Assembly (NCBI GenBank): GCA_903825645.1
Contig: CAIKBL010000087.1
Span: 1 to 64,000 of the forward strand
Length of the DNA stretch: 64,000 bases
Direction: 5' to 3'
From: an uncultured Pseudomonadota bacterium
Lineage (GTDB): Bacteria; Pseudomonadota; Gammaproteobacteria; Ga0077536
Shown here: piece after piece, positions 1 through 64,000 of the stretch
Position numbering within the stretch: position 1 is the first letter of the stretch
Layout of the letters: every line of letters starts with the position of its first letter
Position numbers and translations under genes: made by a program
Notes under the pieces: generated by a model
Told to the model about the DNA's origin: nothing
What the model saw: only the letters and a program-made list of their open reading frames with translations
The model's database searches: none

Positions 1-2
1 CA

Positions 3-125
3 GACGAGCAGATCGAGGCCCTTGCGCTCCATCGACACGAATTCCACGGTGATTGGAACTATGCGCTTCAGCCACGCACAAGTCCGAAAGCGATACCAAA
101 ACAGTCAACGAAATTGACAACGTAA
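3..125 (+). mobile_element. ISAzo13-type transposase, C-terminal fragment (runs in from the left edge)
   Basis: The reading frame is open from the first bases and ends at a TAA. It encodes about 40 residues, beginning DEQIEALALHRHEFHGDWNY. The H-x-F-H-G-D-W-N-Y pattern near the end resembles the C-terminus of ISAzo13-family (Rhodopirellula-type) transposases, as I recall that family. The catalytic domain lies outside the window, so I cannot say whether the full element is intact. Family assignment is from memory of the motif and moderate in confidence. Confidence 0.55.
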
Positions 126-415
126 ATTCGATCAGCCTCCTGACGGCGCTGTCCAATTTCCGGGGTCCAATTCTAAGAGCCACGATCTTCAACAGAATAA
201 AGGAGAGCGGTGGGTTGACCTCAAAACTTAGAAGCACCGTCGACAGATAAAAGTACTAACGAGACACCCATTCACTAACCCCCTCGCCAACGGACGAAAA
301 GTAGTAAGACAGAAGATTTCACTTAGCAGGACTCGATCCCTGTCCAACCGTCTGGGTCCAGCTCTGTCATCTCAGATCAGCACGGTGGACTTACTGAAGC
401 CATCACCAAGCACAT
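126..415. other. Intergenic stretch, no gene seen
   Basis: Between the transposase tail and the IS66-like remnant. I see no convincing coding frame, tRNA or strong hairpin. It may hold the right end of the first insertion element, but I could not identify an inverted repeat because the left end is outside the window. Confidence 0.4.
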
Positions 416-682
416 TCATGACGCCACGTGGCAGCGCCGCTGCCAGGTCCATCTGATGCGCAACATCCTCGGCAGCTGCTCTGCCTTGACCTGCACGAAG
501 TCAAACGGCCTCAATGACTTGAGTTGCCGCTCGCTCAGGCGCGTACGGCTCGTATACAAGCTACCTGTCTTCAATCCTTCACGCCGCGCGTAGGCCAGAA
601 CCGATAACCCGCTGGCTTCGCACGCCCGTAAATGACCCAGCCAATACCGCTGCCGCGGTGTCAACGATGAATCGTTCTTCAT
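416..682 (-). pseudogene. IS66-family accessory protein TnpA-like, degraded
   Basis: Eighty-eight codons starting MKNDSSLTPRQRYWLGHLRA. The segment LTPRQ..W..HLRACEASGLS..AYARREGL and the later SLY..R.RL match the helix-turn-helix protein encoded upstream of tnpB in IS66 elements. After about residue 55 the sequence loses similarity, and no TnpB or TnpC reading frame follows, so this is a remnant. A second, diverged copy in the opposite orientation lies at 22901-23152. The remnant abuts the truncated end of a glycosyltransferase fragment at 731-919, so an IS66 insertion may have destroyed that gene. Confidence 0.65.
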
Positions 683-730
683 CCCCTGTTGCTCCTCCTC
701 GTCGAGGCAGACAAATTGGCAGGCTTCTCG

Positions 731-919
731 CTATCTCGGAATCACGAGGATGCCGGATCGTTTACCGTCGACCACCAGAACGCCCATGTGATGTCTTATT
801 GAACCAAACTCCGTATGCAGCGCTTCAATTAACGGTCCAACATCACCACGCTCGTTGTACGTCGGAATGATAATAATAACGTTCGCTTTTACGTCTTCTG
901 TTTTATTACCGAAAATCAT
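731..919 (-). pseudogene. Glycosyltransferase family 2 (polyprenyl-phosphate mannose synthase-like), N-terminal stub
   Basis: From the ATG at 919 the frame encodes MIFGNKTEDVKANVIIIIPT followed by YNERGDVGPLIEAL and VLVVDG. This is the first beta-alpha-beta unit of GT2 enzymes of the dolichyl/polyprenyl-phosphate mannose synthase type (IIIPTYNE, LVVDD). The usual aspartate-rich continuation is replaced by KRSGILVIPR and a stop, so the catalytic domain is gone. It is the last member of the minus-strand polysaccharide cluster and is probably truncated by the adjacent IS66-like element. Confidence 0.55.
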
Positions 920-1069
920 TACAGGGTGAGCCCTAGGGTCAGTCTTTATCGTTTGGCAGGCCTGTGGACCTGGCCATACAGAAATTCTGTAAACTGGCTT
1001 CAATGCTTTACGGGGAACATACAAACGGAAACTGTTAAAACAGAAGCTCTACCTGAAATCCGTTCTGAA

Positions 1070-2293
1070 CTACGGAGAACCGCTGTCTGTTTGAGCACCA
1101 ATGCGCCAGCCAATGTAGTGGTTGTACCAGCGCTCTAAACGTATGCGTAACTGCCGGTGTAACGTATAACTGCGTGGTGGCAAATTGTCTAAGCGTTGCA
1201 ATGCCGAGTCGATCATGGCCTGCACGGCGACGACGGAATAGTGCTGTTTAATAAATTGGTATCCGCGGCGCGCAACACGCTCATGCAAATCATCGTCCTC
1301 TAACAAGGCAATTACCTGCGCGGCAAAACGCTCGGCGCTATCCCCGACCAACAGGTCCTCTCCGTCTTTGAGTGCGAAACCCTCGGCTCCGAAAGAGGTC
1401 GTTACCACTGGCAATCCATGAGCCATGGCTTCACCGACCTTGCCTTTCAGTCCGCCGCCGAAACGCAGAGGGGCGACGGAAACATAAGCGCTTTGGAGAT
1501 AGGGGGCCGTATCCGGGACATAGCCGACCACTTCGATGCTCTCATTTGCAAGTGCTCCAACGACCTGCGGCAGGTGGCTGCCAATAATTTTAAGTCGCGT
1601 GAGCGGACGCGCGGCAATGATGATCGGCATGACTTCGCTGCAGAAATACAGCATGGCGTCCACATTGGGCGCATGCTTAAACCCACCTACAAACACCAGT
1701 TCGCCATACACACGCTTTTTGCCGTCTCGAAAAGCGGGAATGACGTGGATGTTGGGAATGATCTCGACCGGCAGGTCAGGCAGCGTCTGCCGTATTAGTT
1801 GCCGGTCATCCTCGCTCACTGCGATGACCATGTCGGCGACGGCGTAAGCCGCCAGCTCCTTTGCCTTGACCTGCTGTGCCTTTAACTCGTCCTCAGGCTT
1901 TCCGGTTAGCCTAGCCTGGGCTTCAAAGCGGTTAAAATGCACGTCGACTGAATCCACCACAATTCGGGCCCGTGGACAGTGGTGCTGAAGTAACCCTAGA
2001 AAATCCGCGCGAACATTATGAAAAAACTCGAACCAGACAATGTCGGGTTTGAAATTCTTGAGAACATGCTGCAAGCCGATATCGCCCAGCAGGACACCTG
2101 CCTCTTCAAGCCGGGAGCCGGTGTTTTTGCACGCTTGGATGGTGCCGTTCGGACCTGTTGCGCAGAAAAGGACTTGGTGTTTGAGCGCCAGCAGGGTGAG
2201 TAATGTGAAAAACCGCAGATCGCCAGAAGCTTGATCTGGTTGGGGATACGAATCTGAGATAACAAGGAATTTGCTCATCTTGGCGCTGTTCAT
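1070..2293 (-). CDS. Glycosyltransferase family 4
   Basis: A GT4-type (GT-B fold) glycosyltransferase of about 407 residues, probably adding a sugar to a lipid-linked polysaccharide on the cytoplasmic side of the inner membrane. The N-terminal Rossmann half starts KFLVISDSYPQPDQASGD. The C-terminal half carries ELVFVGGFKHAPNVDA, the nucleotide-sugar loop APLRFGGGLKGKVGEAMAHG with the conserved glutamate, and PVVTTSFGAEG. The frame is open to 2377, but the first 28 residues look unrelated to the family and overlap the tail of the upstream GT2 pseudogene. I chose the ATG at 2293; the ATG at 2278 (MSKFLVISD) is equally good. It lies downstream of wzm-wzt on the same strand. Donor and acceptor cannot be read from sequence. 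Confidence 0.85.
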   Translation of the reverse strand: MNSAKMSKFLVISDSYPQPDQASGDLRFFTLLTLLALKHQVLFCATGPNGTIQACKNTGSRLEEAGVLLGDIGLQHVLKNFKPDIVWFEFFHNVRADFLGLLQHHCPRARIVVDSVDVHFNRFEAQARLTGKPEDELKAQQVKAKELAAYAVADMVIAVSEDDRQLIRQTLPDLPVEIIPNIHVIPAFRDGKKRVYGELVFVGGFKHAPNVDAMLYFCSEVMPIIIAARPLTRLKIIGSHLPQVVGALANESIEVVGYVPDTAPYLQSAYVSVAPLRFGGGLKGKVGEAMAHGLPVVTTSFGAEGFALKDGEDLLVGDSAERFAAQVIALLEDDDLHERVARRGYQFIKQHYSVVAVQAMIDSALQRLDNLPPRSYTLHRQLRIRLERWYNHYIGWRIGAQTDSGSP

Positions 2294-2329
2294 GACTCTG
2301 TTTGTTCGTGTACCGATTGTTTTCGGAAA

Positions 2330-3341
2330 TTCCTGATTTTGGCGGACAGTTACCAAATCTTCCCATGTAATAGTCACGTAAAGCGAGGAGGATTGCCTGG
2401 TTCCTCGGATCAGAAATATTGCGCGTGATGGTTTTTATCCAACTGAAGATTGCCCACAGCAATTTTTTTGCACGTGGAGTATCGGTCTCCGGCAAGACAA
2501 ATGGAGGCCATATGATCCGAATAAATTCTTGGAAGGCTTCCTGATGCAGTTGATTTGTCGCTTGCTTCGGAAGGTTTTTTTGTCCAGAGCATTTTATTTC
2601 GAATATTAAAATAGATTCTTAAAGGCTCTTCAGGTTTTCCCAGAGAGCTGCCCACCTTATGCCATAGCTTTGCTTCTGGGACGAAGAGGCACTTGAAACC
2701 AACTTCACGCGCACGTGCACATAAGTAAAATTCTTCCCAACAAAGGAAAAATTTCTCGTCAAAAAAGTCAATTTTTTCGAAAAAATTTCTTTTTATTAGC
2801 ATGACACTTCCTATTAATGCGTCAACCTGAAGAGCCGTTTTCCAAGAATTTTCCGTATCACCGCCTCCTAGGATTATGTATTCATCTTTTGGACGATATT
2901 TCAGCATTGCGCCAGCGGCCCATACAATAGTCGGTTTGCCGTAGTAATAATTAGTCGGGCCGATCAGCCCTACCTGATCATCTAGCAGACCCATCGTCAC
3001 CAATTGGCTAAGCATATTTTTTTCGACGATCGTGTCATTATTCAATATCAGAACAAAATCGGCTGAATGGTCGAGTGCCCACCGGATACCTACGTTATTG
3101 CCGCCGGCATAACCAAGGTTTTTTCTGGTGTGCAGGATATTAGCGTCCGGATATTGATCGGCAATGGCGCGGCTTGAATCATCGGTGGATCCGTTGTCAA
3201 CTACGACGACTTCATAGTTGACGTAATCTAGTTAGTAGACAGATGCCAAGCATTCGAGGGTATCTTTTTCCCGTTCCAGTTGAGAATGATAATGGCAGCC
3301 CTAGGTGGGGCGGGTAATTTGGGTCTTTCGGCGACAAACAA
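2330..3341 (-). pseudogene. Glycosyltransferase family 2 (rhamnosyltransferase-like), frameshifted
   Basis: Read across frames, this is a nearly complete GT2 enzyme. The N-terminal IIILNWNGKK, then DTLECLASVY, the nucleotide-binding VVVVDNGSTDDSS, LGYAGGNNVGIRWALDH, the D-x-D-like VLILNNDT, and a C-terminus ending AILLALRDYYMGRFG are all recognisable. It is broken in three places. One base is missing in the A-run after NWNGK (near 3283), an in-frame TAA lies between SVY and LDYVNYE (near 3232), and a shift occurs in the A-run around 2575 after NKMLWTK. The likely start is a TTG at 3341, just after the stop of the upstream gene. Two of the three lesions sit in A homopolymers, so sequencing error is possible. 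If intact it would add a deoxyhexose to the exported glycan. Confidence 0.75.
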
Positions 3342-3344
3342 AAA

Positions 3345-4112
3345 CTAGAATGGTTCGGCGTCCTGCTCTAGCGTCTCAGTTTCCATGCCTAATTTTCGAA
3401 GAGATTTCGTGAAATTGTTTGGAAGCGAAGGCCCCCGTGTTGTCGTTCCGATGTGTGAAATTCTAAGGCCCGCGTTCCAGAATAATTCTTCGACCGATTT
3501 TCTGGTAAAAAAATGTAGATGTGTTCGGTCAAGAATGCCCTCGCTGCGATAATCCCATTTCCCTTCAAGCAGGTCGAAAACCACTCCCCAGTTCTGCACA
3601 TTGGGCAAGCTAATCACCATTTTTCCGTTCGGTGCCAGTTTAGCGCTAGGACTTTTTAGTGTTTCCCAGGGATGATTCAAGTGCTCGAGTACGTCGGCGG
3701 CAATGATGCAATCGTAGTAGTCATCCGAGAGTTCTGGCAAAACGGATTCAATCGGGCGATCCCATACGCGGTCAAGATGGTCCCCTGCGTTGCCGGCGGC
3801 ACCGATCGCCAGTTCGACGCCATGTACTTCCGCAGCCTGGCGCCATTTTATTGATTTACCTAGTACGCCGGCACCACATCCGACGTCGAGTATTCTGGTT
3901 GCGAAAATGGGCACGAGTTTGATCGCATGAAATCGATGCCCTAGAAATGCCTCCATTGAAGGGACATCGCCAGCTTCGCGCTTAACAAAGGCAACATGAA
4001 CGTCATGTCCCATTTGGAGGAGAGCGTTCACAAAACGGTGAATTCTTGCGCGGTTACCTGCATCCTGAGGATGAGTAGGTGTCGGGGTAATAATCAGTAT
4101 TTTTTTTATCAT
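3345..4112 (-). CDS. Chimeric protein: GT4 N-terminus joined to a SAM-dependent methyltransferase
   Basis: The first about 68 residues (KKILIITPTPTHPQDAGNRA, then HRFVNALLQMGHDVHVAFV) read as the start of a GT4 glycosyltransferase. From about residue 70 the protein becomes a class I methyltransferase. It has motif I RILDVGCGAGVLGKSI, the acidic post-I loop EVHGVEL, DYYDCIIAADVLEHLNHPW, and a FDLLEGKWDY.SEGILDRTHLHFFT segment typical of Methyltransf_23 enzymes in O-antigen clusters. The glycosyltransferase part stops before its sugar-binding half, so only methyl transfer is likely, if the protein works at all. The fusion probably arose by deletion of the 3' end of one gene and the 5' end of the next. 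It sits 79 nt downstream of wzt and may methylate the glycan terminus. Confidence 0.7.
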   Translation of the reverse strand: MIKKILIITPTPTHPQDAGNRARIHRFVNALLQMGHDVHVAFVKREAGDVPSMEAFLGHRFHAIKLVPIFATRILDVGCGAGVLGKSIKWRQAAEVHGVELAIGAAGNAGDHLDRVWDRPIESVLPELSDDYYDCIIAADVLEHLNHPWETLKSPSAKLAPNGKMVISLPNVQNWGVVFDLLEGKWDYRSEGILDRTHLHFFTRKSVEELFWNAGLRISHIGTTTRGPSLPNNFTKSLRKLGMETETLEQDAEPF

Positions 4113-4191
4113 CAGAAATGGCTTTCAATCCGTCCCAGTCGCGAAGAAACCGATTACATTTACTTCTTCGGCTTCCAGATGGTTACCGTCT

Positions 4192-5418
4192 TCACCTAAC
4201 ATCAAGTGACCATTGATTTCCGCTCAAAAAAATCAATCCCTCGCAGGCGGGCGAAGTTCGTTGAATTTCATTATTAATGACGAGAAATTTAGAGAGACTC
4301 TCTCCGTATAGCACGTTCTTGATAGGGTCCCCGATATCAAGACTAAATCTGAGCGAATATACGCCCGGCAGCAATGGAAGTTGGGGAAGACAAAGGCGCA
4401 CTTCGTGCACGCCTGTAGGCAATGTTCTTCCACGAAATTCTTGGTGACTAGTGATGGTTGCTATGTACACAAAATCCGTAGTATGGATGCCGATAACAAA
4501 GATCGGTCCTTCGAGCGCTTTGCTTGTTTTTAGGCGCACTGCAACAGTGACCATTTCGCCGTAAACTACTTCGCTTATTGATTTTCCGGCCGCGTTCACG
4601 CAAGTTATTTCTAGAAGTTCGACTTCTCCGGTGCTTTGAATTTTTCTTTCGATAGATTTTTGATTCGATATTTTGTTGTCATTTTCTTCATAAAAAGCGT
4701 TGCAGACGTCGTGAGATGGTCCGTCTAAAACGATCTTGCCGCGGCTCAGGAGTATGGTTCGGTTACACAACCGTTCAACCTGCCTGATGTTGTGACTGAC
4801 GAGCAGTACGGTTTTTCCCTGTCGCTTGATCATGTCTTCTATGCGATCGAAACACTTGCGCTGGAACGCCAAATCCCCTACCGCCAGTACTTCATCGACA
4901 ATCAGGAGTTCCGCCTCGATGCTAGTCGCGACGGCAAAAGCAAGTTTTACCTGCATGCCTGAACTGTAACGCTTGACCGGCGTGTCGATGAATTCTGCCA
5001 TCTCGGAAAAATCTACTATTTCGTCAAATTTTTGATCGATTTCCTTGCGTGAAAGACCCAGGATGGATCCGTTAAGATAGACGTTTTCCCGACCGGTGAA
5101 GTCCGGAACAAAGCCCGCTCCGACCTCGATCAGCGGTGCAATGCGGCCATTCATCTTGACGGTCCCTCGCGTAGGCGTACTGATCTTGGCCCGCATTTTG
5201 AGCAGGGTGCTTTTGCCAGCACCGGTGTGTCCGATGATGCCGACGACTTCCCCTTGCTCGATAGAGAAGGTGACATCATCTAGTGCCTTGAACAACGGGG
5301 CCTCCGGCATTTTTTTTCCGGTTAGAAAGGCGGCGCCGTTGAGTAGGGTCTGTTTGAGACTCCGCAGGGTCCCCAAGCGATATTCCTTGGTGAGATGGTC
5401 TACTTCTATGATGGACAT
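4192..5418 (-). CDS. wzt: Polysaccharide ABC exporter ATP-binding protein, Wzt type
   Basis: The 408-residue ATPase subunit of an ABC exporter that moves undecaprenyl-linked O-antigen or a similar glycan across the inner membrane. Walker A is GHTGAGKST at 63-71, the ABC signature has the YSSGM form usual in this family (151-155), Walker B is LLIVDE (171-176), and the switch histidine is in LLVSHN. Residues from about 265 onward form a C-terminal beta domain like the carbohydrate-binding Wzt_C domain, which in known systems recognises the modified glycan end. It follows wzm by 11 nt, so the two are co-transcribed. The neighbouring methyltransferase fits the known coupling between terminal modification and Wzt_C recognition. 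Confidence 0.9.
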   Translation of the reverse strand: MSIIEVDHLTKEYRLGTLRSLKQTLLNGAAFLTGKKMPEAPLFKALDDVTFSIEQGEVVGIIGHTGAGKSTLLKMRAKISTPTRGTVKMNGRIAPLIEVGAGFVPDFTGRENVYLNGSILGLSRKEIDQKFDEIVDFSEMAEFIDTPVKRYSSGMQVKLAFAVATSIEAELLIVDEVLAVGDLAFQRKCFDRIEDMIKRQGKTVLLVSHNIRQVERLCNRTILLSRGKIVLDGPSHDVCNAFYEENDNKISNQKSIERKIQSTGEVELLEITCVNAAGKSISEVVYGEMVTVAVRLKTSKALEGPIFVIGIHTTDFVYIATITSHQEFRGRTLPTGVHEVRLCLPQLPLLPGVYSLRFSLDIGDPIKNVLYGESLSKFLVINNEIQRTSPACEGLIFLSGNQWSLDVR

Positions 5419-5429
5419 GGGTTTCTCGC

Positions 5430-6248
5430 TCAGATGACATCAGCGAAATACGATTCCGCACGCTTGAAATAGAGATAACTCAGCGGTAGCAGAACCGCGA
5501 TCGCGATTGCCCCCGGGGTCAGGGCGGCCAAGTCTGGCGGCTGGTTTCGAAGGACTACGCTTTGGAAGGAATCTATGATGCCGGCTAGCGGGTTTAGGGT
5601 ATACAGTGTGTAGAGCGTGTCGGACCACTCGCCCGCCGTCTGGTTGACAAGTAACTTGTCTTTGACGAGCCGCAAGGGGTAGATGACCGGCGAGACGTAC
5701 ATCAAAAGCGAGAGCACGACCGGCAAAGCCTGGGCCATGTCTCGGTAGTAGACGTTTAGCGCTGCCCCTACGAATGCGATAGTTAAAGCCGCCAGAATTG
5801 TGTAGCCGATGAGCAGGGGTACCCAGAGGATATAAATACTGGGCATCAAGTGGTACCACAGCATCAATCCAGCCAAGATCACGAAGTTGATGATTAGCTC
5901 TACTACTTTGGTCAGCACGGCGGTGATCGGAAATATCTCCCGAGGGAAGTATATTTTCTTTATCAAGGTGGCGTTGCTGACCACGCTGCCGACCCCATCC
6001 GACGCCGATTCCTGGAAAAAAGTCCACGGCAGAAGGGCTGCGAAGGTGAGGATCGGATAAGGAATATTGCCGCTTTCGATACCGATGAAGCTCCTCACAA
6101 GAGTGAAGATCAGCATGAGCGTGATAGGCTTTAGGATGGCCCAGACTATACCGAGATACGCCTGCTTGTAACGCAAGGCGATGTTCTTCCACGCGAGCGT
6201 GACCATGAGCTCGCGATAGTCGTAAAGATTTTTGGCTATTCTTAACAT
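5430..6248 (-). CDS. wzm: Polysaccharide ABC exporter permease, Wzm type (ABC-2 family)
   Basis: The 272-residue integral membrane subunit paired with the downstream ATPase. The N-terminal amphipathic stretch (YRELMVTLAWKNIALRYKQA) and the following LGIVWAILKPITLMLIFTLV are characteristic of ABC-2 permeases for O-antigen and teichoic acid export. About six hydrophobic segments follow, with KIYFPREIFPI between them and a conserved NPLAGIIDSF near the end. The ATG overlaps the TGA of an upstream frame (ATGA at 6245-6248), suggesting translational coupling to whatever is encoded there. With wzt it defines an ABC-dependent rather than Wzx/Wzy-dependent pathway. Confidence 0.9.
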   Translation of the reverse strand: MLRIAKNLYDYRELMVTLAWKNIALRYKQAYLGIVWAILKPITLMLIFTLVRSFIGIESGNIPYPILTFAALLPWTFFQESASDGVGSVVSNATLIKKIYFPREIFPITAVLTKVVELIINFVILAGLMLWYHLMPSIYILWVPLLIGYTILAALTIAFVGAALNVYYRDMAQALPVVLSLLMYVSPVIYPLRLVKDKLLVNQTAGEWSDTLYTLYTLNPLAGIIDSFQSVVLRNQPPDLAALTPGAIAIAVLLPLSYLYFKRAESYFADVI

Positions 6249-6710
6249 CAGATTAAGTCGATGGAAAACTTGGCGTCTGGCCGTGTGGAGTAATCCATAT
6301 CGGCCGACAGGATTGAAAGCTTTCGCATGTCAGCGCGCATTTCGTACTGTTCCCAGTGTAACAGTTGGGCTAATGGATAGAGGTGGAATGAGGTTGAGGT
6401 CATTGAGCGCAGACTTCTGATAGGCAATACGGATTTGACGAACCATTCTGCGATGGCACGCAAATTTATGCGGCGATGGGTCAATGAGGTGGATGTCAGC
6501 GGCTTCCGGTATCTAATAACCGGATAATCTTTATGTAAGGCCGCGCTGGTAGGCGGATGGAATCGGCAACGCGTGGCGGCAGCAAAAGCGATGTGCTTGC
6601 AGGCGTCCACGAAGGGATGGGTGGTCGGCAGGCTTTCCAGCAGCCCGCGCGCGCTGCCGGTAATCAAGTCGAGCCGGCTCGTTAGAAACCCAGTCGACAA
6701 AATAGCGCTC
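6248..6710 (-). CDS. Unrecognised open frame coupled to wzm
   Basis: An open frame of up to 212 codons (from 6886); the ATG at 6710 (MSAILSTGFLTSRLDLITGS) is a more plausible start. I recognise no family. The composition is rich in Arg, Ser, His and Thr and shows no hydrophobic pattern or motif. The one argument that it is real is the ATGA overlap between its stop and the wzm start. It may be a frame-disrupted remnant of a former upstream gene in the export operon. Confidence 0.25.
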
Positions 6711-6889
6711 ATTCTTTCCCTTTTCACTTTTGGGCGCTCTACTCGGTTTGGGTTACTGGACACCTTCGGCGCTAAATTAGCATTCAAGTTGCAGGTTAGG
6801 CGAGGCTTGCTAAAATCGTAGCGGCAACCCCTTGTGGGGCGAAATGCGAGCGATGACACCCGCAATAGGCCATCCTTGCACCTCACGTC

Positions 6890-7290
6890 GACGCTTCAAT
6901 CGGACCCTGCTCGAGCTGGCTGCGCACTACCACTTCCGGCCGAGTTCGATGGCCGCCGCCCGGGGCGACGAGAAGGGTCGCTTGGAGCGCGCCGGCGGTT
7001 ATGTACGCGACGTGTTCTCTGCCGCACGGGCCCTATAACGGTCTCGATCTTTTGAGCACCCAAGCCGACGCCTAGCGTTAGGGCGACACCGCTAACGGTC
7101 GTGTCCAGAGTGCCGCACCCAAACGGTTCTAGCGGCTTGTGTTGAGGAGCAGCCGCAGTTGTGCCCCGCCACCCCCGCGGAACCCTTCACGCGCGAGCAG
7201 CGCCACGAAATCAGAGTACGCAAGACGCTGTATGCGTAGCTTTCAGATCATGAAGTGTCTCCTTCGTGGCAAAGATATCCAATTCTTGCG
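6890..7290 (+). pseudogene. IS21-family IstA transposase, C-terminal remnant
   Basis: The frame starting within 6832-7038 carries [18 protein letters not shown], then [18 protein letters not shown] and FSAARAL, which match the end of the IstA integrase core (LELA.HY.F, ARGNEKGRVERAI.Y.R..FF.AR). After a frameshift the family pattern continues as LDLLSTQADA and later, in another frame, EEQPQLCPATPAEPFTREQ, HEIRVRKTLYA and a degraded DYSVP-like stretch. Several stops interrupt it and no IstB gene follows. It fills the gap between the polysaccharide and B12 operons. Confidence 0.65.
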
Positions 7291-7358
7291 GCCAATTGAG
7301 GGGCTGATGGGACCCGCTATGCCATTAGACGCGGTCGACCAGCGGCGCTGCTCGCCCA

Positions 7359-8132
7359 TCAAGTCGGCCCTCTATAATCCACATAAGGATAATCGACCTC
7401 GCCCAGAATTTTCCCGTCAGTATCGAAGACGGCACGGATCATTTCCGCGTTGAGGATCTGTCCACTGGGTCCATCGCAGATCAGCCGACCCTCGCGGAGG
7501 GCGAGGATCCGCGTCGCATAACGGGCAGCGAGCGTCAGATCGTGCAAGGAAGCGATCACGAGTTTTCCCGCACGTGCGAAGGCGCGAAGTCGAGTCGCGA
7601 TTTCGATGGCATGACGTGGATCGAGTCCCGTCAATGGCTCGTCCACGATGAGGATGTCGGGGTTCCCGATGAACGCCCGCGCCAGCATCGCCCGCGCAAA
7701 CTCGCCACCGGAGAGCGTCGTGACGGATTGTTCCCGATGCGCCAGAAGATCGCAGTCGGCCAGTGCGGCGGTTGCCCGCGCACGGGCTGTCGCCGGCAGA
7801 TCGCCGAACAGGGGCAGTGAGGGGGTGAGGCCGAGCGCCACCAGGCGCTCAACCGAGAGGGGCCATTCGCAACGTGGATTCTGGGGCAGGTAGGCGCGGA
7901 TGCGGGCAAGCGTGGTTCCTGTCAGCTCAGAAAGTGGCACGTCATTCAGCATTACCTGCCCGGCGTCGGGTTTGCGCAAGCCGGCGAGGGCGGTGAGCAA
8001 AGTCGATTTCCCCGCGCCGTTTGCGCCCACCACAGCAAGTAACTCGCCGGCTTCGGCGCGCAGCGAGACGTTGTCCAGCAGTGTACGGCCGCCGCGCCGA
8101 ATACTGAGGTGGCGAGCGGTGAGTGAGATCAT
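7359..8132 (-). CDS. btuD: Cobalamin ABC importer ATPase, BtuD-like
   Basis: A 257-residue ATPase that powers import through BtuC. Walker A is GANGAGKST near residue 36, the Q-loop is YLPQN, the signature is LSGGE, Walker B is ILIVDEP, and the switch region is ASLHD. It is of the FecE/HmuV/BtuD type, which by sequence alone could also serve heme or ferric siderophores. The riboswitch at the head of the operon settles the substrate as a corrinoid. Its start overlaps the btuC stop by 4 nt (ATGA), so it is the last gene of a coupled operon. Confidence 0.85.
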   Translation of the reverse strand: MISLTARHLSIRRGGRTLLDNVSLRAEAGELLAVVGANGAGKSTLLTALAGLRKPDAGQVMLNDVPLSELTGTTLARIRAYLPQNPRCEWPLSVERLVALGLTPSLPLFGDLPATARARATAALADCDLLAHREQSVTTLSGGEFARAMLARAFIGNPDILIVDEPLTGLDPRHAIEIATRLRAFARAGKLVIASLHDLTLAARYATRILALREGRLICDGPSGQILNAEMIRAVFDTDGKILGEVDYPYVDYRGPT

Positions 8133-9121
8133 GGTCCGCTACGCCGTACGCGGACGACGAGCCAGAAGAAAAACGGGGTCCCGAGCAGGCTCATGACGAC
8201 CCCGAGCTTTATTTCAGGTCCAATCTGAATGAGTCGCGTGAGGATATCTGCAGTGAGCAGGAGTAAGGCCCCGAGGAGTGCGGACGGTGCGAGCAGTCGC
8301 CCGGGCTGGTAGGCGACGAAGGGTCGCAGCAGATGGGGCGCGAGAAGACCGACAAACCCGATGGCACCCGTGACGGCCGTGGTGGCGCCGACCGCCAGCG
8401 CAGTGCCGCCGAGCACCATCACGTGCAGGCGCTCCAGATTGATCCCCAGACTCATGGCTTGATCTTCACCGAGCGCCAGCGCATCGAGCGCGCGCATCGT
8501 CATCGCCAGCAGGACGGCCCCCCCCGCGACAAACGGCAGCACCAGCAGCACATGATGCCAGCTGCGATCGACCAGTGAGCCCATCAGCCAGGTCATGATT
8601 TCGTAGGCAGCGTAAGGGTTGGGGGCCAAGTTTAACGCTACGGAAATACAGGCACTCATGAGTCCGGAGACCGCGGCGCCGGCGAGGATGAGCGACAGGA
8701 TCCCACCCCCGCGACCGAGCAGGAAGGTCAGTGCACTGGCACCCAGCGCCCCTACGATCCCCATGACAGGTCCCCAGATCTCCCCCGCTGCGGTGAGGCC
8801 AAAGTACAGGGCGATGACGGCGCCGAGTGCTGCACCCGTGGTGACGCCGAGCAGGCCCGGCTCAGCGAGTGGATTGCGGGTGAGCCCCTGCAGGACCGCG
8901 CCGGCGAGACCTAATGAGCCACCCGCGAGGCAGGCCAGAATTGCGCGGGGTAGGCGGAGATCGATGACGATCAGCGCCGCCAGCGGCCATGGTCGCGTGA
9001 ACAGTGCCGGGAGGAGATCTTGGGGCCTCAACCATACCGCACCGACCAGCAGGGACACGCCGAAGGTGATCCCGAGCAGGCCGAGGAGGGCGGGCATGAG
9101 TGGCGCGTGATGACGGATCAT
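8129..9121 (-). CDS. btuC: Cobalamin ABC importer permease, BtuC-like (FecCD family)
   Basis: A 330-residue polytopic inner-membrane protein of the FecCD family. It has DLRLPRAILACLAGGSLGLA near residue 55, the conserved LAGAVLQGLTRNPLAEPGLLG and LLAPHLLRP stretches, and about ten hydrophobic segments. It forms the channel for vitamin B12 taken from BtuF. The start overlaps the btuF stop by 4 nt and its own stop overlaps btuD by 4 nt, so F, C and D are translationally coupled. Confidence 0.88.
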   Translation of the reverse strand: MIRHHAPLMPALLGLLGITFGVSLLVGAVWLRPQDLLPALFTRPWPLAALIVIDLRLPRAILACLAGGSLGLAGAVLQGLTRNPLAEPGLLGVTTGAALGAVIALYFGLTAAGEIWGPVMGIVGALGASALTFLLGRGGGILSLILAGAAVSGLMSACISVALNLAPNPYAAYEIMTWLMGSLVDRSWHHVLLVLPFVAGGAVLLAMTMRALDALALGEDQAMSLGINLERLHVMVLGGTALAVGATTAVTGAIGFVGLLAPHLLRPFVAYQPGRLLAPSALLGALLLLTADILTRLIQIGPEIKLGVVMSLLGTPFFFWLVVRVRRSGP

Positions 9122-9945
9122 GGGGGGACCGTTGCGGTTGCGGCGATTAGCTTCGCGCGGAGCCCGGCGACTGCCTTAGCCGTGTCGGGCGTACCGCAAG
9201 CATAGTGTACCTCGGGAAGGGATATTCGACGCTGCGCATAGCGCGCCAGTAGCAAGGGGTGCTGATTGAAGTCCGTGTGCAGGTTACGCGCGGTCGTGTC
9301 GGCCGTCCCGTAGACGAGGACGGTGGGGTGTGCGAGGAGTAAGGCTTCGAGGCTGAACGCGCTTTGTCCTGTGCCATGCTGTGCTGCAGCCACATTGGCG
9401 CCACCGGCGGCCGTGAGGATGGCGTCGAACAACGTGTCTCGGGCCGGCACGGTCCCACTGCCATCCCATGCCGCCACGCGAATGGGGGGCGTCGGTCGCG
9501 CGGCGGCCGGATTTTCCAATATCTGGTTCATGTCGGCGAGCAGGCGCTCGCCTTTTGCTTCTTCGCCGACGGCGCGGGCGACAGTGCGCGTGATCGTTCT
9601 TATCTCATCAAAATTGTGCGCGCTCGGGATCTCGACCAGCGGTGTGCCGGCGCGTTGGAGGAGGGCGCGCACCGTCGTCCCCGTGTAGGTGCTGGTCAGG
9701 ACCAGATCGGGTTGGTGCGCCAGTATTTCTTCCGCCGTGCCATGGTTTGTGCGGAGTGTGGCGGCTTCGCGCCATCGCTGGGCGTTGTCGGCGGATTGGG
9801 CCAGATACGTGACGGACGCGATTCGGGCGGGCGCCAAGAGCGAAATCAGTAACTCATCCGTGCACAAGCTCAGGGACATCACCCGCTGCGGTCCGGACGC
9901 GCTGGCAGTGTTGGCGCTGCCGAGCACAAGCGCCACGAGCACCAC
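9118..9945 (-). CDS. btuF: Periplasmic corrinoid-binding protein, BtuF-like
   Basis: A 275-residue substrate-binding protein with an N-terminal hydrophobic export signal (VLVALVLGSANTASA) starting at a GTG. The mature part begins PQRVMSLSLCTDELLISLLA, the pattern of the BtuF/FecB cluster A-III fold. Mid-protein, LAHQPDLVLTSTYTG and the helix ERLLADMNQI fit the two-lobed fold joined by a long helix. It follows btuB by 14 nt. The likely role is to hand cobalamin from the outer-membrane receptor to BtuCD. Confidence 0.85.
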   Translation of the reverse strand: MVLVALVLGSANTASASGPQRVMSLSLCTDELLISLLAPARIASVTYLAQSADNAQRWREAATLRTNHGTAEEILAHQPDLVLTSTYTGTTVRALLQRAGTPLVEIPSAHNFDEIRTITRTVARAVGEEAKGERLLADMNQILENPAAARPTPPIRVAAWDGSGTVPARDTLFDAILTAAGGANVAAAQHGTGQSAFSLEALLLAHPTVLVYGTADTTARNLHTDFNQHPLLLARYAQRRISLPEVHYACGTPDTAKAVAGLRAKLIAATATVPP

Positions 9946-9959
9946 CGCGCGCGCGCGGT

Positions 9960-11855
9960 TCAGAAGGTCACCCTTACTCCTGCAAAGGCCCCCACACCCG
10001 GTTGCAGGAAGCCGATAGGATCTTCATAGCGACGGTCGAACAGGTTATTGAGTCGGCCAAACAGGGCGACTTTATCCGTGAGCGCAAAGTTAGCCGCAAG
10101 ATTAACCGTGGTATAGCCCGCGGCGTCCAGCCGCGGTACCGAAAAATCTCGATTGCCGTCGACCCACTGGCTCACGCCCAGAATGGTCGCGGTGAAGGAC
10201 AGACGTGCGGACGCCTGCCAGTTCGCGTTAAGACTCGCCTTGTGCTTTGGGCGACGGAGCAGAGGTTCGCGCAGGACATCGTCTACAGCCTCCGTATACG
10301 TATAATCCAGCCGCAGCGTCAGGGTTTTCAGCGGTCGGTAGCGCAGAAAACTCTCGACGCCCTGAGTATGAGCGCGACCGACATTGATGAGCGTGGTGTA
10401 AGTGGCATTGCCCGCAATCAAATCCCGGATGTCGTTCCGGAAATAAGTCGCACCCCCGGTTAATTGGTAGGCCGGGATGGATTGTTCGAAGCCCAGATCA
10501 TAGCCAAAGCTGGTTTCGGGGCGGAGATTGGGATTCGCGTAGAAGCCATATGCCGGAATGTTCTGGTACATCTCTTCCAGGGTGGGTGCCTTGAAACCCG
10601 TGCCAATGCTCGCTTTCAACTTGGTGTCGGTACGCGAGATGAGATAGACCGGTGCGACGCGGTAGGTGGTTTTGCTCCCGAAACGATCGTTGTTGTCGTA
10701 GCGCACGTTAAGCGTATTAAATAAATGCTCGCTGAGGGTCGATTGCAGCTCGGCAAAACCCGCGTCGGTCACGGTGCTGGCGGGGATCGGTTGGCGCACC
10801 TCGTCGCGTTGATGCTCTGCACCGAATAGCAGGGTTTCGGTGCTATCGAGCTTTAGCTTGCCCTGCCAATCGAGTTTGAGCCGATCGCCGAGATAAGTCG
10901 TGGGTGGGCCATCGGTGGCGGGCGCGATGTCATTCAAGGTGATGTTGCTGTAGGCCACGCCGAGCGTTTGCTCGAAAACGCCTGCGAACGAGATGAGATG
11001 AACCGTGCCGCGGGTATAGTAGGAGTTTGTATTGTTCTGGGTTTGCTGACCCTCAGGTGGCGACGGGTAGAGGTTGGGATTATCCCCGGTGATCCGCAGG
11101 CGGGTCTCGGTATACCGCCCGACAAGACCCACATCCAACTGGTCGGTGAGATCATAGGAAAGTTTGGTGGTGCCGGTGAGATTGTCCGTATAGTCATCGA
11201 CGCGGCGCACGCCTTTAGGCAACAGGTCGTGCGGCGTGACAGGCGTCGCCGCGACGTTCATATGATCAATCGTGGCCGCGTAGTGAAACTGATCGCTCGA
11301 GCCGGTAACGCCAGCCGACTGATTAAACGTATTGAATGAGCCACCCTGAATACTGGCCGTGAAGCGGGCGGGACCGTTCCCGGATTTAGTGATGATATTG
11401 ACCACCCCGCCAATCGCATCCGAGCCATATAGACCGCTTTGCGGCCCCCGGAGGATTTCGACTTTTTCGATATCTTGGGCGAGGAACGTTCCGAAGTCGA
11501 AGCCGCCATCGGGACTGGCGGGATTACTGACATCGATGCCATCGACGAACACCTTGGTGTGGCGCGCTTCCGTCCCCCGCATGAACAGCGAAGTTTGACC
11601 CCCGGCGCCACCGCTCTGGACGACGTTCAGGCCAGGGACGTCGCGGAGCACATCGGGTAAGGTCTGATATTGTTTGGCCGCGATGTCCTCGGCGGTAATC
11701 ATCGTGACGCTGCTCGCGACCTGCGACTCGGGGGTGGGGATACGTGTCGCGGTGACGATCACGGGATCTAGGGCGGCGGCGCTCTCGGCGCCTACGACCG
11801 CGGTGTTGCAGGTGAGGATCAACAGAGTAAGGGTAGATGCCAAAAATAATCGCAC
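9960..11855 (-). CDS. btuB: TonB-dependent cobalamin receptor BtuB
   Basis: A 631-residue outer-membrane receptor. It starts at a GTG with an AGGAG about ten bases upstream. Signal peptide to about residue 25, a TonB-box-like DPVIVTATR near 30, a plug domain with LPDVLRDVPGLNVVQSGG, LFMRGT and the conserved VEILRGPQSGLYGSDAIGGV, then a long beta barrel ending in aromatic GVRVTF. It imports vitamin B12 across the outer membrane using TonB energy. The B12 riboswitch immediately upstream supports the substrate, since plug sequence alone would not distinguish B12 from siderophores. It is the first gene of btuBFCD. Confidence 0.9.
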   Translation of the reverse strand: MRLFLASTLTLLILTCNTAVVGAESAAALDPVIVTATRIPTPESQVASSVTMITAEDIAAKQYQTLPDVLRDVPGLNVVQSGGAGGQTSLFMRGTEARHTKVFVDGIDVSNPASPDGGFDFGTFLAQDIEKVEILRGPQSGLYGSDAIGGVVNIITKSGNGPARFTASIQGGSFNTFNQSAGVTGSSDQFHYAATIDHMNVAATPVTPHDLLPKGVRRVDDYTDNLTGTTKLSYDLTDQLDVGLVGRYTETRLRITGDNPNLYPSPPEGQQTQNNTNSYYTRGTVHLISFAGVFEQTLGVAYSNITLNDIAPATDGPPTTYLGDRLKLDWQGKLKLDSTETLLFGAEHQRDEVRQPIPASTVTDAGFAELQSTLSEHLFNTLNVRYDNNDRFGSKTTYRVAPVYLISRTDTKLKASIGTGFKAPTLEEMYQNIPAYGFYANPNLRPETSFGYDLGFEQSIPAYQLTGGATYFRNDIRDLIAGNATYTTLINVGRAHTQGVESFLRYRPLKTLTLRLDYTYTEAVDDVLREPLLRRPKHKASLNANWQASARLSFTATILGVSQWVDGNRDFSVPRLDAAGYTTVNLAANFALTDKVALFGRLNNLFDRRYEDPIGFLQPGVGAFAGVRVTF

Positions 11856-11913
11856 GGCTTGACGCTCCTAACGAGGATATGCCAGGAGTCGTACGCGTGT
11901 GCGCATAAGCGCT

Positions 11914-11969
11914 AAATCAAACCGTCCGTGACCAGACGGAAGCGCGACGACTCCGTGAGTGTCGTCGCG
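11914..11969 (-). promoter_or_regulatory. Hairpins between riboswitch aptamer and btuB (likely expression platform)
   Basis: On the minus strand a nine-pair stem (CGCGACGAC with GTCGTCGCG, 11943-11951 and 11961-11969) is followed by a second stem, CCGTC/GACGG (11922-11926 and 11935-11939), and then TTTGATTT. The second hairpin with its T-rich tail resembles a weak intrinsic terminator lying between the B12 box and the btuB start. Its role as the ligand-controlled switch is inferred. Confidence 0.45.
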
Positions 11970-12019
11970 ACGGTTTCCCTCGCAGCTACTGGCGCACCCC
12001 GGCCGGTAACAGGACGACG

Positions 12020-12195
12020 GCACGAGGCGGGTTTCCTGGCTCCCGGGTCACTGCTTGCATTCGCCTTCCCGAGGGGATCCTCAGTGGCTTCTTGAATACT
12101 CGCTCGCCGGTCACAGTTGCGGGGGCAGCCGCGGCATCACACCGCGTTCCAATTTAAGTCCCTTGCGGGAACCTTGTGCGCAGCCGGAGCATATC
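12020..12195 (-). promoter_or_regulatory. Cobalamin riboswitch
   Basis: Read on the minus strand, the leader has the conserved core GCCGCGGCTGCCCCCGCAAC followed by TGTGACCGGCGAGC. At its 3' end is the B12 box AGCCAGGAAACCCGCC (12026-12041). The spacing between the two and the upstream GGGAACC-type P3-P4 region fit the AdoCbl aptamer. It heads btuB-btuF-btuC-btuD. In this class, bound adenosylcobalamin represses expression. The outer boundaries are approximate because the P1 stem was not resolved in detail. Confidence 0.9.
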
Positions 12196-12342
12196 CGATT
12201 TGGGGGGCAGGGCGCTAGATTGAGCCTCTTCCAGCGGCATAGGAGGCTGAAAGTAGCGATTCCGGGTCGATCATGCGTAGATTCTACAAAAAACTGAGAG
12301 CATCAACGGCGATCTCGCTTTGCTTGACGCCTTCGGCTGCCC

Positions 12343-12486
12343 TTACCCATCGAGGTATACGGAGAAGAACTCGACGAAGCGCCGGCTGGCGTCAGGGCTG
12401 GGCGCGAACAACGCCGGCAGAGCGGAGGCCGTGCCCACGGTTACCGTTTGTGCAGCATGGCCGGGTGGAAGCAAGGCATTGGACAT
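12343..12486 (-). pseudogene. Tyrosine recombinase, N-terminal stub
   Basis: Forty-seven codons beginning MSNALLPPGHAAQTV and containing LPALFAPSPDASRRFVEFF, which matches the SAM-like N-terminal domain of plasmid and island tyrosine recombinases (LPALFA..P.A.RRF.EFF). A TAA follows at the point where the conserved ..N..TRRAY should begin, and the catalytic domain is absent. It starts 3 nt after the stop of the PIN toxin frame, so toxin-antitoxin and recombinase probably arrived together. Confidence 0.5.
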
Positions 12487-12489
12487 GGT

Positions 12490-12902
12490 TCAGACCTCCC
12501 GCAGCGCCACGAAGCTGCGCACCATGATGTTCCGCGTGCGGCCGTGCCGTTCCAGCGCCAGCAGGTCGCGCTTGTCGCCGGTGACCAGATAATCGGCGTC
12601 GCCGGCGGCGGCCATGGCCAGAAGGTAGTTGTCGTAGGGATCGGGCGACGCATCCACGGCCGGCAGTGGTTCCAGCATCACCGCAGGTTGCGCAGAGCAT
12701 TGACCATCCGCTCCGCTTCCATCGGCCGGATACGGAATTTGACCCCGCCGCGCCGGGTGACGCGACGGATTTCTTCCCGCTGCTGCTCACAAGACAGCAA
12801 GGTGAATTCCCCCGCCCGCCAGGCCTGATAGGCATGATCCGGCGGGGTGTCTTGGGTAATCAGGGCGGCAATGAGAATGTTGGTGTCAAGAACAACCTGC
12901 AT
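12490..12902 (-). pseudogene. PIN-domain toxin (VapC-like, COG1569 type) with a frameshift
   Basis: Two abutting frames form one PIN protein of about 137 residues. The first gives MQVVLDTNILIAALITQD, holding the first metal-binding aspartate, then ALRNLR and a TGA (12678). The second continues VMLEPLPAVDASPDPYDNYL and DADYLVTGDKRDLLAL with the remaining acidic residues. Adding one G after CTGCGG restores a single frame, so a one-base loss in a G run is the likely lesion. PIN toxins of this kind are Mg-dependent ribonucleases. The antitoxin gene lies 6 nt upstream. Either the toxin is dead or the base is a sequencing error. Confidence 0.7.
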
Positions 12903-12908
12903 GACCGA

Positions 12909-13181
12909 TCACGCCGGCCTGGGTCGGGCTGGCCACATTTCTGCGCGCACGGCGGCGCGGGCTTCATCAATGGCACCCTGCAACTCGCTGGCTGGAATGT
13001 CGGCGTTTCGCGCCTTAACCGCCTGGACGTTCTGATCGAACATCCGCCAGCGCACGGCGTCCTCGATAAACTTCGAGATGTCGCCCTTGCGCATTCCCTG
13101 GGAGCCGAGAAAAGCGCGCAGCGCCAGATCGGTCTCCCTGGAAACCGTCACCGTCCACCGGGTCGTGTCGTTGTCGGCCAT
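12909..13181 (-). CDS. Ribbon-helix-helix antitoxin partner of the PIN toxin
   Basis: About 90 residues from the ATG at 13181 (MADNDTTRWTVTVSRETDLA); the frame opens earlier, at 13205, but the later ATG begins the recognisable part. WTVTVSRETD followed by ALRAFLGSQGMRKGDISKFI and VRWRMFDQNV fits a ribbon-helix-helix DNA-binding antitoxin, with a C-terminal tail that would wrap the toxin. It is followed after 6 nt by the PIN toxin frame. Autoregulation is expected for this class but not shown here. Confidence 0.7.
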   Translation of the reverse strand: MADNDTTRWTVTVSRETDLALRAFLGSQGMRKGDISKFIEDAVRWRMFDQNVQAVKARNADIPASELQGAIDEARAAVRAEMWPARPRPA

Positions 13182-13908
13182 GACAGCACCTGTACAGTTA
13201 AACACCTATCTGCGTACCACCAAGACAGCTTGTGTGCTAGAAAACTCCACCCGGCCTTCTATGCCTGTTAGTGCGTATCCGATCTGACCAGATCCGCAGA
13301 TAGATAGCGTCTATTCCAATGGCATGGGAGGCTGAGTAACAGGTTCGGGTCTAGCAGGCGGGCATGGTTATCGGCGTGAACGCGGCGATGTCCACGACAA
13401 TGAAGCCGAACTTGGCGTTTCTCGCGCAGGTGCTGAGCGGTTTGCTTATAAGCGGCGGAAGATGTCGGACAAGGGGGGATTTTGGGCGGCTTGACGCCCG
13501 CCTGGATTACCGGCGACAGCAGTTCATCGAGTCAACACAGTACTCGCCGACCGATTGCCATCGATCCGCCGCGGCGCCCTTCCACGGATGCAGCGCTGTA
13601 AGATCGCCATGTTTTTTCCAATAGTCACGGCTTCCAGATGGTCGCCCGTTCCCTGCATTTTGGCGACCACACCTTATCGGATCTGCAAATAAATTTACTT
13701 AGCGCAGCACGTGCTACTTTCACAATTGATAGCTGACGCCAATACGGCATGCTGAGCAGCCAAGGCCTCGCGGACATCCCGATGGCTCGCCCCTGCGCTT
13801 AAGGGCGAGATCGCAGTCATCTGGCCGCAGCGGTGGGGCGATCGCGATCGGTACATTCGTCGAACAAACATAGGCGACGTGGCCGGATGGATCCGGCGCG
13901 ACGCGTGT
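13182..13908. other. Intergenic stretch, about 700 bases
   Basis: No gene I can support. Short frames exist on both strands (for example 13364-13624 plus and 13695-13955 minus) but show no family pattern. A minus-strand frame ending AKFGFIVVDIAAFTPITMPA looks protein-like yet is short and unassigned. It probably contains decayed accessory DNA linked to the toxin-antitoxin and recombinase stub. Confidence 0.35.
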
Positions 13909-15180
13909 TCAGACCTGGGCCAAGGCCTGTTCGAGATCTGCCCGGAGATCGTCAATGTGCTCGATACCGATGGAAAGGCGAACCATGTCCTCGCTCACCC
14001 CCGCTTTGGCCAGCTCTTCAGGATTCAATTGCCGATGGGTCGTCGAGGCCGGATGACAGGCCAATGACTTCGCATCACCAATATTGACCAGACGGGTAAA
14101 CAGGTTCAACGCATCTTGGAAACGGGTGCCGCCTTTGATGCCCCCCTTGACCCCGAAAGTGAGGATCCCCGATGCGCGCCCGCCGAGGTATTTCTGCGCT
14201 AAGCCGTGGTCGACGTGATCTGGCAGCCCAGCGTAATTCACCCATTGCACCTTATCGTGTGCCTGCAGATAACGGGCCACGGCTAAGGCGTTGTCCGTGA
14301 TGCGCTCCATGCGCAAGGCAAGTGTTTCGATCCCTTGCAGGATGAGAAACGCATTGAACGGTGAGAGCGCCGCACCCGTGCTGCGCAGCGGAACCACACG
14401 CGCGCGCCCGATGAAGGCCGCCGCGCCGAGTGCTTCGGTATAGACCACGCCGTGATAAGACGGGTCGGGTTGCGTGAGACGCTTGAATCTAGTCGGATGG
14501 TCCGCCCACGGAAACTTCCCCGAGTCGACGATAGCGCCCCCCAGCGAATTGCCATGACCGCCCAGATATTTTGTGAGGGAATGAACGACGATGTCGGCGC
14601 CGTGTTCGAAAGGACGGAGGAGATACGGCGTCGGCACGGTGTTGTCGACGATCAACGGCACGCCATGATGGTGCGCAATGTCAGCCAGGGCCGCAATATC
14701 CGTAATGTTACCGAGCGGATTACCTATTGATTCCGCATATATCGCCTTGGTCTTTCCATCGATGAGCGCGGCGAACGTTTCCGGTTTCCGGTAGTCTGCA
14801 AACCGGACCTCAATACCCATTTGCGGTAGCGTATGGGCGAATAGGTTGTAGGTTCCGCCATAGAGTGTCGACGTCGAGACGATGTTGTCTCCCGCTTCCG
14901 CGATGGTGAGCAACGCATAGGTAATGGCGGATTGCCCGGAGGCGAGGGCCAGCGCGCCAACACCGCCTTCGAGGGCGGCGACGCGACGTTCGAGCACGTC
15001 ATTGGTGGGGTTGGTGATCCGCGTATAGATATTGCCTGACACCTTCAGGTCAAACAGATCGGCGCCGTGCTGGGTGTCGTCAAAGGAATAAGACGTGGTC
15101 TGATAGATAGGCACCGCGACGGATTTAGTGGTCGGATCCGATGTCCAGCCAGCATGCACGACCAACGTCTCAAATTTCAT
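13909..15180 (-). CDS. metY: O-acetylhomoserine sulfhydrylase (MetY)
   Basis: A PLP enzyme of the Cys/Met metabolism family, about 423 residues. It joins sulfide to O-acetylhomoserine to make homocysteine in the cytoplasm. Motifs: ETLVVHAGWTSDPTTKSVAV, VPIYQTTSYSFDDTQHGADL, YTRITNPTNDVLERRVAALE, and the PLP lysine in VHSLTKYLGGHGNSLGG. The C-terminal ACHPASTTHRQL and VRLSIGIEHIDDL are typical of this group. The ATG at 15180 has AGGGGA upstream; an earlier in-frame start at 15213 has no such site. Neighbours on both sides are non-coding, so it is probably transcribed alone. No S-box or MetJ-like operator was seen. Confidence 0.92.
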   Translation of the reverse strand: MKFETLVVHAGWTSDPTTKSVAVPIYQTTSYSFDDTQHGADLFDLKVSGNIYTRITNPTNDVLERRVAALEGGVGALALASGQSAITYALLTIAEAGDNIVSTSTLYGGTYNLFAHTLPQMGIEVRFADYRKPETFAALIDGKTKAIYAESIGNPLGNITDIAALADIAHHHGVPLIVDNTVPTPYLLRPFEHGADIVVHSLTKYLGGHGNSLGGAIVDSGKFPWADHPTRFKRLTQPDPSYHGVVYTEALGAAAFIGRARVVPLRSTGAALSPFNAFLILQGIETLALRMERITDNALAVARYLQAHDKVQWVNYAGLPDHVDHGLAQKYLGGRASGILTFGVKGGIKGGTRFQDALNLFTRLVNIGDAKSLACHPASTTHRQLNPEELAKAGVSEDMVRLSIGIEHIDDLRADLEQALAQV

Positions 15181-15590
15181 GATATCCCCTGTGTTCTCGC
15201 GAAGTCGATTCATTCTACCTGGGGATTTGTCATCCTGATCTGCGAGTTTAGTATAACGTTATTCGTCAGGCAGCAGCTACGCGGCGCCTAAGTTGGCCGT
15301 CGTCCTGGGTGTCAAGAACATGGCGTCATCGCCTCCCCTCATGGTGGATCATGGTGAGGATTCAACTGAAGCCGCGGCAAGCGTCATCTTCTCGGTTGTA
15401 TAGGTCCAACAGCTGGAGAGGCTGCGTGGAAAAAGACGTTCGATGTGAAGGGTGGAACTGCTGTGCCCACCCGTGGATCCCCCGCTCGGCACTGCGCAAT
15501 GTGGACATGTCGATGCGGGGCGGCGCCCAAAGATCACCGCTGTCCGCCAGCCCGTATCACCCAAACAACCCGTTTTAAAGTCGCTACCGA
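15181..15590. other. Intergenic stretch between iorB and metY
   Basis: About 410 bases. A TATACT (minus strand, near 15250) could be the metY -10 element, but I see no matching -35. Frames in both directions are unassigned. Confidence 0.35.
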
Positions 15591-17177
15591 TTAGGACGTT
15601 TCTACGGAGATCTCGGTTACCTCCGGCAGACCCAGTTCTTGCCAACGTTGTGTCAGCAGGGTGAGGCCGGGCTCGGCGAGCGCAGCGGCGCGCAGCGCAG
15701 CGAGGGCGGTGGCCGCGTCGGCGCGTCCCTGTAACATCGTAGCCGCACGGGAGAGTCGATCAAATTTACTGTTGCCGCGCGCATGCGTGTCGCTGTATCC
15801 CTTTATCACGCGGCGACAGCGGATGAGTTCGAGTGCGAGCGCGTAATCGCTCGGCATGATCGCCAGCACCTGGCTGAGCCAGGCGCTGAGGTGAGCGCGC
15901 TCCTGATGATGTCGAAGACTGTGGCGGCGCCAGTGCCGCAAGCTCGCGAGACCGTGCAGGAGCAGGTGGCCGCGTACGGTGTGCGGTCGGACGCGCTGAC
16001 CCCGCGCAAGAGCAGCACTGAGCAGTCCAGTCAGCCAGTGGTTTCGGGCCAACCCGTTGGCCAAGCGGGGCGGCAGGAGCGCCAGGATTTCCTCAAGGCG
16101 CGGGTGAAAGTACTCCACGGTCCCTACCACCTCGTCTGGACCGGCACCGATTTCGGCCCGGACTCGTGCGGTCCGACTGGCACGCGTCTTCAGATCGGCC
16201 ACCCGGATGATGTCGTCGTAGGCCATCGCGACCGCCACCCAGCGCGCCGCCTCGAGGGTGGCGAGATGCGCCTGGACGGCACTCCCGCATGCGTCCGCTC
16301 GGATCTGTAGCCGGGTCATGTGATCAAGATATTCATGGCCGTAGGCGATGTCCTGATATTCAAGCACCCGTTGCAGCCCGGCGCCGAGCATCGCGTGGGC
16401 GTGGGCGGGGAACGTATTGGCGATGCGCTGGCGTAACGGTTCAACCGCCGGGCTGGCTGCGCGCGTCGGCAGTTCGCGCGGCGACGTCGCCATCGGATCA
16501 GGAGCTAATTCCACACGGACCGGTTCGCGCATCGCGCGCACGCCGGCCGCCAAGGCCCGCAAACTCGCCTCGACTCCGATGCCAGCGCGCTGAATGGTGG
16601 CTTCGAATGCCGACTCACTAAACGGCAACTCGCCGCAGCCGGCCAGCGCGCCAAATAAGGTTGCCGAAATCACACTCCCGCTTTTTTGGGCTAGGGCTTT
16701 CATGTCCTCGTGCAGGAAGCGAAGGGCATGGGTCTGACCGGCTTCGAGGACGGCAGCCGCATCCGCGATCCCGTTGCCGGGCGCGACTTTTTCGAGCGTG
16801 GCGTAATCGCGATGAGACGAGCAAATAAGTGTGGTCCTGTCTGGCGTGACGAGCCCACGCTGCAGGGCACGCCCGGCTTCCATCAGTTCGGAGGCGATGA
16901 CGATGTCGACCTCTCCAGGGACTGGCATGAGCGCGAAGATGGGTGGGCCGCGGAGCGCTTGTACATGCGCTTCGGCGAAGAGCTCCAGGTAATAGACTGT
17001 CGCCCCGGTACGTTGCGCCACGCCTGCCACGGAGGTGGCCTGCGCCAAGAAGCCATTGTGCTCAGCCAGATCGACGATCCAGTCGACCAAGACACCGCCG
17101 CCTTGACCGCCCATCGCCAAGACCGCAATGGTAATGGGCCGCGTCGGATCGTCCCCCAGCCGGCGCACGGTTGTCAC
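15591..17177 (-). CDS. iorB: Indolepyruvate oxidoreductase, beta/gamma-type subunit (IorB-like)
   Basis: The second subunit of an indolepyruvate (aryl-2-oxoacid) ferredoxin oxidoreductase, about 528 residues from a GTG at 17177. That GTG overlaps the iorA stop (GTGA at 17174-17177). The N-terminal 200 residues are the POR gamma domain, with VLAMGGQGGGVLVDWIVDLA and later SGSVISATLFGALAGCGELP. The long C-terminal extension, with HEYLDHMTRL and IRCRRVIKGYSDTHARG, resembles the domain found in long proteobacterial IorB proteins. Such enzymes convert aryl pyruvates from aromatic amino acid transamination into aryl-acetyl-CoA, passing electrons to ferredoxin. Confidence 0.85.
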   Translation of the reverse strand: MTTVRRLGDDPTRPITIAVLAMGGQGGGVLVDWIVDLAEHNGFLAQATSVAGVAQRTGATVYYLELFAEAHVQALRGPPIFALMPVPGEVDIVIASELMEAGRALQRGLVTPDRTTLICSSHRDYATLEKVAPGNGIADAAAVLEAGQTHALRFLHEDMKALAQKSGSVISATLFGALAGCGELPFSESAFEATIQRAGIGVEASLRALAAGVRAMREPVRVELAPDPMATSPRELPTRAASPAVEPLRQRIANTFPAHAHAMLGAGLQRVLEYQDIAYGHEYLDHMTRLQIRADACGSAVQAHLATLEAARWVAVAMAYDDIIRVADLKTRASRTARVRAEIGAGPDEVVGTVEYFHPRLEEILALLPPRLANGLARNHWLTGLLSAALARGQRVRPHTVRGHLLLHGLASLRHWRRHSLRHHQERAHLSAWLSQVLAIMPSDYALALELIRCRRVIKGYSDTHARGNSKFDRLSRAATMLQGRADAATALAALRAAALAEPGLTLLTQRWQELGLPEVTEISVETS

Positions 17178-19378
17178 GCGGGATCTCCGGCATAGAGCGT
17201 CCGGGCGGCGAGCGTGCGGCGCTGACGGTCCTGAAGCCAGCCGACGATCCGACGGCGCCACTTGTCCAGACGGCGCTCCCAACCGCCGGGATGACGCACC
17301 CATTCGATGCGGTAGAACGAGGGACACAAAATCGCGGCATCGGCGACCTCGCCGCAATGCCCACATGCCACACAGCCGTCATCAACGTGTGCCACGGGAT
17401 CCGGTTTTAACGGATCTCCGCTATTGCGGAGCGTCAGCGAGGGACACCCCGACAGGCGCATGCACGCATGATCGCCACTACAGATATCCGCATCAACGCC
17501 AAATTTTTCTCGTACGACGCGCTCGCCGCGCTGGTCTGCAGCGGCGACCAACGGCTTCTCCCGACGCTGCTTATTCAGCATGCATTCGCTTTGCGCGACG
17601 ATGACTTTGGGACCCTGAAAATCGCTCGTCAGCGCTTCCTGCAGCGTGTCTCGCATTTTATTCACGTCATAGGTATCGTCGACGGTTCGGATCCACTCGA
17701 CACCGACGCCGCGCAACGCCTCCCCGATGGCATGCCGTGTACTGCGGTTGTGCTTATCCAGCCGGGAAGAAGGTAAATCTTGTCCGCCAGTCGCCGCGGA
17801 ATAGTTGTTATCCACGATAACGATGATCCCATCCGCCTTGTTGAATACGGCATTGCTGATCCCGCTCGCCAAGCCGTTATGCCAGAAACCGCCGTCTCCC
17901 ATCATGGCGATCGATCGTTTACTCGCGGGCACATTGAACGCGGCTGCACTGGAGGCGCCGAGGCCATAGCCCATGGTCGAGGCGCCCAGGTGAAAGGGCG
18001 GCATAGCAGCAAACAGGTGGCAACCAATATCTGCAGAAATATGGTGTTGCCCGAGTTCTTCCTGCACTAAGGTCAGGGCGGAAAAAATCGGACGTTCGGG
18101 ACACCCAATGCAGAACCCCGGGGGACGCGCGGGGACGATCCCCGCCAGTACCGGCACGCTGACGCTCGGGCTGGCGGGGGTCTCGGCCGGCTGCGGATCG
18201 CGCGGACCGCGGGCCGGAAGACCGACGGCGACGGGTTTCGCGAGCGCCGCCGGATGGTGGCGCTGCAGAAAGCCGGCTAGACCGCGTTTGAGCTCAGCGA
18301 CGGTGTACTCGCCTGCCTTGGCGAGCAGATCTTTGCCGTGGACTTTGACGTGCATGCCGGCGCGGCCCAGCACCGCATGGATAGCCTGCTCGTGATAATC
18401 CGGCTGACCTTCCTCGATGATTAACACGGCGCGTTTGCCTTGGCAGAAGCGGATGACTTCGGCGTCAATGATCGGGTAAGCGACGTTCAAGACGTAGAGC
18501 GGGATCCGGGAGTTGCCGCGGAGATCGGACATGCCATAACTCATAAGCGCGCGCTGCACGTTGTTGTACAGTCCGCCGAGCATGATGATGCCGAGATCGG
18601 CAATTTCGCCTTCGAAAAATTCATTTAATCCGCGGGCTTCGATGAAACGCACCGCCGCGGGCCAGCGCTCGGTGATTTTTTCCTGCTCATGCAAATAACT
18701 CGCCGGCGGTAAGACAATTCGACTGGTGTCGCGCACGGGCGACTCCAGCGCTTGCCGCAAAGTGAACGGTGGGCGGATATTCTCCCGGGTGACAAAGCTG
18801 CCGTGCAGGTGACAGGCGCGTACGCGCAGTTCAAGCATCACCGGTGTGCGACTAGCCTCAGACAGCTCAAAGGCATCATGGACGGTCTGCACGATAGTCG
18901 GCAGGTTGGGTCGAGGATCCAGCAACCATATTTGGGATTTCATCGCGAACGCATGGCTGCGCTCTTGCATGATCGAAGATCCCTCTCCGTAATCTTCGCC
19001 GAGGATAATCACCGCGCCCCCGGTCACCCCACCCGAAGCGAGGTTCGCCAGCGCGTCGGAGGCCACGTTGGTGCCGACCGTGGACTTCCAGGTGACGGCG
19101 CCCCTGATTGGGTACATCACGGACGCGGACAGTGTCGCGGCTGCCGTCGCCTCGTTCGCACTGGTTTCGAAATGGACGCCGAGCGCCTGCAGGATAGGTT
19201 CGGCGTCCGAGAGCACGTCCATGAGATGAGAGATGGGCGAGCCCTGGTAGCCCGCGACATAACCGACCCCGCACTCGAGGAGCGCCTTGGTGACGGCCAG
19301 TATGCCTTCGCCATGGAAAACTGAGCCGGGTGGGGCGCGTAGTTTTTCGACCTCAGCCTTGAAAGATCGCTCAGCCAT
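17174..19378 (-). CDS. iorA: Indolepyruvate oxidoreductase, alpha-type subunit (IorA-like)
   Basis: A 734-residue thiamine-diphosphate enzyme subunit. The N-terminal pyrimidine-binding region starts with LECGVGYVAGYQGSPISHLM. A cysteine motif FCIGCPERPIF lies near 425, and the TPP-binding segment MMGDGGFWHNGLASGISNAV...IVDNNYSAATGG near 494-525. At the C-terminus, about 636-690, cysteines in CSGDHACMRLSGCP and CVACGHCGEV...LCP would bind iron-sulfur clusters. With IorB it oxidatively decarboxylates aryl pyruvates. The start lies 45 nt after the cyclase gene, and the stop overlaps iorB. The likely operon is cyclase-iorA-iorB. Confidence 0.88.
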   Translation of the reverse strand: MAERSFKAEVEKLRAPPGSVFHGEGILAVTKALLECGVGYVAGYQGSPISHLMDVLSDAEPILQALGVHFETSANEATAAATLSASVMYPIRGAVTWKSTVGTNVASDALANLASGGVTGGAVIILGEDYGEGSSIMQERSHAFAMKSQIWLLDPRPNLPTIVQTVHDAFELSEASRTPVMLELRVRACHLHGSFVTRENIRPPFTLRQALESPVRDTSRIVLPPASYLHEQEKITERWPAAVRFIEARGLNEFFEGEIADLGIIMLGGLYNNVQRALMSYGMSDLRGNSRIPLYVLNVAYPIIDAEVIRFCQGKRAVLIIEEGQPDYHEQAIHAVLGRAGMHVKVHGKDLLAKAGEYTVAELKRGLAGFLQRHHPAALAKPVAVGLPARGPRDPQPAETPASPSVSVPVLAGIVPARPPGFCIGCPERPIFSALTLVQEELGQHHISADIGCHLFAAMPPFHLGASTMGYGLGASSAAAFNVPASKRSIAMMGDGGFWHNGLASGISNAVFNKADGIIVIVDNNYSAATGGQDLPSSRLDKHNRSTRHAIGEALRGVGVEWIRTVDDTYDVNKMRDTLQEALTSDFQGPKVIVAQSECMLNKQRREKPLVAAADQRGERVVREKFGVDADICSGDHACMRLSGCPSLTLRNSGDPLKPDPVAHVDDGCVACGHCGEVADAAILCPSFYRIEWVRHPGGWERRLDKWRRRIVGWLQDRQRRTLAARTLYAGDPA

Positions 19379-19423
19379 CCGATTTCCCGACGGAGTCCAA
19401 CGTAGCGTGCCGCGTCATGGTCA

Positions 19424-20206
19424 TTACTGAGGCACCAGTGCCAGGACCCGCAGCGGGCTGCCTGAGCCGCCCTTAATCTTCAGCGGCGCCGACACCAGCA
19501 CTGCGCCCGTGGCCGGCAATTGATCGAGGTTACGTAAACATTGCAGACCGTAGCGGTTGGCGCCGTGCATCAGAGTATGGCAGGGATAGGGCATCGGCCA
19601 ACTATAGGATTGTCCCGCGTCGGTGTTGATCGTCTCCACCGCAAAGCCATGCACATTGCGTGCGTCGATGAGCCATTCCACGGCGGCCTGCGAGGGACCC
19701 GGGGTATGGGCGCCATCTTCCCGCAGATTGACGTAGGCGGCCGGATCGCTGATCCGCTTGGACCAGTCGGTGCGCAAGGCCACCCAGACGCCCGCGGGGA
19801 TTGTGCCATGCTGCGCTTCCCACTGTTCCAGGAAAGCCACGCTCAACAGCCAGTCGGGATCCAGGGCCACTTCGGCACTCGCGTCCACCACCACGACGGG
19901 CGCAATAAAATTTTCAGGTGGAATCGTATCCACCGTGTTCGCCGGTTGATCCCGCCCGGAGATCCAATGCGCGGGGGCATCAAAATGCGTGCCAGTATGT
20001 TCGCCACAGGAAAAATTGTTCCAGTACCAACCCGGACCCGCCTCGTCGTAGTGGGAGATGGTTTCCATTTTGAAGGCGGCGACCTGTCCGAACTGCGGGG
20101 GCAGCACCAGCGGCGGGAAGTCGCTCGACAGGGTATGGGTCAAATCGACGATCCGGATAGTGCCGGCGGCAATATCCGCTATGAACGCGGCGAGCGAGGA
20201 ATTCAT
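19424..20206 (-). CDS. Cyclase-family metal-dependent hydrolase (kynurenine formamidase-like)
   Basis: A 260-residue cytoplasmic protein of the cyclase family. It carries the metal-binding signature HTGTHFDAPAHW, upstream VDLTHTLSSDFPP, and a later active-site FAVETINTDAG. Members hydrolyse amides or lactones, the best known being N-formylkynurenine formamidase (KynB). It heads an operon with iorA and iorB, suggesting a role in aromatic amino acid or aryl-acid breakdown. Sequence alone does not prove kynurenine as substrate. A secreted paralogue lies at 49953-50771. Confidence 0.8.
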   Translation of the reverse strand: MNSSLAAFIADIAAGTIRIVDLTHTLSSDFPPLVLPPQFGQVAAFKMETISHYDEAGPGWYWNNFSCGEHTGTHFDAPAHWISGRDQPANTVDTIPPENFIAPVVVVDASAEVALDPDWLLSVAFLEQWEAQHGTIPAGVWVALRTDWSKRISDPAAYVNLREDGAHTPGPSQAAVEWLIDARNVHGFAVETINTDAGQSYSWPMPYPCHTLMHGANRYGLQCLRNLDQLPATGAVLVSAPLKIKGGSGSPLRVLALVPQ

Positions 20207-20342
20207 GTGAAGCTCCGGTTGAGGTTGACGAGGGCTCGAGGAGGCATCGACCGTAACCCGCCCCAGGCCCGTGCTGCGGGTTGGAGGCTCGCACGCGGCC
20301 GGCGGCGGGGCGATGCCGTAATTGAGCGCAAGCAGTATGCGA

Positions 20343-20381
20343 GCGTTGCGTTTATTTCACTAGTTTTTTCCAGTGCAACGC
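20343..20381. repeat. Nested inverted repeat in a divergent promoter region
   Basis: Between the divergent cyclase (minus) and secreted-protein (plus) genes, GCGTTG (20343-20348) pairs with CAACGC (20376-20381). Inside it CACT (20358-20361) pairs with AGTG (20372-20375). The loop carries a T-run. It could be an operator or a terminator for minus-strand readthrough. Function not established. Confidence 0.35.
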
Positions 20382-20394
20382 GCGGGGCCGCTTC

Positions 20395-20919
20395 GTGCTG
20401 TTCAGCGTTATCCCCCGGGGGTACCATCCGGCTCCCATTTATCGCCGGAGGTCCTTTCAGAATGCCCGTCTCGTGCGTGTAATCCCAACGGCGCCAGGCC
20501 CCCGCGCGCCCGTGAGCTGCCGGCGAGTCGGGTGCTTGGTGGCGCTCTGCTGCTGCTTGTTTTCAGGTGTCAGTCGTGCCGAGATCCGCTGTCATTACGA
20601 ATACGGAGGGCAGGCGACAATCCTGGAGGTGGCGCCCGACGTCGACCCTTATCGTGCGCCAGTGCTGAAGATAGGCTCCTATCTGATGTTCCGCGTTGTG
20701 TGGCAGACCACCCCGCCCGCGCACGCGGCGGTGCACACATATGTCTATGTGGATACCGGGGATGCCCCGATCATTCTGCAACAGGGCTCTTGGTCGTTGC
20801 CGCAGATAAACGCAGCGCATTATGGTTTTACCGGACGGCAGCGGGTGTATGAGCCGGCGCGGGACAGCGAACTGCAGTACTGGTGTGAGAGCTCAGCCAC
20901 GGACACCCGCGCGCCATGA
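20395..20919 (+). CDS. Secreted protein of unknown function, coupled to capA
   Basis: The frame opens at a GTG and gives up to 174 residues. A hydrophobic export segment GCLVALCCCLFSGVSRAEIR lies near 52-71, with likely cleavage after SRA. The mature part is about 105 residues with IRCHYEYGGQATILEVAPDV, VWQTTPPAHAAVHTYVYVDT and two cysteines that could form a disulfide. The true start may be an internal GTG nearer the signal peptide, as the first 45 residues look non-conserved. The stop overlaps the capA start by 4 nt (ATGA), so the two are translated together. I recognise no named family. Confidence 0.65.
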   Translation: MLFSVIPRGYHPAPIYRRRSFQNARLVRVIPTAPGPRAPVSCRRVGCLVALCCCLFSGVSRAEIRCHYEYGGQATILEVAPDVDPYRAPVLKIGSYLMFRVVWQTTPPAHAAVHTYVYVDTGDAPIILQQGSWSLPQINAAHYGFTGRQRVYEPARDSELQYWCESSATDTRAP

Positions 20920-21884
20920 GTGCCCGTAGCTGGTCAGCAGCCGCGCTACTGCTTTTCGCCTGGGCGTGTTTTGCGCGCGACGTATCGGTCAAACTTGTGT
21001 TCGCCGGTGACATCATGTTGGACGATGGGCCCGGACGCCTGATCGCCAAGGGTGGCGATCCGCTGCAGGATTTCGCCTCGACGGTGATGGACAGTGACTT
21101 GGCGATCGCCAATCTCGAGTGCCCGGTCGCGACGGGGGGTAGCGCTAAACCCGGCAAAATTTATACGTTCCGGGCCAAGCCTGCGGCGTTGCGCGTCCTG
21201 CAAGGGCGCTTTCAGGCACTGGCGCTCGCCAACAACCATTCAGGTGATTACGGCAAAGCAGCGTTTCTGGAGACGATTGCACACCTTGACGAAGCGGGTT
21301 TTCAGCATTTCGGGGGCGGGCGGAATCTGACTGAAGCGCATGCCCCGTTGTGGATTACGCGGAAAGGGCTGCGGATCGCCCTGTTGGGCTATGACGAGTT
21401 CAAGCCGCGCAGCTTCGAGGCCGGACCCACCTGGCCCGGGATCGCCTGGAGCGAGGATGCGCTGGTGATAGCCGATATTCGGGCGGCACGCGCTGCAGGT
21501 GCCGATCTCGTTATTCCCATGATGCACTGGGGATGGGAACGCGAGCCGGAACCGTCGGCGCGGCAGCGCGCACTGGCCCGCCTGATGATCGATGCGGGTG
21601 CCGATATGGTGGTCGGGGGACATCCGCATGTGACCCAGGGCGTGGAGTATTACAAAGGCAAAATGATTGTCTATAGCCTCGGTAATTTCATTTTTGATGG
21701 ATTCTTCACCGCGCCGACGCGCACCGGCTGGGTGCTGCGGGTGACCGTTGATCGTCACGGCATGCTCGACTGGGATACGGTGGGTGCGGTGCTTGATGAC
21801 AACGGCAGCCCACACCGTGCGCAGGGGATCCCAATGCCCTGTGGACGCAAAGGAGATTCGGTGCCCAGAATCTGTTCCCCGTGA
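20916..21884 (+). CDS. CapA-family metallophosphatase-like protein
   Basis: A 322-residue protein of the CapA/PgsA family (calcineurin-like fold), with an N-terminal signal (LLLFAWACFARD). Motifs: VKLVFAGDIMLDDGPGRLIA, DLAIANLECPVA, FQALALANNHSGDYG, VIPMMHWGWERE, and MVVGGHPHVTQGVEYYKGK with YSLGNFIFDGF, all diagnostic. In Gram-positives CapA helps make or export poly-gamma-glutamate. In Gram-negatives without other cap genes, as here, the role is unknown. It is coupled to the upstream secreted protein. A decayed partial copy of its 3' half lies at 32901-33170. Confidence 0.85.
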   Translation: MSARSWSAAALLLFAWACFARDVSVKLVFAGDIMLDDGPGRLIAKGGDPLQDFASTVMDSDLAIANLECPVATGGSAKPGKIYTFRAKPAALRVLQGRFQALALANNHSGDYGKAAFLETIAHLDEAGFQHFGGGRNLTEAHAPLWITRKGLRIALLGYDEFKPRSFEAGPTWPGIAWSEDALVIADIRAARAAGADLVIPMMHWGWEREPEPSARQRALARLMIDAGADMVVGGHPHVTQGVEYYKGKMIVYSLGNFIFDGFFTAPTRTGWVLRVTVDRHGMLDWDTVGAVLDDNGSPHRAQGIPMPCGRKGDSVPRICSP

Positions 21885-21900
21885 CGGAAGACCCCTCGTG

Positions 21901-21926
21901 GGCGCACGTCGAAGTGCTTTTTTTTA
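21901..21926 (+). terminator. Putative intrinsic terminator after capA
   Basis: A short stem, GCAC (21904-21907) with GTGC (21914-21917), is followed at once by eight T residues. The stem is short but the position, 20 nt after the capA stop, and the T-tract fit a terminator. Confidence 0.5.
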
Positions 21927-22004
21927 TCTCGGCTTTCAGCTTGATCTAAACCAGGGAGGTTTCGTCATCTGAAGGGCGTTATTGCAGCTATCGTCAGTTC
22001 GTAA

Positions 22005-22825
22005 ATGACTAGGCTCACGTCAATGCCCTGCGCAAGCAGAACTGCTCCATCTACGATATCCGGCGGGCGCTTGCGGAGCAGGATCAGCCCTTGAGCGCGC
22101 CGGCGGTCTGGAAGATCCTGAAGACCCACGGCTTCGCCAAATTGCCGCGCCGCGCTGATGAGGAGCGACCCGCGAACGTACGCGTGGAGACGGCCCCCGT
22201 GGCCGACGCGCGCGCCTTCAGCCTCAAACTGCGGCACTTTCGCACCGAGTTCGGTGGTCTGTTCCTGTTCATCCCGCTGCTGGTTGCGCTACACCTCGAG
22301 AGGTCATCGACCGCGCGTCGCTGCCGAGCACCGTGCAGCTCCCCGCTGGCCATGCAATGCGCGCCTGGCGCTCTTTGCTGGCTTCAATGCCATCCCGAAG
22401 CGCTCCTTCCTCACCGAATATAGCTGTCGCATCGACCCGCGCTGTTACCCCATGCTCATGCACTACTGGTTCGATGCCCTGGGCACCGTGGGAATCGAGC
22501 GCGGAGAGTCCTTCCACCTGGACTTCCATACCATCCCGTTCCACGGCGAAGACGCACTGCTCGAGAGACACTACATCTCCAAGCGCAGCCGCCGGCAAAA
22601 GGGCATCCTCACCTTCCTCGCCCAGGATGCGCAGCAGCAAATGTTCTGCTATGCCAATGCGGATCTGCGCAAGGATCAGCAGAACGATGAAATCTTACGC
22701 TTCATCGAGTTCTGGAAGGCCCGTACGGCCCGTACGGGCTCCTTGTCGAAGGAACTCATCTTCGACAGCAAACTCACGACCTATCAGAACTTGAACACCC
22801 TCAATGAGCAGAAGATCGTAAGCGA
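22005..22825 (+). pseudogene. DDE-type transposase, frameshifted and truncated
   Basis: An N-terminal helix-turn-helix stretch (RKQNCSIYDIRRALAEQ, LSAPAVWKILKTHGFAKLPR) is followed, after frame changes near 22300-22370, by NAIPKRSFLTEYSCRIDP. Then come ESFHLDFHTIPFHGEDALLE, SKRSRRQKGILTFLAQDA and RKDQQNDEILRFIEFW, ending ELIFDSKLTTYQNLNTLN. This matches a class of large DDE transposases I remember from beta- and gammaproteobacteria but cannot place in a named IS family. Catalytic residues after DSKLTTY are missing because the frame ends at the junction with the IS66-like remnant. Confidence 0.6.
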
Positions 22826-22900
22826 TCCACCAACCCCATCATGACGATGCGGCGATAAATCCGCGAGGTTGCCGACCTCGAAGGTGAGGAGCCATTAGGG

Positions 22901-23152
22901 ATGATGGACGAGGTATCGCTAACCCCGCGGCAGCAGTCTTGGTGGGGACATTTACGCGCATGCGAAGCCAGCGGGTTGTCAGTAGCCGCCACTGCGCGGC
23001 GGGAAGGATTGCGGATCGGTAGTTTGTATGCGAGCCGGAATCGCCTCAGCGCACGACAGATTAAGTCTTGGTCGAGGTTTAGCTTTGGGTTTCATATCCC
23101 TCCCGCACTAATGCATTATCTCGACAGGAAGCATCTCCATAATCGTCTTTGA
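22901..23152 (+). pseudogene. IS66-family TnpA-like remnant, second copy
   Basis: Begins MMDEVSLTPRQQSWWGHLRA and continues CEASGLSVAATARREGLRIG, SLYASRNRLS. It shares most residues with the copy at 416-682 but is on the opposite strand and diverged, so not a recent duplicate. A GAGGAG lies about ten bases before the start. Similarity stops after RQIKSW and no tnpB follows. Confidence 0.6.
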
Positions 23153-23715
23153 ATATAGATGATTATTTATGTCATTCCATCGATGGAATCGAAACTGACA
23201 TGGCACTAGACCAAGAGACAGGCATCGTTAATCGAACGAGGCCTGGTCTTTTCTGATGCTAACCAAGTTTTTACCAGCGTCACGTTTGAGTTTTAGGATA
23301 CAAGACAGAATTATGGCGAAAAGCGAATGATTTGTTACGGATACTTATACGGTTGGTTGACGGTAGTTAGCTATGTTCATCGAGGCGCGGCTCGTCACAT
23401 TTATTCAATGAGGAACGCAAATGAACGCGAACAATAATCAATGCGGCGCTACGAGAAGCTATGACGTCCCATAAGATAGAAGATACTTTACGCAGAGTTT
23501 ATCGGGAGGAACTGCACCGTTAGCAGCGCCATCAAGAAAGGGGAAGCCGGGCGCCATTGTCAGTGATTTACAGGTTGACTCATTACAGGAAAGGATGATA
23601 AGAGTGTCCGAGCACTTGTACGTTTTCACGAACCGTCGGTACAACCGGATCAAGCTACTGATGTGGGAGCGCAATGGATTTGTGTGGTAGCAGAAGCGCC
23701 TGGAGCGAGACCGCT
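23153..23715. other. AT-richer intergenic stretch
   Basis: About 560 bases with no supported gene. It contains a perfect 16-base palindrome ATTCCATCGATGGAAT (23174-23189) and the plus-strand terminator listed separately. A 71-codon minus frame (23459-23674) has no recognisable features. Confidence 0.4.
23219..23254 (+). terminator. Strong putative intrinsic terminator
   Basis: CAGGC (23219-23223) pairs with GCCTG (23241-23245), and inside it TCGTT (23225-23229) pairs with AACGA (23235-23239). GTCTTTTCT follows. It would stop plus-strand transcription, but no intact plus-strand gene lies just upstream, only the dead IS66-like frame. Confidence 0.6.
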
Positions 23716-24387
23716 TTAGTTTTCAGGCTTGCGAGCGATTAAAAAAAATTGCTTGCCCAGAAATTTCCAAGCAAATGGAAAATTTAAGTAGAGTCGAACC
23801 AACAGAGGATGAGTAGGCAAACTACCTTGCGTCGTATAGGGCAGAAATTTATCTAAGCATTTGATGATTTTAAAATTTTTTAATTTAAGCGCTTCACATA
23901 AAGACAAGTGTGTAAGACCAAGGTGGTGGTCGTAAAAATCCCAATATTTTCCAGGAAGATAGCGCAAGTTCGGCCCCAAAATGAGATAACGCCCACCCGG
24001 CTTCAGCACGCTAAAAACCTGATCAAGAAATCCGTCCAATGCAGCTTTATCCGCAAGATGCTCTAGAAAATTTGAGGTAAACACTACATCTGCCTTTGCG
24101 ATGCCTATGGTGTCGAGGGAATTCGCAGAGATCATTCGGAAGTCAATCTCTCGATTCAAGTGTATTCTGCTATCCGGATTAAGGTCTATTCCAATTTTTT
24201 TTCCGGCTCTTATGTTATTTATGAACTCTCCGTAGCCACAAGCGACGTCAACAACGACGTCGTCCCGATTAATAAAATTCTGAAAGAAATTTCGGCATAA
24301 AATTTCCCATATTCTATTTTTTTTGGGCAAGAATTCGTCTTTGAAACGTATTCGATAGAGGTCTGTTAGTTTCTTTTCGTCGTTCAT
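23716..24387 (-). CDS. Class I SAM-dependent methyltransferase
   Basis: A 223-residue methyltransferase. Motif I is VVVDVACGYGEFINNI, with the acidic IGIDLNPD after it, then ADVVFTSNFLEHL and LKPGGRYLILGPNLRYLPGK. It is the type often found in polysaccharide clusters, where it may methylate a sugar or a lipid carrier. Its ATG overlaps the stop of the GtrA-like gene (ATGA at 24384-24387). It is the last gene of the cluster running down from 32.5 kb. The DNA here is visibly AT-richer than the metabolic genes to the right. Confidence 0.8.
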   Translation of the reverse strand: MNDEKKLTDLYRIRFKDEFLPKKNRIWEILCRNFFQNFINRDDVVVDVACGYGEFINNIRAGKKIGIDLNPDSRIHLNREIDFRMISANSLDTIGIAKADVVFTSNFLEHLADKAALDGFLDQVFSVLKPGGRYLILGPNLRYLPGKYWDFYDHHLGLTHLSLCEALKLKNFKIIKCLDKFLPYTTQGSLPTHPLLVRLYLNFPFAWKFLGKQFFLIARKPEN

Positions 24388-24791
24388 CGTTTCTGCCTGA
24401 AAGTGAAGAATTTGTAAATCAAGAACGTGGCAAAAATTGGTACGAATATTGCGAGGCCATGTGCAATCCCTGCAGCATAATTAACGAACATCGTTTCCAT
24501 CAAAACTCGCCGCAACAACATTGAAGATCCCCATACTATTGGGAAAACGGACAAATTTACGATCAAAAAATCTCGAGCTTGTTTGTGAACGGGTCTGGTA
24601 GAGGACGGGAACACGTATCGCTTATTCAAAGTGAACGCTGCGGTTATACCAATGCCGTAGGCAACGGCCACGGCCACAGGAAACGACGTCCAAATATTGA
24701 GTACATAACGCGAAGACCAGTTCAGGAATGCGGCAGTAGTACCGACAACCACGAAACGTAGAAATTGAGCACTGATAAAATGCCTGATCAC
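24384..24791 (-). CDS. GtrA-family membrane protein (polyprenyl-phosphate-sugar flippase-like)
   Basis: Four hydrophobic helices in about 135 residues, starting [20 protein letters not shown], with [20 protein letters not shown] between helices 2 and 3. Both are GtrA hallmarks. I chose the GTG at 24791 because it overlaps the stop of the upstream flavoprotein (GTGA) and begins the family-like part. The longer frame from 24884 lies wholly within the preceding gene. GtrA proteins move undecaprenyl-phosphate-linked sugars across the inner membrane. In mycobacteria a GtrA protein (Rv3789) sits next to dprE1/dprE2, matching the gene company seen here. Confidence 0.82.
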
Positions 24792-26077
24792 GTTATTGCC
24801 ATTCGCGCTAGGTTTCGGCCGAAATCGATGCTTTCGGAAATTCCCCGATCCTCTGGGTAGTAATAAGAGGTGTCGGCTAGCCATAGACCTTGTACCGGCA
24901 GCGCCACGGGCGGCAGGCGATCTAAATAAGCGGGCTCGCAGATGGGTTGAGCGTAGCGGTAGCGGCTGGCTCGCAGGTCGATGAAATCGTCATTCGTCAG
25001 GGCTGGGTTAATTTTGCATAGATAGCGGCGCACTTTGTCGAGGAAGGCGCTATCAGGCTCTTTGAACTTGGGATGTTCAGCGGGCATGTAGAACGGCACG
25101 TAGACAATGTGGTGTTCCAAGGGTCGCAGGTTGGTATATTCGACCAGGCCGGGGATGTCCATGTCTGGATCGTTGGTGTTCAGCCAGAAATTCTCGGTCA
25201 CGGCTTTTTTCAGCTTAGCAATGACGCAGACCACGGCGATATTCTTTATGGCCTGAAATACATGCAGAACTTCCGACGGCAAGTCGGGCATGAGGCGGGG
25301 TACATAGGGTAGGGGGATGGTGCTGATCACCTTGTCGAAGGCATGAAAGACATCGCCTTGCTGGATCCCTTTGATGTTTGCGTTTTCAATGATCACCCGC
25401 GACACCGGCGAAGACAGACGAATCTCGCCACCGTGACGCGCGATGTCGGTCGTTAAAGCCTGCAAGAGCGTATTTGAGCCTCCTTCTAAGTAGCCCAGTT
25501 TCTCCCGGAACAGATCGTAGCGGGAGCGCCCGATGCGGCGAATCCGACTCCAGATCCAAGCGGCAGAAAGTCCGTAGGCATAGTCGTAGAATTTGTAATC
25601 GAACAGCTTGCGCCACAGCACTTCGAAGGCCTCCTCACCCACCCAACGTTTGATCCAGGCGGTAGCCTCTAGATTATCCAAGGGCCGCCAGTCCTTACGT
25701 TTGGTAGCAAGAAAAGCGTGTAGGCCATAACGAAATTTTGCGATAAGACTCAGCCCCGGGAACCGGAGCAAGGCGAATGGGTTGCCCCACGCGTGCAGTG
25801 CGCCCTGATAGAAATAGCCCATTTTTGTTTCCACCCAGCGCATTTTGTCGGAGATCTGTAACTCCTCGAGCACTTGCAGGAAAGCCTGATCCGACGTGCA
25901 ATGGAAGTGGTAAAAGCGCTCAATGTCGAGGCCGTTAAAGTTGAAGATGGCAGTCATACCCCCAACCCGGTCGTCGGCTTCGAATACCACGGGACAATGG
26001 CCCTCCCGGGCCAATTGGTAGGCGACTGCCAAGCCCATGGGGCCGGCGCCTAGGACGGCAATGCGTTCGCTCAACAT
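24788..26077 (-). CDS. FAD-dependent amine oxidase-like oxidoreductase
   Basis: About 429 residues from the ATG at 26077. The N-terminal dinucleotide-binding motif is [20 protein letters not shown], followed by [13 protein letters not shown]. Mid-protein has [20 protein letters not shown], and the C-terminus closes the FAD site with [20 protein letters not shown]. It belongs to the protoporphyrinogen/amine oxidase fold that includes UDP-galactopyranose mutase-like proteins of polysaccharide clusters. The exact reaction is unknown; a redox or isomerase step on a sugar or lipid-linked sugar is plausible. It starts 2 nt after the epimerase stop and overlaps gtrA. Confidence 0.78.
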
Positions 26078-26079
26078 GG

Positions 26080-27024
26080 TTAGAAATCCAGCACGATGGG
26101 GCTGTAAACCGGATCGTGATAAGTGAGGGCAATCGCCTCGGCGAATGCAGTGGGCGTGACACCAAAGATGCCCGGCCAATCGATTACTTCAAAATCGTCG
26201 CGTGCCACCAATGCTGCCAGTTGTTGTGTCGTGAACGGGGGATTTCGATCAAACACGGCCCAGATGGCCAAAAGGGCATGAAACAGCCAGTACGGAATAG
26301 GGAGGATCACGGCGCGGGAACCGATGGCATGCCGGATTTGGCGAATGATATCGATGTAATCGACGTGCTCATGGCCGGAGATGTTGAAGGCACCGGTGAG
26401 CCGATTTTCTATGCAGCTGGTGATGATATTGCAGAAGTCGCCGGCGTACAGGGGTTGGCGCATATAGCGGCCATGACCGGGAATAGGGAATACCGGCGCT
26501 CTCCGCATAAAACGCGAAAGCCAGCCTAAGTGTTTGCGGTCAAACCAGCCGAACATCAGCGTGGGGCGCAGGATGACATGGGGGATCCCACAATCCATTG
26601 CCATACGTTCTTGCGCCTTCTTGGTGTTGGTATACCAGTCGTTGGCGACCGATTCGACCACCGAGGAGCTGATGTGCACAAGATAGGAAACGCCATTCTT
26701 TTTCATTGCGTCGAGGACGCGTCGGCTCGAGTCGAGGTTGTTGCGCTCGAATTGGTTTACGTCATTACCTCCGATTTGCGCCTGCAGCATCACTACCGCT
26801 TCGGCACCGGAAAGGCGCTTTTCCCATTCGCCATGACTGGCCAGATCAGCATATTCCGCCACGATCTCGGGATGCATTCTGCGCAGAATTTCCAAGTTCG
26901 TGCGGTGTTTGTCGAGCACCACAAGGTTCGAGTACCCCTGCTCCTTCAGCAGGGCGACCAAATTCTGACCTACCAGTCCGGCTCCGCCCGGCAACACGAT
27001 ACGAGCGCTTTTAGTTCTTTCCAT
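26080..27024 (-). CDS. NAD-dependent epimerase/dehydratase family protein
   Basis: An extended short-chain dehydrogenase of 314 residues. The nucleotide motif is [20 protein letters not shown], with [11 protein letters not shown] after it. The catalytic YTNTK is preceded by HISSSVVE. The middle carries [20 protein letters not shown] and [13 protein letters not shown]. Members modify nucleotide- or lipid-linked sugars. It lies 21 nt after the DprE2-like gene, in the same operon. The C-terminal [12 protein letters not shown] is hydrophobic and might contact the membrane. Confidence 0.8.
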
Positions 27025-27045
27025 TTCAGCTAATCCTGACGACCA

Positions 27046-27783
27046 TCACAGGCCGAGCCGCTTGAAGATAGACCCTGGGATATGGATGGTGATCAGCATG
27101 ATTAAGCGCCAGAACCCAGGGGTGTACAGGGTATCGCGCCGTTTCTCAACCGCGCGCACGATGTCTCGCCCCACCTTTTCAGGAGTTGCTATCAGCAGCT
27201 TGGGCAGTGTCAGACGCTGAGTCATCGGGGTGTCGACGAACCCCGGTTTGATCGTTAGAACGTGCACGCCAGATTTCGATAAACGAGCACGGAGACCGCT
27301 GCAAAACGTTGTTACTGCCCCCTTGGCGGCGCCATAGAGATAATTCGAAGGGCGCCCGCGATCACCAGCTACCGAGGAAATCACTGCGATGCAGCCTGAT
27401 TTCTGCGCTTCCATACGGTTAGCCAAGTCCGTCAGGAGCGCGATGACACTCAATCCGTTGTTGGTGAATTCCTGTACTGCTACCTTTGGGTCTTGCTGGC
27501 ACGCGGCCTGATCGGGCAAGGTGCCATGGGCAATGAGTGCGATATCGATCCAGCCTATGCTTGCACAACAAGCGTCCAGCATATCAGCGACACCATCTAA
27601 CTCGTTCAGGTCGAGAATGTACTGGTGAACTGATGCGCCTCGTGCCGCCAGATCAAACCCTACCTGATCCAGTTTTTCCGCCGAACGCCCGACCAAGTAA
27701 AAACGGACTCCCGGATCGGCCCAGCGACGCATACAAGCGTTGGCGATAGCCGAAGTAGCTCCAATGACGAGAATATTTGGCAT
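27046..27783 (-). CDS. Short-chain dehydrogenase, DprE2-like
   Basis: A classical SDR of 245 residues. The cofactor motif is ILVIGATSAIANACMRRWAD, then YLVGRSAEKL, IALIAHGTLPDQ, catalytic Ser in AVISSVAGDRGRPSNYLYGA with the Tyr and Lys of YGAAK, and TIKPGFVDTPMT. The form with GATSAIA and VGRS resembles mycobacterial DprE2, which with DprE1 epimerises decaprenyl-phosphoryl ribose to arabinose. The DprE1-like gene lies two genes upstream. The C-terminal ending MLITIHIPGSIFKRLGL is hydrophobic, as in DprE2. Chemistry is inferred from the partner genes. Confidence 0.78.
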   Translation of the reverse strand: MPNILVIGATSAIANACMRRWADPGVRFYLVGRSAEKLDQVGFDLAARGASVHQYILDLNELDGVADMLDACCASIGWIDIALIAHGTLPDQAACQQDPKVAVQEFTNNGLSVIALLTDLANRMEAQKSGCIAVISSVAGDRGRPSNYLYGAAKGAVTTFCSGLRARLSKSGVHVLTIKPGFVDTPMTQRLTLPKLLIATPEKVGRDIVRAVEKRRDTLYTPGFWRLIMLITIHIPGSIFKRLGL

Positions 27784-27881
27784 TTCAACCGCCCTAGTGG
27801 AACGTCGGAGACCGATGTCGATGTCCGAGCGATCCGGCTTCCGGGTCGAAATAAAGAGAAACTAGGCTACTAGGCATTTTC

Positions 27882-29546
27882 TTACTCCAAACAGTAGAGA
27901 TGAAGACTGGTGGTATCTAACGTAGCTTGAGTGTCATCCGGGACTATTTTGTAGCGCAGCGGACGTTTTGCGTACCTGGTTAAAAATGCAAACTGCATGG
28001 AGGTAATACCTGCGGGAAAATAGCGTTCATAGCCTTCCCAGGGCGTTGCGCCCCAGATAACGGTCACTTTCGACGATTTCGACGATTGATAGACATGAAC
28101 ACTGAATTCCAAGTCAGTTGCACGAGCGTTGCGGCAGCGATTGAAAGCGTCTTCGACATAGGTGACGTGGCGACATATTGGTGTCTTCGATATCGGAGTA
28201 CCTTGGGCACACTCCGAGGTATCAGTTATTTTAAAGTCATGCTGACCCAGGGATAGGAGCCTCGAGTGCTGACGCCATCGTTCGCCGATCGAGCTTGGTT
28301 CCAGTATTAGGGGCTGCCCGGACCCAATGGGTACGGAAACACGATGGCCGCCCTCGGCGAGTAAGGCATAGGCCTGAAAGTGAAGATTGTCTCGTTCGAC
28401 CTTAACCCAAAGTAATAAAAATAGCGGTACTAGGATCGCGGGTGCTAAAAGCCGCTTCACGTTGTGGCCGTTAGCCAAAGCGACGCTCAAAAAAGCAACG
28501 ATTGAATACGGCACCAAGAAATATCTAGCGTCACGGCTTAGCGGGCCGATAGCCGGCAGATTATTGTGGCCCTTGAATAACCCGGCGCCGAGGATGATAC
28601 CTGCTGTCAATAGCATCAACGCTACCGATCTGGGGTTAAGTCGATTCGTCTGGATGTTGCCGCGAGCTTCATCGACTAAGGCGAACATCAGTTGGTATAG
28701 AAAAGTCAGCCAGAATATTATGGAAAGAGAGACTACGCTCGGTCCATGGCCACCGAAAAATACCGTTCTATCAATAATGCCTACCCAATCCCCAATTCCC
28801 CCCGTGCTGCTGGGCAGGGGAGTCATCGTGTCATCGATCTGCTTGGGCAATGTGCTCGAGAAATTCACCACGATAGTCAGTAGCTGCAGCGCGCTACCGA
28901 TGCTGAAAGCTAAGTAGCCATGGCGGAATCGCTGCCAGTCACGGAAGATGGCAAGACGTAACGCGATGACGGGACTCAGTAAGACAGAAAACGGACCACT
29001 CAACGACAGCATTAAGAGTAGCAAAAATTCCGAAAAGGTCCGCTCGCGTGGACAGGGGATGCAGACGATTAAAACGAGCGCAATTGCGAGAAACCACTGA
29101 GAGTTTGTTAGATTGAAGAAGGGTTCACCTATGCTAGGTTGAGCCGCGATCAAGAAGCTGACGAGGATGCTTCCCATGATGCCAAAGTGAAGCGAACTCA
29201 GGCGACGCACCATCACATACAGCATGAGGCAATAAGCTACGACCCAGCCTACAAAAAATACGCGAGGTGCCACTCCTAGTGGCAGATAAGACGTCAAGAG
29301 CGCGACCATTCTGGGAAAAAAATGGAGATATCCGGCGTATGGCTGCCACAGTGATTTGAATCCCATGCTCAAAGCTGCGCCGAGAAATATCGAGCCGTCT
29401 TCATACGCCAGACAGTTATCTACGAAGAACTTCAAAGAAAAAGAAGGGTTTATTCGCAGCCTTAAGACAATAAAAGAGATCGAAAGCGCCGCTAGAAACG
29501 AGCCGGATATTCCAGAATCGACGCGGCACCGACTTCTAGATGTCAC
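27882..29546 (-). CDS. Polytopic membrane protein, possible GT-C glycosyltransferase
   Basis: A 554-residue protein with about ten hydrophobic segments in the first 390 residues, then a soluble, probably periplasmic C-terminal domain of about 160. It starts at a GTG three bases after the stop of the 80-codon gene. An acidic YEDGSIFLGAA in the first loop (about 48-58) is where GT-C enzymes keep catalytic Asp/Glu. The topology and its place among polyprenyl-phosphate-sugar genes suggest an enzyme that uses the lipid-linked sugar on the periplasmic face. I recognise no named family, so this is inference. Confidence 0.65.
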   Translation of the reverse strand: MTSRSRCRVDSGISGSFLAALSISFIVLRLRINPSFSLKFFVDNCLAYEDGSIFLGAALSMGFKSLWQPYAGYLHFFPRMVALLTSYLPLGVAPRVFFVGWVVAYCLMLYVMVRRLSSLHFGIMGSILVSFLIAAQPSIGEPFFNLTNSQWFLAIALVLIVCIPCPRERTFSEFLLLLMLSLSGPFSVLLSPVIALRLAIFRDWQRFRHGYLAFSIGSALQLLTIVVNFSSTLPKQIDDTMTPLPSSTGGIGDWVGIIDRTVFFGGHGPSVVSLSIIFWLTFLYQLMFALVDEARGNIQTNRLNPRSVALMLLTAGIILGAGLFKGHNNLPAIGPLSRDARYFLVPYSIVAFLSVALANGHNVKRLLAPAILVPLFLLLWVKVERDNLHFQAYALLAEGGHRVSVPIGSGQPLILEPSSIGERWRQHSRLLSLGQHDFKITDTSECAQGTPISKTPICRHVTYVEDAFNRCRNARATDLEFSVHVYQSSKSSKVTVIWGATPWEGYERYFPAGITSMQFAFLTRYAKRPLRYKIVPDDTQATLDTTSLHLYCLE

Positions 29547-29549
29547 GGT

Positions 29550-29792
29550 TTAGTTCCCCGAATCCTGAAATGGGACAATAAAGGAGGATGCATTAGTCTC
29601 TCGCCAAAAGGCATCAAGCCCGTCATCGGAAGGCCGAAATCTAAGGACGTCAATGTCAGCATGGCCGCCACTGAGAGAGTGAGTGCTCAAAAGAATTCTC
29701 CTATCGCTGCTATCGTAGAGTGCGCGATTAACATAGGTCGCTCGCGGGCTAAGTGTCGGCTTAAAAAATGACTTGAAAAGAAAGTCACGCAT
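29550..29792 (-). CDS. Small protein of unknown function between DprE1-like and membrane protein genes
   Basis: Eighty codons beginning MRDFLFKSFFKPTLSPRATY. The ATG lies inside the end of the DprE1-like gene (8-nt overlap), and the stop is 3 nt before the next GTG. Such packing argues that it is really translated. No signal peptide or membrane helix is evident. It contains RRILLSTHSLSGGHADIDVL and is fairly polar. It resembles nothing I know. Confidence 0.5.
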   Translation of the reverse strand: MRDFLFKSFFKPTLSPRATYVNRALYDSSDRRILLSTHSLSGGHADIDVLRFRPSDDGLDAFWRETNASSFIVPFQDSGN

Positions 29793-31104
29793 GCGTTGCT
29801 CTTCTCCAGAATCTGGAGGATATGACAGGATCTCGGAGTGCTTCGAGGCGCTCCCATCCCGGGTAGGATGCCTGAAAATCAGATCCGCTCATATGTGCGT
29901 CCTTGGCCGGGTAAAGCCGCCCCCCAGCCTCACGCACGATGGCGTCAAGTTTTGCGAACAGATTTGCCGTCTTTTCGGCCTGATGAGGGAAATCCAAGGC
30001 TAGCGTCGCTCCAGGTAGCGGAAACGAGAGCAGCCCTGGCGATGCCACTTTACCAAAGCGCTTCAGTACCGCCAGGCAGGAGCCACTATGCGTAGCCGCT
30101 ATGGCGCCGAGTAACTCCCGAATTGCCGCCGCGGCGCTGGCATCCGGAATTGCGCATTGGTATTGCTGGAATCCGATTGGCCCATAGATTCGGTTCCAGT
30201 TCAGGAGACGGTCCAGAGGATAGAAAAATGGATCATAGTCGACCCGAATGTCGTGACGGTTGGCGCGGTGCATCCCGTAATAGACTTTATTCAAAAGCCG
30301 CAAGGACAGTCGATTGATCATGGAAACCGGCGGTGTGAAGGGGACACGAAGCTCCGACACATTTGCCAATGTGAGCGGTCCTTCCTCAGCGTGATTTCCC
30401 GCCAGATAAATGCCGCGTCCAGCGGACTTCCCTTTTGCCAGACAATCGATCCAAGACGCGACGAACTCGTACTTCGAGTCCAGTTCGACCGAGAGGTCGA
30501 AAAACGCGTCCAAGCTTCCGAAGCGTATTTGGGTAGTCTCAATCAGGCTGGATTTTATCGGGGTCAGTTGCAATTCCACCCAGTCGACGATGCCGGTCAG
30601 ACCCAGTCCCCCGATGGTTGCCGCATACAGTTCGGCGTTCTCGTGTCGAGCGCAGGTGAGTTGGCCGCGATCGCTTCTGAATAGGCCGAAGCGCGGCACA
30701 TGACAGCCAAAAGTGCCTCTGATGTGGTGGTTCTTGCCATGCACATCGTTAGCCAGGGCCCCACCGAGGGTAACGAATTTAGTTCCTGGGGTGACCGGAA
30801 GAAACCATCCCTTGGGAATAGAGATCGCTAGAATTTCGCCTAGGGTGACCCCGGCCTCGGCTCGAATGAGACCGGTGTCCCAGTTGGCGGCGATGAGCCG
30901 GTTGAGCGCACGCATGTGCAGTACATGGCCGCTTGCCGCCAGGCAACTGTCGCCGTAAGAGCGTCCGTTGCCGAAGGCCAGGAGCGTGCCGTGTTGTGTG
31001 GCCATGTCCGTCACCGCTTGTTGAATGTCCCCACGCCAGTGGCATGGCGTACCGCTTTGTGGGTAAGGGGGGTAATTCCCCCACGAAGTCAGCGTCGCGT
31101 TCAT
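29785..31104 (-). CDS. FAD-linked oxidoreductase, DprE1-like (decaprenylphosphoryl-ribose 2-oxidase type)
   Basis: A 439-residue flavoprotein of the FAD_binding_4 / D-arabinono-lactone oxidase superfamily. FAD-binding segments: LAFGNGRSYGDSCLAASG, GEILAISIPKGWFLPVTPGT, LGGALANDVHGKNHHIRGTF, and ELYAATIGGLGLTGIVDWVE. DprE1 oxidises the 2-hydroxyl of polyprenyl-phosphoryl-ribose, and DprE2 then reduces the ketone to give the arabinose epimer. The start overlaps the HAD-UbiA stop (ATGA at 31101-31104), so the oxidase follows directly the enzyme expected to make its lipid substrate. Whether the sugar is ribose/arabinose cannot be proved from sequence. Confidence 0.82.
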   Translation of the reverse strand: MNATLTSWGNYPPYPQSGTPCHWRGDIQQAVTDMATQHGTLLAFGNGRSYGDSCLAASGHVLHMRALNRLIAANWDTGLIRAEAGVTLGEILAISIPKGWFLPVTPGTKFVTLGGALANDVHGKNHHIRGTFGCHVPRFGLFRSDRGQLTCARHENAELYAATIGGLGLTGIVDWVELQLTPIKSSLIETTQIRFGSLDAFFDLSVELDSKYEFVASWIDCLAKGKSAGRGIYLAGNHAEEGPLTLANVSELRVPFTPPVSMINRLSLRLLNKVYYGMHRANRHDIRVDYDPFFYPLDRLLNWNRIYGPIGFQQYQCAIPDASAAAAIRELLGAIAATHSGSCLAVLKRFGKVASPGLLSFPLPGATLALDFPHQAEKTANLFAKLDAIVREAGGRLYPAKDAHMSGSDFQASYPGWERLEALRDPVISSRFWRRATHA

Positions 31105-32528
31105 GAGGCGGCCCAGAAGACGATGGCGAACAAAATCGCAATGATCAGACTATTGCGGTCTTTCATCGCAAAGACCACGGGATCCTCGTGCATCCAGCCA
31201 CGGTGCGTGACCATCCAGATCCGGGTAACCCAATAAAGCAACAGCGGACAAGCGAGCCAGATCACTTGGGGATGACGATACAGTGCCAAGGTGCTCCTGT
31301 CCTGGATATAGAGCGCTAAAACCATGACGGAGAGGAGGCCAGAGGCGGTTCCCAGCGAAGCAATCATTTCTAGATCGGCCGGGTAGTAGCCGCGTCCAGG
31401 CGTAACCTCATTTTTTCCTTCGGTGCGCGCTTCACGCAATTCCGCGTAACGCTTGACTAAAGCCAGACTGAGGAAGAGGAACATGGAAAAGGCAAGCATC
31501 CAAAAGGTCAGCACAACATCGAATGCAAATACCCCGGCGACGATTCGCATGGTATAGAGCATGGCCAGCGTGATGACGTCTACTGTCATGATTCGTTTCA
31601 GTACCAGGGAATAAGCTAACGTCAAAGCGTAATAGCACGTCAACGCGAGCGTGAATTCCCGGGGGAGTAGCCAGGTGGCGCCGGCGAACCCGCCCATCAG
31701 AAGCGCCGGGCACACCAGTAGAGCGGCTTTAATCGAAACGGTGCCGGCGGCGAGGGGGCGCGTGCGCTTGGTGCTATGTTGGCGGTCATCTTCTAGGTCA
31801 AGGAGATCGTTTAGTAGATAGACGCTGGAAGCGCACAGACCAAAAACAAAGAAAGCCAACAGACCCCTGATTAATAAATCAGGGTGGGAGATCTGGTGCG
31901 ATGCCAGCAGGGGCACGAAGATCAGCAAATTTTTCAACCACTGATGTGCGCGCAGTTGCTTGAGCCAAGGGCGCCAAGGGTCGGACGGGGAGGACCGAAT
32001 CACGCGCGCGACATTACCCAGCCGAGTGGCCCTTGCTTCGACACCCAGTTCGGGATTGACGAGATAGGCATGCCGAGCCGCTTGCCAGACTGCCAAATCG
32101 TCTGCCGAATTCCCCAGGTAGTCGAAGCCCTTTTCGCCGTATTCACGGACCAACAGGTCGCGTTTGGCACGGGCTGAAAGGTTGATATCGCCGTGTGTGG
32201 CCAGCACGCGCTCGAAGAGTCCGAGGTGACGAGCGATTTCGTCCGCGTACCGCTGGGGGCTGGCGGTTGCCAGAATCAGACTGCGGCCCTCGGCCTTTGC
32301 TTGTCGCAGGAAGGCAATGACGCCTTCATTGAAAGGCAGCGACGGGATATCGAGCGCGATCTCCGAAGCAAGACGCGTCTTAAGCGTCGCCTTACCTGAG
32401 AGGAGCCACTTGAGTGGCATTAGACTGCGCGCGGGGTGACGTCGGATAAAGGCGAAACCAGACTCGACTAGCAAATCCGAACGCAGCAAGGTCCCGTCGA
32501 GATCAACGACTAGCGGTGGCGTGTTCAA
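31101..32528 (-). CDS. HAD phosphatase fused to UbiA-family prenyltransferase (polyprenyl-phosphate phosphoribosyltransferase-like)
   Basis: Two domains in 475 residues. The first about 190 are a HAD hydrolase, with VVDLDGTLLRSDLL, LATASPQRYADEIARHL and GFDYLGNSADDLAVW. The rest is a UbiA-type membrane transferase, with LRAHQWLKNLLIFVPLL, the first Asp motif in YLLNDLLDLEDDRQH, STKRTRPLAAGTVS, a second region TVDVITLAMLYTMRIVAG, and about eight helices. In Mycobacterium the equivalent steps (Rv3806c transferase and Rv3807c phosphatase) make decaprenylphosphoryl-ribose. Here they are one chain. The frame begins at a TTG (32526-32528), 4 nt after the stop of an 18-codon ORF that has a very good Shine-Dalgarno site. 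Confidence 0.83.
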   Translation of the reverse strand: MNTPPLVVDLDGTLLRSDLLVESGFAFIRRHPARSLMPLKWLLSGKATLKTRLASEIALDIPSLPFNEGVIAFLRQAKAEGRSLILATASPQRYADEIARHLGLFERVLATHGDINLSARAKRDLLVREYGEKGFDYLGNSADDLAVWQAARHAYLVNPELGVEARATRLGNVARVIRSSPSDPWRPWLKQLRAHQWLKNLLIFVPLLASHQISHPDLLIRGLLAFFVFGLCASSVYLLNDLLDLEDDRQHSTKRTRPLAAGTVSIKAALLVCPALLMGGFAGATWLLPREFTLALTCYYALTLAYSLVLKRIMTVDVITLAMLYTMRIVAGVFAFDVVLTFWMLAFSMFLFLSLALVKRYAELREARTEGKNEVTPGRGYYPADLEMIASLGTASGLLSVMVLALYIQDRSTLALYRHPQVIWLACPLLLYWVTRIWMVTHRGWMHEDPVVFAMKDRNSLIIAILFAIVFWAAS

Positions 32529-32532
32529 TACT

Positions 32533-32589
32533 TCAGCGGGTCCGTCGTGACGAACGACTTCGTGTAGAGGACAGGGAAACCACGGACAT
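32533..32589 (-). CDS. Possible 18-codon leader peptide upstream of the HAD-UbiA gene
   Basis: An ATG at 32589 is preceded by CAGGAGTAAAATTC, an excellent ribosome-binding site with good spacing. The frame reads MSVVSLSSTRSRSSRRTR and stops at 32533, 4 nt before the TTG start of the HAD-UbiA gene. Either it is a leader whose translation feeds the weak TTG start, or a one-base lesion has split the true N-terminus from the gene. Confidence 0.35.
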   Translation of the reverse strand: MSVVSLSSTRSRSSRRTR

Positions 32590-32900
32590 GAATTTTACTC
32601 CTGTAATGGGTGGGGTTTCTTCAATAAGGCGTGGGGATGTAGCACAGCGCAAGTTGTCGGCCGCGATCGTGCTTGTCTTGATGTTGGGGGTGATGCGGCG
32701 TCCGACGTCAGGCGGAACAGCGGTCCGACGACCGCTTCGATCTCTGAAGCGACAGCTTTCGGGGTATCTAGCATGACCAACGCGTAGACGCAGAATCGTT
32801 GCCAGCGACGATTCGGGTTCTTAGCCGATATTTAGGTGACGCGTGTGGTCAGCGCCGACCCGGTTACCCCCCTGGGGCACCGGAAGTGCGCGTCAGAACC
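32590..32900. other. Intergenic stretch upstream of the polyprenyl-sugar operon
   Basis: About 310 bases with short overlapping frames on both strands and no recognisable protein or RNA. It probably holds the promoter of the minus-strand operon, but I could not identify -10/-35 elements with confidence. Confidence 0.35.
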
Positions 32901-33170
32901 CAAAGGCCGACAGCACGCACTGGCCCGTCAGATGATCGATGTGGATCCTCATAGGGTGGTCGGGGGCCAAGTGCGCCCAGGAGAACTTATTGGTTACAAC
33001 CTCGGCAATTTCGGTTTGGATTGAATTTTTACCGCCCACCCCGACAGGTACCGACTGGGTGCCGCAGGCGACGGTTGGGCTTTATTATATGCAATAAAGT
33101 GGCGAATATGGGGCTTAAAAGGGAGCGCTACCCGGTGCCCTGTGGACGCAAAAGAGACCCAAAAGAGGAC
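32901..33170 (+). pseudogene. Decayed 3' fragment of a capA-like gene
   Basis: The frame reads GRQHALARQMIDVDPHRVVG, then GYNLGNFGLD. The capA gene at 20916-21884 reads ARQRALARLMIDAGADMVVG and YSLGNFIFDG. Further on, in another frame, VPCGRKRDPKEDRAPV parallels its MPCGRKGDSVPRICSP end. Stops and shifts make it non-functional. It ends about 150 nt before the aldehyde dehydrogenase. Confidence 0.6.
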
Positions 33171-33319
33171 CGAGCTCCCGTGTGTACAGGGTTTTGGGGG
33201 ATGCACGGGGCAAGCGAAGGACGAGGTCGGCGCAGGGTGATTATAATGGGCGCCGTTTTCGTGCGCAGGTCGGGCCGTACTGTTGCGCCGACCTTACTGA
33301 ACCCAACAAGGAAAATACT

Positions 33320-34750
33320 ATGAAAAGTTGTCTCAAGTTCTATATCAATGGCGAGTGGGTCGATCCGAGCGTGCCGAAGCCTTTCGATGTGATCAATCCG
33401 GCGACGGAGCAGGTCATCGGCCAGATCATGATGGGCAACCAGCAGGATGTGGACAAGGCGGTCGCGGCGGCTAAGGCCGCGTTCCCGAGTTTTTCGCGGA
33501 CTACGCGGCAAGAACGTATAGATCTGCTCGAAGCCATCATCGCCGCTTACAAGAAGCGCTACAGCGAAATGGCAGAGACGATTTCCGAAGAGATGGGCGC
33601 GCCGATGTCGCTCAGCAAAGCGGCGCAGGCGGCCATGGGGCCGGCGCACTTGGCGACCGCAGTGGAAATCCTCAAGCACTATGCATTTGAAACCCAGCAA
33701 GGCAACGTAACGCTGCGCCGTGAGCCGATCGGCGTCTGCGGGTTCATCACGCCCTGGAACTGGCCGATTAACCAGATCGCCTGCAAGGTGGTACCGGCCC
33801 TCGCCGCGGGATGCACGATGGTGCTGAAGCCCAGCGAAGTCGCGCCGCTGAATGCGGCGATTTTGGCGGAAATTCTTCACGAAGCAGGCGTGCCCCGTGG
33901 CGTCTTCAACCTGGTCAACGGGGATGGCCCGACGGTGGGTGCCGCGCTCTCGAGTCATCCGGATGTCGACATGATGTCTTTTACGGGCTCTACCCGTGCG
34001 GGCATTCAGGTCGCTAAGGCGGCCGCGGATACGGTCAAGCGCGTGTCCCAGGAACTGGGCGGCAAGTCGGCGAACATTATTCTCGATGATGCAGATTTCG
34101 AGACCGCGATTACGCGGGGGGTACAACACCTGTGCCAAAACTCCGGACAATCCTGTAACGCGCCGACGCGCATGCTGGTCCCGGCGGCTCGCCATGACGA
34201 AGCCGTGGCCATCGCGAAAGCGGCGGCGGCGAAGGTTATCGTGGGCGATCCGAAGTCGGACGCGACCACCATTGGGCCGGTCGTGAGCAAGGTGCAGTTC
34301 GACAAGATTCAGCACCTCATTAACGAAGGCATCAAGGAAGGGGCACAGCTAGTCTGTGGCGGTCTTGGCCTGCCAGAAGGCTTGACGCACGGGTATTACG
34401 TGAAGCCGACGATTTTCGCGCAGGTGAATAACCAGATGACGATTGCACGGGAAGAAGTGTTCGGGCCAGTGCTGGCGATCATTCCGTACAAGGATGACGA
34501 GGATGCCATCGCGATTGCGAACGACACGGTCTACGGGCTGTCGGGCTATGTGTCGGGTACTGATCCCGTGCGTCTGCAAAATGTGGCCAGCCGGTTACGC
34601 GCCGGTAACGTGCACGTCAACGGCGCGGGTCTCGACTTCAAGGCACCCTTCGGCGGCTATAAGCAGTCGGGTAATGGCCGCGAATGGGGTGAGCTCGGGA
34701 TGGAAGAGTTCCTCGAAGTCAAAGCGGTGATGAACGTCGCCGCGGCCTGA
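33320..34750 (+). CDS. NAD(P)-dependent aldehyde dehydrogenase
   Basis: A 476-residue ALDH-superfamily enzyme that oxidises an aldehyde to its acid. The ATG at 33320 (MKSCLKFYINGEW) has AAGGA upstream; the frame extends earlier but only over non-family residues. Cofactor-fold motifs GFITPWNWPINQIACKVVPA and LKPSEVAPL, SFTGSTRAGIQV, the general base Glu in SQELGGKSANIIL (about residue 244), and the nucleophile Cys in NSGQSCNAPTRM (about 279). C-terminal KAPFGGYKQSGNGREWG is typical. A TATAAT at 33242-33247 is a candidate -10, but no -35 is evident. Convergent with the crotonase gene. Substrate unknown. Confidence 0.9.
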   Translation: MKSCLKFYINGEWVDPSVPKPFDVINPATEQVIGQIMMGNQQDVDKAVAAAKAAFPSFSRTTRQERIDLLEAIIAAYKKRYSEMAETISEEMGAPMSLSKAAQAAMGPAHLATAVEILKHYAFETQQGNVTLRREPIGVCGFITPWNWPINQIACKVVPALAAGCTMVLKPSEVAPLNAAILAEILHEAGVPRGVFNLVNGDGPTVGAALSSHPDVDMMSFTGSTRAGIQVAKAAADTVKRVSQELGGKSANIILDDADFETAITRGVQHLCQNSGQSCNAPTRMLVPAARHDEAVAIAKAAAAKVIVGDPKSDATTIGPVVSKVQFDKIQHLINEGIKEGAQLVCGGLGLPEGLTHGYYVKPTIFAQVNNQMTIAREEVFGPVLAIIPYKDDEDAIAIANDTVYGLSGYVSGTDPVRLQNVASRLRAGNVHVNGAGLDFKAPFGGYKQSGNGREWGELGMEEFLEVKAVMNVAAA

Positions 34751-34769
34751 CGTTTAGTCGGGCGAGCCG

Positions 34770-34839
34770 CCGCGCCGCTTTGGCGCGGTGTTGCGCGTCG
34801 TTTTCGAGTGTCCCCGGGGCGCTTTACGGCGCCCCGGGG
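34770..34839. terminator. Two GC-rich hairpins between convergent genes
   Basis: CCGCGCC (34770-34776) pairs with GGCGCGG (34782-34788). Further on, an 11-pair stem CCCCGGGGCGC (34812-34822) pairs with GCGCCCCGGGG (34829-34839). They lie between the convergent aldehyde dehydrogenase and crotonase genes. Neither has a clear T-tract, so they may act as bidirectional transcription barriers rather than textbook intrinsic terminators. Confidence 0.5.
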
Positions 34840-34899
34840 AGCGCGGGCACGTCGGTCACGACGCGCTGAATCTGATGTGCCGTCCCGGCTCATCCGGCG

Positions 34900-35697
34900 T
34901 CAAGTTTGATCCTCAATGCTGTGCGAGTCGCCTCCTGCAGACCGGTCGGATCCATCAGAAAATCGTATAAGTTTGAGCCAATGCGCGTGCGCCAACTGGT
35001 GCAGATGGAACGCGTTTTGCGTGGCCACATCCGGACCCCGTGCGTCTTGCGCACCCTGGATCGCTTTCTTGGCCAGCTTGTGCGCGAAGCGGGATTTCGG
35101 GGCAATTTTGCGCGCCATCACCAACGGGGCCTCACCCAGCTGCGCGCGGGGGACTGTCTGGTTGACCATGCCCAGCGCGCGCGCATTCTGCGCTGAAAGG
35201 GCATCACTGGTAACCAGTATCTCCTTGGCTTTACGCACTCCGACTTCCCGGAGGTGATTGAAGAATTCGACGCCACCGACGCCGAAGCTCACGGTGGGAT
35301 CGGTAAAGCGGGCGTCTGCCGTCGCGATGATCAAATCGCACGGCCAAACCAGCACCAGGCCGCCGGCGATGCATTTGCCCTGCACAGCCGCGATCGTCGG
35401 TTGGGGGATATTGCGCCAGCGTTCGCTGAAGCCGAGATAAATTTCCTCTTCACGCGCCATTTGCGCGTCGGCGCCGGCGCACATGAAGCCGCACATCGAG
35501 CCGATGGTCGGATAGTCATGCCTGGCGGCATGCCAGTCCTTTTCACTGAGATCATGACCGGAAGAAAAATGCTTGCCATTGACAGCCAGAATAATGACCC
35601 GGATATCGTCGTCATGTGCGGCACGATCAAAGGCTGCATTGAGTTCGTACAGAAAGCGGGTGTCTTGGGCGTTGGCGGTCTCCGGCCGGTTCGGCAC
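34900..35697 (-). CDS. Enoyl-CoA hydratase/isomerase family protein, N-terminus disrupted
   Basis: A crotonase-fold enzyme. The 265 residues from a GTG at 35697 begin PNRPETANAQDTRFLYELNA, the family's second conserved block (NRP...NA). Oxyanion-hole segments are KHFSSGHDLSE and QGKCIAGGLVLVWPCDLIIA. FTDPTVSFGVGGVEFFNHLR and LVTSDALSAQNARALGMVNQ follow. The missing first strands are visible upstream in the same frame (DTRPEFTCIR, stop, ENPEAGIARIV). A TAG stands where the family has Tyr, so one nonsense change seems to have cut off the native start. The protein may be made from the GTG or be dead. Substrate unknown. Confidence 0.75.
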   Translation of the reverse strand: MPNRPETANAQDTRFLYELNAAFDRAAHDDDIRVIILAVNGKHFSSGHDLSEKDWHAARHDYPTIGSMCGFMCAGADAQMAREEEIYLGFSERWRNIPQPTIAAVQGKCIAGGLVLVWPCDLIIATADARFTDPTVSFGVGGVEFFNHLREVGVRKAKEILVTSDALSAQNARALGMVNQTVPRAQLGEAPLVMARKIAPKSRFAHKLAKKAIQGAQDARGPDVATQNAFHLHQLAHAHWLKLIRFSDGSDRSAGGDSHSIEDQT

Positions 35698-35978
35698 GAT
35701 GCGGGCGATCCCTGCTTCCGGGTTCTCCTAGCGGATACAGGTAAATTCTGGGCGGGTGTCCCCAGGTGACTGCTGGGTCGGGAAAGGGCCTGCTACTGTA
35801 CATGTGGGTGGAACTCAGGCCCTCGCGGGCGCCTGTCCCCGGCGAACCGGGGCAGTACGCGGGACGTCGAAAAGCCTGCCTGCGGTCTTTTCGGCGGGCG
35901 GCCTGCGCTACCGCCGGCCGTACCGTCGTATGAGCGCGTTCGGCACCTCAGGACGGCAATGCATGCACGTAAATCGGG

Positions 35979-36968
35979 ATGTCTGAGCGGCGCGTCATCG
36001 GGCGGCTTTTGACCGTGCCCGCGCTTGTCTTGGCGGCGGTCGCGAGCCTCACCCTGGGGGCACTTGTCTGGTGTGCGATCACCGCGCACAGCGACGTCGG
36101 ATTGGTGCCGCCCGAGCATGGGCGCCGAGTACTTTCCCGTGAGTTACCGGGTTTCCCCGGGCGGCGCGTCCACCAAATCCGGCTGCAGAGCCAGGCACTC
36201 GGTGACATGACCTTCGATTTGAGTCTGCCGCAGCCGTTACCGAGCGATCGGCTGCCGGTGGTCCTCCTCGTCGGTGGCCGCCAGAGTGGCGCTGCTTTAT
36301 TGGACATGCTGGGACCACCCGGCAATAACGCGGTGGCAATTTTTGAATGGCCAACGGCGTTACAAATGGCGAGAGGCTTCGGTTTCTGGCGTCTTTTTTT
36401 TACGCTTCCGCGCATGATTCCAACGCTACCCGGACAAATCAGCACCGTCATGGACTGGTTGGTGACGCAGCCCTGGGCGGCGCCGAGGCGGCTTAGCCTG
36501 TTGGGCTTCTCGTTGGGCGCAGAAGCGGTGCCCGCGGCGGCCGATCTGGCGGCCAGCGCGGGACACCCGGCGGGTTGGATGGTGCTCGCTTATGGTGGTG
36601 CGCCGCTGTCGGTGGTGATGCGGGAGGAGACTCGGATTCGGCCGACGTGGTTTCGCCATCTGCTGGCGAACCTCCTTGCGCCCGTGCTTAAACCTTGTGA
36701 GCCTATCCCACATCTGCGGCGTCTAGCCGGCCCGTTCCTGGTACTTGAGGGGCGTGATGATCGAATCATCCCGGCCAGTGCCCGTGCCGCGCTGTGGGAT
36801 GCGGTACCTGAGCCGAAAGTGCGTCTGCTATTCGAGGGGGACCATTTCCGTTTGCACGCCTCGGATAGCGCCTTTGTGCAGCGCATCGTTGCGGCCAGTG
36901 CGACCTGGCTTGTTGCGCAGCACGCGATCAACCCCTTCGGCGGATCGGCGGCTCGCCCGACGCCGTAA
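35979..36968 (+). CDS. Alpha/beta hydrolase, membrane-anchored
   Basis: A 329-residue protein with an N-terminal membrane segment (LLTVPALVLAAVASLTLGAL) and an alpha/beta-hydrolase fold facing the periplasm. The nucleophile elbow is GFSLGAEAVP (about residue 174), the acid is in VLEGRDDRIIP (about 261), and the histidine in EGDHFRLHA (about 288), giving a complete triad. Preceding LPVVLLVGGRQSGAALLD supplies the oxyanion region. Ribosome-binding site is weak. Family members are esterases, thioesterases or dienelactone-hydrolase-like; the substrate cannot be read. Confidence 0.78.
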   Translation: MSERRVIGRLLTVPALVLAAVASLTLGALVWCAITAHSDVGLVPPEHGRRVLSRELPGFPGRRVHQIRLQSQALGDMTFDLSLPQPLPSDRLPVVLLVGGRQSGAALLDMLGPPGNNAVAIFEWPTALQMARGFGFWRLFFTLPRMIPTLPGQISTVMDWLVTQPWAAPRRLSLLGFSLGAEAVPAAADLAASAGHPAGWMVLAYGGAPLSVVMREETRIRPTWFRHLLANLLAPVLKPCEPIPHLRRLAGPFLVLEGRDDRIIPASARAALWDAVPEPKVRLLFEGDHFRLHASDSAFVQRIVAASATWLVAQHAINPFGGSAARPTP

Positions 36969-37078
36969 CCGCGCGAACACGCTGTCCGCGAGCGCCTTCA
37001 GTGCAAATCTTAAAGGGGCCCTGCGCCGCGCGTTGGCACGGGCGGCATCCGCGTCATCCTGGCGTCATGCCGGCGGCC

Positions 37079-37094
37079 TATAATCGGTGATTAT
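37079..37094 (+). promoter_or_regulatory. Candidate -10 element overlapped by an inverted repeat
   Basis: A consensus TATAAT (37079-37084) lies 30 nt before the phosphodiesterase ATG. ATAATC (37080-37085) and GATTAT (37089-37094) form a perfect inverted repeat across it, as an operator would. No good -35 is present, which would fit activator dependence. Inference only. Confidence 0.4.
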
Positions 37095-37113
37095 CGGCTT
37101 ATCAGGAGGGGGC

Positions 37114-39147
37114 ATGCAGACGCGAGTGTGGAGTGCGATCGGCGCGATTTGCGCGTTGATCATGTTCTGGCCAATACCGGGAGTACTCGCCGATACCGCC
37201 CGTCTCGCCGCGAGTAGTGGCGATAAACCGCATCGCAACATCATCCTCTTTGTAGCGGACGGATTGCGTCGCGGATCGGTGACGGCGGCGGACGCACCGA
37301 CACTGCTCGCGCTACGGGCGCGCGGTGTCGATTTCCCCAATAGTCACGCGCTGTTTCCGACCCTCACCACGCCGAATGCAGCTACGATTGCGACCGGACA
37401 TTTGCTGGGTGATACCGGCGACTTCGCCAATTTTATTAGCGGGAGTTACCGGATTTTCGAGGGCGGTCAAATCGCAGGCAAGAAGACCGGAACACCGACG
37501 CCGTTTCTGGAAAATAACCAGGTGTTGGCCGATTTAAATCAGCATTTCAAGGGGGGTAATTATCTTGACGAGGAATCGTTCCTCGCGGTTGCGCGGCAAC
37601 ACGGTTACCACACCGCGTCGATCGGTAAGCTTGGTCCGGTGGGCATTCAGGATGTGACCCAGTTGAGTCCTGAAGCCGGCTTTATTCCGCTGCGAGAAAC
37701 GGTTTTTATCGATGATTCGACCGGCACGCCCGGTGTCGGTATTCCGCTCGCTCAGCCCGTGCAGGCGGCGCTGAGCGCCGCGGGACTCGCGCTCATCCCC
37801 CCGCGTCGCGATCAACCCGCCGGCGATGTCAGGACACCGGGTGCACACCAGGCAAACGTCGTTCAGCAGCAATATTTTGCAGACGCGTTGACGAAGGCCG
37901 TGTTACCCCTGTTCAACACGGCGGGTGGTGCTTTTGCGGCGGTTTTCTGGTGCCGGGATCCGGATGGCACCCAACACAATCAGGGCGACAGCCTGAATCG
38001 GGTAGTGCCCGGCATTAATGGCCCAACCTCACGCGCGGCAATCACCAACGTGGATAATAATCTGCACCAAGTACTGGCTTATCTGGACGCGAACCCGGTG
38101 GTCGCTGCCAACACGGATGTGTTCGTCACCTCGGACCACGGCTTCGCCACCATCAGCAAACATGAGATCGATGCGAGCGGGCAGGTGTCTAATGCCTATG
38201 CCTCCAAATTTACCTATCTCGGCATGGCGAATAAAACCGATGAGCCGACGGTCGTGCCGGGTTGGCTGCCGCCCGGGTTTTTGGCGATCGACATCGCCCA
38301 TGCCTTAGCGCTGCCCCTGTTCGATCCCGATGCGACGGTCACCGTCGGCGGTATTGATCGGTACATCGCGATTGAACCGGACCAACCCAATACGGCTACG
38401 CACCGGCAACGCCCGGCCGCGGGTAACGGGTTGGTGGGTGGCACCGGGATTGATAATGGCAAGACCGATGCACAGGTGATCGTCGCCGCCAACGGTGGGA
38501 TTGATCTGGTGTATCTCCCGGATGGTAATGCCGACCGGCTGCGTTCCCTCGCCGTTTTCTTGCTGCGGCAAGATTATATCGGGGGCCTTTTTGTCGACGA
38601 GCAGCTGGCGATCATTCCCGGTACTCTGCCATTGCAGGCGATCGGCCTTGCCGGGACTGCCTTGATGCCGCGTCCGGCAATGGTCGTCAACTTCAAAACT
38701 TTTGCCAGCGATCCGGGCGCGCCGCAGCAAACAGCGGTTCAAATTTCCGACACAGTGCTGCAGGAAGGCCAGGGTATGCACGGTGCTTTCAGTCGCGCCA
38801 ATACGCTGAATAACATGGCCGCCTTCGGGCCCGATTTCAAGCAGGGTTTTATCGATGAGACCCCGGTCAGTAACGCCGATATCGCCCAGACGATTTTTCA
38901 TGTGATGGGGCTGACACCGCGGAATACGGGACGTTTGCGCGGGAGAGTGCTGCGGGAAGCGTTGGTGGGCGGCCCTTCTCGTCTCTCGTTCAAACGACGG
39001 CATCGTACATCAGCCATCACCAGGGACAGCGGACGCGCCACGCGTCTGGAATATCAGCAAGTGGGGGACCACGTCTATTTCGATGAGGCTCGCTTGGTTA
39101 AACGCGGTATGGCGACCGTCGGCAGGGACGAGGCAGCTCGCCGATAA
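37114..39147 (+). CDS. Secreted type I phosphodiesterase / nucleotide pyrophosphatase family protein
   Basis: About 677 residues from the ATG at 37114, which has a strong AGGAGG seven bases upstream. A signal peptide (AIGAICALIMFWPIPGVLA) precedes the alkaline-phosphatase-superfamily domain. The first metal Asp is in NIILFVADGLRRGSV, the Thr nucleophile in PTLTTPNAATIATGH, and later metal ligands in FVTSDHGFATISKHE. It would hydrolyse phosphodiester or pyrophosphate bonds in the periplasm. The C-terminal 100 residues are less typical. It is longer than the usual 400-500 residues of the family. Confidence 0.82.
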   Translation: MQTRVWSAIGAICALIMFWPIPGVLADTARLAASSGDKPHRNIILFVADGLRRGSVTAADAPTLLALRARGVDFPNSHALFPTLTTPNAATIATGHLLGDTGDFANFISGSYRIFEGGQIAGKKTGTPTPFLENNQVLADLNQHFKGGNYLDEESFLAVARQHGYHTASIGKLGPVGIQDVTQLSPEAGFIPLRETVFIDDSTGTPGVGIPLAQPVQAALSAAGLALIPPRRDQPAGDVRTPGAHQANVVQQQYFADALTKAVLPLFNTAGGAFAAVFWCRDPDGTQHNQGDSLNRVVPGINGPTSRAAITNVDNNLHQVLAYLDANPVVAANTDVFVTSDHGFATISKHEIDASGQVSNAYASKFTYLGMANKTDEPTVVPGWLPPGFLAIDIAHALALPLFDPDATVTVGGIDRYIAIEPDQPNTATHRQRPAAGNGLVGGTGIDNGKTDAQVIVAANGGIDLVYLPDGNADRLRSLAVFLLRQDYIGGLFVDEQLAIIPGTLPLQAIGLAGTALMPRPAMVVNFKTFASDPGAPQQTAVQISDTVLQEGQGMHGAFSRANTLNNMAAFGPDFKQGFIDETPVSNADIAQTIFHVMGLTPRNTGRLRGRVLREALVGGPSRLSFKRRHRTSAITRDSGRATRLEYQQVGDHVYFDEARLVKRGMATVGRDEAARR

Positions 39148-39212
39148 GCCCTGCCTGGTTAGACCAGACTCCAGTTGGTGCGCAAGACAGGGTCTGGACT
39201 CATCCTCAAGTG

Positions 39213-39413
39213 TCAGGCTACCAAGTCACATTCCTGATGTCTGGCGCAGCCGTGCAGTAAGCGCTCCAGCAACCGCGTCAGATCACCCACCTTGAGTTCA
39301 CCGATGTCTCGTGAGTCACAAACCAACGCCACCGCGTCTTCAATCGCCAGCTGCACGAGCTTGTGTGCCTTCTTGGCGTACTGCACGAAGACGCGTTTGT
39401 ACTTCGGCTTCAT
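39213..39413 (-). pseudogene. RelE/ParE-type toxin, truncated
   Basis: Starts MKPKYKRVFVQYAKKAHKLV and continues QLAIEDAVALVCDSRDIGEL, KVGDL, matching the first two thirds of small RelE/ParE toxins. After GDL the sequence loses the family pattern (expected: a strand with KF...YLLAYR), so the active C-terminus is missing. No antitoxin is adjacent. It forms part of a cluster of broken toxin-antitoxin loci up to 41.4 kb. Confidence 0.55.
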
Positions 39414-39588
39414 GCAACGCCATACGCAGCCGGCAGCGCGGGGTCAATCCAGCACATTGGACTGCCTGGGGCTGCTGGTGGCTTTTCTGCGTTTCGGTTT
39501 TCATCATTCCCGAACCGGTATGCGTTATGGATTGGAACGTATCTACCGGATACGAGCTATGGTCAATTCTGGTGTTCAGTCGGATAGA

Positions 39589-40218
39589 TCAGGCGGCGGC
39601 CTGGTTGATCTCTGTCACCTCGATCCCATCTTTGAACCTGATGCCGATCACCAGCTTCGCCAGGTAGTCGAAACCGCGTAATCGTCTCCAGTTTTTCGCC
39701 GCACGCTGACCCAGCTTAAACATCATATACAGCATGCCGTCGCGGGACAGGCAGCCCTTCGAACGTATGGTCCGCTGACTAATAGTTGGGAAGCTCGATT
39801 CAATTGGGTTGCTTGTGCGGATACTCTGCCAATGCGCAGCCGGGAAGTCATAAAAAGCCATGCGCTCTTCGCGCTCTTTGTGCAGGCCCAAAGTGGCTTT
39901 GGGGTACTTCGGCTCATCGGTCGTGATGAATAACTCGAACGCCACTTCAGCATCCGCTTTCGTCTCCGCCTGCCAGATCGCGTGCAGGGACTGCTTCGCT
40001 TTCAGCTGTGCCGATGTCGGAAAGCAATTGAGAATATTCATCGTCTTGTGCATCCAACAGCGCTGTTGGCGGGTCTCGCCGTAGATCTCTTCCAGCGCCG
40101 CCCAGAAACCCATCGCGCCGTCCCCAATCGCTCATTGGGGTGCATTCATCCCGCGGGACTTTAACTTCAACAGCACCTCACGCCAGCTCTGCGTCGATTC
40201 CCGCACGCCGTCCTCAAT
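39589..40218 (-). pseudogene. IS256-family transposase, C-terminal fragment with internal stop
   Basis: Reads IEDGVRESTQSWREVLLKLK, SRGMNAPQ, a TGA, then AIGDGAMGFWAALEEIYGET, RQQRCWMHKTMNILNCFP, ETKADAEVAFELF and TSNPIESSFPTISQRTI. These are the second half of the IS256 DDE core with the conserved CW.HK and NPIES blocks. The TGA replaces the usual hydrophobic residue before AIGDG. The N-terminal half, including the first catalytic Asp, is absent. The fragment joins the BrnT remnant at about 40218, so the insertion or a later deletion removed the toxin's start. Confidence 0.75.
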
Positions 40219-40314
40219 ACGCTTACACTGATAGGCGTCGGACAGTTCATCCCGGTAATATCGGCCAGAGACATGCGCCGGAAGGAGTGCGTGATTCATG
40301 AACAAGCGTCTTAA
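40219..40314 (+). pseudogene. BrnT toxin, C-terminal remnant
   Basis: The frame reads TLIGVGQFIPVISARDMRRKECVIHEQAS (about 30 residues) and stops at 40314. ISARDM.RKE is the hallmark end of BrnT RNase toxins. The stop lies 17 nt inside the start of the BrnA-like antitoxin, the usual brnTA overlap. The first two thirds of the toxin were lost at the IS256 junction. Too short to have been detected as a gene. Confidence 0.65.
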
Positions 40315-40564
40315 CCCCATCCCGACATTTTCTGGTGAGGCCGCGGAAAGAGCGTTCTGGGAAAAGAACGACTCAACGGTGTATGCGGATTGGAAAAAAG
40401 CACGGGTGGCTGTACTGCCTAATCTAAAGCCGTCCACCCAGACGATTTCATTGCGGCTACCGCAACATCTTCTTGACTCCATAAAGTCTGCTGCCAACGC
40501 GCGAGATGTGCCCTATCAATCTCTGGTCAAGGTGTGGCTGCAAGAGAAGCCGCAGGATTCGTAA
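40298..40564 (+). CDS. BrnA/CopG-family antitoxin
   Basis: Eighty-eight residues: MNKRLNPIPTFSGEAAERAF, then WEKNDSTVYADWKKA and LKPSTQTISLRLPQHLLDSI with VPYQSLVKVWL. This is the CopG/ribbon-helix-helix antitoxin that partners BrnT, complete in length. With only a BrnT stub upstream it is an orphan antitoxin. Its promoter in an intact locus lies before brnT, so expression now is uncertain. Confidence 0.8.
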   Translation: MNKRLNPIPTFSGEAAERAFWEKNDSTVYADWKKARVAVLPNLKPSTQTISLRLPQHLLDSIKSAANARDVPYQSLVKVWLQEKPQDS

Positions 40565-40704
40565 TTTCTTTCGGTATTTATCGCCTGCTATTTCCCCCCA
40601 AGCGGAATCCATCAGGTTCGGCAGTGTGTACTCCTGTGTGGCTGGAAAGGTTCTCTAAAATCGCGCTCGATTCATGCAGGTGAGAATAGCGAGCCTCGAC
40701 AATG

Positions 40705-41087
40705 TCAGGCGGTTCTGACTTCTTCCAACAGGTCTGGATGCCGATCCAACAATTTGAATAACTTGATCAGGGCCAGCGGCGGCCTGGTCTTGCCGTTTTC
40801 GTAGCGCGAGAACGCTTTGACGCCGCCAAAGAGTTCGGCGGCTTGTCGCTGGTCAAGATCGAGCTTCCTGCGCACCTTGGCGATGTAGTCGGGATCGACG
40901 TAGGCGGCATTTACCTGACGTTGAAACGAGCCGATCATTTCGCTGTAACGATCACCATGTTCACGGTTCAAGACGACTTCACCGCAGGCAAGGCAAAAGT
41001 CACCTGTTACCGCTGGAATACGGGTCTTTTCGCCCTTGTAGGTATAAGACATGTCGCGCGTGTCGCGCCGCAGCCTGGGCATTTCAT
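40705..41087 (-). pseudogene. mqsA: MqsA-family antitoxin, frameshifted near its N-terminus
   Basis: The native start is the ATG at 41087, giving MKCPGCGA, the first zinc-binding CxxC, then a frame change. The rest (from the ATG at 41082 in the other frame) reads DTRDMSYTYKGEKTRIPAVT, GDFCLACGEVVLN with the second CxxC, and a C-terminal helix-turn-helix RRKLDLDQRQAAELFGGVKA, FSRYENGKTRPP. MqsA represses its operon through this domain and neutralises MqsR. As read, translation from 41082 lacks the first zinc ligands. It follows the toxin frame with a few bases overlap. Confidence 0.7.
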
Positions 41088-41089
41088 CG

Positions 41090-41391
41090 TCAGAGCTCCT
41101 TAAAAGAAGCGATCAACAGGTCATCAATAACGGTCAACTTTAGGTACACCTCACCGCCGTTCGCCGTCTTGGTGTGGTACACGTCCTGCCAAACACAGTG
41201 GTCTGCATGGGTATTCATGCTCTCGTGGAAGTCGGTGGATGTGAGTCCAAGAATGACGACACACATCCCGGTCAAGTCATTGATGCCCAGTTCGCGTGCC
41301 CTATTGAAGGCGCTGGCTGTGGCTCGAACCTGCCCGGACGCTATCAAGGCTTTGGCGACCGGCAGCTTGCCGGGCGGAGTATTTTCTCCAC
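41090..41391 (-). pseudogene. mqsR: MqsR-family mRNA interferase toxin, frameshifted at the start
   Basis: The 85-codon frame from 41347 contains SGQVRATASAFNRARELGIN, THADHCVWQDVYHTKTANGG and EVYLKLTVIDDLLIASFKEL, the conserved MqsR body and end. The missing N-terminus lies upstream. A GTG at 41391 gives VEK and, if one A is added to the A-run at 41382-41385, continues NTPPGKLPVAKALIASG in frame. As written there is a shift. MqsR cleaves mRNA at GCU. Toxin first, antitoxin second, is the normal mqsRA order. Confidence 0.7.
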
Positions 41392-41690
41392 CGGATCATC
41401 ACAATCTAATAATTTAATTTAAAAAATAGGTTAATGACGGAGCATTCGCCAATTCTGGCATGGGGCATGATTTTCTCCGGATAGGATGGAGGCCTCCCCT
41501 GCGGTGACGCGATACTGAGCCGGTACAGCATGGCAAGCGCTGACCGGTGCCTTCGGTCAGCGCATCGTTGATTTTGTCCTCTTCGCGTTTGTGATCGTTA
41601 TGGCCGGCAAAGCAAAACCAAACCACAAGTTACAGACGCCACCGGCAGCGCGTGCCGCGCTGCCGGTACCCTCGCGCGAGGAAGTATTGC
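41392..41690. other. Intergenic stretch
   Basis: About 300 bases between the mqsR start and the decarboxylase stop. An AT-rich tract (TAATAATTTAATTTAAAAAATAGG, near 41407-41430) may hold the minus-strand mqsRA promoter. No gene seen. Confidence 0.35.
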
Positions 41691-43154
41691 TCACGGGTAT
41701 TCGCGACCGAATCGCGAAGCACCGCTCAGCGGGTTGGCCGCGCGCGCCGCTGTCTGCAGGATCGACCACAGCTCGGCGATGTGTTCGGCGCCGGTGTGTT
41801 CCGCGCCGATCGAAATCCGCACGACCCAGCGGCCGTTGACCACGGCTGGGGTCACATAGGCCGCACCGGAGTCGTTGACCTGCTGGGCCCAGCGGCGCGT
41901 GTGCGCATCCAGCGCCTCGCCCGAGAGACCCGCAGGCATATGTTGTAGACACACCGTTTGTAACGTTACCGGCGCCACGACGTGCCATTCGGGTTCGGTC
42001 GTGACGAGACCGGCCAGATCGCGTGCCCATTGCACATGCTCGCGTAAGCGCGCGCGCAACGCCTCGGTGCCCTGATCGCGCAGTGCAAACCAGATCTTCA
42101 AGGCTCGGAAACGCCGACCGAGCGGAACGCCCCAGTCGCGGTAGTTACGCACTTGGCGATCCACGGCGGTCTGTAGATAACTCGGGCTGGTCGACATGAC
42201 GCGCACCAGATGTTCCGGATCACGCACGAGGTACAGGCTGCAGTCAAACCCCACGGATAACCATTTATGGGGGTTGACGACGATTGAGTCGGCGGCCTCG
42301 ATGCCCGCCCACAAATGCCGGTATTCAGGCAGCACCATCGCTGAGCCGCCCATGGCCGCATCGACATGCAGCCAGAGGCCTTCCCGCCGGGTGATCAGGG
42401 CAATCTCTGCGACGGGGTCAAAGGCGGTGACGGCAGTAGTGCCACTCGTCGCTACCACGGCGGCAGGCATCAACCCGGCGGCTCGATCCGCCGCGATCGC
42501 AGCGGTCAGTGCGGCCGCGTCCATCCGAAACGACGTATCTACCGGCAGTGCACGTACGTGCTCGCGCCCAAAACCCGCCAAGAGGGCGGCTTTTTCCACC
42601 GAACTGTGGGCATGCTGCGAGGTATAGACGACCAACGGGGGCTCGCCCGTCTGCAAGCCGCCGCGTGCCGCACTGTAGGCCGTCGCGCGCTCGCGCGCAG
42701 AGACCAGTGCCACAAAACTCGCCGCCGAGGCGGTGTCTTGCAGCACACCGCTAAAAGTGTCGGGTAGGCCCATCAGATCGCGCAGCCAGTCGGTCATGAC
42801 CTGCTCGACTTCGGCGAGTGCGGGTCCTGCCTGCCAGTTCAGTCCAATCGCGGCGAATGCTGTCGAGACCATGTCCCCGAGCACGGAAGTCAGCGAGCCG
42901 CCGGCCGGGAAATAGCCGAAGAAGCGCGGGTGCTGCCAGTGGGTGATGCCCGGGAGTACGATGGTGTCCAGATCCGCCAGCATCGCCGCAAACGGCTCGC
43001 CGTGGGTCGGCGCTGAGTTTGGTAACTGCGCGATCACCTCACCGGGTTTGACGGTGGCCTGGACTGGGTACTCGCCCCGCGCCAGGCGCGCTCGGTAGTC
43101 GGCAATCCAGTCAACAAGCGTATGGCCGGCGCTACGAAATTCTTCTGGGGTCAT
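41691..43154 (-). CDS. PLP-dependent aromatic amino acid decarboxylase family protein
   Basis: A 487-residue group II decarboxylase (AADC type). It starts MTPEEFRSAGHTLVDWIADY and has THWQHPRFFGYFPAGGSLTS, VYTSQHAHSSVEKAALLAGF, the HVDAAMGGSAMVLPE Asp that contacts PLP, and the Schiff-base Lys in VNPHKWLSVGFDCSL (about residue 297). C-terminal GRWVVRISIGAEHTG matches. It would decarboxylate Trp, Phe, Tyr or Dopa to the amine in the cytoplasm. No transporter is adjacent. Together with iorAB and the cyclase-family enzymes it points to aromatic amino acid use. Confidence 0.88.
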   Translation of the reverse strand: MTPEEFRSAGHTLVDWIADYRARLARGEYPVQATVKPGEVIAQLPNSAPTHGEPFAAMLADLDTIVLPGITHWQHPRFFGYFPAGGSLTSVLGDMVSTAFAAIGLNWQAGPALAEVEQVMTDWLRDLMGLPDTFSGVLQDTASAASFVALVSARERATAYSAARGGLQTGEPPLVVYTSQHAHSSVEKAALLAGFGREHVRALPVDTSFRMDAAALTAAIAADRAAGLMPAAVVATSGTTAVTAFDPVAEIALITRREGLWLHVDAAMGGSAMVLPEYRHLWAGIEAADSIVVNPHKWLSVGFDCSLYLVRDPEHLVRVMSTSPSYLQTAVDRQVRNYRDWGVPLGRRFRALKIWFALRDQGTEALRARLREHVQWARDLAGLVTTEPEWHVVAPVTLQTVCLQHMPAGLSGEALDAHTRRWAQQVNDSGAAYVTPAVVNGRWVVRISIGAEHTGAEHIAELWSILQTAARAANPLSGASRFGREYP

Positions 43155-43691
43155 GATGAGTTCCCTCGGGGGGTGCTGGGGTTGATCATAGCCGATGGCG
43201 AGAACCGGACACTCCAGTGTGGGTCGCCGATCCTGCTCTGCGGATCAGGCCGCCGCGATGGCGCGTGCTCCTTTGGCGTTATCCAGGCCCCACATTCCGA
43301 TGCATGTCATCTCACGTTACCGCAGGTATGTGCCGTGGGGCGGTGGTCGGTCATAATCCGCCACTGACAATCGCGCGATCCTCATCACCCTGCAACCGGC
43401 GTGACGCGAACGGGCGTGATCGATACTGTGCGCAGCCCGGGGATAAGGTCGTCCATTATCACGCGGGCACTGGCTTGAATGCGAGCGGTGGCTACCAGAC
43501 CTGCTTGGTGGGCACAGGCGGCCGGCTGTGTCGCAGGGCGACGCCATGGGGACAACGTCGGCACTGCAAAAGCGTGAGACATCTTGAGAACCGTTGAGCG
43601 CACTGATGGCCTTTTTTTGCCTGTGCAAGGGGTGAATCGTGATCCTGTCCGCAGTCATCTACAAGCCAAAAAACGCACGTCGGAGTGATTT
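43155..43691. other. Intergenic stretch of about 540 bases
   Basis: Lies between the divergent decarboxylase and P450 genes. Short frames on both strands lack a recognisable pattern. Promoters for both genes should be here, but no element stands out. Confidence 0.35.
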
Positions 43692-44939
43692 ATGTCAGAC
43701 CCAGATGATGATCTTTCCTTACCGCGCGGGGCAGCTTTGACGGCGCGCGACGCGCAGTTTCGTGAGGATCCCGACGCCCTCTACGATTCCCTGCGCGTCC
43801 ATGCGCCAATTTATCGCGATACGGCGTACGGCCGCACGTTGTTGACCCGCTTCGATGATGTACGCAGTGTCCTGCGGCATAAAAAATTCGGGGTAGATGC
43901 GCGCAAATCGCACCCCGACTCCTACATGCGACGGGTGGCGGCGACGGGTGTCAGTGGGCGCGAAGGTCAAACCGCCTACGAACCGCCGCTCGTCCTGCTG
44001 GATGATCCGGCACACCGACGCATCCGACTTTTGATGAGTAAAGCCTTCACGCCACACGCGATCGAAGCGATGAAGCCGCGCATCCAGGTGATTACCGACG
44101 AGCTACTGGCGACCTTCGAGGACGAGTCGGAAATCGATTTTATCGAACGTTTCGCCGGGCCGTTACCGACCCTGATCATCGCCGAGATGTTGGGGGTTCC
44201 ATCCACACATGGCGCTGATTTGAAGCGTTGGTCCGATAAAATTCTGCAGGGCTATGATCCCGAACGAGACGTCACGACTCAGCGAGGCCTGCGCGAGAGC
44301 TACGTCGAAATGAGCGCGCTGCTGAAAGAAACGGTTGCTGCACGCCGACGGAAACCCGTCGAGGATTTGATTTCCGCAATGATCCGGGCACAGGAAGAAT
44401 CCGATAGTCTCACTGATCTTGAGATCATCAGCCTTTGTACCCAGTTGCTGGTGGCGGGCAATGTGACCACGACGGATCTCATGGGAAATGGTCTGCATGC
44501 GCTAATGGCGCATCCGGCTCAAATGCACAAGCTGCAGGCATCGCCACAACTTATCGAGCAGGCCGTCGAGGAAATTCTGCGCTACGACTGTCCGTTGACC
44601 GAAACAGCACGTATCGCGCTCGACGAACTGTCAATTTCGGGTTGCCCTTTTAGTCAAGGAGATACGCTGACCGTGTCCCTGGCGGCGGCTAATCATGATC
44701 CCGCGCAATTTCCACAACCGCACGAATTCGATATCGAACGTGGTGATGCGACCCATCTTGCGTTCGGGAGTGGGGTGCACGTGTGCCTGGGCGCGCCGCT
44801 TGCGCGCCTTGAAGGGCAAATCTGCCTGCAGGCCTTTATCCAACGCTTTCCGACTGTGCGGCCAGGCACCGAATCGCCACGCCGACGACGGCTCCCGTTC
44901 TTTCGTGGCTTTGAATGCCTGCCCGTCAAATTGAGTTGA
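43692..44939 (+). CDS. Cytochrome P450 (bacterial class)
   Basis: A 415-residue soluble P450. The I-helix motif AGNVTTTDLMGNG lies near 254, the K-helix E-x-x-R in EEILRYDCPLTETARIA, and the heme-binding loop FGSGVHVCLGAPLARLEGQI, with the thiolate Cys near residue 364. The oxygen-activation acid/Thr pair reads N-V-T-T rather than the usual D/E-T-T, but many bacterial P450s vary there. It needs a ferredoxin and reductase partner; none is encoded next to it. Substrate unknown. A second P450 lies at 47881-49134 on the other strand, with a flavin monooxygenase between them. Confidence 0.9.
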   Translation: MSDPDDDLSLPRGAALTARDAQFREDPDALYDSLRVHAPIYRDTAYGRTLLTRFDDVRSVLRHKKFGVDARKSHPDSYMRRVAATGVSGREGQTAYEPPLVLLDDPAHRRIRLLMSKAFTPHAIEAMKPRIQVITDELLATFEDESEIDFIERFAGPLPTLIIAEMLGVPSTHGADLKRWSDKILQGYDPERDVTTQRGLRESYVEMSALLKETVAARRRKPVEDLISAMIRAQEESDSLTDLEIISLCTQLLVAGNVTTTDLMGNGLHALMAHPAQMHKLQASPQLIEQAVEEILRYDCPLTETARIALDELSISGCPFSQGDTLTVSLAAANHDPAQFPQPHEFDIERGDATHLAFGSGVHVCLGAPLARLEGQICLQAFIQRFPTVRPGTESPRRRRLPFFRGFECLPVKLS

Positions 44940-45971
44940 AATATTCTTCAGGAAAGTCAGAAGAACGAATGGGGCACGCTCTCGGTGCTTGCTTGCCAGG
45001 GGCCATGGCGAGCCATCCGGAAATGTCTGTGCCCGTATCTGACCCATGCGGGGAAAGGAACGGCGGCAGTTGAAGTGGCCAAATCTGACCTGACTCGCAC
45101 CCGCTCCCTTCTGTGCGGCGCATGAACTACTGTTTAGCTAAAGGCTGGATGCGCACCCTCAGCGGGGGCGGGCGAGGGCAACCGCCAGGTGATTCGGGGG
45201 CAGTCTTCAGGATCGAGTCCGGCCATTTTTTGGAGCACAGGATGAATGGAGGGGCCTTTGGGTAAGTATCGTACGGGATCCCAACTGGTTCACTGTTTCG
45301 CGAAGATCCCGCTCCGGCAGATGGGAATATCGCTTCGTTATTTGCGCCGAACGATCCCCAACAATGCCGCAGGCGTTCTCTCGGGGATCCCAGGTACTCC
45401 GCGCAAACGTGCGTCACCCTGTCTCAGATCCTAAAAGCAGACAGGCGCCACTCCAGGCACCTGGCGAACTTCCGGTAAGTCTCAACGCAGTACCCTGTCC
45501 GCTATGGCGAGTGTCTCGCCAATGTCTTGGATTACATAGAGGCGCCACGGGGATGAGTCGCGCGTTACTGTTGAACATAAGAGGGCAGTGCGCGACGGGC
45601 CTGGCCATCGTCGAAGCGGCACGACGGTCAGTGTCTGTCCCGACCCGGTGCAGAGATCTGCATGATAGCGAGCGTCAGAAGCACTCGCCCGCGGCAAATT
45701 GTCACGGTGTGTCATGCGCTTTTCGCGGTAGCGCGGCAGTCGTAATGCGCACAATCGGCGTCGAGCCTGCCGGCACTGGCATGGTCTGGCTGCGTGTCTT
45801 GGCGCAGTTAACGACAACCGTTTCGTCATAGAGAGTATTGGCTTGGGTGGGAGGAAGCCCGCGGGGAGCCTGCGTCATTTCGCGCCGCATCCGGATGACG
45901 GTTCATGGCGCGTGATCACAAGGGGCGGCTAGGGCGAGACGCTGGTGGGTATCGAGGGATACCGGCACGTC
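44940..45971. other. Intergenic stretch of about 1 kb, no convincing gene
   Basis: Several short frames overlap. The best is minus 45482-45829, whose end reads WRLYVIQDIGETLAIADRVL, protein-like but unassigned, and it may be the tail of a decayed gene. Long for a gap in this region, so likely a site of lost genes. Confidence 0.35.
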
Positions 45972-47372
45972 CTAGGTTCGAGGTGCGCGAGGGTGCGTCG
46001 CGCCAGCGCCGCCTGTGAAGGCGCCGCGGTAACGGGCTGCTGGATGACGGGAGTTCAGACGCGGCGCGCCGAATAATTTTTGACGCAGCGGGCCGGGTGC
46101 GTATTCGTCCTGCGCGAGGCCGCGCGCGCGCAAAACGGGTAGCACGTGCTCGGCGAACTCCTGAAACGAACCCGGCAGCACCCAATTGAATACGTTGATG
46201 CCATCGACACCGACTGCGGCCCAGGCTTCGATCCGGTCGGCGATCTGGTCCGGGGTACCCACCACGCGCGTGCCGCGCGAAATCGCCCGTCCGATGTCGG
46301 CGACGGTAGGCTCGTGGTCCGGTGTGACGATCCGTACCGATTCGATGAAGCCACGGGCGCCAGGGGTGTCCACGTCCTTGAGCGGCGTATCCGGAGGATA
46401 GGTGCGGCCATTTCGCCTGACCACCGCCATGTGTGCCAGATAGCCGTCGAGACTGGCGTAATGACTGTACTCTTCTTCCTTGACGCGGGCTTCGGCCTCG
46501 GTCGCCCCGATGATGCAGGTCAGTCCCTGGAAGAACTTGATGTCCTCGGCGCGTCGTCCCGCCGCGACGGCCAGTGCGCGGGTCTCGGCAATCTGCTGAC
46601 GGGCGGCGTCAATGCCAGGCGCCACGATGAACACGGCTTCCGCGTGGCGCGCCGCAAAGCATCGCCCCGAGGCCGAGGAGCCTGCCTGGAACAGGAGCGG
46701 CGTGCGCTGCGGGGAAGGGGAGGCGAGGTGGGGTCCCTCAACCCGATAGCGTTCACTGACATGGTGGATTTTATGAATTTTGGCCGGATCGGCGTGCAGG
46801 CCGCCGGCCTTGTCGGCGAGGAGTGCGTCGTCTTCCCACGAACCTTCCCACAACTTGTAGGTGACGTCGACGTATTCCTCGGCCCATCGGTAGCGCTCGG
46901 CGTGATCGGTCAGGCGATCAAGGCCGAAATTCCGTGCGCCATTGTCTTGTATCCCGGTAACGATGTTCCACGCTACGCGCCCGCAACTGATGTGATCGAG
47001 CGTCGACATCTGGCGAGCGAATTGAAAGGGATGGGATTGCGCGACATTAGAGGTCAACGCCAGACCGATATTTTCGGTATGCGTGGCGAGCGCGCCGACC
47101 AGTACCGCCGGATCATTGCTCGGGATCTGTAAACCCTCCCGCACATAGACCGACCAGTCTGCATCGGCATCGCCGTAGAGCCCGGTGACGTCAGCGAGAA
47201 ACAGCGTATCGAACTTGGCCGCCTCGAGTAATTTTGCGAGGTCGATCCAAAGCTTGACGTCGTTGAATTCGTGCTGACGAGCATCGGGACGTCGCCATTG
47301 GCCGTGGTGAATATGGGAGGTGGTATTCATCACGAAGGCATTGAAATGGAGCGGCGGGCGCAATGTAGTCAT
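45972..47372 (-). CDS. LLM-class flavin-dependent monooxygenase (NtaA/SnaA/DszA type)
   Basis: A 466-residue bacterial-luciferase-like enzyme. It begins RPPLHFNAFVMNTTSHIHHG and contains AKFDTLFLADVTGLYGDADA, STLDHISCGRVAWNIVTGIQ, RYRWAEEYVDVTYKLWEGSW and TPLLFQAGSSASGRCFAARH, all characteristic of NtaA/SnaA/DszA monooxygenases that use FMNH2 from a separate reductase. Members oxidise nitrilotriacetate, sulfones or other xenobiotics. An AGAGGA precedes the ATG. No flavin reductase gene is adjacent. The exact substrate is unknown. Confidence 0.88.
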   Translation of the reverse strand: MTTLRPPLHFNAFVMNTTSHIHHGQWRRPDARQHEFNDVKLWIDLAKLLEAAKFDTLFLADVTGLYGDADADWSVYVREGLQIPSNDPAVLVGALATHTENIGLALTSNVAQSHPFQFARQMSTLDHISCGRVAWNIVTGIQDNGARNFGLDRLTDHAERYRWAEEYVDVTYKLWEGSWEDDALLADKAGGLHADPAKIHKIHHVSERYRVEGPHLASPSPQRTPLLFQAGSSASGRCFAARHAEAVFIVAPGIDAARQQIAETRALAVAAGRRAEDIKFFQGLTCIIGATEAEARVKEEEYSHYASLDGYLAHMAVVRRNGRTYPPDTPLKDVDTPGARGFIESVRIVTPDHEPTVADIGRAISRGTRVVGTPDQIADRIEAWAAVGVDGINVFNWVLPGSFQEFAEHVLPVLRARGLAQDEYAPGPLRQKLFGAPRLNSRHPAARYRGAFTGGAGATHPRAPRT

Positions 47373-47880
47373 GGGAAATCCTCTGCGTGGGCGGCGTTAT
47401 ACCGGCGAGCCAGATGTGGGGGCGGGTAATCACTTGCCAAGAAAGCTTCCCTGTGATTTTGGCGGTATCAAGTGACATCACCACAATCCGCGCTGCGAGG
47501 CTATGAATCGTGATGCCGTGCCCAAGCCGGATTGCACGCACGATAAACGCGGTGACCGACGTAGTTCACCTTGCGCCAACACACAGGTCAAATCAACATT
47601 TCTGCGTTGGATAGGCGACATGCATCGACGGCTCAAGATGGGCGCTCTCGGCGTTTCAGCCGTGTCCCCAGTCCTATCGTTGGCATCGCGAGGATCTCTT
47701 TGCCCGTGGTCCGCCGGCGCCCGTTTCCCCGGGGTGTGATCGCCGCGTCCTGCCAGCGACGTGCCATTGGTCAACTGACGCCCTGGCGGCCTTGGGCAGT
47801 TCCCGTAGTCTTGATGGGACCTTGGGGGGCGTGATGCTTCACCGCCCGCCAAAGTTCACGATGATCTCACGCCGGAATAT
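47373..47880. other. Intergenic stretch of about 500 bases
   Basis: Between the flavin monooxygenase start and the second P450 stop. Frames of up to 124 codons exist on both strands but have no family pattern and biased composition. Nothing supported. Confidence 0.35.
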
Positions 47881-49134
47881 TTATTCGGCAGAAAAGACCA
47901 CCGGCATCGATTTCATCCCACTCAGATGATTCGAGCGCAGATAGCGATATTCACCCGTCGCTTGCATATCGGGGAAACGCGCGATGAGTTCCTCGAACAT
48001 GATGCGGATCTGCATACGTGCGACCTGCGATCCAATGCAAAAATGCTGGCCGATACCAAAGGCCAGATGATCCCGCGCGTTTGATCGGGTGATGTCAAAA
48101 TCATACGGGTTTTGAAAGATCTCGGGATCAAAATTGGCGGCACCGTACCACATCACGACTTTATCGTTTTTGCGAATTTTCTGGCCGCTAATTTCGGTGT
48201 CTTCGGTAGCCGTGCGCCGCATATAAATAATGGCGCTGACATAACGCAGCATTTCTTCGACAGCATTGGGGATAAGCGCCGGGTCTTCCCGCAGCAGACG
48301 CCATTGTTCCGGGAACTCGGTCAGGGCACGCATGCCGCCGGCGATAGTGTTTCGCGTCGTTTCATTGCCGGCCAGGATCATCAGCACAAAAAATCCGTCC
48401 AGGGTTGCCTGCGGCAGCGCTTCTCCCTCAATCCGCGTATTCGCCATGACGCTGGTCAGATCATCGAGCGGGTGTTCGCGTCGAAGCGCCATGATGCGCT
48501 TGCCGTAGCCAAACATCTTTTCGAACACATGCTGGCCGACCTCCGGTGAGGCGAAATAATCGGGATCAAGCAACGCCAACGCCTCGTTCGACCATTTTAT
48601 GATGTCTTGACGATCGGCTTCTGGTACGCCGAGCAATTCCGATAGTGTCCATAGCGGCAAAGGCGTCGCAATGTCGGTCACAAAATCGCAGACGCCATGC
48701 GGCGCGACGGCATCCAGTAATTCACGGACTTTGCGCCGGATCCCTTCTTCAAATTTACGCACGATCCCGGGATTGAAGGCCGGTGCTATCAGGCGTCGGT
48801 GAACATTATGTTCGGGGGGATCCATGGCCAGAAGCATGTGCAGAAACGCGTTCTGGGCTTCCGGATCTGTGATCCCCATGGAGTCATAGGAAATGTAATG
48901 TCCCCCGAGCGCATTGGAAAAAAGACGGGGGTTTTTAGAGATCTGCGCTACATCCGCATATCGCGTAATGGCCCAGAACCCCGGGCCATTTGCTTCGGGA
49001 TTCCAAAACACCGGAGCCTCTTCGCGCAAGCGCCGAAACGCGTCATGTGGTTGTCCGGCACTAAACAGATCAAGATTATTCAGATCCGAGATCCCAAGCG
49101 GATAACGGTGAGTCACGTGGTTAGGTAAGTTCAT
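47881..49134 (-). CDS. Cytochrome P450, CYP124/125/142-like
   Basis: A 417-residue P450. I-helix AGNETTRNTIAGGM (about 253), K-helix EEMLRYVSAIIYMRRTATED, and heme loop LAFGIGQHFCIGSQVARMQI with the Cys near 365. The segments YMRRTATEDTEISGQKI and DKVVMWYGAANFDPEIF resemble actinobacterial and proteobacterial P450s that oxidise steroid side chains, fatty acids or terpenoids. This is similarity from memory, not a substrate proof. The divergent Hsp20 gene lies 230 nt upstream. Confidence 0.9.
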   Translation of the reverse strand: MNLPNHVTHRYPLGISDLNNLDLFSAGQPHDAFRRLREEAPVFWNPEANGPGFWAITRYADVAQISKNPRLFSNALGGHYISYDSMGITDPEAQNAFLHMLLAMDPPEHNVHRRLIAPAFNPGIVRKFEEGIRRKVRELLDAVAPHGVCDFVTDIATPLPLWTLSELLGVPEADRQDIIKWSNEALALLDPDYFASPEVGQHVFEKMFGYGKRIMALRREHPLDDLTSVMANTRIEGEALPQATLDGFFVLMILAGNETTRNTIAGGMRALTEFPEQWRLLREDPALIPNAVEEMLRYVSAIIYMRRTATEDTEISGQKIRKNDKVVMWYGAANFDPEIFQNPYDFDITRSNARDHLAFGIGQHFCIGSQVARMQIRIMFEELIARFPDMQATGEYRYLRSNHLSGMKSMPVVFSAE

Positions 49135-49288
49135 GGCATTTCTCTCGATCTGGAAAGGGGCGTTCGATGGGCTAAGACTAGCACGCCCGCGCGCGCGAAC
49201 TCATAAGGGCTGCGCGATGCTGACTTGGTACACACGGGCTGTCGACCTCCCGGCACTGTGTCAGACCCGCTGAAACCGACAGCGCGCC

Positions 49289-49316
49289 CTTGAAAATAAA
49301 CGAAGCGCCCCCATCT
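49289..49316 (+). promoter_or_regulatory. Heat-shock (sigma-32) promoter of hsp20
   Basis: CTTGAAA (49289-49295), a 13-base spacer, and CCCCATCT (49309-49316) match the RpoH consensus (CTTGAAA, 11-16, CCCCATnT) almost perfectly. It lies about 50 bases before the Hsp20 start codon. Function as a sigma-32 promoter is inferred from the match. Confidence 0.85.
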
Positions 49317-49364
49317 TCTCGCCATGGCTGCTTGCAGCTTCAATCATCTCAAGGAGTATGGAAA

Positions 49365-49811
49365 ATGAGTCTTACACGTAATGATCCCTGGTCAATGATG
49401 AATCGTTTACAGGGCGAAATTCAGCGTCTTTATCCCTATCGTGCGGGTGCCGTTGACGGATCAGACAGTTCGAGTATTGCGACGAGTCACTGGGCGCCGC
49501 CCGTGGACATCGTGGAGGAGTCCGAACGCTATCTGATTGTGGCCGATGTCCCGGGTGTTGCACCGGAATCCATCGAAATCACGATGGAAGCGGGGGTCTT
49601 GACCCTGAAAGGCGAGCGGAAAGATGTGCTGGCGGAGAATCGAGATGGCGCGCGGCGTGTGGAACGCGCCAGCGGCACTTTCTACCGACGCTTCTCGTTA
49701 CCTGACGGTATTGATGCCGAACACGTGACGGCAAAGGGCCACCTGGGTGTCTTGGAGGTGTCGATCCCCAAAGTGGAAAAGGTGAAGCAACGGCGAATTA
49801 CCGTGCAGTAA
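49365..49811 (+). CDS. Small heat-shock protein Hsp20
   Basis: A 148-residue alpha-crystallin-type chaperone that holds unfolding proteins in the cytoplasm without ATP. The ATG at 49365 has AAGGAG eight bases upstream; an earlier in-frame ATG at 49290 lies within the promoter. The alpha-crystallin domain runs from about 45 (APPVDIVEESERYLIVADVP) to 140, with GVLTLKGERK, ASGTFYRRFSLPDGID and the GVLEVSIPK strand. The C-terminal I-x-V is RITVQ. Preceded by a sigma-32 promoter, and followed by interlocking inverted repeats at 49821-49874. Confidence 0.93.
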   Translation: MSLTRNDPWSMMNRLQGEIQRLYPYRAGAVDGSDSSSIATSHWAPPVDIVEESERYLIVADVPGVAPESIEITMEAGVLTLKGERKDVLAENRDGARRVERASGTFYRRFSLPDGIDAEHVTAKGHLGVLEVSIPKVEKVKQRRITVQ

Positions 49812-49820
49812 CGCGCGATA

Positions 49821-49874
49821 GTCGCGGGGGTCGGAGCAGGCGCGCGCCTATTCGATCCCCGCGACCGCCTGCTC
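49821..49874 (+). repeat. Two interlocked inverted repeats after hsp20
   Basis: GTCGCGGGG (49821-49829) is complementary to CCCCGCGAC (49857-49865). GAGCAGGCG (49834-49842) is complementary to CGCCTGCTC (49866-49874). The order A-B-A'-B' means the two nine-pair stems cannot both form in a simple nested hairpin. They could be mutually exclusive or a pseudoknot. It could end the hsp20 transcript, but only CTTAAGCTTG follows, with no T-tract. Confidence 0.55.
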
Positions 49875-49952
49875 TTAAGCTTGCCCCCATTAGGCTGGAG
49901 GCCTGATGGGGGGAGCGGATCAGCAAGCATCGTGGGGTGTGCTTGGGCTACG

Positions 49953-50771
49953 CTACGGGAGAATCGCGAAGGCTCTTGCTGGAAAGCCGAAGCCTCCCCG
50001 GACCTTGGGCCAGGTGACGACCATGACAGCACCGGTGGCCGGTACTTTATCCAGATTGGTCAGCGCTTCGATTTGCCAATGCCCATGCTTGAGCAGCCAG
50101 GCCTCGGAGTCAAAAGTTTCGGTGGTGTCGGTGTCGAGCGCTTCGTGCCCGATAGCGACCGTCCCGCGTGATTCAAATAAAAATTTAACGACCGGCAGCG
50201 ACCACCCCGGGAAGGGGCTGCGCTTGAAACGTTCCGGATTTTTTTCAAAGTCACGGCCCATGTCTGTCCGCAGCGCCACAAAGGCCCTGAGCGGAATCGC
50301 GCCGTGTGTTTGCTCCCAACTTCGCAGATCGTCGAGGTTGAAGGCATGGTTCGGTTCTGCTTTCAGCAAGGGCGTCATGTCGATCACGATCAGCGGCAGG
50401 ATCATATCTTCGAGCGGAATATTATCCATCGTCTGACCCTTCGGGTCGAAATGTGCAGGCGGGTCAATGTGCGTGCCATATTGACCCACCATCGCATAGA
50501 ACGTCGTGTGAAAGCCGTCATGTTCGAGCGTGTACGGCTGATGACTTTCTGGATCGGCGGCGGCGGCCATGGTGGCCTGACCAAAACCATGCCATACCGG
50601 TGTTTCGGGCCCGAAGGCGTGCGTGAGATCGACGCGCTTTTTGGTCGCTATCGCAGCGTAAGCGTCAGCCAGACTCATCACGGCCTGACAGGAAGCTGAG
50701 CTGAGCACCAACAGCGCGCCGAGAAAAACCGAACCGAATAAATTTTTCCGAAGGATAAAGGCGAGCATCAT
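49953..50771 (-). CDS. Secreted cyclase-family hydrolase
   Basis: A 272-residue protein with an N-terminal export signal (GSVFLGALLVLSSASCQAV) and a cyclase domain. VDLTHAFGPETPVWHGFG, the metal site YGTHIDPPAHFDPKG, and a later HEALDTDTTETFDSEAWLL. The Cys near the signal cleavage site (SSASC) could make it a lipoprotein. Compared with the cytoplasmic paralogue at 19424-20206, this one acts in the periplasm. Substrate unknown. It is not in an obvious operon. Confidence 0.8.
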   Translation of the reverse strand: MMLAFILRKNLFGSVFLGALLVLSSASCQAVMSLADAYAAIATKKRVDLTHAFGPETPVWHGFGQATMAAAADPESHQPYTLEHDGFHTTFYAMVGQYGTHIDPPAHFDPKGQTMDNIPLEDMILPLIVIDMTPLLKAEPNHAFNLDDLRSWEQTHGAIPLRAFVALRTDMGRDFEKNPERFKRSPFPGWSLPVVKFLFESRGTVAIGHEALDTDTTETFDSEAWLLKHGHWQIEALTNLDKVPATGAVMVVTWPKVRGGFGFPARAFAILP

Positions 50772-51002
50772 TAGGCAGATCTCCAGGGCTCATGGCAGGG
50801 TTCAGGGATAAATTGGACGTGCGGGTCAGGTCCACGATCAGGTCTCCGCGCGCGTGAACTACCGCAATACCTTATCGTCGCACAATGTACCCCTCAGGGT
50901 GACGGCCCGCGGGGTGTCGCGCGCCGACGCCATTGACCTACCCGCGCACAGGTTAATGGCCGGCGCGTTTGTGCCCTAAACAGGACCTGCTTATCGGTGT
51001 TT

Positions 51003-52844
51003 TCAGCGGCCTTGCAGGTAGGCGGCGACATCGCTGACGGCTTGGGCGTCGAGTTGTGCCGGGTAAAGTTTAGGCATTTTGGCGGAGGGGTTTTTGATCC
51101 ACTGGATGGTCGCTGCCATGTCCAGCCGCTTTGCGAGACCTACCAAGGCAGGACCGACTGCGCCTTCTGCCCGGCCGCCATGACAGGCGGCACATATTCT
51201 CCCAAACACCTCGGCACCATGTGCGGGATCGGGCGTTTTGAGCGGGCCATCGGCGACAGCGGCGGCTGCAGCGACGCGCGGGACCGCATTGTCCGCGCCG
51301 AGCGCATACAGGGCGAGGGTGGGTGAGCCTATGGCGCCGAAGGTGATCCGCGAGACGTTGCCTGTCGTGAGGGCGACATACTGTTTGTTATTGCGCATAT
51401 AGGTGATGACGCCACCGGCCAACGAGCCCCCGGTCGCTTTTTGATACAACGGTTTGCCGGTTTGGGCGTCCAGCGCATAGAAATTACCGGCAACATCGCC
51501 CGTGAAGATGACGCCACCCGCGGTTGGGGTCACCCCCGCGACCTGCGGCGTCTGTGTGGCGAATTTCCAGCGCGGCGCGCCGGTATCGCCATCCACGGAG
51601 ACGATCCAACCCGAGCGTTTTTCATCCAATTTGAAACTGCCGCCGAAATTAAAGACGCCGGGCTTATATTCAAAACTGGCGGCGGTGGTCAGGGTGTTGC
51701 ACCAGTCGACGGTGCCAACCACCACGGCATTATGCGTCCGATCGAAAGCAGGACCGTTCCATTCCACGCCGCCCACGACCCCAGGACAGGAATGGATCGA
51801 TTGGGTATGCGGAATGCGCGTCGGCGGCGTGACGGTCGTGACGGCCGTTTTGTAGACAAGTTTGTGGGTCTCCCGGTTCACGCCGTAGAGATAACCATCT
51901 TTACCGCCAAAAGCGACGATGCGATCGCCCTTGCTGTTGAAATAGAGCATCGGCGCCGCACCGAGGTCGAGATCTCGACCGTCATTTGAGACCAGCTGGT
52001 GATACCACTTGAGTTTGCCGGTAGCGGCGTTCAGTACCACCATGCTGTTGGTGTAGAGATTCGCGCCGGGACGATGGGCCGGCATGAAATCGGGCGTCGG
52101 GTTGCCCACCGAGACAAAGAGCTCACCGGCGGACATGTCGAGGGTGTAGGTCGTCCACGTGCCGCCGCCGCCGTAACGCGCGCTCGGGGCATTTTTCCAG
52201 GAATCAGCACCGGGCTCATCCCCACGGGGCACGGTATAGAACCGCCATATCTCGCGGCCGGTCTCGGTGTCGAAGGCCATCACGCGACCTCGGATCCCCC
52301 AATCGCCGCCGGCGGCGCCGATGATGACCAGTCCTTCGTAGATTTGGGGGGCCGCGGAGAAGAATTCGCCTTGGGACGGATCGCCGATCTGGAACTTCCA
52401 CACGGTCTTGCCGGTGATCATGTCGATGGCGAGCAACCGGCCGTCGGAGGTGCCGCGGAAGAGTTTGCCGTTGGCCGAGGCGACCCCGCGATTGACTTGG
52501 AAGGGCGTGCCGCCCGGCTCCTCGATGACATAGTGATGCCGCCAGCGCACGGCGCAATTGGTGGCATCGACCGCCAGCGTGTCGCTCTCGGAAGTGAAAT
52601 ACAGCACCCCGTCAATTTGTAGGATCCCCGTCTGAAAGGCTCCTCCCTCGTCGACTTTGACGCGGCAGATTTCGCCGAGCTGGCTGGCATTGCTGCGGTT
52701 GATCTGCGTCAGTTCGGAAAATCGCTGGCCGTTGACGGTCCCGTTGTAGCTCAGCCACTGGGTATCACTGGTCGCGGCCGTCTCGGCGGCGACGTGCAGC
52801 GACAGCGTGACCAGCATCAAACTCAGCAAAGTGATTTTGGACAT
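51003..52844 (-). CDS. PQQ-dependent dehydrogenase with C-terminal cytochrome c domain
   Basis: A 613-residue periplasmic quinoprotein. The ATG at 52844 has GGAG upstream and begins a signal peptide (TLLSLMLVTLSLHVAAE). The beta-propeller has GDWGIRGRVMAFDTETGREI, PTPDFMPAHRPGANLYTNSM, LDLGAAPMLYF and repeated AFDTETG or ALDAQTGKPLYQK units of the PQQ repeat. The C-terminal 80 residues are a class I cytochrome c with heme site CAACH (about 551) and axial Met in KMPKLYP. Such enzymes oxidise alcohols and pass electrons to the chain. The vicinal-cysteine pair of methanol dehydrogenases is not evident, and the calcium or lanthanide preference cannot be told. Confidence 0.87.
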   Translation of the reverse strand: MSKITLLSLMLVTLSLHVAAETAATSDTQWLSYNGTVNGQRFSELTQINRSNASQLGEICRVKVDEGGAFQTGILQIDGVLYFTSESDTLAVDATNCAVRWRHHYVIEEPGGTPFQVNRGVASANGKLFRGTSDGRLLAIDMITGKTVWKFQIGDPSQGEFFSAAPQIYEGLVIIGAAGGDWGIRGRVMAFDTETGREIWRFYTVPRGDEPGADSWKNAPSARYGGGGTWTTYTLDMSAGELFVSVGNPTPDFMPAHRPGANLYTNSMVVLNAATGKLKWYHQLVSNDGRDLDLGAAPMLYFNSKGDRIVAFGGKDGYLYGVNRETHKLVYKTAVTTVTPPTRIPHTQSIHSCPGVVGGVEWNGPAFDRTHNAVVVGTVDWCNTLTTAASFEYKPGVFNFGGSFKLDEKRSGWIVSVDGDTGAPRWKFATQTPQVAGVTPTAGGVIFTGDVAGNFYALDAQTGKPLYQKATGGSLAGGVITYMRNNKQYVALTTGNVSRITFGAIGSPTLALYALGADNAVPRVAAAAAVADGPLKTPDPAHGAEVFGRICAACHGGRAEGAVGPALVGLAKRLDMAATIQWIKNPSAKMPKLYPAQLDAQAVSDVAAYLQGR

Positions 52845-53068
52845 AACGGCTCGCTCCGTAGGGGGGATTGCAGGGAAATCGCGCAACCCAAGCGCGCTAT
52901 CCTAAACGTTCGTGGCGATTTGACAACGCAGGCGATGTCTGGCGCCGGGGCCGCCAAGGCACGCCATTCGCCGGCATCAGCGACGTATCTTGATGTTCGT
53001 TCCGGGGTGTAGGATGGCGAGCATGAGAGTAAGACTGCGGGTGGCACGACCGTCCGTACGGGAGTCTT

Positions 53069-53085
53069 CTTAAGACCGCCTTAAG
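53069..53085 (+). promoter_or_regulatory. CTTAAG-N5-CTTAAG direct repeat (PmrA/QseB-type box)
   Basis: CTTAAG at 53069-53074 and 53080-53085 are separated by five bases, and the flanking ACCG is repeated too, giving an 11-base period (one helical turn). This is the binding-site form of OmpR-family response regulators such as PmrA and QseB. It lies about 60 bases before the start of the TPR protein gene. Binding is inferred from the pattern alone. Confidence 0.5.
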
Positions 53086-53142
53086 ACCGACGGTGCAGAC
53101 TGGCGGTCAGGCTGCATTTGCGCAGATTTAGGAGTAAAGAAA

Positions 53143-54009
53143 ATGTTACGTAAAAGTTTATTACCGATTGTGCTTCTGGGTGTGGCGAGCGCAGCGTGGT
53201 GCGCCGATCCGAGTTTGGAGGAGGTCTATCGCGCGGCGACAGCGGGGAAACTTTCACAGGCGCAGGCGATGATGGAGCAGGTACTCCGCGACCATCCGAA
53301 CAGCGCTAAGGCCCATTATGTCGAGGCCGAAATTCTGGAGAAGCAAGGGCGCAGGGGAGATGCCGCAGCCGAGCTGAAGGCCGCCGAGCGCATCGCGCCC
53401 GGCTTACCCTTCGCGAAGCCGGAATCCGTGCGTCTCCTCGAGTCGAGACTGTCGGGTTCCGCCGAGGGCGGCCTGCAGACCGCGTCCACCGAGATGATGG
53501 CCGGGCGCCGGAGCCATGGGGTGTCGCTGACGACAGTGTTTCTGATCGGCGGCGGTATGCTGATCTTTATCTTCCTGTTGCGGCGCATCATGCAACCCCG
53601 GGTGCCGATGGTGATGGGCGGCGGCGGGATGGGGCAATCTTATCCCGGTGGTCCGGCCCCTTACGGCGGCGGGCCGATGGGGGGTGGCGGCGGTTACGGG
53701 CCAGGCTATGGTGGCGCGCCGATGGGCGGGGGCGGTATGGGCTCCGGGTTGATGGGAAACCTCGCGACAGGGGCTGCGGTCGGGGCGGGGTTGGTGGCGG
53801 GCGAGGCACTGATGCATCACTTCGTCGACGGCAACGGCAATCGCGTTGAGACCGCGGCGCCACCGGTGGCCGATCTGGGCTGGGGCTCGGATGGGGGGGG
53901 GAATGATCCCGATTTTGGCGTCGTCGACAACTCCTCGTGGGATGACAACTCCTCTTATGGCAGCAACGACAGCTCGTCATTTGGCGGGGGTGGCGACGAC
54001 TGGACCTGA
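53143..54009 (+). CDS. TPR protein with transmembrane helix and glycine-rich tail
   Basis: A 288-residue envelope protein. Signal peptide (LLPIVLLGVASAAWC), then two TPR-like helices pairs (LEEVYRAATAGKLSQAQAMM, HYVEAEILEKQGRRGDAAAE), a membrane helix (SLTTVFLIGGGMLIFIFLLR, about 126-145), and a long glycine-, proline-, tyrosine- and methionine-rich stretch (about 155-205). The tail is rich in D, S and N and ends GGGGDDW, a form seen in YgcG-like proteins. An AGGAG lies before the ATG. The function is unknown; the layout suggests a scaffold or surface-stress protein. A two-component-type box lies upstream. Confidence 0.75.
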   Translation: MLRKSLLPIVLLGVASAAWCADPSLEEVYRAATAGKLSQAQAMMEQVLRDHPNSAKAHYVEAEILEKQGRRGDAAAELKAAERIAPGLPFAKPESVRLLESRLSGSAEGGLQTASTEMMAGRRSHGVSLTTVFLIGGGMLIFIFLLRRIMQPRVPMVMGGGGMGQSYPGGPAPYGGGPMGGGGGYGPGYGGAPMGGGGMGSGLMGNLATGAAVGAGLVAGEALMHHFVDGNGNRVETAAPPVADLGWGSDGGGNDPDFGVVDNSSWDDNSSYGSNDSSSFGGGGDDWT

Positions 54010-54150
54010 TCTCCCAAGCTTCACGTTAAGGTTATGCGCCGCCCTGTCAGGCCCCGCAAAGGGCGCTGGCAGGGGGGCGACAGTCCCGCACCGGCCGCCG
54101 GCTTCGCGATTTTCCGCGCCATCCTTCTCCAGCCTCCTCGCGGCAACTGG

Positions 54151-57051
<2,901 letters not shown>

Positions 57052-57078
57052 AGGGGCCCGATCTCCTGGGTGTCGACG

Positions 57079-57456
57079 TCAGAGGCTGGCGACGAATAGT
57101 TGATAAGCTGCCTCATCCATGAGGGTTTCCAGGACGCCCGCATCGTCCAGGGTGGCGCGGAGGAGCCAACCCGCTCCCTCGGGATCTTGATTGACGAGTT
57201 CGGGCTCGTCGACGAGGCGTGGGTTGGTCTCGATCACGGTGCCTGCGATGGGCATGGTGATTTCGCCGACGGCTTTGACCGATTCAATGATAGCCAGATT
57301 GGCGACAGCGTCGAAGCGGGCGCCGCTCGCCGGGAGTTCGACGTAGACGATATCGCCAAGTTGCTGTTGCGCGTAATCGGTGATGCCGACGGTCACTTCG
57401 CCGTTGTCTTCCTGGCGCAACCATTCATGTTCGGTGGTGAATTTAAGCGTAGTCAT
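57079..57456 (-). CDS. gcvH: Glycine cleavage system H protein
   Basis: A 125-residue lipoyl carrier. FTTEHEWLRQEDNGEVTVGI and ESVKAVGEITMPIAGTVIET; the lipoylated lysine is Lys61 in IIESVKAVGE. Ends with the usual hydrophobic tail YQLFVASL. It shuttles the aminomethyl group between P and T proteins. Lies 27 nt before gcvP and 21 nt after gcvT. Confidence 0.96.
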   Translation of the reverse strand: MTTLKFTTEHEWLRQEDNGEVTVGITDYAQQQLGDIVYVELPASGARFDAVANLAIIESVKAVGEITMPIAGTVIETNPRLVDEPELVNQDPEGAGWLLRATLDDAGVLETLMDEAAYQLFVASL

Positions 57457-57477
57457 GCAAAGCTTCCTGCTGATCGA

Positions 57478-58593
57478 TTATCGGTGATAGCGGTGCGGGG
57501 TAAACGGCATCGGCACGATTTCCGCTGTGTGCTGACGGTCCCGGATGGTGGCGACGAGGCGGCTTCCGGGTGCGGCGTAGGCACGTGCGACGTAGCCCAT
57601 GGCGATGGACGCGTTCACGCTGGGTCCGAACGTGCCCGAGGTGACGTGGCCGGCAACCTGACCGTCCTGCCCGCACAACGCGAGGCCGTGTCGAAACGGG
57701 ATCCGGCTCTGCGGCTTGATCCCGACCCGGACCATCGGCGTGCCGTGGGACACCTGATCCAAGATGATGGGCGCCCCGGGGAAATGAGGCGGGGCGCTCG
57801 CGGGCGCAAGGTATTTTTTGGCCAGCACCCAAGACAGGCCCGCTTCCACGGGGCTTCGGGTGGCATCAATGTCTGTGCCGGCCAGACACAAGCCCGCTTC
57901 TAATCTGAGCGAGTCACGGGCGCCAAGTCCTGCCGGTGCGACCCGCGGATCGCGCAACAAAAGGCGAGCAAATTCGAGCGCCCGCGCCGCGGGTAGAGAG
58001 ATCTCGAAGCCATCTTCGCCGGTATACCCCGAGCGGCTGATGAGACAAGGCACCCCCGCGACAGGGAGTCTGAGGGCACTCATGAAGGCGAGTGTGTGCA
58101 TCCGTGGTTCAAGATCACCCAACACGCTCGCGGCAGCGGGCCCCTGCAGGGCGAGTAAGGCATGATCTTCCACCACGCGGATCGCGCAATCGCGGGCCAG
58201 CCGTGCGCGCAGATGGTCCGCGTCCTGTCGCTTGTTCGCCGCGTTGACGATGAGAAAGAAGTGCTCGGGCGTATGGGTGATCATCAAATCGTCGAGAATG
58301 CCGCCCGTCTCGCTGGTCAGGACACTGTATCGCTGTCGCCATAACCCTAATGAGGCGATGTCACCCGGTACCACCCGTTCGAGGGCGGCGGCAGGACCTT
58401 CGACCACGATTTGTCCCATATGGGAGACATCGAAGAGGCTCGCGGCGGCCCGGGTGTGTAAATGTTCCTGGACGATCCCGACGCGATATTGCAGGGGCAT
58501 TGCATATCCCGCAAACGGCACCAGTTTGGCGCCCAGTTCGAGGTGGAGGGATTCCAACGGGGTGGATTGAATGTCGTGGGGGGCAGTTTCCAT
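57478..58593 (-). CDS. gcvT: Glycine cleavage system T protein (aminomethyltransferase)
   Basis: A 371-residue folate-dependent enzyme that releases ammonia from the H-protein adduct and makes methylene-tetrahydrofolate. LGAKLVPFAGYAMPLQYR, the folate-site FDVSHMGQIVVEGPAAAL, GYTGEDGFEISLPAARALEF, and the acidic GLGARDSLRLEAGLCLAGTD. The ATG at 58593 directly follows AAGG, an unusually short spacing for a ribosome-binding site. It heads gcvT-gcvH-gcvP. No glycine riboswitch is recognisable in the leader. Confidence 0.94.
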   Translation of the reverse strand: METAPHDIQSTPLESLHLELGAKLVPFAGYAMPLQYRVGIVQEHLHTRAAASLFDVSHMGQIVVEGPAAALERVVPGDIASLGLWRQRYSVLTSETGGILDDLMITHTPEHFFLIVNAANKRQDADHLRARLARDCAIRVVEDHALLALQGPAAASVLGDLEPRMHTLAFMSALRLPVAGVPCLISRSGYTGEDGFEISLPAARALEFARLLLRDPRVAPAGLGARDSLRLEAGLCLAGTDIDATRSPVEAGLSWVLAKKYLAPASAPPHFPGAPIILDQVSHGTPMVRVGIKPQSRIPFRHGLALCGQDGQVAGHVTSGTFGPSVNASIAMGYVARAYAAPGSRLVATIRDRQHTAEIVPMPFTPHRYHR

Positions 58594-58920
58594 CCTTAAA
58601 ATATGTCACAAGGGGCGCGAGGCGAACAGCAGCAGACACGCCCGTTCCCGAATTCGACTGCAGCCTGGCCGTGGTGCGCTTGGGTGGCGCGCAAATCTGA
58701 ATAGAAGGGGCTTTGGGGTCCCTTTTTTTTAAGTTGCCACGGACCTGCGTCTCGGCCTCCAGTGCGGGCACGAGCGAGGGCCAAACGCTTAGATGGCATT
58801 TGAGTTACCAAACTTTGACAGCGGTCGCCGTCATCACGATGATCGCCTCTACGCCTGAGGACCCCCGTGGGGGGAGACGCGGATCCGCCGGCGCGACGCC
58901 ACCCTTAAGGAAAGCACACG
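58594..58920. other. Divergent promoter region of gcvT and the aldo/keto reductase
   Basis: About 330 bases. It holds an orphan plus-strand terminator (58703-58730). No glycine riboswitch, no CRISPR and no tRNA. A minus-strand frame (58361-58771) overlaps gcvT and lacks any family sign. Confidence 0.4.
58703..58730 (+). terminator. Orphan plus-strand intrinsic terminator
   Basis: AGAAGGG (58703-58709) pairs with CCCTTTT (58720-58726), and eight T residues run from 58723 to 58730. It ends nothing annotated on the plus strand, since gcvT is on the minus strand. It could close a small antisense RNA or a lost gene. Confidence 0.5.
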
Positions 58921-59901
58921 ATGAAAACGACCAGACTAGGCACGCTCGAGGTCTCCGTGATTGGACTGGGTTGCATGAGCATGTCCCAATCCTATGGCGA
59001 CGCGGATCCGGCTGAATCCGCGCGTACGCTGCATCGCGCGCTGGATTGCGGGATTACCTTCCTCGATACCGCGAGTGTTTATGGGGAAGGGCACAATGAA
59101 TCCCTTCTCGGTCGGGTGCTTGCCGGGCGCCGGCATGAATTCGTGCTCGCCAGCAAGTTCGGCATCGTGCGGCATGCGGACGGTACCCGTGGCATCGATG
59201 GTCGCCCGGCACAGGTGGCAGCCCGCTGCGAGGAGAGCCTGCAGCGACTCAATACCGATGTGATTGATTTGTACTACCTGCATCGATTGGACCCCAATGT
59301 GCCGATAGAAGAGACGGTCGGCGCGATGGCGGATTTGGTGCGGGCCGGAAAAGTTCGCTATCTCGGCCTCTCGGAGATTTCGGCCGCGACGCTCCGTCGC
59401 GCCCATGCCGTGCATCCGATTAGCGCCGTGCAGTCGGAATATTCCTTGTGGACACGGGATCCCCAAGCGCATGTCCTGCCGACCTGCCGTGCGCTCGGCA
59501 TTGGGTTCGTGCCCTTCAGTCCGCTGGGGCGCGCGATTTTAACCGGTCGGCTGCGGGACGGTGATGCGTTGCCCGACAGCGATCTGCGGGCCACTATGCC
59601 GCGATTTCGGGGCGACAATTTCAAAGCCAATCTGGCCCTGGTGGGAGAGTTGGAAGCGGCAGCGGCCGCCAAGGGCTGTACCGCGGCCCAGCTCGCCTTG
59701 GCATGGTTACTCGCGCAAGGAGAAGGAATCGCGCCGATCCCCGGCACCAAGCATGTGGCTTTCTTGGAAGAAGACGTGGGCGCGGCTGACGTCTCGCTTG
59801 CGGCTCGCGAACGCGCACATCTGGATGCCCTGTTCGCGCCCGCGAACATTGCCGGCGAGCGCTACCCGCCCGCACTGATGAAATCGATCGATCGAGATTG
59901 A
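58921..59901 (+). CDS. Aldo/keto reductase
   Basis: A 326-residue NADPH-dependent reductase with a TIM-barrel fold. The catalytic tetrad is complete: Asp49 and Tyr54 in [14 protein letters not shown], Lys79 in ASKFG, and His121 in [11 protein letters not shown]-terminal [20 protein letters not shown] carries the cofactor-binding part. It resembles YajO/IolS-like reductases that act on aldehydes and ketones. AAGGA precedes the ATG. Substrate unknown. Confidence 0.92.
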
Positions 59902-60262
59902 GTCCGCGGCCTCCCTGGGCTGCTGGTCCCTCGTTTTCGGCGAGATAGCGTAACGCGAGGCGGCGCAAATCGTTGCGCAATGCGCTGTTTCGCCCAAGTA
60001 GATTGTCTGGCGCGACGTTTCCACACGAGATGACACCGGCGCGGCGCACGCGCCCGTATTCGGGAAAAGGCCGGATTGGCGCCAACCTCCACACGGAGAC
60101 GCGCTCACCGAGGTGACAAAACCTCGAGCCCCAAGCGTGCGTGCAAAGCGAAGATTGGGTTGACAGAAGGATCCGGGGTCGTGATTCCGACGAGACCCGT
60201 CACGTGAACGAAAATCTTTCAGATTTTCGCAGATATTATCGGTCCAGTAGCGAGAGGGTGTC
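59902..60262. other. Intergenic stretch upstream of the chemoreceptor gene
   Basis: About 360 bases. A perfect inverted repeat CGAAAATC (60209-60216) and GATTTTCG (60222-60229) with a five-base loop lies just before TATTAT (60233-60238), which could be a -10. A TTGACA near 60160 might belong to another promoter. The minus-strand frame containing NVAPDNLLGRNSALRNDLRR and LALRYLAENEG is protein-like but unassigned. Confidence 0.4.
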
Positions 60263-62149
60263 ATGATGTCTTATGGGGCCAAGCCGTCAGATCTGCAGCA
60301 GGGAAATCGTACCGTCTCGAAATCTCCTGGCGGGTCTGGGGCTCCGCGGCTGCCGGAAGTGACGTCGCGATCATCGGGCCGCCTCAAAAAAATCCTCGGC
60401 TATGGGATGATCTGCTCCCTGCTAAGTCTATTGAGCGTGTTGGCTTTTCTGACCGTTCGCACGGAAGTCAATCGCTACGCTGACATGGCGGAGCATTCGG
60501 CGGTTAGTCTGGTGAATGGACATTTGTCGCTTGCCGATGCGCTCTACGAAAAACTCACCACCGCTTCCATCCAGGTTCTCAAAAGTACGATCTCGCCATT
60601 GGGTCCGGTGCAGATAAAAGGTACCGCCAACATTGGCGGTAAGGCGGTGCCGGGGCTTTCCTTTGGCGAAACGAGCATGGTCAATAATTTCGAATGGGTC
60701 GACAAGGTCGCCCGTCTGATGGGGGGCACGGCCACCCTTTTTGTGCGCGATGGTAATGATTTTGTGCGGGTGACCACCAATGTGAAAAAATCCGATGGTA
60801 CGCGAGCGATCGGCACCCTGCTGGATCCGAGCGGCCCCGCGATCGCTGCGGTGCGTCAGGGCAAGACTTTCAAAGGTGTCGTGGAGATTTTGCAAAAACC
60901 GTATTGGACTATCTACGAGCCGCTGACCAATGCGGGTGGCGAGGTGCTGGGTATCTGGTATGCCGGCTATCCCATCGATAGTCTGGACGCGCTGCGTGCC
61001 GAGCTGAAGCATGTACAGATCCTCGAACACGGCTTTACGGCGGTACTCGACGCCAGTGGCCGCGTGATGTTCCAATCCGAAGAGATGGCGGCGGCGCAAA
61101 ATGCCAGGTTGATCGCGGATGCCGTCGCCAGTGCTGAGCCCGAGGCCGAGATCGGTGGGTATCGTGTTCACCGACAGTTTTTTCCCGCCTGGAAATTTGT
61201 CCTTGTTTCCGCCATCTATCTGCCTGATCTGAATGTCGAGACGCTCCAACTGATCTGGAAATTTCTGGGCTTAATGGTCGTTATTTCCGTATTGACGCTG
61301 TACGTCTTTCATCGTTTCTATGACACGCGACAGGCGATCACGGACGTGATGGGTGATCTGGTACGGACCGGTCAGCGTTTGGGGGTTACCTCCTCTCAGT
61401 TGGCGCGCTCGAGTCAGACCCTCTCTGCGGGAGCCTCTGAGCAATCCGACTCGGTCGAGCGGACCAGTGCCTCGCTGGAGGAGATCTCGACCATGATCCG
61501 CTTGACGGCTGATAATGCCCAGAAGGCGAAAGTATTGGCGGGGGAAACCCGCTTGGTGGTGGAAAGCGGTTCGCAGGCGATGGCGGAGATGACTGCGGCA
61601 ATTGATCAAATCGAAAACGCGAGCGGGATGGTCGCCAAAATCGCGAAAACGATCGATGAAATTGCTTTTCAAACGAACATACTGGCGCTCAATGCCGCGG
61701 TGGAGGCTGCGCGCGCAGGGGACATCGGCGCAGGCTTCGGTGTGGTGGCCAGTGAGGTTCGATCGCTGGCGCAGCGCAGCGCTTCGGCTGCGCGGGAGAC
61801 AGCGGAAAAAATTGAGGCCGCCATCGCGAGCAGCCGGCTGGGTGCGCAAGCGACCGCCAACATGCAAGCGTCTCTGCTGCTGATCACGACCAAGGCAGTT
61901 GCAACGGATACACTGATAGGCGATATCGCGGTCGCGGCCCGGGAGCAATCTCTCGGTGTCGAGCAAAGCCATGTGGCCCTGCGGCAGATGGATAGGGTAT
62001 CCCAGGATAATGCGACTAATGCAGAATTAGGCGCTAGCGCCGCGGGCGAAATCGATACGCATGCCGAACTCCTCAATGCGCTCGTGGATAAGCTGCAGCG
62101 GCTAGTCGCCAGCGACCAGGCTAAGCGGCCGCTTTCCAGCGGTGCATAA
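60263..62149 (+). CDS. Methyl-accepting chemotaxis protein with periplasmic Cache domain
   Basis: A 628-residue chemoreceptor. Two membrane helices: about 45-66 (GYGMICSLLSLLSVLAFLTV) and 333-352 (FLGLMVVISVLTLYVFH). Between them is a periplasmic Cache 3/Cache 2-type ligand domain, with VDKVARLMGGTATLFVRDGN, IGTLLDPSGPAIAAVRQGKT and YEPLTNAGGEVLGIWYAGYP. No typical HAMP domain is evident after helix 2, only a short linker. The signalling tip is TIDEIAFQTNILALNAAVEA, ARAGDIGAGFGVVASEVRSL. No CheR/CheB pentapeptide is seen at the C-terminus. The ligand is unknown. A broken partial copy of its signalling domain lies at 63657-63782. Confidence 0.9.
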   Translation: MMSYGAKPSDLQQGNRTVSKSPGGSGAPRLPEVTSRSSGRLKKILGYGMICSLLSLLSVLAFLTVRTEVNRYADMAEHSAVSLVNGHLSLADALYEKLTTASIQVLKSTISPLGPVQIKGTANIGGKAVPGLSFGETSMVNNFEWVDKVARLMGGTATLFVRDGNDFVRVTTNVKKSDGTRAIGTLLDPSGPAIAAVRQGKTFKGVVEILQKPYWTIYEPLTNAGGEVLGIWYAGYPIDSLDALRAELKHVQILEHGFTAVLDASGRVMFQSEEMAAAQNARLIADAVASAEPEAEIGGYRVHRQFFPAWKFVLVSAIYLPDLNVETLQLIWKFLGLMVVISVLTLYVFHRFYDTRQAITDVMGDLVRTGQRLGVTSSQLARSSQTLSAGASEQSDSVERTSASLEEISTMIRLTADNAQKAKVLAGETRLVVESGSQAMAEMTAAIDQIENASGMVAKIAKTIDEIAFQTNILALNAAVEAARAGDIGAGFGVVASEVRSLAQRSASAARETAEKIEAAIASSRLGAQATANMQASLLLITTKAVATDTLIGDIAVAAREQSLGVEQSHVALRQMDRVSQDNATNAELGASAAGEIDTHAELLNALVDKLQRLVASDQAKRPLSSGA

Positions 62150-62559
62150 GGCCGACACTGAACGCGCACGTCGACATCATCAGCGCGCGGGATCACGCCA
62201 CCGCTCTATTGAACTGATAAATTCAACCCTTTCAAGACGGCCTTTTTTACGCAGCGTAAGCCCTTCACCCACTTGACCCATCGCCGCCACGCTCGCGATC
62301 TCCACCTGCTCATGCCCACTAGTCGTCTGTGTGTATCTTCCTCTTTGACCGTTCAGTCGTTGACGGGGCTTATGCCTACGCGCGGGTAAAAATAGCCGCG
62401 ACGGCCGATAGGGACCGCTTGCAGGCTGAGCGCATATTCGACGATCTCGCGTGCACCGCCATGCTGCAGGTGACCTGGAAGAAACTGCTGCAATTCGACG
62501 CGCTATTTCCCGATCAACGACAAAGTCTGTTGTTGTTTAACTATCCGCCACAAGACCGC
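62150..62559. other. Intergenic stretch with two unassigned open frames
   Basis: On the plus strand a 79-codon frame (62329-62568) contains RLQAERIFDDLACTAMLQVT and WKKLLQFDALFPDQ. On the minus strand a frame ending near 62180 reads EIASVAAMGQVGEGLTLRKK, GRLERVEFISSIERW. Both look protein-like, but they overlap and neither matches a family I know. At most one is real. Confidence 0.35.
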
Positions 62560-63141
62560 TCAGATTAAGGGCTGTATGCCCATCAAGGTCTGGTGAGCAT
62601 AGAGCAAAAACAAGGCCCAACCGGCTAAGCCAATGGCTAAGGTTGCTAAGGTCATCGCGACGGATGTCCTCGTTTGTGGGACGCGCATGTTTTTTGATCT
62701 TCGTTTCCGACAAGATCTGTAATCAAGCACTGCCCAGACCAGGAAGCTGCCAAATAGGATGATTCCGGCCAGGGTGCCATTTGAAATTAAATGCGCAAGC
62801 GCCCAGGTTTTGACGCCGATAATCATGGGATCTTCGAGTTTTGCTTTAAGATGGTTTTGCGGGACATATGCCGCCGTTAATAAAACGAAAGCCACAAGGT
62901 TCAGGGCAACCGCGATATGCCATGTCCAGAGCGGGGGTGACCAGACCACGATAGGCGCGAGCCTCGCTTGGCCATAACCCACACTAATAAGCACGAAGCC
63001 AAAAATAGAAACGAGTGAGTAAAGACCCTTCCACTTTCCATCCCCTAGCTTCGTGATCTGGGTGTTTCGCCACGGCTCGGCGAAGATTCTGACAGCGTGG
63101 ATCCCTAAAAAAAGAATTAATCCAAAAATGAGAATGATCAT
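62560..63141 (-). CDS. NnrU-family membrane protein
   Basis: A 193-residue inner-membrane protein with about five hydrophobic helices. It starts MIILIFGLILFLGIHAVRIF and contains SLVSIFGFVLISVGYGQARL, LVAFVLLTAAYVPQNHLKAK, LEDPMIIGVKTWALAHLISN and GTLAGIILFGSFLVWAVLDY. The D-P-M...K-x-W-A-x-A-H-L...N-G pattern is typical of NnrU, linked in some bacteria to denitrification or nitrogen oxide response. No denitrification genes are nearby, so the role here is uncertain. Confidence 0.85.
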   Translation of the reverse strand: MIILIFGLILFLGIHAVRIFAEPWRNTQITKLGDGKWKGLYSLVSIFGFVLISVGYGQARLAPIVVWSPPLWTWHIAVALNLVAFVLLTAAYVPQNHLKAKLEDPMIIGVKTWALAHLISNGTLAGIILFGSFLVWAVLDYRSCRKRRSKNMRVPQTRTSVAMTLATLAIGLAGWALFLLYAHQTLMGIQPLI

Positions 63142-63656
63142 TAAAACGCTCCTCTTTAGGGACTAATTCTACAGAAGGCCAGACGTCCTGTTGCTGTGAT
63201 TCCGCTGGCCGCGTGAAGTCCTTAGTCTTCGACGGGAGAGGCGACGCGTCCGTGTTTGACGCGCGCAGGCACCGGCTGAAGCCGCTAATGACCGATCTCA
63301 TGACATGAGATATTCCGGTGATCCTGCCTCAGTTTCTGCTTGGGTCAAAGGCCAGCGCACGATTCGGGTATGCGACAACATCACCTCGCCGCCCCGGGTC
63401 ACCGGTTCAGCACGGCTTCACATGGTGGTCGATGAGGGTCTCGTGCTGAACGTCCCACCAAGCTCGCCAAGTGCGCGACGCTTTTTTTCAACCCTTGCTA
63501 CATTGTCGTGCACCGAAACGGCTGTACGCGTCGCGACCCATCCGGTTGTCGAGGCGTTGCGCGAGACGCATGGCAAGTACGCCAGCGTGCTGCGTGTCTG
63601 GGCGCCGTGCCGTACCGGGATCATGACCAGGCGCAACGCCTCACGCCTGGAGGCTG
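63142..63656. other. Intergenic stretch with a degenerate chemoreceptor-like frame
   Basis: The plus frame 63305-63700 (131 codons) reads RVATHPVVEALRETHGKYAS and similar, faintly like a Cache-type sensor stretch, ahead of the signalling-domain fragment. No intact gene can be supported here. Confidence 0.35.
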
Positions 63657-63782
63657 CGCAGGCAGCGGAGCCCGGCGCGGGAGCCGGCGGAGAAAATTGA
63701 GATCGCTATCGCCAGCAGATTGCGGGATGATCTGGCTGAGGAGCTTGGCTTGAACGCGACTTCATGCGCGACGGAATTCTAA
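63657..63782 (+). pseudogene. Fragment of a chemoreceptor signalling domain
   Basis: Read in its own frame it gives RRQRSPAREPAEKIEIAIAS, RLRDDLAEELGLNATS. The intact receptor at 60263-62149 has QRSASAARETAEKIEAAIAS, SRLGAQATANMQAS at the same place. The bases match well over about 60 nt and then diverge. It is a decayed remnant of a paralogous or duplicated receptor. Confidence 0.5.
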
Positions 63783-63871
63783 CGAAATGTTAGTGTTTTC
63801 TGCGCTTGATTCGGCCGTGAATTTGGCGCGATGTCTTTGTATCAAAAAAAAAAGAATACCACGAGAACTTG

Positions 63872-64000
63872 ATGAATTTTAAACCATTGTTGATTTCGGC
63901 AACGCTAGTGGCCGTCGCGTTCGGCACGACTAACCTGCTGGCCGCTGATTTCAGTATCGACCCTTTACACTCTTTCGTGCAGTTCAAAATCCAGCATCTT
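63872..64000 (+). CDS. YceI-family protein, start only (cut by window edge)
   Basis: Forty-three codons from the ATG at 63872 to the last base. The first about 25 residues are a signal peptide (LLISATLVAVAFGTTNLLA). The mature start ADFSIDPLHSFVQFKIQHL is the YceI pattern (F.IDP.HS.V.F.I.H). YceI proteins are small periplasmic lipocalin-like carriers of isoprenoid lipids. The rest lies outside the window. Confidence 0.85.
   Translation, partial: MNFKPLLISATLVAVAFGTTNLLAADFSIDPLHSFVQFKIQHL

Follow-up and report, generated by a model that had tools for sequence, protein, structure and literature searches.

The mycobacterial pathway to decaprenyl-phosphoryl-arabinose uses Rv3806c, Rv3807c, DprE1, DprE2, Rv3789 and Emb. 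The locus described here lies in a 64,000-nucleotide stretch of DNA, which as a whole we call the window. It shares with the mycobacterial pathway a UbiA phosphoribosyltransferase, DprE1, DprE2 and a small membrane protein as the proposed flippase, but its HAD phosphatase is fused, replacing Rv3807c, its putative GT-C protein is another one and it has two more enzymes. A polyprenyl-P-arabinose donor, which we also predict for the window, serves the arabinosylation of Nod factors by noeCHOP in the Gram-negative Azorhizobium. To our knowledge, neither that system nor the TfpW system has an SDR/flavoprotein extension. Gtr-type periplasmic modification of O-antigens (GtrA, GtrB and a serotype-specific Gtr) resembles the window in setting GtrA and a variable membrane transferase around a constant donor module. 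However, the Gtr donor comes from a nucleotide sugar via GtrB, whereas that of the window would come from PRPP via UbiA.

The TfpW system, which modifies Pseudomonas aeruginosa pilin with D-Araf, also shares the polyprenyl-P-arabinose donor in a Gram-negative (cited in PMC11127046). The three-component pentofuranose system of Citrobacter youngae O1/O2 (Kelly et al. 2024, PMC11127046) has in common with the window the HAD-UbiA fusion, the entry through polyprenyl-P-ribose, optional epimerases and a predicted GT-C transferase with a C-terminal beta domain. The window differs in having GtrA where Citrobacter has a MATE flippase, in adding DprE1/DprE2 and a second flavoprotein/SDR pair, and in a GT-C candidate that, compared with the Citrobacter GT136 transferase, has no family match and a low-confidence GT-C-like model. 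A profile search of the nine ORFs of the cluster gave no MATE-family match.

The initial annotation had emphasized the pathway in a Gram-negative and the phosphatase-transferase fusion. Both are present, but neither is new: the core pathway is known in Gram-negatives, the fusion has been characterized biochemically in Citrobacter, and the gene set published for Araf consists of just UbiA, DprE1 and DprE2 (PMC11127046). We found no earlier description of the non-core part of the cluster in the literature searched.

We propose that the cluster was acquired horizontally, as a cassette whose products would make, flip and transfer a polyprenyl-phosphate-linked pentose. The HAD-UbiA fusion would convert PRPP and polyprenyl-P to polyprenyl-P-ribose, DprE1 and DprE2 would invert C2 to give polyprenyl-P-arabinofuranose, and another, co-dependent pair next to them, the SDR and the flavoprotein, would further convert the arabinose donor. 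GtrA would flip the product and the GT-C protein would move the sugar, in some cases methylated beforehand, onto a surface glycan. The first two predicted steps rest on residue-level homology to characterized enzymes, and are assigned because families and residues match published biochemical precedent (PMC11127046); the last three draw on genome context and fold. We estimate a probability of roughly 0.7 for a cassette with an extra two-enzyme step on a lipid-linked pentose, a figure that excludes the identity of the sugar.

Gene layout and core pathway

The packed arrangement of nine minus-strand ORFs at 23716-32528 was recovered from the ORF list as initially annotated, with real overlaps of 4 nt (UbiA/DprE1), 8 nt (DprE1/80-codon ORF) and 4 nt (GtrA/methyltransferase) (Table 1). 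Eight of the nine proposed genes have homologues. For the 80-codon ORF, a profile search matched no family and tblastn gave no match in 18 loci (E <= 1e-4) or in 80 loci (E <= 1e-5), and it is probably not a gene.

Table 1. Features of the cluster and its left edge, in transcription order of the cluster
Feature	Position	Strand	Match or basis
HAD phosphatase-UbiA fusion, predicted polyprenyl-phosphate phosphoribose synthase (PPPRS)	31101..32528	-	NF006088, PF12710+PF01040, 8j8j
DprE1-like 2'-oxidase	29785..31104	-	NF053785; M. tuberculosis DprE1
80-codon ORF	29550..29792	-	no family match, no tblastn match
Putative GT-C glycosyltransferase with C-terminal beta domain	27882..29546	-	low-confidence model, distant homologues
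DprE2-like reductase	27046..27783	-	NF005489, NF053786
Extended SDR, predicted second epimerase/reductase	26080..27024	-	PF01370; strict linkage to flavoprotein
Amine-oxidase-fold flavoprotein, predicted action on lipid-linked sugar	24788..~26077	-	PF01593, NF005560
GtrA-family protein, putative flippase for lipid-linked sugar	24384..24884	-	PF04138 E 7e-13
Class I methyltransferase, optional member	23716..24387	-	PF13489
CapA-like gene, left edge of cluster	20916..21884	+	PF09587

The two-domain fusion scores 660 bits with NF006088 (cut-off 351). Its UbiA domain groups with Rv3806c-type enzymes, as had been anticipated: it gives 161 bits with the decaprenyl-phosphate phosphoribosyltransferase model, while the runner-up among prenyltransferase models reaches 48 and that of 4-hydroxybenzoate octaprenyltransferase 29.5, and it matches the Rv3806c structure 8j8j at E 1.7e-29. 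The UbiA motifs NDxxDxxxD and RxxE are kept in all 79 alignment rows, and the HAD nucleophile (Asp9) is present in the window protein and in 68 of the 69 rows that cover the position, 10 rows being gapped there. With these motifs, a grouping with DPPR synthases and a HAD-type phosphatase domain, the fusion has the sequence features of a PPPRS.

The oxidase likewise groups with DprE1 (E 1.6e-64 to the M. tuberculosis enzyme), and Tyr50, His122, Lys124, Gln316 and Lys401 are kept in 88 of 88 rows. We call it DprE1-like because its 332 bits with NF053785 fall under the NCBIfam equivalog cut-off of 500. This FAD_binding_4 protein does not group with lactone oxidases, and lactone-oxidase-type models give it 27-43 bits. 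With NF005489 (SDR family oxidoreductase) the reductase scores 327 bits, above the cut-off of 267, and with NF053786 (DprE2) 171 bits, below the equivalog cut-off of 250, and is therefore labelled DprE2-like; Ser137, Tyr150 and Lys154 are again kept in all 88 rows. Judged by sequence, the core of the cluster is a polyprenyl-phosphate pentose pathway with its catalytic residues intact.

The SDR/flavoprotein pair and its distribution

The extended SDR has the NAD-epimerase fold, and all 93 alignment rows keep G13, G16, G19 and Ser120/Tyr131/Lys135. These are the motifs of a UDP-glucose-4-epimerase-like protein, an assignment that is silent on substrate. The flavoprotein is an Amino_oxidase protein that scores 565 bits with NF005560 (cut-off 252) and also matches generic FAD/NAD-binding models. 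Its listed ORF begins at a TTG at 26179; the alignment of relatives favours an ATG near 26077. In a structure model of pLDDT 89 the nearest fold is phytoene desaturase (Z 32.3), followed by protoporphyrinogen oxidase (Z 29.9) and UDP-galactopyranose mutase (Z 27.8, 4dsh), and a Pfam search found no GLF domain of the mutase. The modelled resemblance to UDP-galactopyranose mutase would be one of fold only, and scores below phytoene desaturase. This closest fold and the absent GLF match are also compatible with a flavoprotein acting on lipid.

The SDR and the flavoprotein are strictly linked. Among 369 class genomes they are found in an identical set of 12, and they share an identical set of 7 plasmids; the six-gene order is identical in all five annotated plasmids opened out of these seven. 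Where the upstream flank spans 9 kb or more (68 loci), the SDR is always present, and 65 of these loci also have UbiA, DprE1 and DprE2, which are absent nearby in the other three. The SDR is carried, too, by all of the best 80 of at least 506 stretches encoding a flavoprotein relative, a total that may include distant paralogues. Carriers span Alpha-, Beta- and Gammaproteobacteria and one Nitrospirota genome, and the donor cassette is common to Burkholderia, Pseudomonas, Achromobacter, Variovorax, Rhizobium and others.

The pair is absent from the vicinity of DprE1 in seven loci, three of which are truncated by contig ends. A DprE1 tree, which has several long branches, needs at least five changes between the states with and without the pair, three of them forced by starred branches; the labels are partly clustered, as shuffled labels average 6.8 changes and 1 of 500 shuffles reaches 5. 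Since pair-less loci exist and the tree needs these changes, the pair appears to have joined or left different DprE1 lineages repeatedly while keeping to that module. Because it strictly co-occurs, travels with UbiA/DprE1/DprE2 and joins or leaves DprE1 lineages, the pair seems to represent two added steps after arabinose in a widespread cassette. The expectation that the flavoprotein and epimerase yield a further sugar is backed by the strict linkage. Such wide sharing points to a common surface sugar that is unassigned within the literature searched; the cassette could serve as a bioinformatic marker to predict its sugar from genomes, and would supply new enzymes for glycan engineering.

Candidate sugars

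As the pair is added onto an arabinose module, its product likely has a second inverted centre. If so, inversion at C2 and C3 would give D-lyxose, and at C2 and C4 L-xylose. The L-xylose route requires ring opening or change, for which a flavoenzyme with a mutase-shared fold could serve. We favour, though at low probability, the possibility that the six genes make polyprenyl-phosphate-linked L-xylose, by DprE1/DprE2 arabinose formation, a flavoprotein ring change and C4 inversion by the SDR, because L-xylose is found in the O-antigens of related bacteria and lyxofuranose is reportedly in no solved glycan. If true, a known O-antigen sugar gains a biosynthetic origin, lipid-linked sugars would be remodelled by enzymes beyond DprE1/DprE2, and the flavoprotein would be a ring mutase on a polyprenyl-phosphate sugar, of which we know no other. 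The flavoprotein is absent from 16 Ralstonia-assigned genomes; the 11 of them whose 16S was inspected lack the signature that we take to mark R. solanacearum, so the absence speaks neither for nor against L-xylose. In that species L-xylose is reported as a pyranose in a terminal position of the O-antigen, in non-stoichiometric amounts (PMC10450222), and PMC11127046 states that Lyxf is absent from all solved carbohydrates. A point against our reading is that, of 57 named loci with more than 15 kb of flank, only 14 have rhamnose-synthesis genes close to the cassette.

Instead of a second epimer, the product of the pair might be a pentose altered in a different way, to a deoxy, keto or branched sugar, which we consider unlikely. 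The chemistry is not fixed by the data, and the SDR has weak profile matches within a superfamily that includes 4,6-dehydratases and reductases; against this, protein families other than those of the six cassette genes recur in at most 28 of 95 clustered loci. Large proteins with no Pfam match, in 28 and 19 loci, are the commonest of these extras, followed by an LPG_synthase_TM protein in 17 and an acyltransferase in 12.

Less likely still is a second DprE1/DprE2-like oxidase/reductase pair that inverts C3 to give polyprenyl-P-D-lyxofuranose. The flavoprotein/SDR pairing does mirror DprE1/DprE2, it is strict, and no ring change would be necessary. However, the flavoprotein has an amine-oxidase-type fold not like that of DprE1, and the sugar of so common a cassette (the SDR in all of the best 80 of at least 506 stretches) should have surfaced, whereas Lyxf is stated to be missing from solved structures.

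The phytoene desaturase fold (Z 32.3; the second-ranked fold has 29.9) would suit a flavoprotein that desaturates or saturates the polyprenyl near the phosphate, leaving the SDR alone to alter the sugar or to complete the lipid. In both loci opened for distant paralogues of the flavoprotein (27-30% identity), other genes of lipid-sugar type are found no more than about 5 kb away, and lipid would be the shared part; this setting also agrees with the main reading. We nevertheless regard this as improbable, since it leaves the inseparability of SDR and flavoprotein in a pentose cassette unexplained and since GT-C and GtrA partners in other systems work with ordinary polyprenyl phosphate. Finally, an ordinary D-arabinofuranose system with the SDR and flavoprotein as mere neighbours in an unrelated job, although UbiA-DprE1-DprE2 by themselves form the Araf gene set of PMC11127046, is very improbable for a pair that accompanies the module in 65 of 68 well-flanked loci and in carriers spanning three proteobacterial classes and a Nitrospirota genome.

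Transfer genes and cluster edges

The comparison with GT-C families that had been suggested for the 554-residue membrane protein gave no Pfam or NCBIfam match. Homologues with 23-28% identity and an invariant ED occur in five loci, three of which have the gene placed between DprE2 and the SDR. Emb and PglB chains make up the top four matches of its low-confidence model (pLDDT 59), but no match reaches E <= 0.001. A GtrA gene of the same orientation is present in 89 of 94 loci, and in 66 of the 68 with at least 9 kb upstream. Of the 92 loci that extend 900 bp or more past the flavoprotein, 66 have GtrA no further than 1.5 kb downstream of it; in the remainder GtrA is elsewhere or unseen. The methyltransferase, which might modify the sugar, is present but optional, with homologues in 12 of 94 loci; in one locus it is fused to GtrA.

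To call this a polysaccharide cluster is loose, as about 17 kb of other genes separate it from the genes for an O-antigen-like transporter and for glycosyltransferases at 1070-6248. At the right edge, around 32888-33157, is a decayed copy of the 3' part of the CapA-like gene, the repeats having 71-95% identity; together the two may mark a possible island boundary.

Composition of the cluster and its published core

Nine open reading frames fill the whole of the cluster. In the order of transcription they encode a HAD-UbiA fusion, a DprE1-like oxidase, an 80-codon ORF, a putative GT-C transferase, a DprE2-like SDR, an epimerase-like SDR, an amine-oxidase-fold flavoprotein, a GtrA protein and a methyltransferase. 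The positions in the initial annotation are borne out and eight of the nine genes have clear homologues or conserved partners; the 80-codon ORF belongs to no family, and tblastn of the scanned loci gave no match for it. A MATE match or a second phosphatase family was not found among the nine ORFs.

Features of the window and of the compared loci
Feature	Location	Position	Strand	Remark
Nine-gene cluster	window	23716-32528	-	
Flavoprotein	window	24788-26077	-	amine-oxidase fold
Epimerase-like SDR	window	26080-27024	-	
80-codon ORF	window	29550-29792	-	
DprE1-like oxidase	window	29785-31104	-	
CapA-like gene	window	20916-21884		left border of cluster
Decayed copy of the 3' part of the CapA-like gene	window	~32888-33157		right border of cluster
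Polysaccharide export locus, separate from cluster	window	1070-6248	-	glycosyltransferases, methyltransferase, O-antigen-type ABC transporter with Wzt C-terminal domain
Cobalamin riboswitch	window	12009-12191	-	113.6 bits; just upstream of TonB receptor and FecCD/periplasmic-binding/ABC set
POR/DUF6537 and TPP-binding ORFs	window	15591-17366 and 17174-19378	-	overlapping, different frames
Distant flavoprotein paralogue	L185	8433-9770		
Distant flavoprotein paralogue	L186	2967-4307		
Distant flavoprotein paralogue	L115	18724-20058		
GtrA-methyltransferase ORF	L117	11290-12360		GtrA domain, then methyltransferase domain
Cassette of Burkholderia stagnalis	L135	331-15739		873-kb replicon; few kilobases from isonitrile synthase genes

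Enzymes of the UbiA, DprE1 and DprE2 types first make polyprenyl-phosphate ribose and then polyprenyl-phosphate arabinofuranose. This reading of the cluster agrees with the families and residues that we find. The product of the first gene is a single chain with a HAD phosphatase and a UbiA domain, and it scores above the NF006088 cut-off. Its proposed kinship with mycobacterial Rv3806c is upheld by a match to that structure at E 1.7e-29 and by a score of 161 bits for the decaprenyl-phosphate phosphoribosyltransferase model; the next-best prenyltransferase model gives 48 bits and that of 4-hydroxybenzoate octaprenyltransferase 29.5. Six motif residues (N, D, D, D, R and E) were changed by mutagenesis in Citrobacter ORF15, where R and E were dispensable according to the available text of Kelly et al. 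2024 (PMC11127046); all six are kept in 79/79 aligned rows. The HAD nucleophile is kept in 68 of the 69 rows having that position. In the cassettes of L039, L042 and L046 the UbiA domain stands without a HAD domain, and no separate HAD gene was found at E < 1 within the sequenced stretches of these loci.

The DprE1-like oxidase likewise compares with M. tuberculosis DprE1 as proposed (E 1.6e-64), and the residues that we take to form the active site are present in 88/88 rows. The DprE2-like SDR has Ser-Tyr-Lys in 88/88 rows, and both proteins fall under the NCBIfam cut-offs for the mycobacterial-type DprE1 and DprE2. Residue 369 of the DprE1-like protein aligns with the mycobacterial Cys387. 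This position holds Ala in 86/88 rows and Thr in the other two, so covalent inhibition by benzothiazinones would not be expected.

The core is therefore correctly read, but it is not new, and nor is the phosphatase-transferase fusion. In its available text, Kelly et al. 2024 (PMC11127046) gives biochemical proof that a HAD-UbiA fusion makes lipid-linked ribose, places DprE1/E2 homologues in loci of arabinofuranose-containing glycans, describes a single SDR that converts ribose to xylose and cites the P. aeruginosa pilin system. In the papers searched for the gene set, the available text of PMC11127046 included, we found no account of the pair formed by the epimerase-like SDR and the flavoprotein.

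Linkage and spread of the SDR-flavoprotein pair

The SDR-flavoprotein extension is strictly linked. Among 369 genomes of the same class the SDR is found in 12 (E <= 1e-30) and the flavoprotein in 14 (E <= 1e-60), namely the same 12 and two with paralogues of 29-30% identity. In the plasmid collection seven of the eight flavoprotein records exceed 46% identity and seven of the 37 SDR records exceed 50%, the 30 others being from Thermus (28-29% where listed); the seven flavoprotein plasmids and the seven SDR plasmids are identical sets. All five plasmids that we opened, of the seven, carry UbiA, FAD oxidase, SDR, epimerase, flavoprotein and GtrA in this order on one strand. This strict linkage supports the earlier view that the two extra enzymes could give a further sugar.

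A scan of GTDB contigs gave at least 587 candidate stretches, of which at least 506 encode a flavoprotein relative (E <= 1e-3), paralogues perhaps among them. The SDR also occurs in all 80 of the best loci kept from these, DprE2 and SDR matches below 34% identity having been removed as paralogues. These 80 contigs, 11 loci from genomes and three plasmids make up a profile set of 94 loci, in which genes were counted on the strand of the flavoprotein; L044 was left out, as its flavoprotein is on another contig. In this set, 80 of which are the best of at least 506, we count the SDR in 92 loci, GtrA in 89, DprE2 in 85, DprE1 in 82 and UbiA in 79. Where at least 9 kb lie upstream (n = 68) the SDR is present in 68, GtrA in 66, and UbiA, DprE1 and DprE2 in 65 each, all but L041, L111 and L123. 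In 66 of the 92 loci whose sequence runs at least 900 bp past the flavoprotein, GtrA follows downstream by no more than 1.5 kb. Since flavoprotein or SDR served to select the loci, the 369-genome and plasmid searches are the best measure of how these two pair; the remaining cassette genes played no part in the selection.

Other members vary. The GT-C type of the window, whose structural model is of low confidence, occurs in 7/94 loci and the methyltransferase in 12/94 (again with 80 as the best of at least 506). Two other large-protein families without a Pfam match occur in 28/95 and 19/95 clustered loci, and an LPG_synthase_TM protein in 17/95. A transferase that varies from locus to locus is as expected where the donor stays constant while its acceptors change. 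The methyltransferase had been proposed as an extra step, and its natural fusion with GtrA in a single ORF of L117 ties it to the same pathway; it is an optional member.

Carriers of the extension are Alpha-, Beta- and Gammaproteobacteria and one Nitrospirota genome. A Pantoea SDR-flavoprotein DNA query had no match in E. coli genomes, the flavoprotein was not found in phages, where one weak UbiA match was recorded, and no SDR relative was found in viral contigs. Flank DNA of Burkholderia anthina matched 22 of the 369 genomes, none clearly of that family.

DprE1 is also found without the pair nearby, in L187 and in L049-L054. The latter come from a search of relatives that found DprE1 in 8/58 genomes, own genome counted, and contig ends truncate L050, L051 and L054. 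Three genomes of such loci (G042, G048 and G049) are listed without SDR and flavoprotein, and a fourth (G680) without flavoprotein. On a DprE1 tree of 89 rows, 82 with the pair and seven without, at least five state changes are needed, three of them forced by starred branches; the exact count is soft, as this quick tree has several long branches. The label is partly clustered, as shuffled labels need 6.8 changes on average and reach five in 1/500 shuffles. Within a clade of DprE1s lacking the pair sits that of L037, a locus that does have it and whose SDR-flavoprotein is 73% identical to that of L061 in the main group. Our reading is that different arabinose modules have gained or lost the pair.

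Candidate sugars

Should DprE1/DprE2 invert C2 and one further centre also change configuration, that centre could only be C3, giving D-lyxose, or C4, giving L-xylose. L-xylose is favoured but unproven as the product, because no solved carbohydrate structure contains lyxofuranose according to the available text of PMC11127046, whereas L-xylose is reported in O-antigens. In the R. solanacearum O-antigen it is reported to be a terminal, non-stoichiometric beta-pyranose (PMC10450222, available text), and a Xanthomonas paper names a partially L-xylosylated rhamnan in its title. For the LPS of Xanthomonas translucens, rhamnose and xylose are named in the available text of PMC8042644 with no configuration given, and a Burkholderia anthina O-antigen study is cited elsewhere for rhamnose shifts only. 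The available parts of PMC3210612, PMC4153317, PMC8042644, PMC11976392, PMC5771553 and PMC2746572 hold no further L-xylose case.

Inversion at C4 would need ring opening or a ring change, which a mutase-like flavoenzyme could perform. The structural model of the flavoprotein has high confidence (pLDDT 89.4). Among solved folds, phytoene desaturase comes closest to it (Z 32.3 over 418 aligned residues, rmsd 3.2). Protoporphyrinogen oxidase is next at Z 29.9, and UDP-galactopyranose mutase ranks lower (Z 27.8 over 397 aligned residues, rmsd 3.7); such matches do not tell a sugar substrate from a lipid one. In the two loci with paralogues that we opened, L185 and L186 (27-30% identity), these lie near lipid-sugar-type genes: a GT2 gene adjoins the first, with an LPG_synthase_TM gene about 3 kb off, and an LPG_synthase_TM gene adjoins the second, followed by what is by eye a sugar nucleotidyltransferase-like gene. 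The wider family may thus go with lipid-linked sugars in general.

Given the L-xylose of R. solanacearum, we looked for the flavoprotein in 16 genomes that 16S comparison with Cupriavidus places in Ralstonia. It is present in 0/16, with a short FAD-motif match (residues 7-45) only; DprE1 is present in one. The 16S read in 11 of the 16 is 96.3-96.6% identical to Cupriavidus. All 11 lack the signature that we take to mark R. solanacearum and seven have the one that we take to mark R. pickettii; with its signature missing, R. solanacearum is probably not among these 11. Of the 57 named loci with enough flank, 14 have genes for rhamnose synthesis close to the cassette, which makes an O-antigen setting plausible for some loci.

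Origin and surroundings of the cluster

The cluster looks horizontally acquired, an inference from its CapA-like borders, its low G+C (53% inside against 60-61% on either side) and the distribution of DprE1 in relatives. DprE1 is absent from five genomes of the same genus, and the one of these that appears in the SDR and flavoprotein searches (G004) has neither gene. In three other genomes of the family (L051, L052 and L054) it falls elsewhere on the DprE1 tree. A partial 16S was seen in the own genome, where the Rfam 16S model had no match.

The separate polysaccharide export locus of the window might be a source of acceptors for the cassette. The TonB/FecCD set preceded by the riboswitch is probably a B12 uptake operon. 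The two overlapping ORFs with POR/DUF6537 and TPP-binding domains appear to be parts of a single indolepyruvate-type oxidoreductase gene interrupted by a frame change.
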